From a virus, in IMG/VR virus record IMGVR_UViG_3300045107_000301, positions 1 to 45,141 of that record: DNA of 45,141 nucleotides; one strand, written 5' to 3'. Positions 1 to 45,141 of this stretch are shown in pieces (position 1 is the stretch's first letter; the number at the start of each line of letters is the position of its first letter). The position numbers and the translations under genes are program-made. The notes beneath the pieces were generated by a model, which was not told the origin of the DNA, ran no database searches, and saw nothing but the letters and a program-made list of their open reading frames with translations.

Positions 1-127
1 GGGGCCGCCGCGACTCTCCTTGACGGCGAGGACCGCCCATGACCCCTTCCTCTGAGGAAATCGCTTTCTACCGAGCGATCCGCTCCGCTTTCCCGGCTGA
101 TGCCGAGGACGCTCGCCTCGTGTTTGC
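1..127. repeat. terminal direct repeat, copy 1 (circular closure)
   Basis: Positions 1-127 are identical base for base to 45015-45141. A 127-base end overlap equals a common largest assembly k-mer, so this most simply means a circular contig written with its overlap; a true terminal redundancy of exactly this length is less likely. The repeat holds the end of the gene at 44754-45056 and the start of the gene at 39-485. Confidence 0.93.
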
Positions 128-485
128 AGACTGGCTCGAAGATCAAGGCAGGGCCAAGGATGCTGCTTATGTGCGGAATCCCGCTGCTGTCGAATCCCTT
201 GGCTTTAGGTCATGGACGATCCAGTCGACTGGAGGCGTTGTTCAAATTGAAGCATCTGGAAAATGCAGCCTTGTTCGCCTCGCGGCACTTCTGGGCCGCC
301 CTCTCTCAAACGTCTCGATTTCCGGTACTGGTCTTGCCTGTTTGCGTTTTGAGCACCTGATCTGCGATCGGTGCGAACTCACCGACCCACGGGCAGACGC
401 AACGTACACGTTCCGGGTTCTGCCTCAGTCGGAAACGGTAAACGTGTTTCGGATTCTGCCTACCGAGGGCATCTTTTCCCCATGA
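39..485 (+). CDS. TIGR02996 domain protein
   Basis: 148 aa. The N-terminal third carries the TIGR02996 signature (EDARLVFADWLEDQGR, residues about 23-38), a short helical domain expanded in Gemmata-type planctomycetes and myxobacteria whose role is unknown. The rest resembles nothing I recognise. The ATG overlaps the stop of the preceding gene on the circle (ATGA at 45053-45056, the second copy of this start), and its own stop overlaps the next ATG at 482. It is therefore a middle member of a translationally coupled chain 44118-44251-44754-39-482. No signal peptide or membrane segment is visible. Confidence 0.8.
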   Translation: MTPSSEEIAFYRAIRSAFPADAEDARLVFADWLEDQGRAKDAAYVRNPAAVESLGFRSWTIQSTGGVVQIEASGKCSLVRLAALLGRPLSNVSISGTGLACLRFEHLICDRCELTDPRADATYTFRVLPQSETVNVFRILPTEGIFSP

Positions 486-874
486 CCATCACCGACGACA
501 TTGCCGCCCTCCAGCGTGCCCTCGACGTCAACCCGGCCGACTGGGATACCCGCCTCGTGCTGGCGGACTGCCTCGCCGAACAGGCGGGCGGGGAGTGCCC
601 GGGGAGCCGCTGCCAGCGGTGGATGGTGCGGCGAAAGGTATATCCGGTTGCCCGGCCTCGACTCGAACGGCCGTTCAACTGCTACTGGATGACCGCCTGG
701 GACCACGCCCCCAAGCCTTCGCTACCCGCCGAGGTGTTCAGCCGTTTGGTTGGGGGCGATCCGGACACCGGGGGTTCCTCCTGGCAGCAGCGCGACTACC
801 CCAACCGCGCGGAAGCCGAGGCCGACCTGGCCCAGGCCCTCGACCAGTTTCGCCGCGAGTACGCCTGCGACTGA
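482..874 (+). CDS. TIGR02996 domain protein, end of plus-strand chain
   Basis: 130 aa. It starts at the ATG inside ATGA 482-485 rather than at the longer upstream in-frame start, because that overlap is the pattern used throughout the chain. The core DTRLVLADCLAEQAGGE near residues 20-36 is the TIGR02996 motif; downstream come a basic stretch with RRK and a Glu/Ala-rich C-terminal helix. The stop lies only a few bases from the converging stop of the minus-strand gene at 880. Function unknown; cytosolic by appearance. Confidence 0.75.
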   Translation: MTITDDIAALQRALDVNPADWDTRLVLADCLAEQAGGECPGSRCQRWMVRRKVYPVARPRLERPFNCYWMTAWDHAPKPSLPAEVFSRLVGGDPDTGGSSWQQRDYPNRAEAEADLAQALDQFRREYACD

Positions 875-879
875 TCCCC

Positions 880-1203
880 TCACCTCCCGATCGGCACCAA
901 CCGCACGGCCGGCCGGATCGTCCGGTATCGGCCCCGCTCCCAGGTGACCAGGCCGAGGTCCCGCAGGCGGCCGAGCGCCTGAAATGCTGCCTGCTCGCAC
1001 ACCCGCAGGCGAGCCGCCACCGACTTCGCCGCCGTGGGCGTTTTCCCGCCTGCCGCCAGCGCCAGCAGGGCGAGCAGGCACCGCGTATCGCTCGGCCCCA
1101 CCACGACAATCCCCGCCTTGCGCAGGGGGTCGAGGAGCCGCTGCGTCCGTACCCCTGCCAGTCCGCACCGGGACCGCACCGCCCGGAGATCCTTGCCGCT
1201 CAC
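880..1203 (-). CDS. winged-helix-like DNA-binding protein
   Basis: 107 aa from a GTG that overlaps the stop of the upstream DUF1580 gene (GTGA, 1200-1203). Residues about 25-100 read like a winged helix: a first helix group around CLLALLALAAGG, a TAAKSVAARL helix, a recognition-like helix QAAFQALGRLRDLGLV, then the wing TWERGRYRTI. The pair with the DUF1580 protein, next to integrase, suggests a regulator of lysogeny or excision, but that is inference. The longer open frame extending to 1560 in this frame is low-complexity Gly/Arg and is rejected. Confidence 0.65.
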   Translation of the reverse strand: MSGKDLRAVRSRCGLAGVRTQRLLDPLRKAGIVVVGPSDTRCLLALLALAAGGKTPTAAKSVAARLRVCEQAAFQALGRLRDLGLVTWERGRYRTIRPAVRLVPIGR

Positions 1204-1550
1204 CGTCGTGCCCTCCGCGTCTCCTCGTCCCGCATCCGCTGCCGATCCCGCAGGGCCTCCTGCACCCGCTTCTCGTCCACCTCGGGGCTCGCCGGTGCCG
1301 GCCGCACCGGCTGAGGCTCCTCCCCCGCGTCCTCGCTCGCGGCCACGAACCGGGCCACGGCCTGCCGCGTCGTCACCCAGCCGCCTGGGGTGCGGTACGC
1401 CTCCAGGCGCACCCCGGCCCGCCCCCGCGTGATCCAGCGCACCACCGTATCCCGGTGGCACGCACGCCCCCGCCGGCCCGGCAGGAGTCGCGTCGCCTGC
1501 GTGGGCGTGAGCGCGTCCTCGCCGAGCAGGCGCAATGCCTGCTCGCTCAT
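1200..1550 (-). CDS. DUF1580 family protein (putative DNA-binding, excisionase-like)
   Basis: 116 aa. The N-terminal half matches the planctomycete DUF1580 pattern: LTPTQATRLLP, then HRDTVVRWITRGRAGVRLEA, then GGWVTTRQAVARF. The arrangement is like MerR/AlpA or excisionase proteins (a helix-turn-helix followed by a wing). The C-terminal third is charged and probably helical. It is the promoter-proximal gene of a minus-strand pair; the 70 bases upstream hold two TGTACA hexamers (1587-1592 and 1614-1619). Position beside integrase fits a directionality factor; that role is not shown by sequence. Confidence 0.75.
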   Translation of the reverse strand: MSEQALRLLGEDALTPTQATRLLPGRRGRACHRDTVVRWITRGRAGVRLEAYRTPGGWVTTRQAVARFVAASEDAGEEPQPVRPAPASPEVDEKRVQEALRDRQRMRDEETRRARR

Positions 1551-1586
1551 GGGGTTGCATCCTGAATTGTGCTGACTGCCCCTACC

Positions 1587-1619
1587 TGTACAGATGCTAC
1601 ATTGGCGAGGGCATGTACA
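1587..1619. promoter_or_regulatory. pair of TGTACA palindromes upstream of DUF1580 gene
   Basis: TGTACA occurs at 1587-1592 and inside the 8-base palindrome ATGTACAT at 1613-1620, with starts 27 bases apart, just upstream of the minus-strand start at 1550. The spacing is not an exact number of helical turns, so an operator is only a suggestion. No convincing -35/-10 pair is seen here. Confidence 0.25.
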
Positions 1620-2060
1620 TCAAGTCGCGGCGGGGTCGGCAGGCAGGGAGGCAGGCGGGAGGCGATAGCCGAGCCTGTCGCGGGGGTTAGCGACCACCCC
1701 GATCGAACAGAGGCGGGCGAGTGCCCGGTCGAGCGTGGAGCGGCCCACGGGTGTGCTGCGAGCCGCGAGCAGCTCGTGAATCCGCCCGGCCGTGTAGGGG
1801 CCGCGCAGGTCACGCAGGAGGGCCACCACGAGCCGCTCGCACTCGCTCAGTTCGTGGGCTCCCTCGGGCGGGGCCACGGGGAAGTCCGTGAGGATGGGCA
1901 TGCGTGCGCCCAACTCACCCACCGAGAGCAGGCAGAACCAGGGGCCGACCGTGACGGCCACCCGCTGCGGCATGGGTGCGCCGTCGGGCAGATCCTCGAG
2001 GATCTTGAGGACGGCGGCCTGCAGGCGGGCGCGGGTCCGGTCGGCGGGTGAGGGCGGCAT
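1620..2060 (-). CDS. winged-helix-like regulator, unknown specificity
   Basis: 146 aa. Residues about 75-135 have the form of a winged helix: ECERLVVALLRDLRG, a second helix AGRIHELLAAR, the turn STPVGRST, a recognition-like helix LDRALARLCSIGVV, then a wing DRLGYRL. The first 70 residues contain a helical segment with ILEDLPDG. It lies between integrase and the DUF1580 pair on the same strand, with two GTCTGCCGA direct repeats (2080-2088, 2092-2100) just upstream. A lysogeny repressor is possible; no family assignment can be made by eye. Confidence 0.65.
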   Translation of the reverse strand: MPPSPADRTRARLQAAVLKILEDLPDGAPMPQRVAVTVGPWFCLLSVGELGARMPILTDFPVAPPEGAHELSECERLVVALLRDLRGPYTAGRIHELLAARSTPVGRSTLDRALARLCSIGVVANPRDRLGYRLPPASLPADPAAT

Positions 2061-2079
2061 AGGGCAATTCTCCGGGAGT

Positions 2080-2100
2080 GTCTGCCGAGTTGTCTGCCGA
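2080..2100. repeat. direct repeat GTCTGCCGA x2
   Basis: The 9-mer GTCTGCCGA occurs at 2080-2088 and 2092-2100, 12 bases apart, just upstream of the minus-strand gene starting at 2060. It may be an operator of that gene. Chance occurrence is possible. Confidence 0.3.
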
Positions 2101-2159
2101 CCAGCCTACGGCGGCGGCCAGCAAGGGGAGCAGGTCGGTTGTCGGGGGAAATGAGAGCG

Positions 2160-2189
2160 GGCCGGCCGGGAGGGGTATCCCGGTCGGCC
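2160..2189 (-). terminator. hairpin after integrase gene
   Basis: Arms 2160-2171 and 2178-2189 pair at 11 of 12 positions around a 6-base loop, 13 bases beyond the integrase stop. There is no clear U-run, so it may be a stem without intrinsic terminator strength. Confidence 0.45.
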
Positions 2190-2201
2190 CAACGTGCGCG
2201 G

Positions 2202-3482
2202 TCAGCCGTGGCGAGCCGCGAACTCGGCGGCCCGGCGGAAGGCGCGGGCGGCGTACTCGCTGGCCATGTCGGGGGTGGAGTGGCCCAGGAGAGCGGCGGT
2301 CGTGTCGCGGTCGGCCTCCTCGTCGGAGAGGGTCGCCGCCGCCTTGCGCAACTGGTTGGGCCGCCAGTCGGGGATCAGGTCCTCGGGCCGGCAGGGGCCG
2401 CTCTTGAGGAGAGCCCGGTTGGCCCGGCGAATCGCCTTGGCCACGGCCCGGTCATAGCTCTGGGTGGTGTAGCGCTCGCCCGGCAGACGGGCCTTACCGC
2501 GACGGGGCGAGCGGCCATGCGAGGCCAGCCAGGCGTCCGTCGCCTCCCGAGGTGAGAACAGGCAGGCATCCGGGTCGCGGCCCGCGAGGAAGGGGGCAAG
2601 CGCGGCCTGGGCGGCCGGGCCGACGGGGACGAGCCGCCGCTTGCCGCGTTCAAGGGTCTTGTGCCGAGGTGGGACGTAGCACCAGATCATTGCACCGTTG
2701 GAGGCGGCCACGGCCGCGACCCGCTGCACGGGCCGGGTGTGGGGTACGGCCAGCCACTCGTCGGGGCGGGTGGACAGATCGCAGCGTCGCAGGCGGCACA
2801 CCTCGCCCGGCCGCATCCCCGTGAGAAAGCCCACGCGGATCATGGCCGCGAGCACCGGGTGACAGTGCGGTAGCGTGGCCTCCACGGCCCACGCTGGCAC
2901 CGGCGGGATGTCCTCCACTTCCCGCCCACCCTTGCCGAGTCGCAGGTTGGGGACCAGCCGCAGGGCCGCCGCCTGCTCGGCCGGCACCAACTCCCGCGAT
3001 GCCAGCCAGGTGAACGCGGTCTTGACGCACCCAATCAGGTGGTTGACATAGGTGCGGGAGAGTCGCGCGGTCCCGGGTCGGCGGCCGGGGCGGGCGAGGA
3101 GGTGGTCGCGGACGGACAAGAGGGCCAGGGGGCCGAAGTCGGCGGCAGCCTTGCGGCCGCACACCTCGACCACGGCGTCGAGGGCGGCCACGACCCGAGG
3201 TAACTGGCACCCCTCGGGGGCGTAGTAGTCGCGGGCGTAGCGCTCGTAGGCCAGCACGGCCTCGGCCACGGACAGGGCGGCCTCGGTCCGGGACGGTCGG
3301 CCCTGCGGGGGCGGGGTGGTTGCCCGCCCGGTCAGGTGGGCGGCGCAGTCGGCCTTGTAGGCAGCCAGGCTCTCGGCGCGGTCGCGGGAGTAGCGGCGGC
3401 GCTCACCGCCGAAGTTGGCCGCCCAGCGGCCGGTCGAGGTGTCGAGGTAGAGGTCGGGGACGGTCTTGCGGGGTCGAGCCAT
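2202..3482 (-). CDS. int: tyrosine recombinase (phage integrase)
   Basis: 426 aa. The start is the ATG at 3482 (MARPRKTVPDLYLD) with AAGGAGG seven bases upstream; the open frame reaches 3692 but runs through attP. An N-terminal arm-binding-like region and a SAM-like core-binding domain (about 90-190) precede the catalytic domain: TGMRPGEVCRLR supplies the first Arg, KTLERGKRRLVPVG the beta-hairpin Lys, NQLRKAA the box II Arg, LLGHSTPD the second His, and EYAAR the Tyr. Box II reads N-x-x-R instead of H-x-x-R. The gene is transcribed away from the adjacent attP core at 3600-3644, the usual arrangement for tRNA-targeting integrases. Confidence 0.95.
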   Translation of the reverse strand: MARPRKTVPDLYLDTSTGRWAANFGGERRRYSRDRAESLAAYKADCAAHLTGRATTPPPQGRPSRTEAALSVAEAVLAYERYARDYYAPEGCQLPRVVAALDAVVEVCGRKAAADFGPLALLSVRDHLLARPGRRPGTARLSRTYVNHLIGCVKTAFTWLASRELVPAEQAAALRLVPNLRLGKGGREVEDIPPVPAWAVEATLPHCHPVLAAMIRVGFLTGMRPGEVCRLRRCDLSTRPDEWLAVPHTRPVQRVAAVAASNGAMIWCYVPPRHKTLERGKRRLVPVGPAAQAALAPFLAGRDPDACLFSPREATDAWLASHGRSPRRGKARLPGERYTTQSYDRAVAKAIRRANRALLKSGPCRPEDLIPDWRPNQLRKAAATLSDEEADRDTTAALLGHSTPDMASEYAARAFRRAAEFAARHG

Positions 3483-3501
3483 GCGCGGGCCTCCTTGCCC
3501 G

Positions 3502-3525
3502 GTTTCAGGCCAACTGGCCTGAAAC
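3502..3525. repeat. perfect inverted repeat, putative integrase arm sites (P side)
   Basis: GTTTCAGGCCA (3502-3512) and its exact complement (3515-3525) are separated by two bases, immediately upstream of the integrase ribosome-binding site. The same 11-mer, in the form GTTYCRGGCCA, recurs three times on the other side of the tRNA core. A combined role as arm site and integrase autoregulatory operator is likely. Confidence 0.65.
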
Positions 3526-3599
3526 ACCGGGCGACGGCCGCACGCGGGTGATCCGCGGGACGGGACCGAAGTCCCCTCGGCGTGACGAGTTGTGGGGTG

Positions 3600-3644
3600 T
3601 ACACCCGACAGGATTCGAACCTGTAACCTTCGGTTCCGTAGACC
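3600..3644 (-). other. attP core: 3' half of tRNA-Arg(ACG)
   Basis: Read on the minus strand, these 45 bases give an anticodon loop CTACGGA (anticodon ACG, 3639-3637), the anticodon-stem 3' strand ACCGA, a five-base variable loop AGGTT, a perfect T arm (ACAGG, TTCGAAT, CCTGT), the acceptor 3' strand CGGGTGT and discriminator A. Pairing of the anticodon stem fails just outside 3644, and there is no D arm or acceptor 5' strand, so this is a tRNA fragment and not a tRNA gene. It is the expected identity block that restores the host tRNA-Arg gene after integration. Confidence 0.88.
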
Positions 3645-3750
3645 ATGACCTGCGGGCGGCTTTCGTCGCCCTATCTCATTGCCAAATAGCATCTTGCATC
3701 ATTAGAGCCGTCCCGGCTGTGGCACGCACAGTACCGCAAGACGCCGCACG

Positions 3751-3792
3751 GTTCCAGGCCACCTGACGGGTTTCGGGCCAGGTTCCAGGCCA
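3751..3792 (+). repeat. three direct repeats GTTYCRGGCCA, putative integrase arm sites (P' side)
   Basis: GTTCCAGGCCA at 3751-3761, GTTTCGGGCCA at 3770-3780 and GTTCCAGGCCA at 3782-3792 lie in direct orientation about 110-150 bases from the tRNA core. With the inverted pair at 3502-3525 they bracket the core as P and P' arm sites bracket other attP cores. The 443 bases 3483-3925 contain no gene: they hold the arm sites, the core and the promoter at 3830. Confidence 0.6.
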
Positions 3793-3816
3793 TCCCGAAA
3801 AGATTCTCCACAATTT

Positions 3817-3857
3817 CCGCATGTGGCTATTGACTATTTGCCGCATGCGGGTAATAT
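3817..3857 (+). promoter_or_regulatory. sigma70-like promoter with twin CCGCATGYGG elements
   Basis: A -35 TTGACT (3830-3835) and -10 TAATAT (3852-3857) are separated by 16 bases. The spacer holds the perfect palindrome CCGCATGCGG (3841-3850), and a near copy CCGCATGTGG lies just upstream of the -35 (3817-3826), 24 bases away. The upstream AT-rich block AAAAGATTCTCC is also found before the promoter at 5163. It should drive the plus-strand genes from 3926. Confidence 0.7.
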
Positions 3858-3925
3858 GAGGGTGTAGGGCAGTCGCACCTGCGACCGCCACCGGGAACCA
3901 GAGACAGCCCCCAGGAGCGACGACC

Positions 3926-4162
3926 ATGATCATCCGCATCACTGACGGCATCGGCCACCTGTCCGAGACGATCACGCTGGCCGCGGACGGCACGCTGTCC
4001 GGCACGGGCTGGGTGGTTGACACCCTGGCCCGCAACGGGCTGGCCATCTCGTCGGAGATGGCCGACGACGAGATTGAGGAGGTGGTGTACGACGCCTTCT
4101 CCGGGGCCGGCTACGCCGGCGACCCGGAGGAGAACGGGTTGACCGTCCGCGTTGTTGGCTGA
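3926..4162 (+). CDS. small acidic protein of unknown function
   Basis: 78 aa, first gene after the promoter at 3830-3857, with CCAGGAGCGACGACC before the ATG. The N-terminal half looks like short beta strands (MIIRITDGIGHLSETITLA), the C-terminal half is acidic and helical (EMADDEIEEVVYDAF) and ends in a strand (GLTVRVV). No cysteines, signal peptide or membrane segment. It is followed by a hairpin at 4202-4221. First position behind a controlled promoter suggests an early or lysogenic-switch protein; no family is recognised. Confidence 0.7.
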   Translation: MIIRITDGIGHLSETITLAADGTLSGTGWVVDTLARNGLAISSEMADDEIEEVVYDAFSGAGYAGDPEENGLTVRVVG

Positions 4163-4201
4163 CGGTTCGGGTCGTCGGCTGACCCCCACCCCCCCACCCA
4201 C

Positions 4202-4221
4202 GCCCCGGCGATGGCCGGGGC
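4202..4221 (+). repeat. intergenic hairpin, copy 1
   Basis: GCCCCGGC and GCCGGGGC pair perfectly over 8 bp around the loop GATG. Closely similar hairpins preceded by the same CCCCACCCACGCC-type run occur at 4828-4847 and 5642-5662, each just after a stop codon and before the next ribosome-binding site. Confidence 0.75.
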
Positions 4222-4238
4222 TGACAAAGGAGAAAAAC

Positions 4239-4817
4239 ATGAGCAGTGTGGTGCTGACCAGCGAGTACCGCCGGTACTCGCCCAATGCCGATTGGGACAA
4301 CGCAGTCCGAGAGAAGGGGGAGACGCTCCGCCACGGAGCCTCGACGAGGACTCCACTCTCACTGACGGCCCCCTGTGGCTGTCACTTCCAAGGCACGCTA
4401 TTCACCATGCCCGGCGGATACGCCGGGTACTCCGGCCTCACCGGCGACGGCTGCCTCACGCGATGCGAGGACCACTCGCCCCTGGAGCCGGATCCGGAGG
4501 AGGAGGATGAGGCTCGGCGGCAGTACGCCGTCAGCCAAGCCGTTTCCGACAGCATCGACGCCTATTCGGCGGCCGAGTACGGCCGGCCGCCAACGGAGGC
4601 GGAAATCCAGCGTGTCGCCCGCTGGATGCTCCCGCTCTTGCGGGAGCGGGGAATGCTCGAAGCCGCCGCCGAGGCTGCCGATGACGGCTTCCTGTCCTGC
4701 GGTAGGACATGGGAGGCCATCTACGCCTTCGGGTACGCCCTCGGCGTGCCTGTGCAGAGGGATTGCATCCCGCTGTTCGTCGCCGTTGGCCAGGCGGCCC
4801 GGGAATCGCTTGGCTGA
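4239..4817 (+). CDS. cysteine-containing protein of unknown function
   Basis: 192 aa from the ATG at 4239, which has AAAGGAG at good spacing; the longer frame from 4152 overlaps the hairpin and is rejected. A Cys/Gly-rich stretch (residues about 45-80: PCGCHFQG, then GDGCLTRCEDHS) may bind a metal. It is followed by an acidic linker and two helical segments (PPTEAEIQRVARWMLPLLRERG; YALGVPVQRDC). The middle section with two conserved-looking helices suggests a small globular host-interaction protein. Not recognised. Confidence 0.68.
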   Translation: MSSVVLTSEYRRYSPNADWDNAVREKGETLRHGASTRTPLSLTAPCGCHFQGTLFTMPGGYAGYSGLTGDGCLTRCEDHSPLEPDPEEEDEARRQYAVSQAVSDSIDAYSAAEYGRPPTEAEIQRVARWMLPLLRERGMLEAAAEAADDGFLSCGRTWEAIYAFGYALGVPVQRDCIPLFVAVGQAARESLG

Positions 4818-4827
4818 CCCCCCCCAC

Positions 4828-4847
4828 GCCCCGGCCAGCGCCGGGGC
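4828..4847 (+). repeat. intergenic hairpin, copy 2
   Basis: GCCCCGGC (4828-4835) and GCCGGGGC (4840-4847) form the same perfect 8-bp stem as copy 1, here with loop CAGC, ten bases after the stop at 4817. A repeated element of this kind between small genes may stabilise mRNA ends or partially terminate transcription. Confidence 0.75.
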
Positions 4848-4862
4848 TGACACGCCACCAGA

Positions 4863-4886
4863 GGCCGCCCCGGCAACGGGGCGGCC
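4863..4886 (+). terminator. second GC hairpin before the gene at 4909
   Basis: GGCCGCCCC (4863-4871) and GGGGCGGCC (4878-4886) pair perfectly over 9 bp with the loop GGCAAC. It lies between the hairpin copy 2 and the ribosome-binding site of the next gene; no U-run follows, so attenuation or RNA protection is as likely as termination. Confidence 0.5.
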
Positions 4887-4908
4887 CGTACCTATTCGGA
4901 GACTACCC

Positions 4909-5118
4909 ATGCCAGCCGCTGACCCGCCTCGACGTGGCCGAGGTCGGCCCCGCACTCGGCCCGCCGACGCCCACTCCCTTGCCGTCCTCCTCACGCCCGA
5001 GGAACTGGCCCGCGTCAACGCGGCAAGGGCTGCCACCGGCGAGACACAGCAGCAGTTCGGCCACCGGGTGCTACTCGCTGCTACGGACAGCGTCCTCGCG
5101 CCGCCACCCCGCGAGTGA
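4909..5118 (+). CDS. small AT-hook plus ribbon-helix-helix-like protein
   Basis: 69 aa from the ATG at 4909 with GGAGA seven bases upstream. An N-terminal basic RGRGRPRTR segment resembles an AT-hook; residues 22-60 (AHSLAVLLTPEELARVNAAR followed by a second helix) resemble a ribbon-helix-helix DNA-binding domain: a strand, a helix and a second helix. It is followed by a new promoter at 5163, whose repeated elements it could bind. A compact DNA-binding regulator is the best reading. Confidence 0.62.
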   Translation: MPAADPPRRGRGRPRTRPADAHSLAVLLTPEELARVNAARAATGETQQQFGHRVLLAATDSVLAPPPRE

Positions 5119-5149
5119 CCTTATCCCTTGCAAAAATTCTCCAGATTTT

Positions 5150-5191
5150 CGACGCCACGCTGTTGACATGCCGACGCCACACGTCTATAGT
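5150..5191 (+). promoter_or_regulatory. strong sigma70-like promoter with twin CGACGCCAC repeats
   Basis: TTGACA (5163-5168), a 17-base spacer and TATAGT (5186-5191) are close to ideal. CGACGCCAC occurs upstream of the -35 (5150-5158) and again in the spacer (5172-5180), 22 bases apart. AAAAATTCTCC at 5132-5142 matches the block upstream of the promoter at 3830. Two copies of a site at these positions would let one protein block RNA polymerase cooperatively. Confidence 0.8.
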
Positions 5192-5246
5192 ATGGGTGTA
5201 CGACGGCGAGCACAACGCGACGCCGAGTACGACAGGAACTTCGACC

Positions 5247-5624
5247 ATGTCCACGATTTCCACCCTAGCCGCCGCCGCCGAATCCTGCCCCGTCGCCCGC
5301 ATGGCCCTGGCCGACGCCCTGGCTGAGGGGCTCCAGGTCACCGCCGAGGGTGCCTTGTGCGTCACCGTCGCCCGCGACGGGACCAACATGGCCTCCTTCC
5401 GCATCGGCGGCCGCCGCGTGAGCGTGCCGGTGTACGTCACCGCGATCTACCGAGCCTCCCGCCGGGTCGATGGGGTGCTCACCTGGCGGCGGTACGACTC
5501 CGTCGGCGACACCACCTCGGGCCACGAGGTGAGCGCCCCGATGGTGGCCCGGGCCAAGGCCATCGCCGCCGAGCGGGGCCTGCCCTACCGGGCGGGCATC
5601 CGCCACGGCCGGATCTGCGACTGA
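5247..5624 (+). CDS. unknown protein behind strong promoter
   Basis: 125 aa. The start is the ATG at 5247 because the promoter -10 at 5186-5191 places the transcript start near 5198, after the other in-frame starts. The N-terminal helix contains two Cys and Ala-rich repeats (LAAAAESCPVARMALADALAEG); the rest alternates strands (ALCVTVARDGTNMASFRIGG, VPVYVTAIYRASRR) and ends with a basic helix. Expression from the strongest promoter in the window suggests an abundant early or lysogen-expressed product. No family recognised. Confidence 0.7.
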   Translation: MSTISTLAAAAESCPVARMALADALAEGLQVTAEGALCVTVARDGTNMASFRIGGRRVSVPVYVTAIYRASRRVDGVLTWRRYDSVGDTTSGHEVSAPMVARAKAIAAERGLPYRAGIRHGRICD

Positions 5625-5641
5625 CCCCGTACCCCACCCAC

Positions 5642-5662
5642 GCCCCGGCCAGCGGCCGGGGC
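5642..5662 (+). repeat. intergenic hairpin, copy 3
   Basis: GCCCCGGCC (5642-5650) and GGCCGGGGC (5654-5662) form a 9-bp perfect stem with loop AGC, followed by AATTCTGTTCT. It is the third member of the hairpin family at 4202 and 4828, and the one most like an intrinsic terminator. Confidence 0.75.
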
Positions 5663-5684
5663 AATTCTGTTCTCTGGAGGCAAC

Positions 5685-6221
5685 ATGGCCCGCACGGACG
5701 GCACGGAGTACACGCGACTACGCCTGGGCCAGGGCTCCCTGGCCCAGGCGGCGGCACTGGCCGCATCGGCCGGGAACATCACCCAGGCGGTGCGGGAGGC
5801 GCTCGCCTACTGGCACGCGGCCGTCGCCCAGGCCGGCCGCCGCAACGCCGAGGAGTTCTCGCCCGAGGACTGGACCCGGCTGGCCGCCCTGAACAACCCG
5901 GACGACCCGCTGCCCAGCGAGGTGCGGGACGAGGAGGCCCGCTCGGCCGCCTGGGATTGGGGGCAGCGGCTCGCCCGCGACCTGCTCGACCAGTACGCCC
6001 ACCGGGCTGTCGTCCTGCCCGCTCACGTCGCCGATCGGGACGCCTGCCGGGCGCTGGCGGCCCGGGTGGCCAAGCTTGACCTCGCTCAGGGGTACGCGAT
6101 GTTCGCGGCCTTGCGGCACTTCTGGCGGCCCGAGAACATCACCTCGGGCGTCGGCGGCGGGGAGTGGTGGGCACCGGAGGTGTGGCTTGTCCCCACCGCG
6201 AAGGAGCCGCCCCGTGAGTGA
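5685..6221 (+). CDS. helical protein of unknown function
   Basis: 178 aa with CTGGAGG well placed before the ATG. It is predominantly helical: an N-terminal segment TQAVREALAYWHAAVAQAG, a middle segment ARDLLDQYAHRAVV and a Trp-rich C-terminus (HFWRPEN, GGEWWAPEVWLVP). The first 45 residues (RLRLGQGSLAQAAALAASAG then NITQAVREAL) resemble the strand-helix-helix order of an Arc-type antitoxin or regulator, but not strongly. Its stop is overlapped by the GTG of the next gene, starting a coupled four-gene unit 5685-7519. Confidence 0.72.
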   Translation: MARTDGTEYTRLRLGQGSLAQAAALAASAGNITQAVREALAYWHAAVAQAGRRNAEEFSPEDWTRLAALNNPDDPLPSEVRDEEARSAAWDWGQRLARDLLDQYAHRAVVLPAHVADRDACRALAARVAKLDLAQGYAMFAALRHFWRPENITSGVGGGEWWAPEVWLVPTAKEPPRE

Positions 6222-6657
6222 GCACCTGGACGCCGATACGTTCGCTCTGCTTCGCACCCTGGTGCATGCTCCGCTGGGTGCTCAACGCGACCGGGATGCC
6301 TGGCTGATCGTGGCGGATCGCCTGGCCGAAATCGGCCACCCGGCCGAGTGCCTCATCCGCCGCGCGGCCGAGGACGCCAACGACCCCGGGCCGTTTCCGC
6401 CGCCCCCGCAGACGCGGCTGGCCTGGGAGGTGTGGCATGACACCTCCTGGGGCGTGCAGATTCGCCTGGGCGAGGTGTCGGGGCCGGACCGGGCCGAGGT
6501 GCAATTCCGCGGCCCCCGCTCGACGCTGACGCTTGCGGTCGCGCTGGACGAGCATCGCCTGGCCGAGTTCCTGGCCGCCCTGCCGCCCGCGTCGGCTGCG
6601 GCGTTCCGGGACTGGAGAGCGGCGAGTTTCAGGGCCGCGACCGAGGGTGCATCATGA
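6214..6657 (+). CDS. TIGR02996 domain protein
   Basis: 147 aa from the GTG at 6214, overlapping the previous stop by eight bases. The N-terminal 50 residues are the TIGR02996 type: LRTLVHAPLGAQRDRDAW then LIVADRLAEIGHPAE. The C-terminal part has strands (GVQIRLGEVSGPDRAEVQF) and a helix-rich end (RLAEFLAALPPASAAAFRDW). Its stop overlaps the next ATG (6654-6657). In host genomes this domain is found on many unrelated C-terminal parts; its presence here is a strong host marker. Confidence 0.78.
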   Translation: MSEHLDADTFALLRTLVHAPLGAQRDRDAWLIVADRLAEIGHPAECLIRRAAEDANDPGPFPPPPQTRLAWEVWHDTSWGVQIRLGEVSGPDRAEVQFRGPRSTLTLAVALDEHRLAEFLAALPPASAAAFRDWRAASFRAATEGAS

Positions 6658-7022
6658 GCACGGACATTGACCGGGCCATTGTCCGGTCCCTGCGGCTTGC
6701 TTGGCGGGACGAGGAGGTAGGTGCTGTCCCAGGTGGGCGACGGCTCTACCTCCGCTGGACCGACGAGTCGGCCAGCGCTCCGGGGTGGGACGACTGGCGA
6801 TGGTGGGGCGAGGTGGATGCGGACGGCCGCATCACCTGGCAGGAGGACGCGGCGGACTGGTGGCTGGCAACCCGGGTTGCCGCGGATGTGCGGGCCGCCA
6901 CCGCCGAGGGGCGCTCTTCGGGCCGTCTGGTCGGTTGGCCCGTGGAGGTGCAGTGGTGCCGCCACGAACTTGATGGGCCAGCCGTGCGGGTGGCGGACTG
7001 GGCAAAAGAGGAACCATCGTGA
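6654..7022 (+). CDS. Trp-rich protein of unknown function
   Basis: 122 aa, coupled on both sides (ATGA at 6654-6657, GTGA at 7019-7022). It is unusually rich in tryptophan and acidic residues (GWDDWRWWGEVDADGRITW, AADWWLATRVAADV). The pattern of strands followed by a short helix suggests a small alpha-beta fold. No metal site, signal peptide or known motif is visible. Coupling with the TIGR02996 gene suggests joint function. Confidence 0.7.
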   Translation: MSTDIDRAIVRSLRLAWRDEEVGAVPGGRRLYLRWTDESASAPGWDDWRWWGEVDADGRITWQEDAADWWLATRVAADVRAATAEGRSSGRLVGWPVEVQWCRHELDGPAVRVADWAKEEPS

Positions 7023-7519
7023 TCGTGCCCCCCGCCTACCGTGCCACGACGCTCGCCGGGGAGGCCGACCTTTACCGACGGGCCGGCCTCCTTGACGCCT
7101 ATCTGGAGGTCCACAGCCTCGGCCTGATCCGTCTCGCAGGCGACGGCTTCGCGTGCGAGACCCGAGGAGCTTCCCCGGTCGTGGCTGAGTGGCTGCGACA
7201 GCATTCCGGCGAGGCGGCCAGCCTCATCGACGCCTGGTTGCTCGCCCGCTATTACGGCGAGGGGCCGAAGGTATTCCGCCCGACCTGGCGGCAATACCTG
7301 GCGCTGGAGCAGATCGCCCCGCAACTGACGCTCGCGGACTACGCCCAGCCGTTCCCCGTGATGGCGGTGGAGCTACCCGAGGAGGTTCGCCTGCGTCGGC
7401 GCGCAGACCACCTCGGCGGGCCGTTCGTGGCCTATATCGGCCGGACCTTACGCCGCCGGGTCCGTCGAGGCATCCGGCTGGCCGCCCAGGTGAGGCGGGT
7501 GCGTGCGACCGGCTCGTAG
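7019..7519 (+). CDS. unknown protein, last gene of plus-strand block
   Basis: 166 aa from a GTG overlapping the previous stop. Residues 10-90 are helical with LYRRAGLLDAYLEVHSLGLI and VAEWLRQHSGEAASLIDAWL; the C-terminus is strongly basic (TLRRRVRRGIRLAAQVRRVR). The last 88 bases overlap, in antisense, the 3' end of the minus-strand gene 7432-7890. Either both genes end in overlap or the basic tail here is partly the mirror of that gene; both starts have ribosome-binding sites or coupling, so both are kept. Confidence 0.62.
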   Translation: MIVPPAYRATTLAGEADLYRRAGLLDAYLEVHSLGLIRLAGDGFACETRGASPVVAEWLRQHSGEAASLIDAWLLARYYGEGPKVFRPTWRQYLALEQIAPQLTLADYAQPFPVMAVELPEEVRLRRRADHLGGPFVAYIGRTLRRRVRRGIRLAAQVRRVRATGS

Positions 7520-7890
7520 CGGACGGCGCAGGGGGCCAGGCCGCCCGCGAACTCGCAGCGGCCGAAAACCTGCAGGAGCCACGGCCGGATTGCCTCGGTG
7601 GCCCAGAGGAGCGGCCGGCCGTGCCCGCCGGGGTTGTACCCCCGCCCGACCGGCTCAGGCCCACGCCGGCCGCCTCGCCGCTGGTGCAGGTAGGACTCCA
7701 GCGTCCGATGGGAGCGACCGGCCGCCTGGGCGATCTGGGAGAGCGAGACGACCGCCGGCGGACCGGCCACCTCGGCCGGTGGGCCGGGGTGCCGCTCGGG
7801 GATGCCGTCGTCGTAGCGAGACGCGGCGGGGCGAGGTGCCCCGCGACAGGCAGAGGTGAAGGGGGAGATCGCCGGACGGTGGGGCTGCAC
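7432..7890 (-). CDS. putative helix-turn-helix protein, last gene of late operon
   Basis: 152 aa from a GTG with GGAGG seven bases upstream. Residues about 47-75 read as a helix-turn-helix (VVSLSQIAQAAGRSHRTLESYL), followed by a Gly/Arg-rich loop and a tryptophan-containing helix (LLWATEAIRPWLLQVFG). The first 45 residues are low-complexity and Pro/Ala rich. It overlaps the converging gene 7019-7519 by 88 bases. Position after the holin candidate suggests it is transcribed late, although the 172-base upstream gap could carry its own promoter. Confidence 0.6.
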   Translation of the reverse strand: MQPHRPAISPFTSACRGAPRPAASRYDDGIPERHPGPPAEVAGPPAVVSLSQIAQAAGRSHRTLESYLHQRRGGRRGPEPVGRGYNPGGHGRPLLWATEAIRPWLLQVFGRCEFAGGLAPCAVRYEPVARTRLTWAASRMPRRTRRRKVRPI

Positions 7891-8062
7891 GGGTGGCCTC
7901 CGGCGGACCAGCCCCGCGGACGGGCGGTAGCAGGCCGGCGCGTCGGGTCGGCCCTGCGGTGCCGCGGTGGCCGTCCCGGTCGCGGCAGGCCGACGTCGGA
8001 TCGGATTTCTCTCATCCTACGCCGCCGCCGCGCTCGCTGGAAGTCCACCCCGATACGGCCGT
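7891..8062. other. 172-base gap, no gene seen
   Basis: GC-rich except for an A/T-richer patch near 8000 (ATTTCTCTCATCC). I see no open frame with a ribosome-binding site, no convincing promoter and no strong hairpin. Confidence 0.5.
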
Positions 8063-8431
8063 TCAGTTCGCCGACGGGGGCGTCTCGGGAGGCCGCTTCG
8101 GCGTGGGTGCCGGCCCGCCCCAGGTCGTGTAGGTAGGGCCAGACGTGCTTATCACGCCTCGCACGATCCCCGGGTCGGCCGCCCGGATGACCGCCACCTT
8201 TGCCTGGGTGCGGACGGCCGCGTAGTGGGTGGCCGCCCACGCTGTCGCCAAGAGGCCCGCTACCGCCACGATCACGTTCTGGACAACCCCCGCCCACTCC
8301 TGGGCCTGCGACTGCGTCAGGAGGCCGAACGTCGTCAGGATCGCCAAGACTGGCGGCACGAGGGCCAGCCAGAACTCCGTCGATTGCCAGCCCGGCTTCA
8401 GGGGCGGCGTCGGCGTCACATCGCTTGCCAT
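8063..8431 (-). CDS. holin candidate, two membrane segments
   Basis: 122 aa; the ATG at 8431 has GAGGTGA six bases upstream. Two hydrophobic segments, residues about 22-42 (FWLALVPPVLAILTTFGLL) and 50-70 (VVQNVIVAVAGLLATAWAA), are joined by a short polar turn, with a charged N-terminus and a Pro-rich soluble tail (APTPKRPPETPP). Size and topology fit a class II holin that would permeabilise the inner membrane. It stands downstream of the structural genes, where lysis genes usually are, but no peptidoglycan hydrolase is recognisable beside it. Confidence 0.65.
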   Translation of the reverse strand: MASDVTPTPPLKPGWQSTEFWLALVPPVLAILTTFGLLTQSQAQEWAGVVQNVIVAVAGLLATAWAATHYAAVRTQAKVAVIRAADPGIVRGVISTSGPTYTTWGGPAPTPKRPPETPPSAN

Positions 8432-8452
8432 GCTTCACCTCGGGGAAGAAGA

Positions 8453-8476
8453 ACCCCGGCCGCCGGCGGCCGGGGT
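8453..8476. terminator. perfect 24-bp palindrome between late genes
   Basis: ACCCCGGCCGCC (8453-8464) is followed directly by its exact complement (8465-8476). It lies between the stop of the exported protein gene (8536) and the ribosome-binding site of the holin candidate. As RNA it forms a very stable stem; without a U-run it may lower, rather than stop, transcription into the holin gene. Confidence 0.6.
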
Positions 8477-8535
8477 GGGGAGACTGCCGGCCGCCTGACC
8501 CGCCGGCCGCGCGCGGGAGATGGGATCACCTCCTC

Positions 8536-8811
8536 TCAGCGGCCGAACTCGATCACGGTCAGGTCCGCCCGCCTGCGAAAGAAGCCGCCGCGGCGGCCGA
8601 AATCGATCACGGTCGTCTGCCGGGGCACGCTGCCCAGCACGACGGGCGGCGGGCCGAAGCGGCGGTTGTCCTCGAACAGGACGACCGTCTGCGGGGCACG
8701 GCCGCCGAAGGCAACCGGCGGCGGAGCGTTGCAGTGGCCGGCCCTGGCGGCCTCGGGCAGCCCCAGGAGCATCACGGCCAGGATCAGGAGCAGGAACAGG
8801 GTACGCACGGG
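8536..8811 (-). CDS. small exported protein with repeated V-I-D-F-G motif
   Basis: 91 aa from the GTG at 8811 (GAGG five bases upstream, giving VRTLFLLLILAVMLLG); an alternative ATG at 8829 overlaps the previous stop. Residues 1-24 form a signal peptide ending at ARAGHC or ARA. The mature part is a set of short imperfect repeats: APQTVVLFEDNRRFG, RQTTVIDFGRRGGFF and ADLTVIEFGR. A single Cys in GHC follows the signal. It is coupled to the upstream cytochrome gene and is likely periplasmic; function unknown. Confidence 0.65.
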   Translation of the reverse strand, partial: PVRTLFLLLILAVMLLGLPEAARAGHCNAPPPVAFGGRAPQTVVLFEDNRRFGPPPVVLGSVPRQTTVIDFGRRGGFFRRRADLTVIEFGR

Positions 8812-8828
8812 CACCTCGCTTTCTGGCA

Positions 8829-9941
8829 TCAGGAGGAGGAAGGCAAGTTGACCCACTCGCGGAACTCGGCCTCCGTGAGTGGCTTGGCCGGATCGGGCGG
8901 CATCCGTTTCTTGGGGTCGGGGTGGTGGAGCCTCGCCCATACCTTGACCCGCTCCGCGAACTTCATGCGGGGGTAGTCCGCGAGCGTGAAGCCGTGGTTC
9001 TTCGTGCGGTCGGCCTCGTTGTGGCACGCAGCACACCGCTCGGCCGACCCCTTCCACGCGGCCAGGGCGTTGCCATCCGGCGGCGCGGTGAGTAGCGGTC
9101 CGCCAGCCGGCGGACCCGGGAGAGCGCCCGCGGTCGAGCCGGCCCCGCTCGTCGTGACCTTCACGTCGGCCGAGGGGGCCGCGTTCATGGCCCGCGCCGC
9201 CTCGCGGATGGCGATCCCCTTGGCGATGATCTCGGCACTCCGCGCCGCGCCATCGGCCGCCTGCTGCGTGAGCTTGGCGTGGTCGCCGGCCGCCTGCCCC
9301 GCCAGCCCCTGCGCCCCCTGAGCAAGCAGGGACGCTTGCTGGTACAGGGCATTCAGGTCGGTATCGCCGTAGACCTTGAGAGCGGCTTCGGTGGAGTAGC
9401 CGTACTGCGTCGAGCCGGTCAGGCCGTGTTCGCCGAAGGCGGCGTAACTGGACCGCACTCCCTGTACGCGGTACGGTTCCCGGCCGAAACCGTCCCAGCG
9501 GAAATTGCCCGTCAGCCCCAGGGTGTTGACCCACTCCTGAAACTCGGCCGTTTCCTGGGCGCTGGCCCGCAGCTTGGCTTCCGCCTGGTTGCGGTAGGCG
9601 GCGATCTCCAGCAGTTTTGCCCGCCAGCCCGGGTCGGTCGGTTTGGGCATTTCCGGACCCTTGTCGCGGTAGTACGCCGCTCGGGTGTACCGCCACTCCC
9701 AGGTGGTCGAGGGGACGTAGTAGGGCTGGCCGTAGTGGTTGTAACCAATTGTGTACGCGGTCGAGTACACTTTCTCGCGGGTATAGGGGTAGCCGCCCGC
9801 CCACCAGAAGCCGTCGCGGTAGGTGTAGTCCCCGCCGACGTAGCCGTCGGCGTAGTCGCTCGCGACAGCCGGCGAGGGGATCAGGGCCAGGACCATGCCG
9901 GTCAGCAAGGCCAGGCAAAAGAGGAACGCGGCCAGTCGCAT
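8829..9941 (-). CDS. exported c-type cytochrome, monohaem
   Basis: 370 aa starting at the ATGA overlap with the upstream gene. Residues 1-27 are a signal peptide (FLFCLALLTGMVLALIPSPA, cut near AVA-SD). The next 90 residues are Tyr/Trp rich (GYVGGDYTYRDGFWWAGGYP), and residues about 190-280 form an Ala-rich helix. A C-terminal cytochrome c domain has the haem motif C303-A-A-C-H307, and Met347 in KKRMPPDPAKPL is a plausible sixth ligand, followed by the usual C-terminal helix (LTEAEFREWV). Protein would mature outside the inner membrane using host haem-attachment machinery. I know of no such gene as a standard member of a phage late operon. Confidence 0.82.
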   Translation of the reverse strand: MRLAAFLFCLALLTGMVLALIPSPAVASDYADGYVGGDYTYRDGFWWAGGYPYTREKVYSTAYTIGYNHYGQPYYVPSTTWEWRYTRAAYYRDKGPEMPKPTDPGWRAKLLEIAAYRNQAEAKLRASAQETAEFQEWVNTLGLTGNFRWDGFGREPYRVQGVRSSYAAFGEHGLTGSTQYGYSTEAALKVYGDTDLNALYQQASLLAQGAQGLAGQAAGDHAKLTQQAADGAARSAEIIAKGIAIREAARAMNAAPSADVKVTTSGAGSTAGALPGPPAGGPLLTAPPDGNALAAWKGSAERCAACHNEADRTKNHGFTLADYPRMKFAERVKVWARLHHPDPKKRMPPDPAKPLTEAEFREWVNLPSSS

Positions 9942-11848
9942 CACTTGCCTCCCGGCACGGCGGCCGGCTTGGGGTCGGCGAACTTCAACTCGGCCCGTGC
10001 CTTCGCGGCCCGGGTCATCTGGAAGGAGTAAGTCAGCGCCCAGACGGGGCGGGTGACGCCGGCCCGTCTGGCAATCAACTTGATCGCGGGGTCCTCGGCC
10101 ACGAACTCGCCGTTGTCCGCCTCGCTCGCCGGCCGGAAGACCGCCGCGAACGCCAGCCGGGCAGCCGGTGCGGCCACGCCAATGCCCACCTCGGCCAGCG
10201 AGGAGCGTGCATCGACGAGGTCGTACTTGTACCGCCGCCACGCGTTTGCAATCGCCTCCCCGGCCATGCGAGCGGCCAGTTTGGCATCGGCCGCCTTGCT
10301 GTCCTTGAACCACGGCCCTGTCACCCGGAACAGCACCTCGGCGTAGTCCTCGCGGCCCCGCCGGAACATCTTGGACAGGTCACCCCGGTACTGCGCGGCC
10401 AACCGCTCCACCGTCTCCTTGCGCCCCCGCACGTTGGGTTTCTTGACCAGGCCCGTGTCATCAAAGACACCCCCATCCTTGCGGATGAGGTCCTGCACGT
10501 CGTTGGGGGCCGGTTTCCAGCCATCGTCGCCGCCGAGGTTGTGGCAGCGGATGCACGAAACGGCACACTCCAACCGGCCCGTGAAGGGGGCAGGGATCTC
10601 GTGGTCGCGCACGATGTCGGGCGGGGCCTCATCCTGCAAGTCGCCGGCGGCGTTCGTCAGCGCGAAGCCGTGCAACCCGTTGGTCTTGACCCAGATGATC
10701 TCGCGGGCGGCGTCCTTGAACTCGGCCAGGTTGTAGAGCGGGTCCTCGTCCACGTCGATCGTGTCGTCGGAGGGGTCGTGGGTGACCGAGATCAGGCCGG
10801 CGAAATCGCGCACGTTGGGGTGCTGGAACAAGTCGATCCGCCGCGGCTTACCCGTGACATTGGAGCGAGCCAGCCCGACGCGGGAGTCACCGTCCAGCCG
10901 CTCGAACAGGTCCTTCGCCGTGAACCCGGCATCGACCTTGCCCAGCCCCAGCGACTCGAAGAGGGCGTCCTCGGCCGTCCCCCTGGCCGGCTTGCGGACG
11001 ATCCCCGAGGCGTCGTAGTAGAGCCCGCCGAAGACCTGGCGGTACACCCCCTTGCCCCGGATCGTCGAGAGGAAGCGAGCCACGAGGTAGCGCCACTCGA
11101 CGACGGGGGCTTCCGTATTGAGCAGGTCCTGCAACCGCTCATGCGAGGGTGCATCGAGGTGCGGGGCATTGAACCGCAGCACATCGCCGGCCCGGGCGGC
11201 GTCGGCCACCTTCACGCTCCGCCAGGTCGAGGTGCCGGCCGGCACCTCGACCGTCTCCTCGGCCTCGTACTCGAACCCCTTCGGGAACTCCTGCCCGCGG
11301 GCGTCCTTGCCGCCGGGCCAGACCTTCTTGACCTTGCGAGTCTCTTGCACGGTCCCGCGTGATTTGACGCGCACGATCTGCCCCTCGTCGGCCGCCCGCT
11401 CCAGCGTGGCCGGCGTCAGGAGTAGCGAGAACTCCGGGTTGAACCGCAACTCCTCCCAGACGCGCAGGAGGCGGTTGGTGTCCTCGGCCTTCGGCGCGAA
11501 CGACCGCAGGTCCACGAGCGCCAGCATGCCGCCGGCAACGGGGAGGGGACGGGCGATGTTCGGGTTGGTCGAGACGTAGTTCATGGTCAGAGCGACGACC
11601 TTTTGCGCGTCGGGGCCGTCGTTGCGCACCCAGACGTAGCGGAGGAACAGCGCGTCGGTCGGGGACAGTTGCTTGCGGGCCAGACGGCCTTCCACGTCGG
11701 CCAGCGCCGCCCGCGAAGCGTCATCGGGCACGGGCAATCGCTCCAGGGCTGGCGGCACGGCCGGCTTCTCCTGCGCGAACGCCGGGCCAGCGGCCAGCGC
11801 GGCCAGCAGAGTCAGCACGCACAGCAGGGCAGTCGCCACGACTCGCAC
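9941..11848 (-). CDS. large exported protein with one CxxCH haem-binding motif
   Basis: 635 aa. A clear signal peptide (residues 1-25, TALLCVLTLLAALAAGPAFA) precedes a long region with no family I recognise; C432-I-R-C-H436 is a covalent haem motif, followed by GGDDGWKPAPNDVQDLIRKDGG. Length is far above that of a simple cytochrome c, as in the multi-domain cytochromes common in planctomycetes. The TGA overlaps the ATG of the second cytochrome (9939-9943), so the two are translated together and may form one electron-transfer or haem-binding complex in the periplasm. The start is the only ATG before the signal sequence. Confidence 0.82.
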   Translation of the reverse strand: MRVVATALLCVLTLLAALAAGPAFAQEKPAVPPALERLPVPDDASRAALADVEGRLARKQLSPTDALFLRYVWVRNDGPDAQKVVALTMNYVSTNPNIARPLPVAGGMLALVDLRSFAPKAEDTNRLLRVWEELRFNPEFSLLLTPATLERAADEGQIVRVKSRGTVQETRKVKKVWPGGKDARGQEFPKGFEYEAEETVEVPAGTSTWRSVKVADAARAGDVLRFNAPHLDAPSHERLQDLLNTEAPVVEWRYLVARFLSTIRGKGVYRQVFGGLYYDASGIVRKPARGTAEDALFESLGLGKVDAGFTAKDLFERLDGDSRVGLARSNVTGKPRRIDLFQHPNVRDFAGLISVTHDPSDDTIDVDEDPLYNLAEFKDAAREIIWVKTNGLHGFALTNAAGDLQDEAPPDIVRDHEIPAPFTGRLECAVSCIRCHNLGGDDGWKPAPNDVQDLIRKDGGVFDDTGLVKKPNVRGRKETVERLAAQYRGDLSKMFRRGREDYAEVLFRVTGPWFKDSKAADAKLAARMAGEAIANAWRRYKYDLVDARSSLAEVGIGVAAPAARLAFAAVFRPASEADNGEFVAEDPAIKLIARRAGVTRPVWALTYSFQMTRAAKARAELKFADPKPAAVPGGK

Positions 11849-11858
11849 ACGGGCACCC

Positions 11859-12236
11859 TCACCTCAACCCGAGCAACAGTCGCAGGCACTCGCGGACCCG
11901 ACCGCCCTCCTCCGCGAGCGGCCCGCCCTCGGCTCGCAGGTCGGCCGGCACGCACCACGACCAGTGGCCCGCGCCCCCCGACTGCCACTCCACATCGAAG
12001 GCCCGGTCGCTCGCCACGTCGTCCCACGCCAGCCGGATCGACCCGGCTGGGGTCACCACCACCTCCGGCTGCGGCAGCAGGGCGACGAGCCCATGCGTGC
12101 GGCGGTCGAGGTCGAGGACGAAGTCGCGGCAGGCACTCACGGCCGATGGCCACGGCCCCAGGCTGCCCAGATGGTCCCAGTCGTCCTCCAGCGTGGCCAC
12201 CGCGTCGAGGCGGCAGAGCAGGGCCTTCACGTCCAC
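11859..12236 (-). CDS. unknown protein between protease and cytochromes
   Basis: 125 aa from the GTG at 12236, which has GGGAGGTG well placed; longer frames run back through the protease gene and are rejected. Residues 10-30 (AVATLEDDWDHLGSLGPWPS) start with an acidic Trp-containing segment seen in small planctomycete proteins of the form DDWD, followed by a helix (AVSACRDFVLDLDRR), strands (PEVVVTPAGSIRLAW) and an acidic tail. No signal peptide. It is the only visibly cytosolic member inside the envelope cassette. Confidence 0.68.
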   Translation of the reverse strand: MDVKALLCRLDAVATLEDDWDHLGSLGPWPSAVSACRDFVLDLDRRTHGLVALLPQPEVVVTPAGSIRLAWDDVASDRAFDVEWQSGGAGHWSWCVPADLRAEGGPLAEEGGRVRECLRLLLGLR

Positions 12237-12253
12237 GGGGCACCTCCCTCGGG

Positions 12254-13150
12254 TCAGGCAGGCGGGGTGACGGTGTAGCCGCCCGCTCGCAGGGCATCGG
12301 CCAGCACGGCCGCGGGCACGGCCACCGTGGCAGCCGGGGTCGGCTGCGGCGGCGTAGGCGTCGGGGTTGGGGCGGGGACCGGCGCACCGCGCACGGTCCA
12401 GAAGTCGCCCGCCAGTTGCGGGCTCGTCGCGTACTCGTAGGGGATCGTGCCATATCCCCCCTGGCCCCACTGCGGCCCCCAACTGTTGCGGAACTTGAAG
12501 CGCCGCGCCGCATCGTCGTAGCCGACGATCAGCACGTCGTGGCCGCCCAGGACCGACTCTCCACGACCCGGCATGGGCACCACGCCCGTGCGAGCAACCG
12601 CGTCGGACTCGAACGACTCGTAGACCGTGAAACCGAAGATGAAGGGGTCGCCGCTGGCCAGGCAGGACCGCATCTGGTCGATCTGCTGCGGGACGCTCAG
12701 ATACTGCCCGATCTTGCGGCCGGCCGCCTGGTCGTAGCACTCCTGGCGGGGTTTGGTCGCCAGGAGTGCCGGGTCGTAGGGCCAGAGACTCTCATCGCAC
12801 CAGCCCCAGCGAGCCAGCGCCTTGAGCATGTCCCGGTTCGACACGCCGGAGTCCGAGTTGATGGTGCCCATCAACTGCCGGGCGTTGTAGTAGAGAAATA
12901 GCCGCGACGGCATCGAAGCTGTGGGGGCCTGCTGCTGTCGCAGGAGCGCGAAGACGATGTCGGCGGCGCAGGAATTGGGGCCGCACGAGCCAATCCGCCC
13001 CTGGTCCCAGGCGGGCTCGAACGGAGCCGGCAGCGGGGGGACGGCGAGGTCCACGGCCGGGGGCAGGGCGTACCGGATCGGGGCGGTATAGCGCAGGTCC
13101 CGGAAGTCGGGCAGGTCGCGGACCCAGCCGTACCGGCGGGGATTGCTCAT
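12254..13150 (-). CDS. papain-like (C1 family) cysteine protease
   Basis: 298 aa from the ATG overlapping the previous stop (13147-13150). The N-terminus has the WVRDLPDFRDLRY and LPPAVDL segments found in bacterial and viral C1 peptidases. Catalytic residues are all present: Q50 in WDQGRIG, C56 in GSCGPNSCA, H204 in GGHDVLIVGYD and N222 in FRNSWGPQWGQGGYG. After residue 240 comes a Pro/Thr linker (PAPTPTPTPPQPTP) and a 25-residue helical end. No signal peptide. Being in the late operon after the fibre genes, it may act on virion proteins, on the receptor or in lysis; the sequence alone does not choose. Confidence 0.9.
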   Translation of the reverse strand: MSNPRRYGWVRDLPDFRDLRYTAPIRYALPPAVDLAVPPLPAPFEPAWDQGRIGSCGPNSCAADIVFALLRQQQAPTASMPSRLFLYYNARQLMGTINSDSGVSNRDMLKALARWGWCDESLWPYDPALLATKPRQECYDQAAGRKIGQYLSVPQQIDQMRSCLASGDPFIFGFTVYESFESDAVARTGVVPMPGRGESVLGGHDVLIVGYDDAARRFKFRNSWGPQWGQGGYGTIPYEYATSPQLAGDFWTVRGAPVPAPTPTPTPPQPTPAATVAVPAAVLADALRAGGYTVTPPA

Positions 13151-13485
13151 CGGTCGTGCTCCGGGTGGTGCCGCTGCGGGCAGGCGTGCCCGTTGCGGCT
13201 CGGTACGTCGGCCGTCACGTCGGCCTCGTGATCGAAAGGGCGCAGGTGGCGCACCTCGGCAAGCACCTGCTCGAAGCCGCGAGCGACGGCGGCGCGATCC
13301 TCGGCGGCGATCCGCTCCGAGGACTCCCGCTGCGAGGCGCACACCCGCTCAAAGGCGGCGAGCGTTTCCTTGCGGTCGGTGGACTGCGTGGTCAGAAACC
13401 AGCGGGCGAGCGCAACGAAGCCGGCGAATGCCAGGGGGATGACGACGTATGGCCCCCAGGCGGGATTGATGGCAGTCAGATCCAC
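13147..13485 (-). CDS. membrane-anchored coiled-coil protein (holin/spanin-like)
   Basis: 112 aa from a GTG. One membrane segment (residues about 10-30, WGPYVVIPLAFAGFVALARW) is followed by a helical charged region (STDRKETLAAFERVCASQRE, then SERIAAEDRAAVARGFEQVL) and a His-rich tail (CPQRHHPEHD). This is the topology of phage proteins placed before endolysins in the class of N-in one-TM holins or inner-membrane spanins. It is coupled to the papain-like protease gene, which occupies the endolysin position. Confidence 0.6.
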   Translation of the reverse strand: MDLTAINPAWGPYVVIPLAFAGFVALARWFLTTQSTDRKETLAAFERVCASQRESSERIAAEDRAAVARGFEQVLAEVRHLRPFDHEADVTADVPSRNGHACPQRHHPEHDR

Positions 13486-13572
13486 GGCCGCAACTCCGAG
13501 CGGGGGTCAGTGACGGACGGGGTCGATGTCCCATCGTCCCGACTTGCGTGAGTGGCGGTCAATCCAAGGGGA

Positions 13573-13968
13573 TCAGAGGAGCCCTTGCTCCGTGCAGACG
13601 GCGACGTAGGCCGTGACCAGTGCGTCCATCGCCGAGGCGATCCGCGAGTCGGTCAGGGCCAGGGCGTTCAGGTCGCCCACCCGCAACTCGGTCAGGTTGA
13701 CGCTCGACAGGACCGGGTTGGTGCCGGCGGGCAGCGTCTCACCGGCCAGGACACCGATCCGGCGGTCGGAGTCGGGAGCGGCCTCCCACGCATCCGCGTA
13801 GGCGATCCGCGTCGGGTCCACGACCCGGCAGCGACGGTTGACACCGACCAGCCGGCGCGGGCTGGTGATGCCGTTGCCCGACATGGTCAGCGACTCGACC
13901 GTCCACTGGTCGAAGGTCTTCTCCGGGACCGCGGGCACGATCAGGGCAGCGCTGGCGGGGATGCTCAC
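13573..13968 (-). CDS. putative virion protein
   Basis: 131 aa, just downstream of the collar-fibre gene on the same strand. It is strand-rich and uncharged at the start (MSIPASAALIVPAVPEKTFD) with a C-terminal helix (DSRIASAMDALVTAYVAVC). GAGGTGTCCC lies just before the ATG. No signal peptide or membrane segment. Its place among tail genes suggests a fibre-associated or assembly protein, but no family is recognised. Confidence 0.65.
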   Translation of the reverse strand: MSIPASAALIVPAVPEKTFDQWTVESLTMSGNGITSPRRLVGVNRRCRVVDPTRIAYADAWEAAPDSDRRIGVLAGETLPAGTNPVLSSVNLTELRVGDLNALALTDSRIASAMDALVTAYVAVCTEQGLL

Positions 13969-13981
13969 GGGACACCTCGCA

Positions 13982-15640
13982 TCAGGTCTTGATGATGAAA
14001 TTCAGGGCCAGCCAGGGCTGGGTGTTGCTGTGGGCATCGCCGCCGCCGGTGGTCTGCGTGGCCGGGCGGGAGTTGCCGGTGGGAGTCGAGCCTGTGGTCC
14101 CGGCGATGGTGTAATACTCCAGCGTGCCACCCGTAGGGCTGGCTGCCTTCTGCTGCTGGTGGCTGTGGCTGGGGATCTGCGTCGTGCCAAGCGTGTGCGT
14201 CTCGGCACCGCCCGCACCGCCGAGGGTGTCCGCGTTGGCCCCACCCGTGCTGGCGCTGGTCACACGGGCCGCCGTGCCGTCCACGCCCATCGGCACCCGG
14301 CCTCGCAGGTCGGGCACGTTGAAAGTGGTCGAGCCATCGCCCGAGCCGTAGGTGGTGCCGATCAGCGCGAAGAGGGTGGCGTAGGTCGTGCGGCTGACCG
14401 CCGACCCGTCGCAGAGAAGGTAGCCGGTCGGGGCCGAGGAGCCGGCGTAGGGCGCGATCATGCCCGTGGGGACGACCGCGATGGTGACGTTGCTCGCGGC
14501 CGTCACCTGCCCTTGTGCGTTGGTCGTGATCTGGGCCACCTGCGTGGCGCTGCCGTAGGTGTCCGCCGACACACCCGAGGAGGGCAGGTCCGCCGCGACC
14601 AAAGCGCGGAACGTCGGGGCCGCCGCCGCACCCGTCGAGGGGCCAGCGAAGACGCGGTTGGCGCTCTGGCTGGCCAGCGTGGCTGTCAGCGTGCCCGAGG
14701 TCGAGACGGGTGAGCCGGTAACGCTGAAGATCGAGGGAAGCGACAGGCCGACCGACGTGACGGTGCCCGAGCCAACGACGACCGTCGTCCAGGTGGGAAC
14801 ACCCCCGGACAGCTTGAGGAACTGCCCGTCCGAGCCGGCCGACAGCCTCGCCCAGGTCAAGCCGTTGCCGTAGATCATGTCGCCGAGGGCGGTGTTGACC
14901 CCGTCGAACAACCCCCCGACAAACTTGAACGGGTACGAGGTTGACGATGCAAGCGTCTGCCCGCCCCGGAACCTCGAGCCGTCGTAGGTGTAATAGGAAG
15001 CGATGCCCGTGCCCTGGTACAGCACAGCACGGCCATAGACGGGATCGAGCACGAAGTTCACATCGCGCACGCCCGTGCCCTTCAAACCGCCGTAGTCGCC
15101 TCCCCAGGGAGCCGTCACGAAGCCATGATGCACCTCATAGGTGCTGCCGACGACCTTCCACGCGTCGGAACTGTTGAGGTACTTGCTGCCCTTAAAAAAC
15201 TGGTCCGCTGCCGTCACGTACCCCGCCGCCGAGCCCGAGGCCGAGGCGAGTTGGCACGTCACCGTCCCCGTTGTCGCGGAGGTAACCGACCATATGGCTG
15301 TCGGGGCAAGCTGGAGCGTTGTGCCCGTCTGCGTCTGCGTGCCGTCGGATCGCTGCACCGTCAGCGGGCCGCCCGGCGCGTCGAACTCGTAGATGAGTTG
15401 GCCGCCCTTTATGCCTCGTAGGCGAAGGAGCACCTGCGTGCCCGTCGAGACGGCGTAGTTGTTCGCCTCGTAGGCCGGCGAGGACGTGGCACTCCCCGTC
15501 CGACCGGGCACGGCATCGGTCAGCGCACCCGTCGCCGGGGCGATGACCTTCTCTTTCCAGGAGTAGACGTAGGTGCCGCTGCTGGTTGTGCGGGCCGTGA
15601 TCTCGGCCCGGATCAGGTCGGCGGGGATGCGGCTGTCCAT
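13982..15640 (-). CDS. tail fibre with C-terminal phage tail collar domain
   Basis: 552 aa from the ATG at 15640. The N-terminal 280 residues are a Gly/Ser/Thr-rich beta region; the middle (SVGLSLPSIFSVTGSPVSTS, then GTLTATLASQSANRVFAGPS) is typical of fibre shafts. Residues about 400-450 are a tail collar domain: PTGMIAPYAGSSAPTGYLLC then DGSAVSRTTYATLFALIG and FNVPDLRGRVPMG. The C-terminal part ends with a knob-like Ser/His/Gln segment (PSHSHQQQK). This should be the receptor-contacting part of the virion. It lies after the tape measure, as expected. Confidence 0.88.
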   Translation of the reverse strand: MDSRIPADLIRAEITARTTSSGTYVYSWKEKVIAPATGALTDAVPGRTGSATSSPAYEANNYAVSTGTQVLLRLRGIKGGQLIYEFDAPGGPLTVQRSDGTQTQTGTTLQLAPTAIWSVTSATTGTVTCQLASASGSAAGYVTAADQFFKGSKYLNSSDAWKVVGSTYEVHHGFVTAPWGGDYGGLKGTGVRDVNFVLDPVYGRAVLYQGTGIASYYTYDGSRFRGGQTLASSTSYPFKFVGGLFDGVNTALGDMIYGNGLTWARLSAGSDGQFLKLSGGVPTWTTVVVGSGTVTSVGLSLPSIFSVTGSPVSTSGTLTATLASQSANRVFAGPSTGAAAAPTFRALVAADLPSSGVSADTYGSATQVAQITTNAQGQVTAASNVTIAVVPTGMIAPYAGSSAPTGYLLCDGSAVSRTTYATLFALIGTTYGSGDGSTTFNVPDLRGRVPMGVDGTAARVTSASTGGANADTLGGAGGAETHTLGTTQIPSHSHQQQKAASPTGGTLEYYTIAGTTGSTPTGNSRPATQTTGGGDAHSNTQPWLALNFIIKT

Positions 15641-15781
15641 CGGGCGGCCCTGGTGGCTGGGTACTCCCAGCCTGCCGGATCGCGTGAGTGGGTGTCGAGG
15701 CGAAGTGCGACTGCCTACCTTGCCACCTGGCGGGCCGCGCGGCATGCTGAGTGAGTCGCCCGCACCCATGAGCCTGCATCC

Positions 15782-16426
15782 ATGCCCCGCACCCTGACAG
15801 CCTTGCTCCTGGCCGTCGCCCTCACCAGCGCCCTGGCGTGCGGGGGCGTGCCAGCCACCAGCCTGCCACTTCCGTCGTCGCCCATCGGGGCGACGGAGCC
15901 GACCGCGCCCGGAAAGCCGGCCGACGCCCCAACCGCCGACTGGTCGAAGGTGGGCGATACTGCCAAGGTGGGTGACGTGACGGTGACGGTCCTGAGCGCC
16001 GGCCCGCGAGCCGTGTTCGGCCGTCGCGGTGGCGCGTACTCCGACCTTGGCAAGGGGTTGGGCGTGGTCGTCCGGCTCTCGAACGCCTCACCGACCAAAC
16101 TGGTGCGGTTCACCGGTTGGGGCGGCCTGGCCAAGGCCGCCGACGAGCATGGGAACGAGTACTCGTGGCTGGCCATGCCGGCCGGCTTCGGCCTCGACCC
16201 GGAGGTCCTCGGCCTGCTCGACAAAGACGCCAACGGCGGCTGCACCCGCTCGGCGTCGGCCGGCGGGCCGATTGACCTGCACCCGGGCAAGTGCTACACG
16301 ACAGTGATGCTGTTCGATCCGGTGATCGACCAGGCCACGGAGGTACGCATCACGGCCCCGGCAACCGCTCTGGGCGGCTCTGGGGCCGTGATGCTGCGTG
16401 GCTCGATCATGCGGCCGAAAAAGTGA
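15782..16426 (+). CDS. lipoprotein, moron-like insertion in late operon
   Basis: 214 aa. Residues 1-22 form a lipoprotein signal (LTALLLAVALTSALAC) with lipobox L-A-C followed by GG. The mature part, after a Pro/Thr linker, is a beta-sandwich of the DUF4352 or immunoglobulin-like kind: DVTVTVLSAGPRAVFG, LGVVVRLSNASPTKLVRFTG and PGKCYTTVMLFDPV. It is the only plus-strand gene between 7519 and 43731, and its stop converges on the tape-measure stop with one base between them. Opposite orientation and single-gene size fit a moron expressed in lysogens, possibly for superinfection exclusion. I see no convincing promoter in 15641-15781. Confidence 0.8.
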   Translation: MPRTLTALLLAVALTSALACGGVPATSLPLPSSPIGATEPTAPGKPADAPTADWSKVGDTAKVGDVTVTVLSAGPRAVFGRRGGAYSDLGKGLGVVVRLSNASPTKLVRFTGWGGLAKAADEHGNEYSWLAMPAGFGLDPEVLGLLDKDANGGCTRSASAGGPIDLHPGKCYTTVMLFDPVIDQATEVRITAPATALGGSGAVMLRGSIMRPKK

Positions 16427-16427
16427 G

Positions 16428-17528
16428 TCAGGTGCCGGCGATGAAGGGTAGCGCCCGGCCGACGATGCTTGCCCCCGGGCCACCCGGGTCGAACACGGCC
16501 CCCTTGGCGCTCTCCAGGGCCTGAACAAACCCCTCGGCGACGGCCGCGCGGATGATCGTCGAGAGCGAGATATTGCTATCGGCAATCCCCTTCACCTCAT
16601 CCAGCAGGCCGGCCAAATAGTCCTCGGTCTTCATCTCGCCACCGGCCTTGCCCGCCGCGACGTAGGCCGCCTGCGTGATCTCCTTGCCCAGAGCCTCGAT
16701 GCCCTTGAAGGCCGCGCCCACGGCCGCGAAGCCTGTCGTGTCGGTGGGCTTTGCCGAGAGCGCCCGAATCATGCCGTCCAAGAAAGAGACAGCACCGATC
16801 ACCTTGGCGAGGATGGCCGTGAAGAGGATCAGTTGCCGGCCGACCGCCTGAAAACCATCCACGATCTGGCGGGCCAGCTTGCCCAGGTCAAAGCCGCCAA
16901 AGGCTTGCACGACCGTCTGGAGCATCGCGGTGAAGCCGGCCGATAGCACGGTGATCACGTCGGCAACGATCTTGCCGGCCGCGGCGATCGCATCGAAGAT
17001 CGGCAGCAGGTTGCGCATCGTCTGGCCGAGCAGGATCAGGAGCGGCGAGAAGACCGCGCCGAGCAAGACGAGCACCACGCGGAACGCCTCGCCCAGCCCC
17101 CGCAAGATCGCGCCTAGCGCCGTGATGACCGGCCCGAGCGAGTCCCGCACCGGCCCGAACGCTCGCACGCTTGACGCCACGAACTCCGTGAGCACCGTGA
17201 GTACCTGACTCACCACGCCGGCCAGCTTGTCGAACAGGGGCCGCATCGAGTTGAAGGCCGTCAGGAACCAGCCGCCGAACTGCCGCACGGCCGCGGTCGT
17301 GGCCTGCAAGGCCGGCGCGACGGCCGAGCCGACGACGGCCGTCAGATCCCGCATGGCCATGCTGAACGCCTGCACGGCGGCGGGGTTGATCGCCTGCACG
17401 AAGGGCGTGAGCACGGCACCGAGCCGCTCGAAGGTGCCCGTGATCCCCTTGAGCACCTCGCCCACGCGACCGAGCGGGTCGCTGAACTGCTCCTTGAGCT
17501 TCGCGAGCGCGGGCAGTGCGGCCTGCAT
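16428..17528 (-). CDS. tape measure protein (short)
   Basis: 366 aa, almost wholly helical with long hydrophobic stretches (AFRVVLVLLGAVFSPLLILL, ADVITVLSAGFTAMLQTVVQAF) between Ala/Gly-rich amphipathic segments, as in tape measure proteins. It lies three genes after the tail tube and directly after the unknown tail protein. At roughly 1.5 angstrom per residue, 366 residues give a tail near 55 nm, short for a siphovirus. The C-terminal 60 residues are more polar and may face the tail tip. Confidence 0.72.
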   Translation of the reverse strand: MQAALPALAKLKEQFSDPLGRVGEVLKGITGTFERLGAVLTPFVQAINPAAVQAFSMAMRDLTAVVGSAVAPALQATTAAVRQFGGWFLTAFNSMRPLFDKLAGVVSQVLTVLTEFVASSVRAFGPVRDSLGPVITALGAILRGLGEAFRVVLVLLGAVFSPLLILLGQTMRNLLPIFDAIAAAGKIVADVITVLSAGFTAMLQTVVQAFGGFDLGKLARQIVDGFQAVGRQLILFTAILAKVIGAVSFLDGMIRALSAKPTDTTGFAAVGAAFKGIEALGKEITQAAYVAAGKAGGEMKTEDYLAGLLDEVKGIADSNISLSTIIRAAVAEGFVQALESAKGAVFDPGGPGASIVGRALPFIAGT

Positions 17529-17531
17529 GGA

Positions 17532-18587
17532 TCAACCCTCCAGGTCCGGGTTGGTCAACAGGAGCTGAAACGGGAACGATGGGTAGGTTGGCGGCCCCTT
17601 GACGCCCGCCTTGAGGGTCTGCGCCATGTAGTACCCATTGTCCCCGTACCACGGCTGCAGGTTGTGCCCCTGGGCCACCCAGTTGTTGTTCGTGAGCGTG
17701 GCCGGGTCTGCGGCGCGGGTGCGCTTGGTGTAAAGAAAGCGGAACTCGATGTCGCAAAGCTTGTCCAGCGAAAAGGATACGGTGTCACCCGTCGTGGCCA
17801 CCACCGACGGGAAGATGGGCGTGTACCGCTTGATCGCCGCGCCGACGTAGAGCAGGCTCCCAGCAGGCCACGTCATGAACTGGAGCTGGTTGACGTGGGC
17901 CACCCGGTTGGTGATCCACGAGTTGGCCGAAGTGACGAAGCTCCAGGGCACCATCATCCAGCGGAAGCGAATCAGGGACTGGTTGAGCAGGAGGCGGGGC
18001 TGGCCCGCGAAGGCGTAGCCGTCGGGGGCGGCACCGCCGTTGACGTTGAACACCATCTGCCCTTGCTGAGCCGTGATGTACTCCGCACCCGGCTCGTACT
18101 CCCAGTCGCAGTAGCGGTCGTACTCGGTGGCGTAGCGCGAGTCCACGGTCGAGCCGTCGGTGTCGTACCACGTCACCCGGGCCGTCGAGATGCGGTCGTT
18201 GGAGAGGATGGAGTAGGGGACCTGGTTGAACTCCAGGGTGATTTCGTATCGCGTGAAGCGCTGGAAGGCGTAGAGCGACGGGGCTTCCAGTTGGGCGACG
18301 GCCGCTTGCTGGCCGCCGTCGGAAGGGATGCCCACGCCCAGGATGTTCGTGCAGGCGGTGCAGACCAGCCAGGGGTACTGCGGGTGCGTGCGGGGTAGGG
18401 TGCGGACGATGCGGCCGTCCGACCCCGCCTTGGCGCTGCCGAGGGCCTGCGTGAGGAAGGTGGACAGGTCGTTGTACGGCACCGTCCACTTCATCTCGGC
18501 ACGGCCGCCCGAAAGCGAGAAGCCGGCCCGGCCAGTGCTGGTGCCGCTGTCGCGGTTGACCCGCTCGCCCCAGTCACTCTGCGCCAT
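17532..18587 (-). CDS. tail protein of unknown function
   Basis: 351 aa from the ATG at 18587 (GGAGGCG upstream); the longer frame runs through the chaperone genes and is rejected. It is strand-rich and aromatic (FTRYEITLEFNQVPYSILSN, CDWEYEPGAEYITAQQGQMV, RLLLNQSLIRFRWMMVPWSF). A single Cys pair (VCTACTN) near residue 75 is notable. Location between the tail chaperone and tape measure is usual only for chaperones, so this gene interrupts the standard order; a tail tip, tube-like or decorating protein is possible. Confidence 0.65.
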   Translation of the reverse strand: MAQSDWGERVNRDSGTSTGRAGFSLSGGRAEMKWTVPYNDLSTFLTQALGSAKAGSDGRIVRTLPRTHPQYPWLVCTACTNILGVGIPSDGGQQAAVAQLEAPSLYAFQRFTRYEITLEFNQVPYSILSNDRISTARVTWYDTDGSTVDSRYATEYDRYCDWEYEPGAEYITAQQGQMVFNVNGGAAPDGYAFAGQPRLLLNQSLIRFRWMMVPWSFVTSANSWITNRVAHVNQLQFMTWPAGSLLYVGAAIKRYTPIFPSVVATTGDTVSFSLDKLCDIEFRFLYTKRTRAADPATLTNNNWVAQGHNLQPWYGDNGYYMAQTLKAGVKGPPTYPSFPFQLLLTNPDLEG

Positions 18588-18840
18588 GGTCGCCTCCGTA
18601 GCGCGCCCGCCACTGGGCGTCGAGTTGTCGCAGGTGGTCGGCCGAGATGCCCATTGCGGCCATCGCCGCCCAGGCCTCGGCGCGGGTCGCGGTCGCGCCC
18701 AGGACGGGTCGTTGCGACGGCAGGGGCCGGCCCTCCTTGTCCCGCGGGCACTTGTAGTGCGTGGCCACCTGCCGCCAGGTGAGTCGGGCAATCTCCCAGG
18801 GACGCAGGTGCCAGGGCTCGCCGGCCAGTTCCGCGAACAT
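18574..18840 (-). CDS. tail assembly chaperone, frameshift extension (GT-like)
   Basis: 88 aa if started at the ATG at 18840, but the frame is open upstream to the slippery site at 18885-18891 in the gene above, so it is more likely made as the C-terminal half of a 239-residue fusion. It has a helical, Trp-rich sequence (FAELAGEPWHLRPWEIARLT, YKCPRDKEGRP). In siphophages a minus-one frameshifted chaperone sits between the tail tube and the tape measure, as here. It overlaps the start of the next gene by 14 bases. Confidence 0.72.
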   Translation of the reverse strand: MFAELAGEPWHLRPWEIARLTWRQVATHYKCPRDKEGRPLPSQRPVLGATATRAEAWAAMAAMGISADHLRQLDAQWRARYGGDHGAE

Positions 18841-18851
18841 GCGGTCGAGGT

Positions 18852-19292
18852 CTACGCTGCCGACTCCGTCGTCGGCGTCGGTGCTTTTGGGGCCGGCATG
18901 CCCTCCCGCACCGCCTGCGAGACGGCCGCCTCGACCTCGGCCGGCTGGGCGATGGCCAGCGACAGGAACTCGGCCTCGCTCAAGCCGAAGAGGAGCCGGC
19001 CGACCAGCAGCATGCCTGCCTGAGTGGCCAGGACCTGCTGGGCGAACTCGCCGACAAACGAGTAGCGGCCCGAGACGCAGGCATCCTGGTGTACCCGGTA
19101 GTGCTCGGCCCACTCGCTCGCGGAGAGGTGCGGACGCAGGGCCAGCACGTCGGCGCGTGCCCGGTCCTGCAACGCCCGCTCGAACTCGCTCATGACGCCG
19201 AAGTCCATTGGCCGGCACGAGTAGAGCCGCCCCTCGTGCCGCAGCACGATGGGCGCACCCGCCGACCCCAGCGCCGCACTCACGCTCGTCAT
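18852..19292 (-). CDS. tail assembly chaperone (G-like)
   Basis: 146 aa; ATG at 19292 preceded by GGGAGG. Residues 1-35 contain strands (APIVLRHEGRLYSCRPMDFG) and the rest is helical (LSASEWAEHYRVHQDACVSG, FVGEFAQQVLATQAGMLLVG), ending with an acidic helix and PAPKAPTPTTESAA. Codons GCC-CCA-AAA near the end contain the heptamer CCCAAAA (18891-18885), a canonical minus-one slippery site, and the minus-one frame continues open for 103 residues. This is the position and behaviour of lambda gpG/gpGT-type chaperones, which bind the tape measure protein. Confidence 0.75.
   Translation of the reverse strand: MTSVSAALGSAGAPIVLRHEGRLYSCRPMDFGVMSEFERALQDRARADVLALRPHLSASEWAEHYRVHQDACVSGRYSFVGEFAQQVLATQAGMLLVGRLLFGLSEAEFLSLAIAQPAEVEAAVSQAVREGMPAPKAPTPTTESAA
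18885..18891 (-). promoter_or_regulatory. minus-one ribosomal frameshift site C-CCA-AAA
   Basis: Read 5' to 3' on the minus strand the zero-frame codons are GCC CCA AAA GCA, containing the X-XXY-YYZ heptamer C-CCA-AAA. Slipping back one base gives CCC AAA AGC ACC GAC, which continues as KSTDADDGVGSVDLDRMFAE into the gene at 18574-18840. The upstream gene stops at 18852, so the product would be 136 plus 103 residues. Confidence 0.7.
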
Positions 19293-19303
19293 GCCGCCTC
19301 CCG

Positions 19304-19669
19304 TCAGGTAACTGCCGCCGTGAAGGAGCCGTTCGAGATGGCCTCGACCACGAGCATCGGCTTGTCCTTGACGGAGTTGTCGATGCGAATGCTCGTGATC
19401 CGGCACGGCACGGAAAACTCGGTGGCCGTGTAGATGCCCACGACCAGCGTGGCCTCCTCGCCAGCGGTGAACGGCATGGAGCCCGAGTCGTAGGGCCCCT
19501 TGCCCGTGATCTTGGCCTTCTTCACGCCGTCGAGGTTGGACTGGTAGCCCCCATTCACGAAGTTCGTGGTATCGGGGGGCTCGACGCTGATTTCCAGCGT
19601 CCACTCGCTCATCTTGAGAGCAGCAGTGGCTTTCTTGAAGTAGCCGTTGATGCCGCTGTAGAAGGCCAT
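19304..19669 (-). CDS. major tail tube protein candidate
   Basis: 121 aa, beta-rich: EWTLEISVEPPDTTNFVNGG, GVKKAKITGKGPYDSGSMPF and EEATLVVGIYTATEFSVPCR, ending in a strand. Size, strand content and position directly before the frameshifted chaperone are those of siphophage tail tube proteins. The DNA just before the ATG is GGGGACCTGAC, a weak ribosome-binding site, but the gene follows closely on the previous stop. No signal or membrane segment. Confidence 0.7.
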   Translation of the reverse strand: MAFYSGINGYFKKATAALKMSEWTLEISVEPPDTTNFVNGGYQSNLDGVKKAKITGKGPYDSGSMPFTAGEEATLVVGIYTATEFSVPCRITSIRIDNSVKDKPMLVVEAISNGSFTAAVT

Positions 19670-19670
19670 G

Positions 19671-20147
19671 TCAGGTCCCCCCGATGATGACGACGGTCAG
19701 GGTCAGGGTCGAGCCGCCGGTGTTCGTGAACAGCAAGGTCTTGTACGTGCTATTCACCGTCTGCGCCGTGCCCTGGGCGAACAGGAACTCCCCGCCCGAG
19801 GGGACCGTGATCGAGGGGGTCGTGCCGCCAAAGAACCACGTCAGCGGGTTGCTCGCCCCCGGCTCGACCTTCACGGACGACCCGGACGCCACGACGATGA
19901 TCGCGGCCACCTTGGAGAGCGTGACCGACTCGCCCAGGGCGTTGGTGAACGAGGTCAGGTCGATCGTCCGGGTGCCGGCAGCCGCGATGGTGTACTGGGC
20001 GGCGAACTCCTGGTTGAAGGTCGTCACATCGTAGGTGATCGTGTTGCCGATGGACTGCTGGTCCTGCTTGGTCGAGGCGAACCCCGTGATGGTCTTGGAG
20101 GTCGCCCAGGTAACGCTGGCGGCGATCTGCGCGGCGGTCAGGCTCAT
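19671..20147 (-). CDS. strand-rich virion protein, possible tail component
   Basis: 158 aa from the ATG at 20147 with GAGGAGGGG upstream. Apart from an N-terminal helix (SLTAAQIAASVTWATSKTIT), it is rich in Thr/Ser/Val beta strands (TRTIDLTSFTNALGESVTLS, VAAIIVVASGSSVKVEP, STLTLTVVIIGG). It lies between the tail terminator and tail tube genes. A second tube-like or decoration protein is possible; I do not recognise a family. Confidence 0.65.
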   Translation of the reverse strand: MSLTAAQIAASVTWATSKTITGFASTKQDQQSIGNTITYDVTTFNQEFAAQYTIAAAGTRTIDLTSFTNALGESVTLSKVAAIIVVASGSSVKVEPGASNPLTWFFGGTTPSITVPSGGEFLFAQGTAQTVNSTYKTLLFTNTGGSTLTLTVVIIGGT

Positions 20148-20157
20148 GAACCCCTCC

Positions 20158-20580
20158 TCAGGTGGCGGCCCGTCGCCGCGTGACCTCGATCTCGTACTCC
20201 AGCCGGCCAAAGTAGACCCGCTGGCCGTTCGGACCTCGCTGCCGCTCCAGCCCCCGCTGGTAGCGGCCCCGCAAGCACTTGACCTGCGTCGTACCCGTCA
20301 GCGGCAGTCCCCGCTGGGCGTCGAGCAGGTCCTTGAGCGTCCCGGCGATACTCTCGACGGTCTCCAGCGTGGCGGCCCGGACCGTGATCACGAGACTGGT
20401 CGTCTCCAGGTAGGTCGGGTCCATGAGCCAGGCCGGCACCTCGCCGCCATCCTCGATCACCACATGGGGCAGCGCGGACTGCTCGGCAGCCTCGTCGAAG
20501 TGAATGCCGCCCGTACCGGCCGCCGCCACTGAGGCGCGGAATTTCTCCATCACCGCCAGGATCACGCTGTTCGTGGGCAT
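20158..20580 (-). CDS. tail terminator/completion protein candidate
   Basis: 140 aa. Helix-strand pattern of DUF3168/tail-terminator proteins: an N-terminal helix (VILAVMEKFRASVAAAG), strands ALPHVVIEDGGEVPAWL and TTSLVITVRAA, a helix LETVESIAGTLKDLLDAQRG and C-terminal strands RVYFGRLEYEIEV. Its ATG touches the stop of the head-closure gene. Position after the connector genes and before the tail tube agrees. Confidence 0.68.
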   Translation of the reverse strand: MPTNSVILAVMEKFRASVAAAGTGGIHFDEAAEQSALPHVVIEDGGEVPAWLMDPTYLETTSLVITVRAATLETVESIAGTLKDLLDAQRGLPLTGTTQVKCLRGRYQRGLERQRGPNGQRVYFGRLEYEIEVTRRRAAT

Positions 20581-20924
20581 TAGCTCAGGCTCACCTGTTC
20601 GGCGTCATACTGCGTGAAGTCGGGGATGGCCCCCATCGCCCGGTTGGTCCGACGGCCCACGATGCGGCAGTAGTCCCCCTCGGGCAGGACGATCACGTCC
20701 CCTACCTGCCCGCCCGCGTAGCGCGTGATCACCGTGTGCGTGACCACGATCCCCTGCTGGGCGTACAGCATCTGCACGCGACCCGAGGCTGGCTGCACGC
20801 TGGCCCGGACGCTCGCCTGCCGCACGGTCGGCCAAGAGGGCGACTGCCCACCCCGGGTGTCGGACGTGTACGTCACCGGCCCCCGGAAGTCCACCGAGTA
20901 GCGCATCATGGAGTCGAGGCTCAT
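20580..20924 (-). CDS. head closure (head-tail joining) protein
   Basis: 114 aa with the small beta-barrel pattern of head-closure proteins: FRGPVTYTSDTRGGQSPSWP, RASVQPASGRVQMLYAQQGI, VVTHTVITRYAGG and CRIVGRRTNRAMG, with THTV..RY equivalent to the conserved T-H-x-x-x-x-R-Y segment. Both ends overlap neighbours (20580 and 20921-20924). This protein would close the connector after packaging. Confidence 0.75.
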   Translation of the reverse strand: MSLDSMMRYSVDFRGPVTYTSDTRGGQSPSWPTVRQASVRASVQPASGRVQMLYAQQGIVVTHTVITRYAGGQVGDVIVLPEGDYCRIVGRRTNRAMGAIPDFTQYDAEQVSLS

Positions 20925-21589
20925 CCGACCACGACCTCCTTGCGCGCGTAGCGGGCCAGGATCGAGGCGGCCGAGGCCACCCGATTGACTGCTTGCTCGG
21001 CCGCTTCGAGCGAGTAGTTGTAGCCGCCCAGAGATTCGCTCGTGACCAACAAACCCGCAGGGCTGGAGGCGCGCAGTTGGCCGACCGCCTGCCAGACGAG
21101 GGCCTGCAGGTCATCGGGAATGGTCGTGTAGCCGGCTGTGTAGGCGACCTTGATGTTCCCCTGACCCTTGATGCGTTCCCAGGAGAGCCGGCCCGGCGGG
21201 CGATGGAACGAGCCGGGCCAGACGCCGTTGATCCGGTCGAGTGTCCCCGACTGGCTGGAGAGTCCGTCAGGGGCGTCCATGCGGAGCGTGTAGTCCACGC
21301 CGGCCACGAGGAGGGTCGTGGACGGGAAAGCCCCCAACCCCTGCCCGTAGTAGCCGTTCGGGTCGAAGTAGACCGAGGCCACGGCCGTCACCGGGTACTC
21401 CCGCAGGCAGATGGACGGCTGCCAGTTGCCCGAGAGGTACGCGGTGTACGACGCCGACTCCAGTTGCCGCTGCGTGAGCTTGGCGACCGCGGCCTCGACG
21501 GCGCTCTGGAGTTGCGTGAGGAACGTGTCCTCGGAGGTGTCGGACACCTTCAGGAACGTCTTCACGGCAGAGAGCGTCGTCAGGGCCAC
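20921..21589 (-). CDS. head-tail connector (gp6-like adaptor)
   Basis: 222 aa. N-terminal helices of the gp6-like adaptor type (VKTFLKVSDTSEDTFLTQLQ, SAVEAAVAKLTQRQLESASY), a central domain (REYPVTAVASVYFDPNG, VDYTLRMDAPDGL), then IKVAYTAGYTTIPDDLQALV and a C-terminal helix. The YTAGY-x-x-IP-x-DL segment is typical of this family. It sits after the capsid and decoration-like genes and before head closure, the standard order. Confidence 0.82.
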   Translation of the reverse strand: MALTTLSAVKTFLKVSDTSEDTFLTQLQSAVEAAVAKLTQRQLESASYTAYLSGNWQPSICLREYPVTAVASVYFDPNGYYGQGLGAFPSTTLLVAGVDYTLRMDAPDGLSSQSGTLDRINGVWPGSFHRPPGRLSWERIKGQGNIKVAYTAGYTTIPDDLQALVWQAVGQLRASSPAGLLVTSESLGGYNYSLEAAEQAVNRVASAASILARYARKEVVVG

Positions 21590-21604
21590 GGTTCACCTCC
21601 CGGC

Positions 21605-21985
21605 TCAGAGTTGCTTCTTCTGCTCGCCAATCAGGACGTCGAGGTCGAACGACGGCGAGGTGCCGGCGATCGTGCCGACGTACCGCAGGTAGCGGAGCGT
21701 GCGGTCGAACGTGATGATCTGCAGCGAGGTCGAGGCCGTCACCTGCGTGAAGGTGGCACCCGACACGTCGCTCCAGGTGGAGTTGTCCGCCGACTCCTGG
21801 ATCCTGCCGTTGAGCGTCGGCGACGTGCCCGACACCGTGCCGACGTTCTGGATCGCGAAGCACCGGCCATCGCCGGTGATGAAGTCCAGCCCGGTGCCGG
21901 TGACCGTGCTGGTCTTGGCGGTCGGCGTGCCACTGGCCGCCTTCAGGTACGCCTGGTTGGCGAAGTCCTGGATCTTCGTGCTCAT
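21605..21985 (-). CDS. capsid-associated (decoration-like) protein candidate
   Basis: 126 aa directly downstream of the capsid gene. A short N-terminal helix is followed by Thr/Ser-rich strands (ASGTPTAKTSTVTGTGLDF, RIQESADNSTWSDVSGATFT, RTLRYLRYVGTIAGTSPSFD). The SADNSTW sequence is common in beta-sandwich phage proteins. A head decoration or linker protein is likely by position, without a clear family match. Confidence 0.6.
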   Translation of the reverse strand: MSTKIQDFANQAYLKAASGTPTAKTSTVTGTGLDFITGDGRCFAIQNVGTVSGTSPTLNGRIQESADNSTWSDVSGATFTQVTASTSLQIITFDRTLRYLRYVGTIAGTSPSFDLDVLIGEQKKQL

Positions 21986-22059
21986 GGGTTCCTCGGGGAT
22001 CAGGTGTGCGGTCCGGCCCGCGCCCGGCCCGTGATGGGCCGGGCAGCGAGCACGAAGGA

Positions 22060-23493
22060 TCAGGAGAAGGCCAGCTGGTCACACAGGACGAAGGAGGCCG
22101 CGTGCCGGGCACCGGCGTCCAGGATCTGGATGGCCCGCAGCCAGGTCTGGTCGTTCTGGAACGCCGTGTCGCCGACGTTGGTCGTGAGGAACTCCATCAC
22201 GCCGAAGCGGGCGATCACCCAGTCGGGAAAGTAGCCGAGCAGGGCGTAGGTGAAGGTGCTACCCGAGCCGCGGGTGCGGGTGTTCGACACCTGGCGGGTG
22301 CGGATGACCTTGGTGCCCGCCATCTCCATCGGCACGCCCATGCCGATGTCACGCGTGATGCTGAACAGGAACGGCCCCTTGCCATCGCCGGCCGTCACGC
22401 TGTCGGCGCGGCGGTTGGCGATGTTGTTGAACCAGTCCTTGCGCACGATCCAGGCCGTCGGCGCTTGCACCGCGTCGGGCAGTTGCGCTTCCATGTTCAT
22501 CACGTCCTCGGGCTGGAACGGATAGCCCGAGTTGCCGTCGGCGGGCGTGCCAACCGACGTGTACGCGAGCAGTTTGTCCTGGCCCGACACCCACGAGGTC
22601 GCGGTGTCGTAGTTGAGCAACCCCTTGATCTGGGTGCCGCCGGTGCCCTCCAGCATGGCCAGGTCGCTCTTGAGCGCCGCGACCCGGGCCATGTCCGTCC
22701 GCACCAACCCCTCGGCCGAGGGCGAGGCGTAGCGGAGGAGCTCGTTGTTGATCTTCGTGAGGATGCCGAGCTTCTTGCCTTGCAGGTCCAGGTTGCCCGT
22801 GGTCTGCGTGCTCTCGGTGATCACCCCCCCCTCACCGACCCAGTAGGCCGTCGAGCCGCCGGTGAGCTTCGGGAACTGCATGCGGGCGTTGGCCGGCAGG
22901 GCGACCTCGGTCGCGCCGGCCGAGGGGAACGCCTCCAGGTTGCGCTGCAGGTCGATCAGTTCGCCCAGGGTCGGGAAGCCCACGATCACGCCACCGGCCG
23001 CATCGCTGGTGGTGCCGAGGGCCTTGTTGTACGCCCCGCCGAGGCGCTTGCTGATCCAGCGAGCCTCCTCGGGGTCGTAGGAGCCGGCCATCGCCAGGCA
23101 CTTCTCGCGTACCTCGGCCGCCAGCTTGCGGCACTCCGGGGTGTGCTGGGGCATGTACTCGGTGGCGAACGGCACGAGCAGCGTGGCCCCGTCGCCGAAG
23201 GTCGGCGCGTAGCCGCCCTCGGTCCGGTACATCTGCGCCAACTGTCGGCCGACCTCGATCTCCTCCTTGCACTGCTCGGGCGAGAGGTAGCCCTTGCAGA
23301 GCGCCGCGGCGCGGAGGATGGAATAGCCGGCCGAGTCGCGGCCGACGGGGCCGGTCGTGACGAAGGGTGCCCGGCCGGTGCCCCAGGGGTACACCGGCTG
23401 CGAGAGGCCCTTTTCGAGGGCCTCGACGCGGGTGTTGATCTTGTCGATGGCCCCCAGGACCGCCTGGGTGGCGTCGTTCGGCTTCGCGCTCAT
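22060..23493 (-). CDS. HK97-fold major capsid protein
   Basis: 477 aa from the ATG at 23493 with CGAGGT upstream. The N-terminal 50 residues are a helical delta-like scaffold (AVLGAIDKINTRVEALEKGL). Later comes the HK97 core: GVIVGFPTLGELIDLQRNLE, the KLTGGSTAYWVGEGGVITES segment, the backbone helix and P-domain (KLGILTKINNELLRYASPSA, MARVAALKSDLAMLEGTG), then AWIVRKDWFNNIANRRA and the C-terminal strands LLGYFPDWVIARFGVMEF. An adjacent protease-scaffold fusion supports maturation cleavage of the N-terminus. Very confident as the capsid. Confidence 0.93.
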   Translation of the reverse strand: MSAKPNDATQAVLGAIDKINTRVEALEKGLSQPVYPWGTGRAPFVTTGPVGRDSAGYSILRAAALCKGYLSPEQCKEEIEVGRQLAQMYRTEGGYAPTFGDGATLLVPFATEYMPQHTPECRKLAAEVREKCLAMAGSYDPEEARWISKRLGGAYNKALGTTSDAAGGVIVGFPTLGELIDLQRNLEAFPSAGATEVALPANARMQFPKLTGGSTAYWVGEGGVITESTQTTGNLDLQGKKLGILTKINNELLRYASPSAEGLVRTDMARVAALKSDLAMLEGTGGTQIKGLLNYDTATSWVSGQDKLLAYTSVGTPADGNSGYPFQPEDVMNMEAQLPDAVQAPTAWIVRKDWFNNIANRRADSVTAGDGKGPFLFSITRDIGMGVPMEMAGTKVIRTRQVSNTRTRGSGSTFTYALLGYFPDWVIARFGVMEFLTTNVGDTAFQNDQTWLRAIQILDAGARHAASFVLCDQLAFS

Positions 23494-23504
23494 CGGTACC
23501 TCGC

Positions 23505-23723
23505 TCACCCGGCACGGGGCCGGAACTCGCCACACCATTCGGCCGCCGGCGTGACCACATGCAGGGCCAGCGGGCCGGTCGTCGTCGGTTTCAGCGTGCC
23601 GCCCGAGGGCGGGTAGCGCCGGCAGCGGCCCAAGCCGTCACCGACCCCGTCCCAGTAGCGGCACGTTTCGCAGGAGTCGGCCGGCGATGCGGGCGGACCC
23701 GCCGGCGTTTTCACCTTGGCCAT
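23505..23723 (-). CDS. small cysteine-rich zinc-binding-like protein
   Basis: 72 aa whose ATG overlaps the stop of the protease gene (23723-23725). Pattern C-E-T-C-R-Y-W-D near residue 18, G-R-C-R-R-Y-P-P-S near 30 and E-W-C-G-E-F near the C-terminus gives four Cys in the order expected for a small zinc or iron site. This type, CxxCxxW...C.R.P...WCGE, is frequent in phage and planctomycete genomes without a known role. It lies between protease and capsid in the head module. Confidence 0.72.
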   Translation of the reverse strand: MAKVKTPAGPPASPADSCETCRYWDGVGDGLGRCRRYPPSGGTLKPTTTGPLALHVVTPAAEWCGEFRPRAG

Positions 23724-25132
23724 CACTTGCCCCCGAGCCGCTCCAGTCGCTCCTGCAGCGGCTGAAGGGCCTTCTGGATCGCCGCCAGGTCGAGGCCCTT
23801 CATCTCGTCGCCCCTGGAGGGCAGCGTCCCGCCCTCGGTGTCGTCGGCCATGCCCATACCCTTGCACAGGCCGCGCAGGGCCTTGGCGTGCGTCCGAGAG
23901 GCCGTGCGGTGGGTGGACATCATCTTGCCGACGTAGCCGCCCATCTCGTCGAGGTGGTCGGCCGCATCGCTGACGACCTGCTCGGCCTTGCGCGTGAGCC
24001 CCTTGTGCCGGGCCTGCCAGCGGCGGTGCAGGGCCAGGCACTTGACCTTGAGCCTGCGCCGGCGCAGGGCCTTCTGGCCCTCCTCGTCGTCTTGCTCGTC
24101 GGGCTTTTCCTCACCCTCGCCGGCCTTCTCGGTGGGTTCGGCCTCGGGGAGCGGGGCGAGGTCGTCGGCATCGCCGTCCGGGTCGTCGGCCGAGGTGTCG
24201 TCTGACAGGGCGGGCAGGTCGGGGTACTCCTGAGCGAACAGGGCCGCGACCTCGCCGGCCTTCTCGCCGATGTCGGCCAGGATGCCGTCGAGGTGGTCCT
24301 TGACCTGCGGGTTCTCCTGCAGGTCGGACGCATCGCTGACCTGGTCGGCCCCTTGCATGAGCCACTCGTAGAGGCTGGTGAGGGCCTGCGCGCCGGGCGG
24401 CACCTTGGGCAGGTCGGCGTCCGGGTCGGGCGTGGTCGGCTCATCGAGGCCGGCGACCCCGGCAGCCATCGGGTCGTAAGCATCCTTGCGGGTGTACCCG
24501 CCGCGGACGACGGGCTTGCGCTTCGGCGGGGTGGCGGCCATGAGGAGCCTCTGGATTGGGAGACTGTACGGTCGGCCGCCCAGACCTTTCTGGACGGCGA
24601 TCACCAGGCAGTCCGGGTTGTCCGGGACGGTCAGGTGGCTGTACTCGACGAGCAGGCACCGCTCGATCCGGTGGCCACCCGTGCGGTTGGGCGTGGCCGC
24701 CTTCGGCAGGATGCCCACACTCACGCCGCGCAGGACGCCCGTCGCGACGAGGTGGAACGCCTCCTCGGCGACCCGGTTGCCCTGCGCGAAGTGAGTCGTG
24801 GCCACGAGGGCATCGCCGTCGAGCCGCGCGGTGTACGCCCCGTCCGGCGACTCGGCCTTGCCCACGGGCGTGCCGCGCGAGTGGTCGAGCAGGACCACGG
24901 GGTTCTTCTGGTGGTCGCCCAGGTCGATACCGCCGGCGATCACCACATCGCCCGAGCGGTCCACCGTGGGACAGGAAGCCCGCACGAGGGCGGTCATGCG
25001 GCCGGTGTCCGCCGTGACCTCGGGCGCGGCCGGCTGGTAGCCGATGAGGCCGCCGGGGCCGGGCAGAAGTTTCAGGCGCGGCGAGGGCCGTCGTCGCAGG
25101 CGGCCGAGCAGGCCGGACAGGTCAGTCGCCAC
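23723..25132 (-). CDS. prohead protease (S78-type) fused to scaffold-like region
   Basis: 469 aa from the GTG at 25132 with a GAGGAT site upstream. Residues 45-150 match HK97 gp4-like proteases: RSGDVVIAGGIDLGDHQKNP, with His84 in LLDHSRG and Ser138 in LRGVSVGIL as the catalytic pair, plus VAEEAFHLVATG. From about residue 215 the chain is helical and highly acidic (DDTSADDPDGDADDLAPLPE), then Lys/Arg-rich helices and a C-terminal helix (AAIQKALQPLQERLERLGG), as in protease-scaffold fusions. Protease cleaves itself and the capsid N-terminus during maturation. Confidence 0.87.
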   Translation of the reverse strand: MATDLSGLLGRLRRRPSPRLKLLPGPGGLIGYQPAAPEVTADTGRMTALVRASCPTVDRSGDVVIAGGIDLGDHQKNPVVLLDHSRGTPVGKAESPDGAYTARLDGDALVATTHFAQGNRVAEEAFHLVATGVLRGVSVGILPKAATPNRTGGHRIERCLLVEYSHLTVPDNPDCLVIAVQKGLGGRPYSLPIQRLLMAATPPKRKPVVRGGYTRKDAYDPMAAGVAGLDEPTTPDPDADLPKVPPGAQALTSLYEWLMQGADQVSDASDLQENPQVKDHLDGILADIGEKAGEVAALFAQEYPDLPALSDDTSADDPDGDADDLAPLPEAEPTEKAGEGEEKPDEQDDEEGQKALRRRRLKVKCLALHRRWQARHKGLTRKAEQVVSDAADHLDEMGGYVGKMMSTHRTASRTHAKALRGLCKGMGMADDTEGGTLPSRGDEMKGLDLAAIQKALQPLQERLERLGGK

Positions 25133-25256
25133 GGGTATCCTCGCTCTCGTCCTCTCGCTTGGAGTCGCCGCCGGCAGAAACCGGCGGATAAAACGCGAAC
25201 TCTTGCGAGTCGTCGGCGGCGAAGCGTTCCAGGTCTTTGGCGTCAAGTTGGCTCAT
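25122..25256 (-). CDS. 44-residue acidic protein between portal and protease genes
   Basis: The ATG at 25256 sits in an ATGA overlap with the portal stop, and the TGA at 25122-25124 overlaps the start of the protease gene. Sequence is acidic and short: MSQLDAKDLERFAADDSQEF, then aromatic residues and DSKREDESED. Coupling at both ends argues for real translation. It could act as a coupling leader or a small portal-associated protein. Confidence 0.6.
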   Translation of the reverse strand: MSQLDAKDLERFAADDSQEFAFYPPVSAGGDSKREDESEDTRGD

Positions 25257-28200
25257 ACCACCTGCTCCAGTTGAACGATGGTGCGGGTGGTGGTATGCCC
25301 TTGCGCATTGCGAAAGAGCACCTGCTTCACGCCGCGGACCTTTGATCCAAACTGCCCATTATCCGCCCGAGGATGCTTTGCCTCGTCGAAGGTGGCACCT
25401 TTTCGCCACCACCAGTCAAGCCCCTTGCGCGTTCGCTTTGCGGCCCGCGCCTCGGCTCGCTGTCGCCGCCGCTCCAATCGCTCGGGACTCTCGGGCGACT
25501 CGCCCGTGCCGGCGTCCGGGTCGTCCTCCAGGTGCTCCTCGCGCACGCCGATCAGGCTGGGCACCTCGGCCTTGGGCACGAGGTCGTGGTCCCCCGTGGC
25601 CGGGTCGTAGCGGACGTAGAGGTCGGGTGTGACCCGCTTGTACTGCGGCACCTCGGCCGGGTTGACGCGGTTCTGGCCCGCCACCGCTGCCCCCGTGTCC
25701 GTCCGAGCCGCGTTGGGGACATGCTCCACCGCTACTTGCACCGGGGCCTTGCTCTGCTCGAACAGCCTTGCCCGGCCGTCGGGGTCGTCGAGGCTTACCG
25801 GGTCGGCGTGGTACAACGCGTCGTCGATGAGCGAGGAGGACTCAGGCGGCACGTTGATCAGCGCCGTGCCGCGGCCCGCGAACGCTCGCACCTTGGGCAG
25901 CGCGTCGATGAGCGGCCCGATCTCCTGCCGCTGGGCGGGTGTGAGGGTCCGCAGGTCGAGGACGACCGTCTTGCCGGGTGCGGCCGGGTCAAGGGTCGCC
26001 GGCGGCGGCTTGATCGTCTCCAGCGCCTCGCCCGTCAACTTGCCCACGCCGTCGGGGTCGGTGACGCGGTGCGACTCGTGGGCCTGCCAGAGTTCGTGGA
26101 CGGGCAGGGTCGCGAGGTCGTCACGCAGGCGGCCGCGGTCAAGAGGCAGCGAGTCGAGGTCAAACCCCTCGTCGGCAAGCCGCAGCACGCGGGCGGCCCG
26201 GTCGCGGGGTTCGCCGTCGGACTCGATCGCCCGGGCCAGTGCGGCGCGGGCCGCCTTGCCGGCGGGCGAGTCGGCACCGGCCAGGTCGTCCACGTCGGCG
26301 GCCAGTTTCGTGGCCGCCTCGAAGGTACCCGTGAAGGTCTGGGCCTTGTGCTCCATCGCCTTGGCGGGCAGGTCGCCGGCGTTGCCGCTGTCGGCCATCT
26401 CCTGCAGTTTCGCGGTGGGCAGCGTGGCCAGGTCGCGGGCCGCGGCATCCTCGTCAAGGTCGAGCGTGCTCAGGTCCACGCCCTCGTCGGCGAGCTTGAA
26501 CGCCGTCTTGGCCCGGTCGGCCGGGGTGGTTCCACTCGCGACCGCGTTGCGGCAGGCGATGCGAACGGCCTTCTCCGCGTGGCCGTCCGCGTCGCCCATG
26601 ACCTCGGCGTTGTTCAGGAGTTCCGCCAGCTCCTTGGGCTTGTAGCCGTCCAGGTGGGCCGCCACCGCGTCGGGGCTGCCCAGGAAAGCCGTATCGTGGC
26701 CGCCGTCGATCAGGCCGGTGACCACGTCGTCGCCATCGCCACTGTCCGCACGAGCCTTGAGCGCGTCACGGACGGCACCGAGTTCCCAGGAGTCCTCGTC
26801 GGCCGCGTTGGCCTCGTGGACGTCGAGGAGTCGCTTGGCGGGCAGTTTGGCGAGCACGGCCGCCACCTGTTCGCGGTGCTCGCCAGTGAGGCCGGCCGCC
26901 GACAGGTCGGTGCGGCTCTCGATGTCGTCGGCCAGGGCCTTGGCCTGCTTGAGGCTGGCCTTGCCGGCGATCACGTCGGCCGCCCGCTTGCGATCCTCGG
27001 CCGACACCGCTTCCTCATCCTGGGGCTCGTCGTCGGGCTGGTCGCTGTCCTCGTCCTTGTCGCTGGCCGGCGTGCCACTCCCCGACCCGAACTGGCCATT
27101 GGCCGCTCGCGGGTGCTTGGCCTCATCAAACTCGCCGCCCTTGGCTCGCCACCGCCAGAGCCCCTTGTCGGCCGGGGTGCCCTGCCGCTCCTCGGCCAGG
27201 TCGGACAGCCCCTCGCCCAGCGCGTCGGCCTCGGGGGCCGTCTCGCCCGTCGTGGTGTCGTCGCCCGGCGTGGCCGCGGCGGGCGCTTGCTGGCCACCGG
27301 GCGGGCCGCCCTGCTTCGCCCCCGCGAAGGCATCGTCGCGGTCGTCGCCGAAGGGCGGGTCGCCTCGGAGGGCGCGGTACTCGCGGACCGTGAGCACGTT
27401 GCCGGCCGACAGGTCGGTCTTGAGCCGCGCCTCCAGCACGGCCGGGTCGTCGTGCCCTTTCGCCTGCAGCGTGACCGTCAGGTCCGTGCCGTACCAGCGG
27501 CCGAGCCAGTGGCCCAGGCTACCGCCAATCAGATCCAGTTCCGGTTGCACCGACAACTCGGTGGTCTGCTTCATGGCGGCGATGAACGCCGCGTAGGAGC
27601 CGGCCTCGGTGATACCTGCCGCGATGGGCGCCACCCCGTGCAAGGCGAGCACGTTGTCGCGAGCCTGACTGCGGCCGTTGACGTAGTCGAGTTCGGCCGG
27701 GCTGCGGCCCAATTGGTGCGGCGTGGCCCCCTGCACCACCAGCGTGCGGCCCAGGTGACCCTTCATCTCGTCGAGAGCACGTTGCAGTCGCGCCAGGTCG
27801 TCGGGGTCGGCCTTGAGCGTCGGGTCGAGGCCGAGCACGGTCCCGGGCCGCACCTCGTTGGTCATCGCGTGCCAGGTGGCCTCGTCCACCTGCTCGGCGA
27901 TGTCCACCAAGCGCGAGCCGGCCGCCAGCGGCGACAGGCCATCGCCGGGGAACAACGGGTGCGGCCAGCGGATCGGGCATACCCAGCGGGCGTCGATCAT
28001 GGCACCGGCCGCCGCGCTCACGCCGGCCGCGGCGGTGGCGGACAGGCCAAAAGTGGCGTACAGGCCCACGAGCGAGACGCGGTACGACCCCTCGGGGTAA
28101 GTCGGGCTGGGCGGCTGCGGCTGCGCCGACCCCGTAGGGATCACCCAGAGTTCGGCGGGCGAGCCGGCCGAATTGGGGACCGCCCAGACCAGGGCGGTGC

Positions 28201-28627
28201 CCGTCGTGTCGAGTTGCTGGATCAACTGGTAGCGGAACAGGCCGCCGTCGAAGCGCCACGATGGGCGGGTGAGCAGGCGCGCGGCCGGGTGCGACTCGGG
28301 CAGCACGTCCGTGACCGGCGTGTAGGCGTCCGGGTTGGCGGCGGCCTTGGTCTGGACGGCATCGCGAGCGGGTGCCTTGCGGCCGACGACCAGCGTGGCC
28401 TGCATGGCTTGCTTGGCCTTGGCGTGGACCGCGACGTAGGTCCACCCGGTCAGGTGGGTGGCCTCGTTGGCGTGGTCGCTCGTCCACCAGGCGAGGCCAC
28501 GGCCACCGAGGGCAGCCCGCAGGGAGCGGGTCGTCTCCGGTGGCTGCGCCGGTGCCGCGGGCGCGGGGGTGGATACGGCCCCCTTGCCACGCAGTGCCGC
28601 CCAGGCATTGACGAGCCGGTCCCACAC
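25253..28627 (-). CDS. portal protein with long repeat-rich C-terminal extension
   Basis: 1124 aa. Residues 1-440 are an HK97-like portal (AWWTSDHANEATHLTGWTYV, YVNGRSQARDNVLALHGVAP, AFIAAMKQTTELSVQPELDL, NVLTVREYRALRGDPPFG). The next 680 residues are not a normal portal: an Ala/Asp-rich helical region with repeated motifs of the form ADEGVDLSTLDLDED and ADEGFDLDSLPLDR, flanked by two copies of a W-R...F-D-E-A-K-H-P-R-A-x-N-G-Q-F-G motif at about residues 495-512 and 1080-1097. The H-P-R-x-x-x-G-x-F motif is common in phage head proteins carried into the host. The C-terminal part has RVTPDLYVRYDPATGDHDLV. It may be an injected or internal head protein. Confidence 0.85.
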   Translation of the reverse strand: MWDRLVNAWAALRGKGAVSTPAPAAPAQPPETTRSLRAALGGRGLAWWTSDHANEATHLTGWTYVAVHAKAKQAMQATLVVGRKAPARDAVQTKAAANPDAYTPVTDVLPESHPAARLLTRPSWRFDGGLFRYQLIQQLDTTGTALVWAVPNSAGSPAELWVIPTGSAQPQPPSPTYPEGSYRVSLVGLYATFGLSATAAAGVSAAAGAMIDARWVCPIRWPHPLFPGDGLSPLAAGSRLVDIAEQVDEATWHAMTNEVRPGTVLGLDPTLKADPDDLARLQRALDEMKGHLGRTLVVQGATPHQLGRSPAELDYVNGRSQARDNVLALHGVAPIAAGITEAGSYAAFIAAMKQTTELSVQPELDLIGGSLGHWLGRWYGTDLTVTLQAKGHDDPAVLEARLKTDLSAGNVLTVREYRALRGDPPFGDDRDDAFAGAKQGGPPGGQQAPAAATPGDDTTTGETAPEADALGEGLSDLAEERQGTPADKGLWRWRAKGGEFDEAKHPRAANGQFGSGSGTPASDKDEDSDQPDDEPQDEEAVSAEDRKRAADVIAGKASLKQAKALADDIESRTDLSAAGLTGEHREQVAAVLAKLPAKRLLDVHEANAADEDSWELGAVRDALKARADSGDGDDVVTGLIDGGHDTAFLGSPDAVAAHLDGYKPKELAELLNNAEVMGDADGHAEKAVRIACRNAVASGTTPADRAKTAFKLADEGVDLSTLDLDEDAAARDLATLPTAKLQEMADSGNAGDLPAKAMEHKAQTFTGTFEAATKLAADVDDLAGADSPAGKAARAALARAIESDGEPRDRAARVLRLADEGFDLDSLPLDRGRLRDDLATLPVHELWQAHESHRVTDPDGVGKLTGEALETIKPPPATLDPAAPGKTVVLDLRTLTPAQRQEIGPLIDALPKVRAFAGRGTALINVPPESSSLIDDALYHADPVSLDDPDGRARLFEQSKAPVQVAVEHVPNAARTDTGAAVAGQNRVNPAEVPQYKRVTPDLYVRYDPATGDHDLVPKAEVPSLIGVREEHLEDDPDAGTGESPESPERLERRRQRAEARAAKRTRKGLDWWWRKGATFDEAKHPRADNGQFGSKVRGVKQVLFRNAQGHTTTRTIVQLEQVV

Positions 28628-28643
28628 GCGCCGTCGCCCTCCG

Positions 28644-30188
28644 TCAGAGTTTCCAGGCCAGCTTCGGTCCGGCTGCTACGCCCGAGGCCGCCACGAGGGC
28701 CAGGGCACAGGCGTCGGCCCGGTCGTCGTGCATCCCCTTCGGTGCCCGCAGCGTGGCCCCCTCGATCGAGGCCAGTTGCGTCCACGTCGTCTGGTCGCGG
28801 AGTCGCAGCCGGCCGTCGCGGGCCGCCTCGGTCGCGGCCGTGTACAGGAGTGCCTTGCCCCGGGCGTTGGACAGCCAGCCAGGCCGTCCGTCGTGGCCGT
28901 CGAGGAGCCGGACTCGTCGGCCTGCCGCATCCGGCTCACTCAGGGCACCCAGCACGGCATGCCCGTGGTTGTTCCGCTCGACCAGCACACCCGCGCGGTT
29001 GTACCAGTCCGCCAGCGCCCGCACGCCCTCGGCGAACACCCGAGGCTCGAACCGACCCGCGAGCAAGGCCACCTGCTCGCCCGTACTCGCGTCGAGCACG
29101 CAGGCCGCCGACTCGTCGCTCGTCGGGTTACCTTCGGCCGGGTCCGCACCGATGACGTAGCCGCAGCCGCCAGCAGGTGCGGCCCACACGGTCAGGCCGG
29201 CCAGGGCTGGTCGCCGGGTTGCCACCTCGCGGCCGGCCGGTCCAGCAGTGACCAGCCACTCGTCCCCCAGGGGTGGCCGAATCTCCACGCAGCGGGCCAG
29301 CCACTCGGCCGGGATGCGCTTGTCCAGCGACCGGGGGGCCAGGGCCTCCTCGGCCGTGGCGGGGTACTGCTCGTACACCTCGTCGAGACTCCCCGTCCGG
29401 GTCAGGCTCTCGGTCGTGACCGCCGCGTACCACTCGGCCGTCCGGTCCGGTCGGGCATGCCAGGGGAGGAAGCAGTACCGCCATCCGTTCGCTCCGGACC
29501 GCGCCCCCAGGAACGTCCGCTTGAAGGCACTTTCGGGCCGGGCCTTGTCCGCCCGGCTGACGAGCAGGAGTCGGCCGCCCGCGTCCACGGTCGGCTTGAC
29601 GGAGCCCAGCAGGCGGTCGAGGTCAGGAATCAGGTCCGCCTCGTCCACGATCGCCAGGGCCGCCGTGTAAGAGTCGCCGCGGTTGGAGGGGAACGCCTTG
29701 GCCCGTGAGCCGTTGGGCAGCCGCCACTCCGTTGCCGCATCCTTCCTTCGCCGACCCGTCTCGGGTGGCCGCATCCACGCGGGCAGGCGGCCGTACATCC
29801 CCTTGAGTCGTTCGAGGAGCTCCTTGGCCTCGTCCTCGCGGAGCGAGAACAGCAGGACCGTCACACCATGCCGGGTCAGGAGCGTGTGCAGGGCCAGGGC
29901 CAGAGCCAGCCAGGAAAGGCCCAACTGCCGGGCCTTGAGCCAGATGCAGAGCCGCCCGGCCAGCGCCTCGGCCAGAGCGGCCCGCTGACCGTCCCAGAGG
30001 CGGAAAGGCACCCACTCGCCGGCCTCGTCCAGCACGCGGCAGTAGGCGTCCGCAAAGTAGGCCGGGTCGGCCTGACAGCGGGACCACTCGGCAGCCCGTC
30101 GAGCCGCCGCGGCGGCATCAGCCGTGGTCAGCCGGTCCAGTGTCCGGCCGAGGGCCTGCGCCTCCCGCAGCAGTTTCGCCGCCCCCAT
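28644..30188 (-). CDS. terL: terminase large subunit
   Basis: 514 aa. ATPase domain: a Walker A variant KARQLGLS (residues 85-92), Walker B LAIVDEAD (178-185) and a coupling motif near LLLVSRADKARPESAF. The nuclease domain has the acidic residues GADPAEGNPTSD (about 348), VERNNHGHA and HDDRADACALAL near the C-terminus. It drives DNA packaging through the portal. The start at 30188 overlaps the small subunit by 71 bases; no better downstream start is seen. Confidence 0.94.
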   Translation of the reverse strand: MGAAKLLREAQALGRTLDRLTTADAAAAARRAAEWSRCQADPAYFADAYCRVLDEAGEWVPFRLWDGQRAALAEALAGRLCIWLKARQLGLSWLALALALHTLLTRHGVTVLLFSLREDEAKELLERLKGMYGRLPAWMRPPETGRRRKDAATEWRLPNGSRAKAFPSNRGDSYTAALAIVDEADLIPDLDRLLGSVKPTVDAGGRLLLVSRADKARPESAFKRTFLGARSGANGWRYCFLPWHARPDRTAEWYAAVTTESLTRTGSLDEVYEQYPATAEEALAPRSLDKRIPAEWLARCVEIRPPLGDEWLVTAGPAGREVATRRPALAGLTVWAAPAGGCGYVIGADPAEGNPTSDESAACVLDASTGEQVALLAGRFEPRVFAEGVRALADWYNRAGVLVERNNHGHAVLGALSEPDAAGRRVRLLDGHDGRPGWLSNARGKALLYTAATEAARDGRLRLRDQTTWTQLASIEGATLRAPKGMHDDRADACALALVAASGVAAGPKLAWKL

Positions 30189-30630
30189 CGCCGGCCCCCG
30201 CCAGGGCTGCCACCCGCGCCGTCAACTCGGCCAGTTGCTGCTGGAGTGCCCGCAGGACCTCCTTGTCCGGTCCCCAGGTCGCTCGTCGCCTCCGCTCCAG
30301 CCACCACGTCGCCGCCTTCGTGTCGCCCGTCTTGGCGGCACTGTGCATGGGCTCGACGACTGCCTTTTCCGCCTCGGCCATCGCTCGACGGAAGTCGTCG
30401 TGGAAACCCCGCAAGCCGTCTGGGTCGGGATCGTCCGCGGAAAGGGCGGCCTCCATGTCGAACCATCGATAGATCGTTGTGCGGTCCACGCCGACCAGAG
30501 CGGCGGCACAGGTCACGGTGTTGCCCGTGCGGATCGCGTCCAGGAACTTCCCCCGCACGTCCGGCACCTTGGAGGGCGGCCCCCGTCGTTTGCGAGGGGC
30601 CGCCTTCGGCTTGGCCTTGCGTGCGGCCAT
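30118..30630 (-). CDS. terS: terminase small subunit
   Basis: 170 aa. A basic N-terminus (KAKPKAAPRKRRGPPSK) precedes a helix-turn-helix that recognises packaging DNA (GKFLDAIRTGNTVTCAAALV, GVDRTTIYRWFD), then a helical oligomerisation region (FRRAMAEAEKAVVEPMHSAA, LRALQQQLAELTARVAALAG). The last part is Gly/Pro rich. It is the first late gene: the region 30631-30706 before it contains GGGGGTGAGCA next to the start but no clear promoter. Confidence 0.88.
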   Translation of the reverse strand: MAARKAKPKAAPRKRRGPPSKVPDVRGKFLDAIRTGNTVTCAAALVGVDRTTIYRWFDMEAALSADDPDPDGLRGFHDDFRRAMAEAEKAVVEPMHSAAKTGDTKAATWWLERRRRATWGPDKEVLRALQQQLAELTARVAALAGAGDGGGETAAGGAGPRPDTGPADHG

Positions 30631-30706
30631 TGCTCACCCCCTGACTGGAGTTTTGCGGATCACGTTAGTGGGCATCAAGATGCGTCTGGCGGCCGCCAGA
30701 AATGAG

Positions 30707-30733
30707 CAAGGCCCCGGCAATGCCGGGGCCTTG
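30707..30733 (-). terminator. strong terminator-like hairpin between early and late genes
   Basis: CAAGGCCCCGGC (30707-30718) and GCCGGGGCCTTG (30722-30733) form a perfect 12-bp stem with loop AAT. It lies 34 bases beyond the last early gene's stop and about 75 bases before terS. It probably divides the early and late transcription units and could be a target of antitermination or a new late promoter downstream. Confidence 0.8.
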
Positions 30734-30766
30734 TAGGTGGGTGCGATCAGACCGAGCGGGGTTTAC

Positions 30767-31141
30767 TTACCCCGCACCTCCTTCCGACGATTTGCAGCGC
30801 CACCCAGCGAGACGCCTCAGACGCCGCACCGCGTCCAGCCTCGCCTCTCCGCAGTCCGCACACAGGCCGCCGCCGCAGTTGCATGCCGAGTCGTCGCAGC
30901 CGTCCTCGGCTCGTAGCAGGTCATAGACCGCGTCCTGCCAACGGGACAGAGTGGCCCGCAGTCGGCCGTGAACCGCGTCCAGATGTTCCGTCACCTCCTG
31001 GTGCATCTCGTACTGTGTTTTCAGGGTGGCCAGTTCGCCCTGCAGCCGCTCTGCCTCTTGCTGCCAGTGTTTCTGGCTCTCTTCGGCCTCCCGCGCTCGC
31101 CGCAGGAGGTCGGCATAGATGGGCGGTGTCTGCTCGCTCAC
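30767..31141 (-). CDS. coiled-coil protein with C-terminal cysteine cluster
   Basis: 124 aa from the GTG at 31141 (GAAGGAGAC upstream); longer frames are rejected. Residues 10-75 form a coiled coil (LLRRAREAEESQKHWQQEAE, LQGELATLKTQYEMHQEVTE), and the end holds a Cys cluster C-D-D-S-A-C-N-C-G-G-G-L-C-A-D-C-G, a likely zinc site. It is the last gene of the early operon and precedes the strong hairpin. Possible DNA-associated or transcription regulator; no family assigned. Confidence 0.7.
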   Translation of the reverse strand: MSEQTPPIYADLLRRAREAEESQKHWQQEAERLQGELATLKTQYEMHQEVTEHLDAVHGRLRATLSRWQDAVYDLLRAEDGCDDSACNCGGGLCADCGEARLDAVRRLRRLAGWRCKSSEGGAG

Positions 31142-31188
31142 GTCGTCTCCTTCGGCTGGTCCTGATGTGTCGGGCTGCCCGTGGGCAT

Positions 31189-31407
31189 TCACTCGAATCG
31201 CCCGTCCAGAAACTCCGTCAGCGGTCGCACCCAGAACACATCCCGCTCCGGCCACCGCGTGTACAGGATGGCCGGGGTCAGCGTGGCCTCGATCACGCAG
31301 TGGCCCCAGACCATGTACAGGTGCCCGGTTTTCCGGTGCCGCCAGACCGTGCCGCTGGCCGAGGCCACCGCCAATGCTGCCTTCGCCTCGTCGAGTCGGT
31401 CGCTCAT
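31189..31407 (-). CDS. DUF1653-like protein
   Basis: 72 aa with GAAGGAGAAGC before the ATG. The body GTVWRHRKTGHLYMVWGHCV, then TPAILYTRWPERDVFWVRP and EFLDGRF, matches DUF1653: a small beta-barrel common in phages and plasmids with unknown function. Its ATG overlaps the stop of the upstream TIGR02996 gene (31404-31407). Highly likely a conserved accessory gene of the early operon. Confidence 0.83.
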   Translation of the reverse strand: MSDRLDEAKAALAVASASGTVWRHRKTGHLYMVWGHCVIEATLTPAILYTRWPERDVFWVRPLTEFLDGRFE

Positions 31408-32087
31408 GCTTGCTTCTCCTTCAGTGGCGGCAGTCCCGCCTGCTTGCGTGCCCAGGTGAGGGCGGCGACATTCAGGCGGGCCAGGGCGTGTTCGCGGGTG
31501 CGATACCGCTTTGCTCGCATCCGGGCGGACGACGTGTCGTGCTGGTCGAGGAGTCGCCAGACATCGTAAGGAAGGATTCGCGGTTTATCGTCCCATATCA
31601 AGTTAGGAGGCGTGTAAATCCAACTCCAGTCGTTGTCGCTTACGCCGAAGTACGGCACCCGATCCGTGATCCGCACCCGCTCGACGGGATGCTGCTCGCA
31701 AATCGCCTTGCCATGATCGAGCCAGTCGCCGAGAGGGCAGGCCACCTCGGCGACGAAGCCACGGCGACAAGTGATGTCAAACATGTGGGCCAGACAGTTG
31801 TTCGTAGTTATCGTTGGCGCGAGTGCCCACGATCGGCTCGCGAGAGAGCAGGGGCGACACTGCTTGCACCGATACTCCTGCCCGATTGGCCAGGCACTGC
31901 ACCCTTTCACGCAGCACAGTGCCGCGTGATCGCCTTCTGTGATGTCCCAAATATCACACTGCACGCGAATGAAATCGGCCCAATCCGGCTCGCCGTTCTC
32001 GTCCAGCCAGTCGGCGAAGACGAGGCGTGGGGCGTCGTCGGCGGGCTGCTCGCAGATGGCCCGCAGGAAGGCGTTGCGGTCACTCAG
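31404..32087 (-). CDS. TIGR02996 domain protein with non-ATG (CTG) start
   Basis: 227 aa if translated from CTG at 32087. The family usually begins M-S-x-R-x-A-x-L-R-A-I, and here the residues are L-S-D-R-N-A-F-L-R-A-I-C-E-Q-P, exactly aligned with CTG in place of ATG; GGAGGGCAGAGG lies just upstream and CTGA overlaps the previous stop (32084-32086), as ATGA does elsewhere in this genome. Domain core: APRLVFADWLDENGEPDWAD then FIRVQ. A Cys-rich section (CCVKGCSAW, CKQCRPC) and a helical end (REHALARLNVAALTWARKQA) follow. A longer frame from 32285 lies on the small gene's sequence and is rejected. Confidence 0.7.
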   Translation of the reverse strand: MSDRNAFLRAICEQPADDAPRLVFADWLDENGEPDWADFIRVQCDIWDITEGDHAALCCVKGCSAWPIGQEYRCKQCRPCSLASRSWALAPTITTNNCLAHMFDITCRRGFVAEVACPLGDWLDHGKAICEQHPVERVRITDRVPYFGVSDNDWSWIYTPPNLIWDDKPRILPYDVWRLLDQHDTSSARMRAKRYRTREHALARLNVAALTWARKQAGLPPLKEKQA

Positions 32088-32263
32088 CCTCTGCCCTCCT
32101 CTGGGTGATGTTGCGGCACCGTCCAGTCGTGCAACCACTGTCCCGCCTTTGCGACTGGCCGGATCAAGCCGAACAGACTTGCCCACCAGCACACCTGCTC
32201 GCACGGATGGGCGATCATGTTGTGAATGGCCCACCAAAACTCCAGATACAGCCAGCGTTTCAT
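32084..32263 (-). CDS. 59-residue protein, His-x-x-x-Ala-His-Pro family
   Basis: The ATG at 32263 has GGAGGATAAG upstream and the stop overlaps the next gene's CTG. Sequence MKRWLYLEFWWAIHNMIAHP then CEQVCWWASLFG and GQWLHDWTVPQHH belongs to a small phage protein type with HN-x-I-AHP and LHDWT motifs. An N-terminal amphipathic or membrane-associated helix is likely. Role unknown. Confidence 0.68.
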   Translation of the reverse strand: MKRWLYLEFWWAIHNMIAHPCEQVCWWASLFGLIRPVAKAGQWLHDWTVPQHHPEEGRG

Positions 32264-32285
32264 GTCTTATCCTCCATTTCTTCAC

Positions 32286-32954
32286 TCACGGCTGCCATCC
32301 CTCCTGAATCATAGTTGCGAGTCTCACGGCCCATCGTCGGGCGTCGGCGGCGGCGGCGGCGGCGTTGGCGGCGGCGTAGGCGGCGTAGGCGGCGTAGGCG
32401 CCGTTGGCGGCGTAGGCGTCGTTGGCGTCGTTGGCGGCGTAGGCGTCGTTGGCGTCGGCGTAGGCGGCGGCGTAGGCGGCGTAGGCGGCGTAGGCGGCGT
32501 TGGCGGCGTTGGCGGCGGCGTAGGCGGCGTAGGCGTCGTTGGCGGCGTCACGCCGGGAATCAATTTCTTGCTGGCTCAGAAGGCCAAGCCAGTGCAATTC
32601 CGCCCCCGACAGAGCGAGCTGGGAGCGATCATCCGTAAGCAGGTCAGTCATTCGCCGCCCATCATGCAGAGGGCAGTATCGCACGCAGAGGCATGCCCAC
32701 AGGTGGCACGCCGCAAGTTCATGCACCTTGGCGAGTCTGTTTTTTGCAGCCCAGAGCTCGTCGTATCCTTCGTGCGGGATATCCAAAGCCTTCGCCTTCT
32801 CCTGCCAATCGGCTAGGATTCGGCACTTTGCCCCCTCTCCTCCCGCCTCGTCCACGGCATCAGCGAGGATGCGGAGTTGTCCGGGCGAGGGGCTGGAATC
32901 ATACGCCGCCATCAGAGCGGCCACGTCTGGCGATGCGAGAATCACGGCTGCCAT
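32286..32954 (-). CDS. unknown protein with long Ala-Tyr-Asn repeat tract
   Basis: 222 aa from the ATG at 32954. Residues 1-140 are ordinary (LMAAYDSSPSPGQLRILADA, KCRILADWQEKAKALD, ACHLWACLCVRYCPLH). Residues about 145-205 are almost only Ala, Tyr, Asn and Asp with a three-residue rhythm (Y-A-A, N-A-A, D-A-A), encoded by an array of GCC, TAC, AAC and GAC codons. The chain ends with RWAVRLATMIQEGWQP. The repeat would form a long Ala-rich helix and could change length by slippage. The last 19 bases are nearly duplicated in the next upstream gene's end. Confidence 0.65.
   Translation of the reverse strand: MAAVILASPDVAALMAAYDSSPSPGQLRILADAVDEAGGEGAKCRILADWQEKAKALDIPHEGYDELWAAKNRLAKVHELAACHLWACLCVRYCPLHDGRRMTDLLTDDRSQLALSGAELHWLGLLSQQEIDSRRDAANDAYAAYAAANAANAAYAAYAAYAAAYADANDAYAANDANDAYAANGAYAAYAAYAAANAAAAAADARRWAVRLATMIQEGWQP
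32340..32560. repeat. trinucleotide-codon tandem array (GCC/TAC/AAC/GAC)
   Basis: About 220 bases consist almost only of GGC, GTA, GTT and GTC triplets on the plus strand, complementary to GCC, TAC, AAC and GAC codons. The local sequence period is 9 (GGCGTAGGC). The array is in frame with the protein at 32286-32954. Confidence 0.85.
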
Positions 32955-33373
32955 CCCTCCTTCTTCGCGGCGACGTAGGCATCGAGCAGAGCCACCTCGG
33001 CGTCGAGGCGGGTGCGGTAGGCTTTCCAACTTGTTTTCACAAACTCCTCACCGACTTCATGTGTTGGCGCTCCGAAGTTATCAAGCTGCTCATGAATATC
33101 TTCGGGCAGTAATGATCGCTTCCCGTTGCACTCGTTCTTATTCCACTCCCACAAGAAGTTGCGCCATGTTTCAGGCCATGATCCCTGGGGCTCGGCTTTA
33201 TACGGTTGCTTCCCCTCCCGCACCATCCATCGAACCGCTTCACCCCTCGGATCGTCGTGATCATCGAACCAGTCCGCAACAACGAGCCAGCGTTCGCGAC
33301 GGTCTGCCTCGCTTGCGGCCTCCTCGACGTGGGCGAGCATCGCGGCCAGGGCTGGCGTCGTGGTCGTGGTCAT
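32942..33373 (-). CDS. TIGR02996-like protein
   Basis: 143 aa from the ATG at 33373. WLVVADWFDDHDDPRGEAVRW in the first 50 residues is a divergent TIGR02996 core; a conserved-looking PETWRNFLWEWNKNECNGKR segment and a helical C-terminus (VALLDAYVAAKKEGWQP) follow. The gene ends with EGWQP just as the downstream gene does, and shares 19 identical bases with it. The stop overlaps the next start by 13 bases. Confidence 0.7.
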   Translation of the reverse strand: MTTTTTPALAAMLAHVEEAASEADRRERWLVVADWFDDHDDPRGEAVRWMVREGKQPYKAEPQGSWPETWRNFLWEWNKNECNGKRSLLPEDIHEQLDNFGAPTHEVGEEFVKTSWKAYRTRLDAEVALLDAYVAAKKEGWQP

Positions 33374-33744
33374 GGTCGTGCCCCCTGGGTGATCCGTCGC
33401 CGCACGCACGCGGCCAGGTGCAACGTGCCCTGGTACAGTGCGGCCAGGTCTGCCTTGCTCCAGTCGTCGTCACTGCCCGCCTGCTCGACGCACGCTTGCC
33501 GCAGGTAGATGCAGGCGTCCAGCACCTCGGCATAGGCGTCCCGCAGTGCGTCCCGGCCGTTGTGGGCCACCAGCGGCACACCGTAGGTGGCCATCCCCTG
33601 CTCGTGGCGAGCAAGCATGTCAGGGACCATCGCCGCGTATACGCCGCCGTAGGCGGCTGCGTCGGCGATCACCAGCGGCCAGACTGCCACGGCGTCAGGT
33701 GCTGCCACGGGCTTGGGTTGGGACAGGTCCAGCGCATCGCTCAT
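33370..33744 (-). CDS. all-alpha NTP-pyrophosphohydrolase-like (MazG-like) protein
   Basis: 124 aa; GGGAGGTGTGAG precedes the ATG. The middle, DMLARHEQGMATYGVPLVAH then NGRDALRDAYAEVLDACIYL RQ, matches a frequent phage protein type that looks like a minimal all-alpha NTP pyrophosphohydrolase (helices with acidic D-A-Y-A-E-x-x-D). Whether the metal-binding acids are complete cannot be judged by eye. It would trim nucleotide pools in the replication stage. Confidence 0.6.
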   Translation of the reverse strand: MSDALDLSQPKPVAAPDAVAVWPLVIADAAAYGGVYAAMVPDMLARHEQGMATYGVPLVAHNGRDALRDAYAEVLDACIYLRQACVEQAGSDDDWSKADLAALYQGTLHLAACVRRRITQGARP

Positions 33745-33745
33745 C

Positions 33746-34069
33746 TCACACCTCCCGGATCGTGATGCCGTGGCACGCTCGCATGAGCTTGGCCTTGAGC
33801 GCGTACACGTCGGTCCGATACCCCTTCACGTCCTCGACCACCTCCGACTTGCTCTGCCGGTCCCAGTAGACGAAGTCGGCGACGTAGTGGCATACCAGCA
33901 GGCCACCGACGACGAGCGGGTAGCGCACCTGGAGCCGTAGGTCCCGCACCGCGCCGGCCTGGGCGAGCAGTTTGAGTTCGCCGTAGCGGGCCGCCTCGCG
34001 CCGGCTCGCGAACGTGATCCCATCCACCACGGTGCGGCGGTTGCCGTACTTGCCTCCTCGGCGTCCCAT
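33746..34069 (-). CDS. DUF1064 (nuclease-like) protein
   Basis: 107 aa. It matches DUF1064 along its full length: KYGNRRTVVDGITFASRREA, ARYGELKLLAQAGAVRDLRL, LVCHYVADFVYWDRQSK and EVVEDVKGYRTDVYALK. The D-F-x-Y and V-V-E-D-V-K-G pieces resemble a PD-(D/E)xK nuclease core, so it may be a Holliday-junction or restriction-like nuclease of phage recombination. Start as given, next to the previous gene. Confidence 0.85.
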   Translation of the reverse strand: MGRRGGKYGNRRTVVDGITFASRREAARYGELKLLAQAGAVRDLRLQVRYPLVVGGLLVCHYVADFVYWDRQSKSEVVEDVKGYRTDVYALKAKLMRACHGITIREV

Positions 34070-34072
34070 GCC

Positions 34073-34609
34073 TCAGCCCTCCCTGAGCCGATCCCGTAGC
34101 CGCACGATCAGTTGCCGTGCTCGCTCCCTGGTCACGCCGATCGCCGCCCCCGCGCTGGCGTAGGACGTATGCCCGGCCAAGTACGCCTCCACCGCCTGCC
34201 GCTCCCGCCGGGTCCGGCAAGCGGCCAGCACCCGGGCTGCTCCCTCCCGCGCCGCCTCCATTTCATCCTCGCGGTCGGCCAGCTCGGCATCAGTCTCCGC
34301 GACGGGGTCAACGGCCAGGTCGTGCACCAGCGACTCGTCGAGCCCACCCACCGACACGTCGGTGTCCAGTGCCGCCGAGTAGCGGGCCTGCTTCTCGGCG
34401 GCCGTCTGCACCACGGAGCGGATGTACCAGAGCGCGTAGTTCGTGTACGCACCCTTCGCGGGGTCGTACCGCCGGGCCGCCTCGACCAGCCCCAGGCAGC
34501 CCGCCTGCAGGGCATCCTCCCAGCCAAGCGTCCGGACGTACGGGCGGCCTCGTAGGGTGGACTGGTCAGGAGCAAGTCCGCACAATCGGCGGGCAGGGAC
34601 GACAGCCAC
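34073..34609 (-). CDS. sigma-70-like factor, N-terminus replaced (chimera)
   Basis: 178 aa in the open frame from a GTG at 34609. The region from about residue 26 reads as sigma region 2 (LGWEDALQAGCLGLVEAARR, YDPAKGAYTNYALWYIRSVV) and the end as region 4 (YASAGAAIGVTRERARQLIV RLRDRL). The first 25 residues (AVVPARRLCGLAPDQSTLRG) are not sigma-like; the same bases in another frame encode the start of a DNA methyltransferase. Region 2.1 with its first helix is therefore missing. Activity of this truncated factor is uncertain. Confidence 0.65.
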   Translation of the reverse strand: MAVVPARRLCGLAPDQSTLRGRPYVRTLGWEDALQAGCLGLVEAARRYDPAKGAYTNYALWYIRSVVQTAAEKQARYSAALDTDVSVGGLDESLVHDLAVDPVAETDAELADREDEMEAAREGAARVLAACRTRRERQAVEAYLAGHTSYASAGAAIGVTRERARQLIVRLRDRLREG

Positions 34610-34671
34610 TCGACCGCATCACCCTGCTCGACGTGCCACGCTCGGCGGCCGGCCAACACCTCGTCACGCAT
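34529..34671 (-). pseudogene. N-terminal remnant of a DNA methyltransferase
   Basis: Translation from the ATG at 34671 (overlapping the upstream stop at 34664) gives about 45 residues, RAWHVEQGDAVEWLSSLPAD followed by CADLLLTSPPYEAARTSG. The TSPPY motif and the preceding G-D-x-x-x-x-L and D-L-x-x-x-S-P-P-Y spacing mark a DNA N4/N6 methyltransferase N-terminus. It then runs into sigma-factor DNA out of frame. The palindrome CGTCCGGACG at 34529-34538 lies at the join. This looks like a deletion fusing two neighbouring genes. Confidence 0.75.
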
Positions 34672-35050
34672 CGTCGGGCTCCAGGTCGTCGAACAAGGTT
34701 TTCGGCGCGGTCGGTCTGGCCTCGACTGGCGGTTCCGGCCACTTCGCGGGCGGCACCAGCCCCAGGCGGTGTATCTCGACCTCGGGAGCCGCCTCGGCCA
34801 CGCGGGCAATCTCGGACGCCGTGCATGCGTCCCCGAGAGCGGCCTGGGTAATCCACACGCCGTACTCGCGCTCGGCTCGCAGTGCCACGCCGATGCGGTC
34901 CACGTCGTCGAGCGGGGCATCCGGCGGGAGAGTCGAGTTGCCCGTCTCCTCCCGGGCCAGGTCGAGGAGCGCCGGCCGCACCCGCAGGCAGCGCGTGCAC
35001 TGGCCGCTCCGCACCGTGTCGGTCAGGCAGTGACGGCACCACTGGCTCAC
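34664..35050 (-). CDS. zinc-ribbon protein
   Basis: 128 aa from the GTG at 35050 in a GTGA overlap. The N-terminus has C-R-H-C and C-T-R-C (CRHCLTDTVRSGQCTRCLRV), a four-Cys zinc ribbon. The rest is acidic with helical parts (EREYGVWITQAALGDACTAS, EIARVAEAAPEVEIHRL) and Pro-rich (PPAKWPEPPVEARPTAPKTL). The stop overlaps the methyltransferase remnant start, showing that the remnant was a member of this operon. Confidence 0.72.
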   Translation of the reverse strand: MSQWCRHCLTDTVRSGQCTRCLRVRPALLDLAREETGNSTLPPDAPLDDVDRIGVALRAEREYGVWITQAALGDACTASEIARVAEAAPEVEIHRLGLVPPAKWPEPPVEARPTAPKTLFDDLEPDDA

Positions 35051-35589
35051 GCTCGCTCCTCCGCGGCCAGGTCGGCCGCTGCTGTCTCCCGCAGTCGCTG
35101 GATGGCCCGGGCGAGCAGTTGGCCGGCCCGGGTGTAGCTGCAACCGAGGTCGGCCGCCACGTCGCGGCAGGACCGCCCCCGGATGTGGACTTGCTCGACG
35201 AGGTAGCGGTCCCGCTCGCCCAGATGCCGCAGGAGGTGGTCCGCCCAGTCGGCGAAGTCATGCTGCCGCTGCCCCTCCCCGGAGTGCCGGTCCGTGAGTG
35301 TGGCCGGCAGCGGCACCGTCTCCCGGCCGTCCCAGCGGCTCTTGAGGCGGCGGTCCCGCAGGTAGCGGCGGACCGCCATGTCCATGCCGTTGCCGGAGTA
35401 GGTGACCCAGGAGGCCTTGCCGTCGGGGTCGTAGGTCAGGAGCGAGCGGGCCGCGCCGGCGAGGGCGACCGCATGCAACTCCTCGGCCCACTGCTCGGCG
35501 GGCGTCAGGTGGTGCCGGCGGACCGCCCGATACGCGAACATCCAGGCCAGGTCCCACACCGAGCGGATCAGGGTGTCGGCGGCGGTCAC
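35047..35589 (-). CDS. sigma-70-like RNA polymerase factor
   Basis: 180 aa from the GTG at 35589 (GGAGGAG upstream, GTGA overlap). N-terminal region 2 type: AEELHAVALAGAARSLLTYD then PDGKASWVTYSGNGMDMAVR RYLRDRR. C-terminal region 4 with a helix-turn-helix: DRYLVEQVHIRGRSCRDVAA, DLGCSYTRAGQLLARAIQRL. Together with the truncated factor at 34073 it gives this phage two sigma-like proteins, which could direct late or middle transcription. Confidence 0.78.
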   Translation of the reverse strand: MTAADTLIRSVWDLAWMFAYRAVRRHHLTPAEQWAEELHAVALAGAARSLLTYDPDGKASWVTYSGNGMDMAVRRYLRDRRLKSRWDGRETVPLPATLTDRHSGEGQRQHDFADWADHLLRHLGERDRYLVEQVHIRGRSCRDVAADLGCSYTRAGQLLARAIQRLRETAAADLAAEERA

Positions 35590-36089
35590 GCGCACTCCTC
35601 CTCGGCCGGCAAGGGAGTCAGCGGGTGCAGGGGCAATTCCGCCGCCGCGAGCCGCTGGTACAGGGCAATCCGCGCCTCCAGGGTGGCCGGGTCCGGCCGC
35701 CGTGCCGGGTCGCCCGCCGCCGAGATGTAGGGGCCGAACCGGAAGCACGGGCATTGCGTCTCGCCGACCTTCAAGTTCCGCTTGCAGATGTGGCAGCAGT
35801 GCTTGACCCGGCAGGTGGTGCAATAGCGCGTCCCGTTGCACCAACGGACCGGCTTGCCGCATGGGCAGATCGCGGCGGGTTTGCGGTCCGCCCGCTGCTT
35901 GCCCCGTCGCCGCTTGGTCGCCTGGTAGCACTCGCCACACAGGCCCGAGCGGTTGCTCCGGGCGATCTTCTGGCCGCACGCACAGCGGCGGCCGCAGTTC
36001 CAGTGGCACCGCATGCAGGCACCTGACTGGTTCGAGCGGTGCAGGACCCGGCCGCAGGCACAGCGGCGGATCGTGGTCGGTTCGGTCAC
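35586..36089 (-). CDS. tandem zinc-ribbon protein
   Basis: 167 aa from the GTG at 36089 with AAGGAG upstream. Repeated Cys-pair modules run through it: C-A-C-G...C-M-R-C, C-A-C-G-Q-K-I...C-G-E-C, C-P-C-G-K...C-T-T-C and C-C-H-I-C...C-P-C, four similar ribbons linked by basic segments (TKRRRGKQRADRKP). After residue 110 the protein is helical and Pro/Leu rich. A nucleic-acid-binding or transcription-related role is likely; upstream of the two sigma-like genes. Confidence 0.78.
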   Translation of the reverse strand: MTEPTTIRRCACGRVLHRSNQSGACMRCHWNCGRRCACGQKIARSNRSGLCGECYQATKRRRGKQRADRKPAAICPCGKPVRWCNGTRYCTTCRVKHCCHICKRNLKVGETQCPCFRFGPYISAAGDPARRPDPATLEARIALYQRLAAAELPLHPLTPLPAEEECA

Positions 36090-36091
36090 GG

Positions 36092-36394
36092 TCACTCCTT
36101 GGTGTCCAGGCGGCAGTACGAGCCGCTCACGTCTGGTAGCCCGGCCGGCCACTCCGCGCCGGGGTAGTCCTCGACAAACCAGCGGTCGCCCTCACTCCAG
36201 CGGCTCCGGGGCAAGGGCTCGACCGCAAGCGGGGCCGCCAGCGCCTCCCGGGCCGACCGCAGGGCCGCCCACACCTCCGGCGGTAGATCCTCGGCCAGTC
36301 GCCGCGGGGCCAGGCGGGGCTGACCGCCCTCGACCCACACGTCGAGCCCACGGGCGCGCAGCATCTCCAGGAGGGCGGCAGGATCGTCACCCAT
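36092..36394 (-). CDS. TubC_N-like docking-domain protein
   Basis: 100 aa. Residues 1-55 (ALLEMLRARGLDVWVEGGQP, LPPEVWAALRSAREALAAPL) match the TubC_N-like pattern of a helix, a strand pair and a second helix pair, which phages often encode beside replicative helicase-primase genes. The C-terminal half contains aromatic residues (EGDRWFVEDYPGAEWPAGLP). The start is adjacent to the stop of DUF3987. It is a plausible binding partner or adaptor of the replication proteins. Confidence 0.7.
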   Translation of the reverse strand: MGDDPAALLEMLRARGLDVWVEGGQPRLAPRRLAEDLPPEVWAALRSAREALAAPLAVEPLPRSRWSEGDRWFVEDYPGAEWPAGLPDVSGSYCRLDTKE

Positions 36395-38538
36395 CAGTCG
36401 ATGCCCACGGAGTCGTCGTCATCGTCGGCGGGCGGCGACTCGGGGGGTTTTGTTCCGTTTTGTTCCGTTGTGTCCACTTCTGTGCATACCGCCCGGATGG
36501 GCCTGGCGGTGGCCGCCTTGCGGGCCTCGGCCAGCCAGAGTGGGTTAACCGCCAGGAAGGGGCTCGGCGGTCGGCCCATGGTCGGTTTGTCGCGCACAAC
36601 CTCTTGCAGGTAGCCATGTTCGATCAGGACATCGACGGCCGGCTTGAGGTCGTCAAGGGTCGCGAAACGGGACCGCATGCCGTAGTGCAGGTCGCGGCGG
36701 CTGATGCCCTCAAGGGCTGCCTCGGGACCTTTTGTGACTTTTGTGCATATTGTCCCGAGGTGGGACCCTAACCAAGTGAGTACGAGGCGTGCCCGGGTCG
36801 TGCGATCGTCAGCATTCATCAGGCCGAATGCGGCGAGAGCATGCGGTAGGAAGTAGTCCCGCACGACGGCGATACCCGCGCGGAGGGTATCGGCGGACAC
36901 GACAAAACCCGTCTTGCCGCTGGCGACATGGAGGATGCCGGCAACCCGGAGGGCAGCACCCACCATCTTGTTACCCCAATCCACGATGTGGCCGAGGTCG
37001 GCAAACTCGGCAAGGCGTGGCTCGACCTCGGCCTCAAAGGCCAGGAGGGAGCGGTCGGCCTCGGAAGAGAGCCGCAAGCGCCGAGGGCGGGGCCTGCCAT
37101 CACCCCCCTGGTCGGGCTGAGTCTGCCAGACGGCCCGCACTCCCTCGCGGTAAGCAGCCCGGACCGTGGGGGGGACCCCGGGCCGGCCCACCTGACGACG
37201 GCCGACCAGGGACCGCGGAACGGCGTAGAGGAAGCGGGCCAGGAACCCACGGCCGGACAGATGCCGGGAGCCACCCAGGGAGGCGATGACCGAGGGCTGG
37301 ACGGTCAGGGCCAGGGACAGGGCTGGGCTATCCATCTCCTCCGACGGTCGGCCAGTCCGGTCCACGGACATGAAGTCGCCAGCATGTCCCTTGAGGTAGA
37401 CCTCGACGTTCGCCTTGTTCCCCTCCGAGTAGCGGCCCAGAGCAATCTCGAAGCAGGCCCCCTCGGCCGACGCCACAAACATCCGCTCCCCGTGGGCGGC
37501 CAGCAAGCCACTGAGCTTCTCGGGTGTCACGTCGTCGGCGAGGAACCGCGGCTCGTTGAGCACGGGCGTCTCGGCCAACTCCCGGGCCAGGCGGCGTGCC
37601 TCGGCCTCGTGCATCGGCCGCTCGGCCGACTCGCGGGCTGCCTGGGCCTCGGCCGCGGCCAATCGCTTCTCCAGCACCCGGCGAGCGCTGGCCGCCTCGG
37701 CGACCGTTGCTCGCAGACGCTCTCGCTCCTCGCGTTCGTACTCCTTGACCGGCTCCAGTGCCGCCCCGAAGACGGCCGACTTGCGGTTGCCGGGAGGCAA
37801 GGCAATGACGGTGTACAGGTTCAGTGGCTCGGACCAATCGCCCCGAGCGACGATCCGGTACTTGCGCGCCAGGCCCGCCCCGCAGACGCCCAGGGCAAGC
37901 ACCCCGGCCAGGTCCACCGGCGTCTGGGTGCTGTCCGCCACCGCCTCCACGAAGTCACGCGCCCACTCAGGCAGGAGGTGGGATGGGAATGGGGGGATGA
38001 CCACCTCCCCCAAGGGCACGGGAGGCTCCCACTCACTGACAAAATGGACAAAAGGAACAGAAGTCGGGTTTTCGTCGGTTTTCCCGGGGGAAACCGCCTT
38101 TTCCCGGTTCGCGACAAAACCCCCCTCCCGCTGAACAAAAGGAACAGAAGTCGGCCGCCGACCCCGCTTGCTCCCAACGACCCCCTTGCCCTTACGCCGC
38201 CCCTCCTCCAGCTTCCGCCGCAGGTCCTTCTCGCCCCAGGGGGGCTGGCAGAGTTGGTTCCACTCGCAGAGGAGCGGCCACGCTTCCTCGTCGGCGAGGC
38301 CGAAGTCCCGCGTGAGGACGGCGGCCGCCTCGAAGGTGGCATCACTGCCGTGCTGGCCCTCGACGGCCGGCGGCATCTTGGCCAGGTAGCGGCGAGCCCG
38401 CTCCAGGAGGCCCGGCCAGGCCGGGCCACCGTCGTGGTCAGCGGTGGCGGTCGGTGCGGGGGCGGGTCGGGATGGCTCCTCGGCAGGCACGCTGGCGAGC
38501 CGGGCGACCTCGTCGGCGGATAGGCGCTTGCGGCTCAC
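36394..38538 (-). CDS. DUF3987 replication protein (helicase-like ATPase)
   Basis: 714 aa. Residues 40-118 resemble a primase C-terminal domain (ATFEAAAVLTRDFGLADEEA, LLCEWNQLCQPPWGEKDLRR). A linker with a repeated TSVPFV element follows. The DUF3987 ATPase begins near residue 175, with a Walker A-type LPPGNRKSAVFG at about 247-258, a long coiled coil (residues 270-330) and EMDSPALSLALTVQPSVIA then GFLARFLYAVP. A winged-helix-like end (EGISRRDLHYGMRSRFATLD) and an acidic tail close it. Overlap with the primase gene (38535-38538) indicates joint replication function. Confidence 0.85.
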   Translation of the reverse strand: MSRKRLSADEVARLASVPAEEPSRPAPAPTATADHDGGPAWPGLLERARRYLAKMPPAVEGQHGSDATFEAAAVLTRDFGLADEEAWPLLCEWNQLCQPPWGEKDLRRKLEEGRRKGKGVVGSKRGRRPTSVPFVQREGGFVANREKAVSPGKTDENPTSVPFVHFVSEWEPPVPLGEVVIPPFPSHLLPEWARDFVEAVADSTQTPVDLAGVLALGVCGAGLARKYRIVARGDWSEPLNLYTVIALPPGNRKSAVFGAALEPVKEYEREERERLRATVAEAASARRVLEKRLAAAEAQAARESAERPMHEAEARRLARELAETPVLNEPRFLADDVTPEKLSGLLAAHGERMFVASAEGACFEIALGRYSEGNKANVEVYLKGHAGDFMSVDRTGRPSEEMDSPALSLALTVQPSVIASLGGSRHLSGRGFLARFLYAVPRSLVGRRQVGRPGVPPTVRAAYREGVRAVWQTQPDQGGDGRPRPRRLRLSSEADRSLLAFEAEVEPRLAEFADLGHIVDWGNKMVGAALRVAGILHVASGKTGFVVSADTLRAGIAVVRDYFLPHALAAFGLMNADDRTTRARLVLTWLGSHLGTICTKVTKGPEAALEGISRRDLHYGMRSRFATLDDLKPAVDVLIEHGYLQEVVRDKPTMGRPPSPFLAVNPLWLAEARKAATARPIRAVCTEVDTTEQNGTKPPESPPADDDDDSVGID
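38048..38154. repeat. 20-bp direct repeat inside the DUF3987 gene
   Basis: The 20-mer ACAAAAGGAACAGAAGTCGG occurs at 38048-38067 and 38135-38154, 87 bases apart, so in frame (29 codons). It encodes PTSVPFV in the linker at residues about 129-135 and 158-164. The A/T-richer repeat stands out against the GC-rich gene. Confidence 0.85.
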
Positions 38539-39251
38539 AGGTCGAGTCCTTTCGGGATGTGGAGGATGCGGGACACCCGGTGCGGGCGGTCGGGCACATC
38601 GTCGCCCTTGCGTGCCCAGGTGCCGTACAGCTTGGTCACCCGGGCCGGGTTGAAGACGCTGCGGTCCACCTTGACCGTCGGGGTGTCGTAGCGGTCCGCC
38701 AGGGCGTTGAGCACGCGGCGGGCGAGCCCGGAGTCCTCGGCCGGCCAGTCGGCGGGCAGGAGGAGGTGGTAGCCATTGCCCGAGTCCGCCACGACCGGTT
38801 CGGGCCAGCCCCGCCGGACGAGGTCGGCAAAGGCGGACCGGGCGGCCAGGCGGGCGGCCTCCTTCTCGTCGTCGGAGGACCCGATCCCCTCGACGCGCAC
38901 CGGGTCGAAGTCCACGAGGAGCCAGCGCCGCCGCAGGATGTGGGCGTCCGACGTGGACTCCTTCTCCTCGACCTCGGCCACGCGGTTGTACCGCCGGGCC
39001 AGGAGTTCCGGCCGCACCGGGTTGAGCGTGACGTAGACGGCCCGGGCACGCCGGGAGAGTTCAAGGGCGGACGCGGCCAGGTCGCCCAGGTGGGCAGCGT
39101 CGAAGTACCCCGAGTAGGTGCGGGGGCGGCCGTAGCGCTCCTGCACCTTGACGGCCCGCAACTCCAGGCAGCCACCGGGGTAGGAGAACAGCCGCATCCA
39201 GTCGGCCACTTCCTCCACCGAGGGGGCCGGCAGTTGCAGGGAGGCAATCAC
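38535..39251 (-). CDS. archaeo-eukaryotic-type primase
   Basis: 238 aa. Typical primase-polymerase elements: RRRWLLVDFDPVRVEGIGSS (catalytic Asp-x-Asp), DSGNGYHLLLPADWP, and VKVDRSVFNPARVTKLYGTW with a following basic ARKGDDVPDRPHR loop. The first 100 residues are strand-helix (GCLELRAVKVQERY, AVYVTLNPVRPELLARRYN). Its stop overlaps the DUF3987 start (ATGA), so primase and helicase are translated together. Together they form a self-contained replication pair. Confidence 0.87.
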   Translation of the reverse strand: MIASLQLPAPSVEEVADWMRLFSYPGGCLELRAVKVQERYGRPRTYSGYFDAAHLGDLAASALELSRRARAVYVTLNPVRPELLARRYNRVAEVEEKESTSDAHILRRRWLLVDFDPVRVEGIGSSDDEKEAARLAARSAFADLVRRGWPEPVVADSGNGYHLLLPADWPAEDSGLARRVLNALADRYDTPTVKVDRSVFNPARVTKLYGTWARKGDDVPDRPHRVSRILHIPKGLDL

Positions 39252-40018
39252 GACGTCACCCCCTTCCGGGCCGCGGCCAGGGCGTTCGCGGTCTGCTTGT
39301 GCGCCCAGATGAGTTGCACCCCGTTGAGCCGGTTGAGTTCAGCGGGCACCGGCTTGATCCGGTAGTGCTTGGCGGCCGCCGCCAGGAGGCCGTCGGTCAC
39401 GTCCGCGAGCGTCACGCCCCGCAGGCGAGCCAGTTCCGTGAGGTCCTGGACCAGCACGGCCTCACTCGCCCCATCGGGCTCGTGGGCATCGCCCTTCGGC
39501 TCCTCGGCGGGCGTCTCGGCCGCGGGCGGTGCCGATGGGGCCGACTTGCGGCGGGGACGCGCCCAGGCGGGCAGGGCGGGCGGGTTGGGGATGGACCGCG
39601 ACTTCGGGTCGTAGGCGACCCAACCGCCGCCGAGGCGGTAGAGGTAGCGGCCCACGCCGAACTTCACGGCCGCACGCTTGAGCGCGTCGGAGAATGCCGC
39701 CTTGGTGCGGTCGCCCTCGTCGGGCTGCTCGCTGGGCGAGCCCACGTCTTCCTTCCACACCCACTCCGGCTCGCCGGGTAGGCGGACGGAGAGGCGGCAC
39801 TTGACGGACCCACCCTCGCCGATCGCGTACTCGTCGCGCCAGCCGAGTACGCCAAACACCTCGTCGAGCCGGTCCATGACCAGCCGGGCGTCGATGTAGG
39901 CAATGGCCAGGGCGCGTTCCCCCTTGACCGCCTGCGGCTTCCACTTGATTTCGCCGGGCTCGAAGGGCTCGGCGAGTCGCTCGGCAATCTCAGCGTTGAG
40001 GTCGGAAGAACTGCTCAT
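39248..40018 (-). CDS. Rad52-type single-strand annealing protein
   Basis: 256 aa. Residues 15-150 follow Rad52/22-type annealing proteins: IKWKPQAVKGERALAIAYID, ARLVMDRLDEVFGVLGWRDE, KAAFSDALKRAAVKFGVGRY and LYRLGGGWVAYDP. The C-terminal half is a Pro/Ala-rich linker (APPAAETPAEEPKGDAHEPD) and a helical end. It overlaps the primase gene (39248-39251), in a replication-recombination cluster. Its start overlaps the small gene at 39990. Confidence 0.88.
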   Translation of the reverse strand: MSSSSDLNAEIAERLAEPFEPGEIKWKPQAVKGERALAIAYIDARLVMDRLDEVFGVLGWRDEYAIGEGGSVKCRLSVRLPGEPEWVWKEDVGSPSEQPDEGDRTKAAFSDALKRAAVKFGVGRYLYRLGGGWVAYDPKSRSIPNPPALPAWARPRRKSAPSAPPAAETPAEEPKGDAHEPDGASEAVLVQDLTELARLRGVTLADVTDGLLAAAAKHYRIKPVPAELNRLNGVQLIWAHKQTANALAAARKGVTS

Positions 40019-40139
40019 GGGTCGCCTGTCGGGCCTGGGAGTACGGGTAGCCGAGGTCGGTTGTCCACTGCGGCGGGCGCTTGCCCTGCTTGCCCCGCCG
40101 CCTGCGACGGCGGGGCCGGGGTGTCGAGGGCGGTGTCAC
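39990..40139 (-). CDS. 49-residue basic protein
   Basis: The GTG at 40139 lies in a GTGA overlap with the previous stop (40136-40138), GGAGCGG upstream. Sequence: MTPPSTPRPRRRRRRGKQGK then RPPQWTTDLGYPYSQARQAT and FFRPQR. The basic tract could bind nucleic acid. It overlaps the Rad52 start by 29 bases. Short and without homologue known to me, so moderate confidence. Confidence 0.55.
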   Translation of the reverse strand: MTPPSTPRPRRRRRRGKQGKRPPQWTTDLGYPYSQARQATHEQFFRPQR

Positions 40140-40558
40140 GTCGCCGCTCCGGGCAGGTGGCAGCGGGGCGAGGCGGCCAGGCAGCGGCGCACCTCGGCCA
40201 GCAGGAGCCGCCGCATCTCGTCGCGGGGCGTGTCGTCGTACCACGCCCAGAACAGGTGCCAGGCGTCGGTGCCCAGTGTGCGGAACGCCTGGCGGTTGAC
40301 GGCCTCCCGGGCATCGTGGAGGGGGCCGACGGTGTCGTGGCCGTCGCCGAGCCAGAGGGCGATGCCCAGGCAGTCGGCGGCCTCGACGGGCCGGTCGCGG
40401 TAGCACTCCATCGCCGGCGGGGCGGACGCCTGCGACTGGATCAGACGCGGGTCGTCGGAGTCGAGGGCCTCGGCCAGGGCAGCCAGACCGGCGGCGGACA
40501 GGGCCGGGGCCAGTCCGGTCCGCCAGACGCGCGCCCACTCGGGCAGGGGATCGCTCAC
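40136..40558 (-). CDS. unknown helical protein
   Basis: 140 aa; an ATG start with GAGGAGACTTCC upstream. Helix-rich: TGLAPALSAAGLAALAEALD, DRPVEAADCLGIALWLGDGH and TPRDEMRRLLLAEVRRCLAA, with a Trp-rich middle (DAWHLFWAWYDD). No signal peptide or metal cluster. Middle of the early operon, between Rad52 and a Cys-tailed protein. No family recognised. Confidence 0.7.
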   Translation of the reverse strand: MSDPLPEWARVWRTGLAPALSAAGLAALAEALDSDDPRLIQSQASAPPAMECYRDRPVEAADCLGIALWLGDGHDTVGPLHDAREAVNRQAFRTLGTDAWHLFWAWYDDTPRDEMRRLLLAEVRRCLAASPRCHLPGAAT

Positions 40559-40568
40559 GGAAGTCTCC

Positions 40569-40982
40569 TCAGCAGGAGCAAAAGGTCACGCACTCGGTGC
40601 TGACGATGAAGTTGTTTGGCTTGACCTGGTCGAGGCGAACGATGCCCGCCAGTACCTCAACGCTCCAGCGATTGCCGTGAGGCAACTCCGGCAGGCCGAG
40701 GAGGAACTCGCGAGCCTCATCGGCGAGCGACCCGATTCCGACCTTGAGCAGGTTGGCATCATCGCGGTCCATCCACGCTCCGACCGCGTCGTCCGTTTCG
40801 TGGAGCAGCACCAGGCCGTAGGTCCACTCCGGCGGCTCGCCGTGGATGTCGCGATGGTCGCGGAGAGCACATATGAGGTCGTCGATCAACCGCCACCGGG
40901 TGTTCTTGTCCACGACGATCCGAACCGGGTCCGTCAGGCCGCAGGCGATAGCGTCGGGCGCAAAGCGGGGGAACTCGTTCAC
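40569..40982 (-). CDS. unknown protein with Cys-rich C-terminus
   Basis: 137 aa. The first 60 residues contain helices (DLICALRDHRDIHGEPPEW, TRWRLIDD), followed by strands (TYGLVLLHETDDAVGAWM, NRWSVEVLAGIVRL) and a C-terminal C-V-T-F-C-S-C. Such a tail could take part in a disulphide or metal site. Its start overlaps the preceding stop (40979-40982). Function not recognised. Confidence 0.68.
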   Translation of the reverse strand: MNEFPRFAPDAIACGLTDPVRIVVDKNTRWRLIDDLICALRDHRDIHGEPPEWTYGLVLLHETDDAVGAWMDRDDANLLKVGIGSLADEAREFLLGLPELPHGNRWSVEVLAGIVRLDQVKPNNFIVSTECVTFCSC

Positions 40983-41212
40983 AACTCACCCCCTTCGCTC
41001 TCCACGGGCGGACCGGCCTCGGGCTCCTCGGCCGGCTCGTGCTCCCAGGCGGCCTGGCTGGCGTCCCAGCCACGGTCGTACAGCAGGTGGCCGAGGTGGT
41101 GCAGGCCCACCACCTGGCAGGCGATGCCAGCCCGGACCGCCTCGTCGGCCGTCAGGTCCAGTTCGGCCCGGACGCGCCCCTCGGGCGTGGCCTCGATCCG
41201 CAATCGACTCAC
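40979..41212 (-). CDS. small protein of unknown function
   Basis: 77 aa from the GTG at 41212 with CTGGAGGAG upstream. Strand and helix: RLRIEATPEGRVRAELDLTA then DEAVRAGIACQVVGLHHLGH LLYDRGWD. The C-terminus is Glu/Pro rich. Longer in-frame starts lie in the gene-free stretch upstream and lack ribosome-binding sites. Unknown. Confidence 0.62.
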   Translation of the reverse strand: MSRLRIEATPEGRVRAELDLTADEAVRAGIACQVVGLHHLGHLLYDRGWDASQAAWEHEPAEEPEAGPPVESEGGEL

Positions 41213-41408
41213 GGGTACTCCTCCAGGCGCGGCAGTCCCCTGTCCGGGTACACCACCACGGTGCCCGGTCACGCGACTGGCCGTCCAGATGACTCGGATC
41301 AATGCGGCCGGGCGACGACGACTCGCCTCGGTGATCCCTCCCCAGCGGCGGTCTGGACACTCGCCAGCCGCCAGAGGTCACCGCCCACGTCTCGGGTCGG
41401 CCGCGAGG
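41213..41408. other. 196-base gap in the early operon, no gene supported
   Basis: Short frames exist here but none has a good ribosome-binding site or plausible protein pattern. No strong hairpin or promoter seen. Confidence 0.4.
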
Positions 41409-41633
41409 TCACTTCTTGCCCTGCCCCGCGAGCAGGGCATCCACCGTCGCCTGCAGCTTGCGGCGTATCACGTTCCACTCGTGGCGCAAGTGCCACTCGC
41501 CCGTCGAGTCCAGCACGTCCCGCACGTCGAGAGCGTGCGCGACCATGCGGGCCAGGGCCAGGCAGTCGGGCGAGGGGGTCCGATCGGTCAGGACGGTCGT
41601 CTCGCCCAGGGCGGCGGTCGTCAGTCGCTCCAT
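41409..41633 (-). CDS. small helical protein of unknown function
   Basis: 74 aa, almost all helix: PDCLALARMVAHALDVRDVL, then EWHLRHEWNVIRRKLQATVD. It overlaps the upstream gene by 13 bases, so they are coupled. No cysteine or membrane segment. Unknown. Confidence 0.65.
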   Translation of the reverse strand: MERLTTAALGETTVLTDRTPSPDCLALARMVAHALDVRDVLDSTGEWHLRHEWNVIRRKLQATVDALLAGQGKK

Positions 41634-41899
41634 GTCACCCCTGCCTTTCGCAGTGCGTCCTCAGCGGCCAGGCGGGCCTGCACCTCGCCGGCGTCCGGCT
41701 TGCGTCCAGCCCGTTTGCGTGCGGCGATCCAGCGCAGGACCACGCGCAGAGCCTCGACCATCTCGGGACCGGCCGCCATCGTCCGGGCGGCCGGTCCGCC
41801 AAGGGCGACGGCCGCCACCTCCTCGCCCGTGGTTGCATCGTGGATGCCCCACTCGGGATCGAGCGAGGGATCGTGTCGGGCCTCCCAGGTCTGACTCAC
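41621..41899 (-). CDS. small protein of unknown function
   Basis: 92 aa. The N-terminus is strand and turn (HDPSLDPEWGIHDATTGEEV) and the rest helical (GPEMVEALRVVLRWIAARKR AGRKPDA, VQARLAAEDALRKAGV). Its ATG overlaps the CsrA-like stop (41896-41899). Type EEVAAVALGGPAARTMAAGP followed by a helix occurs in other phages as a small unknown protein. Function not recognised. Confidence 0.68.
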   Translation of the reverse strand: MSQTWEARHDPSLDPEWGIHDATTGEEVAAVALGGPAARTMAAGPEMVEALRVVLRWIAARKRAGRKPDAGEVQARLAAEDALRKAGVTWSD

Positions 41900-42159
41900 G
41901 CGACCTCCTCCGTGGTGGCGACGGGTCGGCCCGACTCCAACGGGCTACCGGGCTGGGCCGCGACGTCCTGTCGGGCCTGCCGGGCGACCTCAGCCGCCTT
42001 CCGCTCCGCGACTTCCTCGCGGTCGATCACGACACAGCGGGGCGCGTCGAACCCCAACTGCACACGCCCCCGATCCACCCCCGTGACCATCACGGCCACG
42101 GTGTAGGTGCCGCAGTCGAGCAGCACCCGCTCACCTTCCGCCACTCCGAGAATCAGCAT
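41896..42159 (-). CDS. csrA: CsrA-like RNA-binding regulator, divergent
   Basis: 87 aa from the ATG at 42159 (GGGAGGCG upstream). The first 60 residues follow CsrA: MLILGVAEGERVLLD, TVAVMVTGVDRGRVQLGFDA and PRCVVIDREEVAERKAAE, with the L4 core residue and an Arg in D-R-E-E in the place of R44. The usual R6/R7 (T-R-x) are G-V-A here, so the first half of the RNA-binding surface is changed. A 25-residue tail (RQARQDVAAQPGSPLESGRP) is unlike CsrA. In bacteria CsrA binds GGA motifs at ribosome-binding sites. Cytosolic; early operon. Confidence 0.8.
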   Translation of the reverse strand: MLILGVAEGERVLLDCGTYTVAVMVTGVDRGRVQLGFDAPRCVVIDREEVAERKAAEVARQARQDVAAQPGSPLESGRPVATTEEVA

Positions 42160-42173
42160 GTCGCCTCCCTGCC

Positions 42174-42419
42174 TCAGAAGGGCAGTTTGCCCCCGATCAC
42201 CCACTCGACATCCTGTACCGCCCGGACGTGCGCCTCGACGTGGTCCCGGGCCAGTGCCAGCCGGACATCCCAGATGCAGTCCCAGGCGTGGACCGGCACG
42301 ACGTGTCCGGCCAGCCGCACCGCCTGCGCCCACGCCTCACAGGCCGGGCCGATACCGCCCTCGGCCGCCGCGACGAGCAGCAGCGTCACGGCACGCTTGT
42401 GCGTCTCGTCCTCGTCCAC
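42174..42419 (-). CDS. small helical protein of unknown function
   Basis: 81 aa from the GTG at 42419, GAGGGCGAGC upstream; an earlier GTG at 42443 in frame is less well placed. It is helical with a Trp pattern (HKRAVTLLLVAAAEGGIG, EAWAQAVRLAGHVVPVHAWD, CIWDVRLALARDHVEAHVRA). It precedes the CsrA-like gene by 14 bases. Function not recognised. Confidence 0.62.
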   Translation of the reverse strand: MDEDETHKRAVTLLLVAAAEGGIGPACEAWAQAVRLAGHVVPVHAWDCIWDVRLALARDHVEAHVRAVQDVEWVIGGKLPF

Positions 42420-42460
42420 CGCTCGCCCTCGTGATGATGGCACTCTACAGCCGAAGTCGC

Positions 42461-42751
42461 TTACTCGTCAACATCTTGCGCCGACTCGCTCGCGGGCCTT
42501 GGCGAGCCTTTACGCGGCTTGGCGGGGCCTGGCGAGTCCTGGCGTGCGTTCGAAATGTTGGGCGGAACTCGTGGCCGCAGGAGCATCCACGACTCGACCT
42601 CGTGCTCCAGCCAGCGCTCACAGCGCTTGCCGGGCAGTCCGCAGGCGGCCGGGAAGGTTGGGTCGGTGCGAAGGATCTCGGCCAGCTTGGTCAGACCCAC
42701 CCCCAGCTTGCGGGCCACCTGGGCGCGGGTCAGGTATCGCAGCCGTCCCAT
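42461..42751 (-). CDS. AlpA-like helix-turn-helix regulator
   Basis: 96 aa. Residues 4-58 match AlpA/excisionase-type proteins: LRYLTRAQVARKLGVGLTKL, FPAACGLPGKRCERWLEHEV and ESWM. The C-terminal 35 residues are Pro/Ser-rich and flexible. In phages such proteins often act as directionality factors or early regulators. Far from integrase here; a regulator of the early operon is more likely. Confidence 0.78.
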   Translation of the reverse strand: MGRLRYLTRAQVARKLGVGLTKLAEILRTDPTFPAACGLPGKRCERWLEHEVESWMLLRPRVPPNISNARQDSPGPAKPRKGSPRPASESAQDVDE

Positions 42752-42778
42752 GGCCCGCTCCCACTACTCCGTCCCAGA

Positions 42779-43000
42779 TCAGCGATCCAGCGTATCCCCG
42801 GCCGCGAGTCGCTCGACCAGCAGGCGAGCGGCTCGCGCCGGATGCCGCATCCGGCGACTGCCGAGCCGGTCCGCGGCCCGAGCAAGGTAGTGGATGCTCA
42901 CCGTGGGCAGCAGGTCCATCAGGTCGAGCAGGCCCCGGGAGTCCCGGGCGTGCCACCGCAGCAGGGCGGCGGCTGCCGCGTCGAGGTCCGCGTCACTCAT
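42779..43000 (-). CDS. small helical protein of unknown function
   Basis: 73 aa; the ATG at 43000 is preceded by GGAGGGCTCC. Strongly helical (DLDAAAAALLRWHARDSRGL, IHYLARAADRLGSRRMRH, ARLLVERLAAGD). Its start overlaps the upstream stop (42997-43000). No family recognised. Confidence 0.65.
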   Translation of the reverse strand: MSDADLDAAAAALLRWHARDSRGLLDLMDLLPTVSIHYLARAADRLGSRRMRHPARAARLLVERLAAGDTLDR

Positions 43001-43221
43001 TGGAGGAGCCCTCCCAGGCGCTCGCACCGGCTCGTCGCAAGCGTCAGTGCCAGGCCGACCCCCGCCACCGCCTCGGCGTGCTTGGCGAGTTGGTCGAGGC
43101 GGGAGTCGCGCCTGCGACTCTCAACGAGCCGCCCGCGGTACAACACGTCCACCCAGAGGCGACCCCGGGACTCCCGCGACTCCACCACCCACGGCCCGCG
43201 CCGGTAACTGGCGACTCGCAT
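42997..43221 (-). CDS. small basic protein of unknown function
   Basis: 74 aa from the ATG at 43221. Strands at the start (RVASYRRGPWVVESRESRGR, LWVDVLYRGRLVESRRRDS) and a helical end (LDQLAKHAEAVAGVGLALTL). Coupled to the next gene by ATGA. It immediately follows the SWIM gene. Function unknown. Confidence 0.65.
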   Translation of the reverse strand: MRVASYRRGPWVVESRESRGRLWVDVLYRGRLVESRRRDSRLDQLAKHAEAVAGVGLALTLATSRCERLGGLLQ

Positions 43222-43222
43222 G

Positions 43223-43534
43223 TCACACCTTGCCCTTGGCGATGAGGGCGAGGATCGCATCGCGGTGCTTGCAGGGCAGGTTGTGCTGCCCTGCCTTGCA
43301 GGTGCAGTGGTTGAGCCGCTCGCCGACCGTGCAGCGGTACTCGGTGTTGCTGCACAGGCGGGACAGGGAGAAGGCCCGGTGGCCTTCCACGCCCGTCGGC
43401 ACCTCGGCGATCCAGTACAGCCCGACCTCGCCGCCGACGGTAATGCTCACCAGGCCATCGCCGTTCGCTTCACTGCCCAGCGGGCGGACGAGCCGCACGG
43501 CGCGTGTCTGGGGATTCTTCGTTTTGGTGGCCAC
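43223..43534 (-). CDS. SWIM-type zinc-finger protein, first early gene
   Basis: 103 aa from the GTG at 43534. This start is chosen because the promoter -10 at 43587-43582 puts the transcript start near 43575, downstream of other in-frame codons. Core with strands (VRLVRPLGSEANGDGLVSIT, VGLYWIAEVPTG) then the SWIM pattern C-T-C-K-...-C-K-H in NHCTCKAGQHNLPCKHRDAI. SWIM domains bind zinc, and many bind DNA or protein. As the first gene of a 23-gene early operon it is a likely regulator. Confidence 0.75.
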   Translation of the reverse strand: MATKTKNPQTRAVRLVRPLGSEANGDGLVSITVGGEVGLYWIAEVPTGVEGHRAFSLSRLCSNTEYRCTVGERLNHCTCKAGQHNLPCKHRDAILALIAKGKV

Positions 43535-43571
43535 GTCAGGAATCCGTGTGGTTTTGTCACTGAGTTGCGTC

Positions 43572-43609
43572 CGACACGGGTATACTAGCAGTGTGTCGCA
43601 CATTGTCAA
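43572..43609 (-). promoter_or_regulatory. early promoter with operator-like inverted repeat
   Basis: Minus strand: TTGACA (43609-43604), a 16-base spacer and TAGTAT (43587-43582). CGACAC (43572-43577) and GTGTCG (43593-43598) form an inverted repeat centred on the -10 element. It drives the 13-kb minus-strand early operon. Confidence 0.72.
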
Positions 43610-43666
43610 CACCGTTACCTTTGCGAACACCAAAATAGCCGCAGTGCTCCGACGAACCTACCTAGG

Positions 43667-43708
43667 TTGATTCTGTATCGGTGTGACACGACAATTGCGG
43701 TGTTGTCG
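43667..43708 (+). promoter_or_regulatory. promoter of the ribbon-helix-helix gene with CGACAA operator
   Basis: TTGATT (43667-43672), a 17-base spacer and GACAAT (43690-43695) form a plausible plus-strand promoter. CGACAA (43689-43694) and TTGTCG (43703-43708) form a perfect 6-bp inverted repeat over the -10 and start region. The half-site CGACA matches the repeat in the opposing early promoter. Confidence 0.6.
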
Positions 43709-43730
43709 AGAAGCGAACAGGGGTGGTACG

Positions 43731-43994
43731 ATGTCCGCTACCATGGCCGAGCGCAAGAAGAAACCGGGACGGCCACCGAAGGGGGATGCCCCTCAGGACC
43801 GCACCACCGACCGCCACAAGAACCCCCGCAAGGCGTTCCACCTCTCCCCGGAGTTGCTGGATGCCTTCGAGCGGTACCTGGGCAGCTTCCCCCACCGCCT
43901 GCCCGAGGCGGAAGTCCTCCGCGCTGCTCTGGAGGACTTCCTGAGGGGCAAGGGCTACTGGCCGCCCCCACTTCCCCCCGCCAGCGACTCCTGA
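43731..43994 (+). CDS. ribbon-helix-helix regulator with AT-hook-like N-terminus
   Basis: 87 aa from the ATG at 43731. Basic N-terminus AERKKKPGRPPKG resembles an AT-hook. Residues 30-75 form a strand (RKAFHLS) and two helices (PELLDAFERYLGSF, LPEAEVLRAALEDFLRGKG), the ribbon-helix-helix order. The end is Pro-rich. It is transcribed divergently from the 13-kb early operon, with shared CGACA half-sites between them, so it is a strong candidate for the early repressor. A long imperfect hairpin follows the stop. Confidence 0.75.
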   Translation: MSATMAERKKKPGRPPKGDAPQDRTTDRHKNPRKAFHLSPELLDAFERYLGSFPHRLPEAEVLRAALEDFLRGKGYWPPPLPPASDS

Positions 43995-44001
43995 CCGGAG
44001 C

Positions 44002-44050
44002 GATTCACTTTCGCTTCCCCCTTATAAGGGGGCGGAAGTGAAAATGAATC
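44002..44050 (+). terminator. long imperfect hairpin after the regulator gene
   Basis: Outer arms GATTCA (44002-44007) and TGAATC (44045-44050) pair perfectly, as do inner CCCCCTT and AAGGGGG around TA, with mismatches between. It lies directly after the stop at 43994. Terminator or attenuator before the TIGR02996 chain. Confidence 0.6.
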
Positions 44051-44117
44051 ACCTGACCTGACTGCCTGCACGACGCGGCCCACCTGGCCGATTTCGCAAC
44101 CTGGAGGAGCCCGGCCC

Positions 44118-44237
44118 ATGACAGCTACCCGGTCCGACATTGCCGCCTTGCTTCGGCAAGCGCTCGCCTCGCCCTCGGACGATGAGTCCCTCCTGGTGCT
44201 CGCCGACGCTCTGGACGAGGTCGGGGGGCGGCGGTGA
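44118..44237 (+). CDS. 39-residue minimal TIGR02996 protein
   Basis: The ATG at 44118 has GGAGGAG eight bases upstream. Sequence MTATRSDIAALLRQALASPS then DDESLLVLADALDEVGGRR is a bare TIGR02996 domain cut after the core. The TGA at 44235-44237 stands just before the next gene. It may be a truncated relic or a true minimal domain; the strong ribosome-binding site supports translation. Confidence 0.68.
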   Translation: MTATRSDIAALLRQALASPSDDESLLVLADALDEVGGRR

Positions 44238-44250
44238 GTGCTGGGCCGCC

Positions 44251-44757
44251 ATGATCCGGGCCCAGGTCCCCTCCTTCGGCGAGCACGGCGATATGGTAGC
44301 AGCCTGCAGAGCGCTCGCGTCCGCGTACTTCCACCCGCTCTCGCTGCCGCTGACGGAGTACACCTTCTGGCCGCTCACCTACCCGGCGGATCGGGATAGG
44401 GGCGCACTCGCCCGGATCGTGCGAGGGCTGATCGAGGAGGTGCAATGCGACTGGCCGTGGTGGGTCAGCCACTCACCTGACCTCCTGGGCGCACACCGGG
44501 TGCGGCGGGTGGCGTTCACGACCTTCCCGCATCTGCGACCGCAGGACGACCTTTTTGACGCCACCGTGCGGTTCGCGCCCTACTTCATGGACCATCACCA
44601 CAACTTGCGGAGCGACTACTGGTTCTTGTGGAATCGCGAGCCCGGGCAGTCCACGGACGACTTCCTGCGGGCGGCAGCCTTCCGCTTCCTCCGAGAGGTG
44701 TGGCCAGGGATCGCGTTCCTGCTGCCGGGTGACATACCTTTCCGGCAAGTCCCATGA
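44251..44757 (+). CDS. unknown protein, plus-strand chain
   Basis: 168 aa from the ATG at 44251; longer in-frame starts overlap the minimal TIGR02996 gene without ribosome-binding sites. Trp/His/Phe-rich globular protein (FHPLSLPLTEYTFWPLTYPA, QCDWPWWVSHSPDLLG, FMDHHHNLRSDYWFLWNREP). The His-rich DHHHN segment near residue 110 could bind metal. Its stop overlaps the next ATG (44754-44757). No family recognised; probably co-acts with its TIGR02996 neighbours. Confidence 0.7.
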   Translation: MIRAQVPSFGEHGDMVAACRALASAYFHPLSLPLTEYTFWPLTYPADRDRGALARIVRGLIEEVQCDWPWWVSHSPDLLGAHRVRRVAFTTFPHLRPQDDLFDATVRFAPYFMDHHHNLRSDYWFLWNREPGQSTDDFLRAAAFRFLREVWPGIAFLLPGDIPFRQVP

Positions 44758-45056
44758 CCGACGAGGAAGCCGCGTTCCGGCGGGCCGTCGTCGCCGACCT
44801 GGCCGATCCCGAGCCGCAGCGGGTCTACGCCGACTGGCTCGACGAGCAGGGCCGGCATGACGAGGCCGCGTTGATGCGTGCGGGCGCGTTCGCTGCCCTA
44901 GCCGGCTTTACCGATCGAGTCTCCATTGCCGCTCAGCAGGCCGTCCGCGCGGTGGCACCCCTGTTCCAGTCCGCGACCGAGCTTCTCTCGCACGCCATCG
45001 CGGCGGCCGAGGCAGGGGCCGCCGCGACTCTCCTTGACGGCGAGGACCGCCCATGA
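44754..45056 (+). CDS. TIGR02996 domain protein
   Basis: 100 aa. Full TIGR02996 form at the N-terminus: DEEAAFRRAVVADLADPEPQ then RVYADWLDEQGRHDEAALMR. The C-terminal half is an Ala-rich helix (ATELLSHAIAAAEAGAAATL). Start and stop both overlap neighbours in ATGA; its stop at 45056 overlaps the start of the gene that continues at position 39 on the circle. Confidence 0.78.
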   Translation: MTDEEAAFRRAVVADLADPEPQRVYADWLDEQGRHDEAALMRAGAFAALAGFTDRVSIAAQQAVRAVAPLFQSATELLSHAIAAAEAGAAATLLDGEDRP

Positions 45057-45141
45057 CCCCTTCCTCTGAGGAAATCGCTTTCTACCGAGCGATCCGCTCC
45101 GCTTTCCCGGCTGATGCCGAGGACGCTCGCCTCGTGTTTGC
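45015..45141. repeat. terminal direct repeat, copy 2
   Basis: Identical to 1-127. Shows that the window closes on itself. Confidence 0.93.
45053..45141 (+). CDS. partial second copy of the gene at 39-485
   Basis: First 29 codons of the TIGR02996 gene, cut by the window end. It is the same gene as at 39-485, seen twice because of the closure overlap, and should not be counted as another gene. Confidence 0.9.
   Translation, partial: MTPSSEEIAFYRAIRSAFPADAEDARLVF

Follow-up and report, generated by a model that had tools for sequence, protein, structure and literature searches.

The window (the whole of a 45,141-base IMG/VR viral record) encodes two exported c-type cytochromes, CytA and CytB, within a phage late block, and we are almost certain that they belong to a conserved phage module in which a protease accompanies the cytochrome pair. 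After removal of duplicates, CytA and CytB were found side by side in 21 distinct loci from viral contigs and Gemmataceae prophages. CytB follows CytA in all 21, and in 16 of them a protease, drawn from five classes, is encoded no more than 3 kb from the pair.

Organization of the Late Gene Block

From the tail fibre to the holin-like protein, the genes lie on one strand in the order fibre, membrane-coil protein, C1 protease, 125-aa protein, CytA, CytB, small exported protein and holin-like protein. The main features of the window are as follows.

28644-30188, minus strand: large terminase, virion block
25253-28627, minus strand: portal, virion block
22060-23538, minus strand: capsid, virion block
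20921-21589, minus strand: head-tail adaptor, virion block
16428-17528, minus strand: tape-measure-like protein, virion block
13982-15769, minus strand: tail-collar fibre, virion block
13147-13485, minus strand: small membrane-coil protein (single membrane segment, charged tail), overlapping the protease start by ATGA
12254-13150, minus strand: papain-type C1 protease, 298 aa (Peptidase_C1, E 1.6e-9; PHROG peptidase, E 2e-11)
11859-12236, minus strand: 125-aa protein between the protease and CytA
9941-11848, minus strand: CytA, exported monohaem protein, 635 aa, GTG start, CIRCH at 432-436
8829-9941, minus strand: CytB, exported PSCyt1 cytochrome, 370 aa, ATG start, CAACH at 303-307, MPP at 347
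8536-8808 (GTG start) or 8536-8829 (ATG start), minus strand: small exported companion, 90 or 97 aa
8063-8431, minus strand: holin-like protein (Phage_holin_9, E 0.0048; PHROG holins, E 0.009-0.017; these matches are weak and under the cut-off)
2202-3692: integrase

The genes for the two cytochromes and the third exported protein are in frame and free of internal stops, in agreement with the initial annotation, which had also placed both CxxCH motifs and Met347 correctly. It had described the cytochrome genes as overlapping by ATGA; the junctions of CytA with CytB and of CytB with the third gene are in fact one-base TGATG overlaps, and an ATGA overlap is found at 13147-13150, where it joins the membrane-coil gene to the protease gene. 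The block is close to the protease, as had been proposed, but the gene for the 125-aa protein separates the protease from CytA. The 460-aa (8536-9918) and 494-aa (8829-10313) frames of the mechanical open reading frame list are not genes. A shared start motif, GAGGTGNCCCGTG, considered as a tie between the cytochrome genes and the phage genes, was rejected, there being 4 sites as compared with 0.9 expected and none at the cytochrome starts.

Elsewhere in the window, a Rad52/Erf-type annealing protein (39248-40018) and a DNA helicase (36394-38538), both on the minus strand, mark a likely recombination and replication block. An open reading frame on the plus strand, opposite the late genes (15782-16426), has a secretion-type start, third-position G+C of coding type and no match in Pfam.

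Sequence Features of CytA and CytB

The G+C contents of CytA at the three codon positions, 0.70/0.47/0.90, form a coding-type pattern, and a simple hydropathy scan of CytA, CytB and the small exported protein finds in each a hydrophobic stretch at the N terminus and, after it, a site of the Ala-x-Ala type. The haem motif of CytA (C432, C435 and H436) is invariant in 44 of 44 relatives, as are, among others, R70, N90, S93, Y277, S329, R336, D358, E383, N390 and G443, and no conserved Met or second His is present in these homologues. Alignment of CytB with three phage homologues of 31-37% identity to it shows no variation at C303, C306, H307 and M347, and Met347 is the likely axial ligand. Conservation of this kind in both proteins indicates that the haem motifs did not arise by chance.

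CytA has no match among the families of Pfam or NCBIfam and represents a large protein family that is missing from both. Alignments of 7 and of 10 diverse CytAs contained no stretch conserved enough for scanning. CytB of the window matches PSCyt1 (PF07635) with E 9.8e-5 and 23.3 bits, as compared with a curated cut-off of 22. The CytBs of loci L185 (24.2) and L275 (23.6) also score above this level, and those of L145, L147 and L195 fall below it; the L275 protein is the most similar to that of the window in the N-terminal part. The CytBs of the window, L185 and L275 resemble PSCyt1 in retaining the CxxCH and MP motifs and in exceeding the Pfam cut-off but differ in that CytB is encoded by a phage gene of its own, has a long N-terminal region of low complexity and is paired with CytA. 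The PSCyt1 proteins of hosts have several domains and no known function (PMC5615132).

Distribution of the Module and Its Protease

Pattern searches for close relatives of CytA or CytB alone returned nothing from viral contigs, genomes, phages or plasmids because they were too narrow, as profile searches subsequently found the CytA family. When 294 genomes of the phylum, a set that had no positive control, were searched at E 1e-45, there was likewise no match. The closest relatives of CytA appeared in two of 95 genomes from the family of Gemmataceae genome G020, and a profile added two more. Searches with single homologues reached L195, the huge phage LR756511.1 (595,163 bases), and profiles reached further viral contigs, so that both proteins together, which the initial annotation had suggested looking for, were found in independent viral contigs and prophages. 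Its statement that haem proteins are not usual phage cargo is accordingly amended: the two proteins occur together repeatedly in viruses that are probably planctomycete phages. The 21 loci, arranged by the class of the adjacent protease, are as follows.

C1 protease: window, L195 (match below cut-off)
M10 matrixin: G035, G077, G115, L188, L189
Astacin-like or other metzincin: L257, L275, L273 (L273 match below cut-off)
S8 protease: L187, L271, L274, L276, L260
Trypsin-like protease, downstream of the pair: L185
Adjacent protease not seen: L186, L262, L264, L266, L269

The initial annotation had noticed the protease beside the cytochromes but had missed that an interchangeable protease is their recurrent partner. 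In a control of 107 TerL-neighbourhood loci (1,634 kb), the same protease queries gave 2 matches; these queries were taken from module loci, which restricts the control to relatives of the proteases found there. The L189 protease bears a peptidoglycan-binding domain (PG_binding_1). No signal peptide was seen in the window C1 protease by hydropathy scan; several other module proteases also lack one, and two have a membrane segment. A protease without a signal, accompanied by secreted helpers, would have the look of a holin-dependent, wall-attacking protease. In L257, two similar astacin-like proteases (5263-6198 and 6862-7818) are encoded in tandem upstream of CytA.

The loci come from genomes of very different sizes, L185 being a 408 kb contig and L186 a 146 kb viral contig. 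The latter also encodes a 1,083-aa protein that consists mostly of HTTDALL-type repeats (16211-19459, minus strand). In the unannotated record of the huge phage (LR756511.1, 474323-493711), the C1 protease, CytA and CytB are ordered as in the window. About 1.8 kb of other genes separates CytA from CytB in L269 and about 1 kb in L276, and the L187 CytB is truncated, with only its start present before the contig ends. A terminase match was obtained in 13 of the 20 records tested, some of these below the curated cut-off, and a portal was additionally found in the L269 record; the viral status of L257, L274, L275 and L276 is the IMG/VR call alone. The prophage-like region of G035 encodes a fibre, an M10 protease, CytA, CytB, an exported protein and a small membrane protein, and that of G077 encodes a membrane-coil protein, an M10 protease, CytA, CytB and an exported protein; the protein preceding the G077 protease is similar to the window membrane-coil protein. 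Reading of the translations identified the phage genes in both regions, which are also listed as viral in IMG/VR (L259, L258), and the G035 viral record has a weak terminase match. G115 carries the same block on a short contig of putative phage origin. The small companion of the window matches the V/Q/P-rich exported protein of other loci in position and composition and is its putative counterpart.

Relatives of the window TerL were found in Gemmatales and Gemmataceae contigs and, at similar identity, in contigs of Chloroflexi metagenome-assembled genomes; on this sequence evidence the host of the window virus is probably, not certainly, a planctomycete bacterium.

Fused Relatives in Host Genomes

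Each of the 32 host proteins examined joins, in a single polypeptide, a CxxCH domain and the MP motif after it to a CytA-like domain further downstream, and WD40-type repeats usually come next. These proteins of about 900 aa contain the same two haem domains as the phage pair but differ in arrangement: the host order is CytB-like then CytA-like in one chain, whereas the phages have two genes, CytA then CytB, without WD40. The middle, CytA-like domain has no family name. The occurrence of the fusion in 32 of 32 host proteins implies that CytA and CytB are partners, and they are predicted to work as a pair.

In a tree of CytA sequences, the host proteins cluster together (support 100/99), with the phage CytAs outside the cluster; the tree has several long branches and an arbitrarily placed root, and only this host/phage split is used. 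The CytAs of the window, L185, L186 and L187 cluster at 100/100 despite the greatly differing sizes of their genomes. A lone CytA-like gene without CytB, in surroundings of host type (L148; G031:C65:13134-14543), groups with the phage proteins and is possibly domesticated.

A link between host CytA-like proteins and caspase-like genes was considered and rejected (2 of 32 host loci as compared with 1 of 29 controls). As individual cases, the host CytA-like proteins L178 and L179 (G114) adjoin several exported caspase-like genes. Outside Planctomycetota, a plasmid of Neorhizobium petrolearium (NZ_CP123001.1, 4543-8016; L196) encodes, beside a caspase-family gene, a 1,157-aa c-type cytochrome with four CxxCH motifs and a CytA-like C-terminal end.

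Predicted Fold of CytA

The structure prediction for window CytA, with 6 alignment rows, reached a pLDDT of 50 and was set aside. The compact L189 homologue was modelled confidently from 19 viral sequences (pLDDT 84.8, pTM 0.85). This model has one structural neighbour above background, the β-sheet cytochrome c' of Thermus thermophilus (7ead), with Z 6.0 and an rmsd of 3.5 over 100 residues, the next best having a Z of 3.5. The aligned range of the model, 188-335, contains the CxxCH motif at 319-323, and the fold of 7ead, likewise a c-haem protein, is rare. A Z of 6.0 is too low to settle a fold, and the relation of CytA to β-sheet cytochrome c' is suggestive only. Foldseek with the CytA model found no significant match in the PDB or BFVD, and a profile match to NrfA (8bcx, E 0.039) was judged to be a chance one around CxxCH plus helices.

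The predicted CytA haem core resembles the cytochrome c'-β/P460 type in its single CxxCH and in the lack of a conserved distal Met or His. The type has a haem domain built on a five-stranded β-sheet, for which the suggestive 7ead match is the one pointer in CytA. It differs in its size (450-635 aa, with large added domains) and in having no sequence match in Pfam or the PDB. No Lys that could correspond to the P460 cross-link residue is conserved throughout; one column has Lys in 11 of 19 sequences. Members of this superfamily bind NO or oxidize hydroxylamine, and one has been described as a peroxidase mimic (PMC11928373).

Possible Roles of the Module

The reading that we prefer, to which we would give a little less than an even chance, is that CytA and CytB form a late, envelope-acting redox pair coupled to lysis by the protease and holin. 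Secretion of CytA, CytB and the companion by Sec would take place late in infection, and the host maturation system would supply covalent haem to both cytochromes. CytB, with His/Met ligation of the PSCyt1 type, would exchange electrons with CytA, the haem of which is probably open and reactive because there is no conserved second ligand and the haem core appears to be a β-sheet; the best structural neighbour, 7ead, is a five-coordinate-type c-haem protein. The protease would reach its target through the holin or by its own membrane anchor, replacing a classical endolysin, and together with the cytochrome pair would act in the envelope and weaken it at lysis. The genes, their joint occurrence in diverse viruses, the pairing of CytA with CytB, the linkage to proteases, the hydrophobic N termini of secretion type and the haem motifs are observed; the open haem, the electron exchange, the periplasmic action and the role in lysis are inferred. 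In favour of this reading are the constant order of CytA and CytB, the fusion of their counterparts in host proteins, the linkage to proteases, the holin-like neighbour in the window and the peptidoglycan-binding domain of the L189 protease. No peptidoglycan hydrolase was found among the window proteins scanned, which were a part of the total. Against a role in lysis, the L187 module follows a primase gene, the L188 module lies among head genes, 5 of the 21 loci have no adjacent protease, and the holin matches are weak. The module is like a phage lysis cassette of holin and endolysin in having an adjacent holin-like gene and a putative wall- or envelope-directed hydrolase, but the hydrolase in question is a protease, the class of which varies between loci, and the module further includes two haem proteins together with a small secreted one. 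We know of no citable precedent for a cytochrome pair that aids lysis.

Haem c is attached outside the cytoplasm. Because of this, and of the Sec-type signals, decoration of the virion looks the least likely of the three roles that the initial annotation had proposed, the others being an effect on host respiration and the sensing of membrane potential with the holin.

It is also conceivable, if unlikely, that the module carries out gas or radical chemistry, with a P460/c'-β-like CytA trapping NO or reducing peroxide with electrons from CytB and thereby shielding the cell during infection or interrupting a stress signal of the host. The structural neighbour, the known chemistry of its superfamily (PMC11928373) and the constant presence of a His/Met partner cytochrome next to CytA are in keeping with this, but the Z score is under the level that settles a fold, and the linkage to proteases is left unexplained.

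The usual job of c-type cytochromes is electron transfer, and during infection the two proteins might convey electrons of the host's respiratory chain or draw them off, either sustaining energy or lowering the membrane potential and triggering the holin, the gene for which would be the one that follows the block in the window. We consider this quite improbable, as CytA is unlike any respiratory carrier in Pfam or NCBIfam, the position of the genes is of late type, and a metabolic gene would not be expected in fixed association with proteases and a small exported protein. Phage auxiliary metabolic genes similarly include redox proteins, but this module is a fixed multigene unit tied to proteases, and CytA lies outside every described respiratory family.

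Very improbable, in our estimate, is lysogenic conversion, in which the proteins would be made in the lysogen and would either modify the surface of the host or keep other phages out. An integrase is encoded in the window, the G035 and G077 loci are prophages, and phage cargo genes are frequent beside fibre and lysis genes; the presence of the module in the 408 kb contig and the 595 kb phage, which are not known as temperate, as well as in prophages, disfavours a role confined to lysogens.

Chimeric assembly, or a host gene block misjoined to phage DNA, which the initial annotation had tied to finding the block in host chromosomes without phage genes, has a negligible probability: host genomes do encode CytA-like and PSCyt1 domains, but the block sits in prophages and viral contigs of independent origin that share its gene order, overlapping starts recur along it, and the phage CytAs fall outside the host clade.

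Significance

We suggest, tentatively and as a possibility that we hold to be rather less than even, that this is a new phage system, used by planctomycete phages for late attack on, or rewiring of, the host envelope and made up of an extracytoplasmic haem oxidoreductase of two proteins, an exchangeable protease and a small protein that is secreted. The same tentative estimate covers, jointly, a CytA with an open haem of c'-β/P460-like type that is served by CytB. The novelty would lie in the phage system, its parts (PSCyt1 and the protease classes) being individually known. In the open literature searched, no description of phage-encoded c-type cytochromes or of such a module was found; subscription journals and preprints were outside the scope of the search, and the module is apparently undescribed in viruses, an earlier report being possible.

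This gene set built on covalent haem proteins is kept in genomes as different in size as 45 kb and, in the huge phage, 595 kb. According to a 2017 paper (PMC5707555), no isolated Gemmata phage had been reported, and the module offers a handle on the phages of Planctomycetota. It also bears on the PSCyt-domain proteins, the function of which is unknown (PMC5615132), and the interchangeable protease beside the haem pair hints at an envelope chemistry that can be tested.
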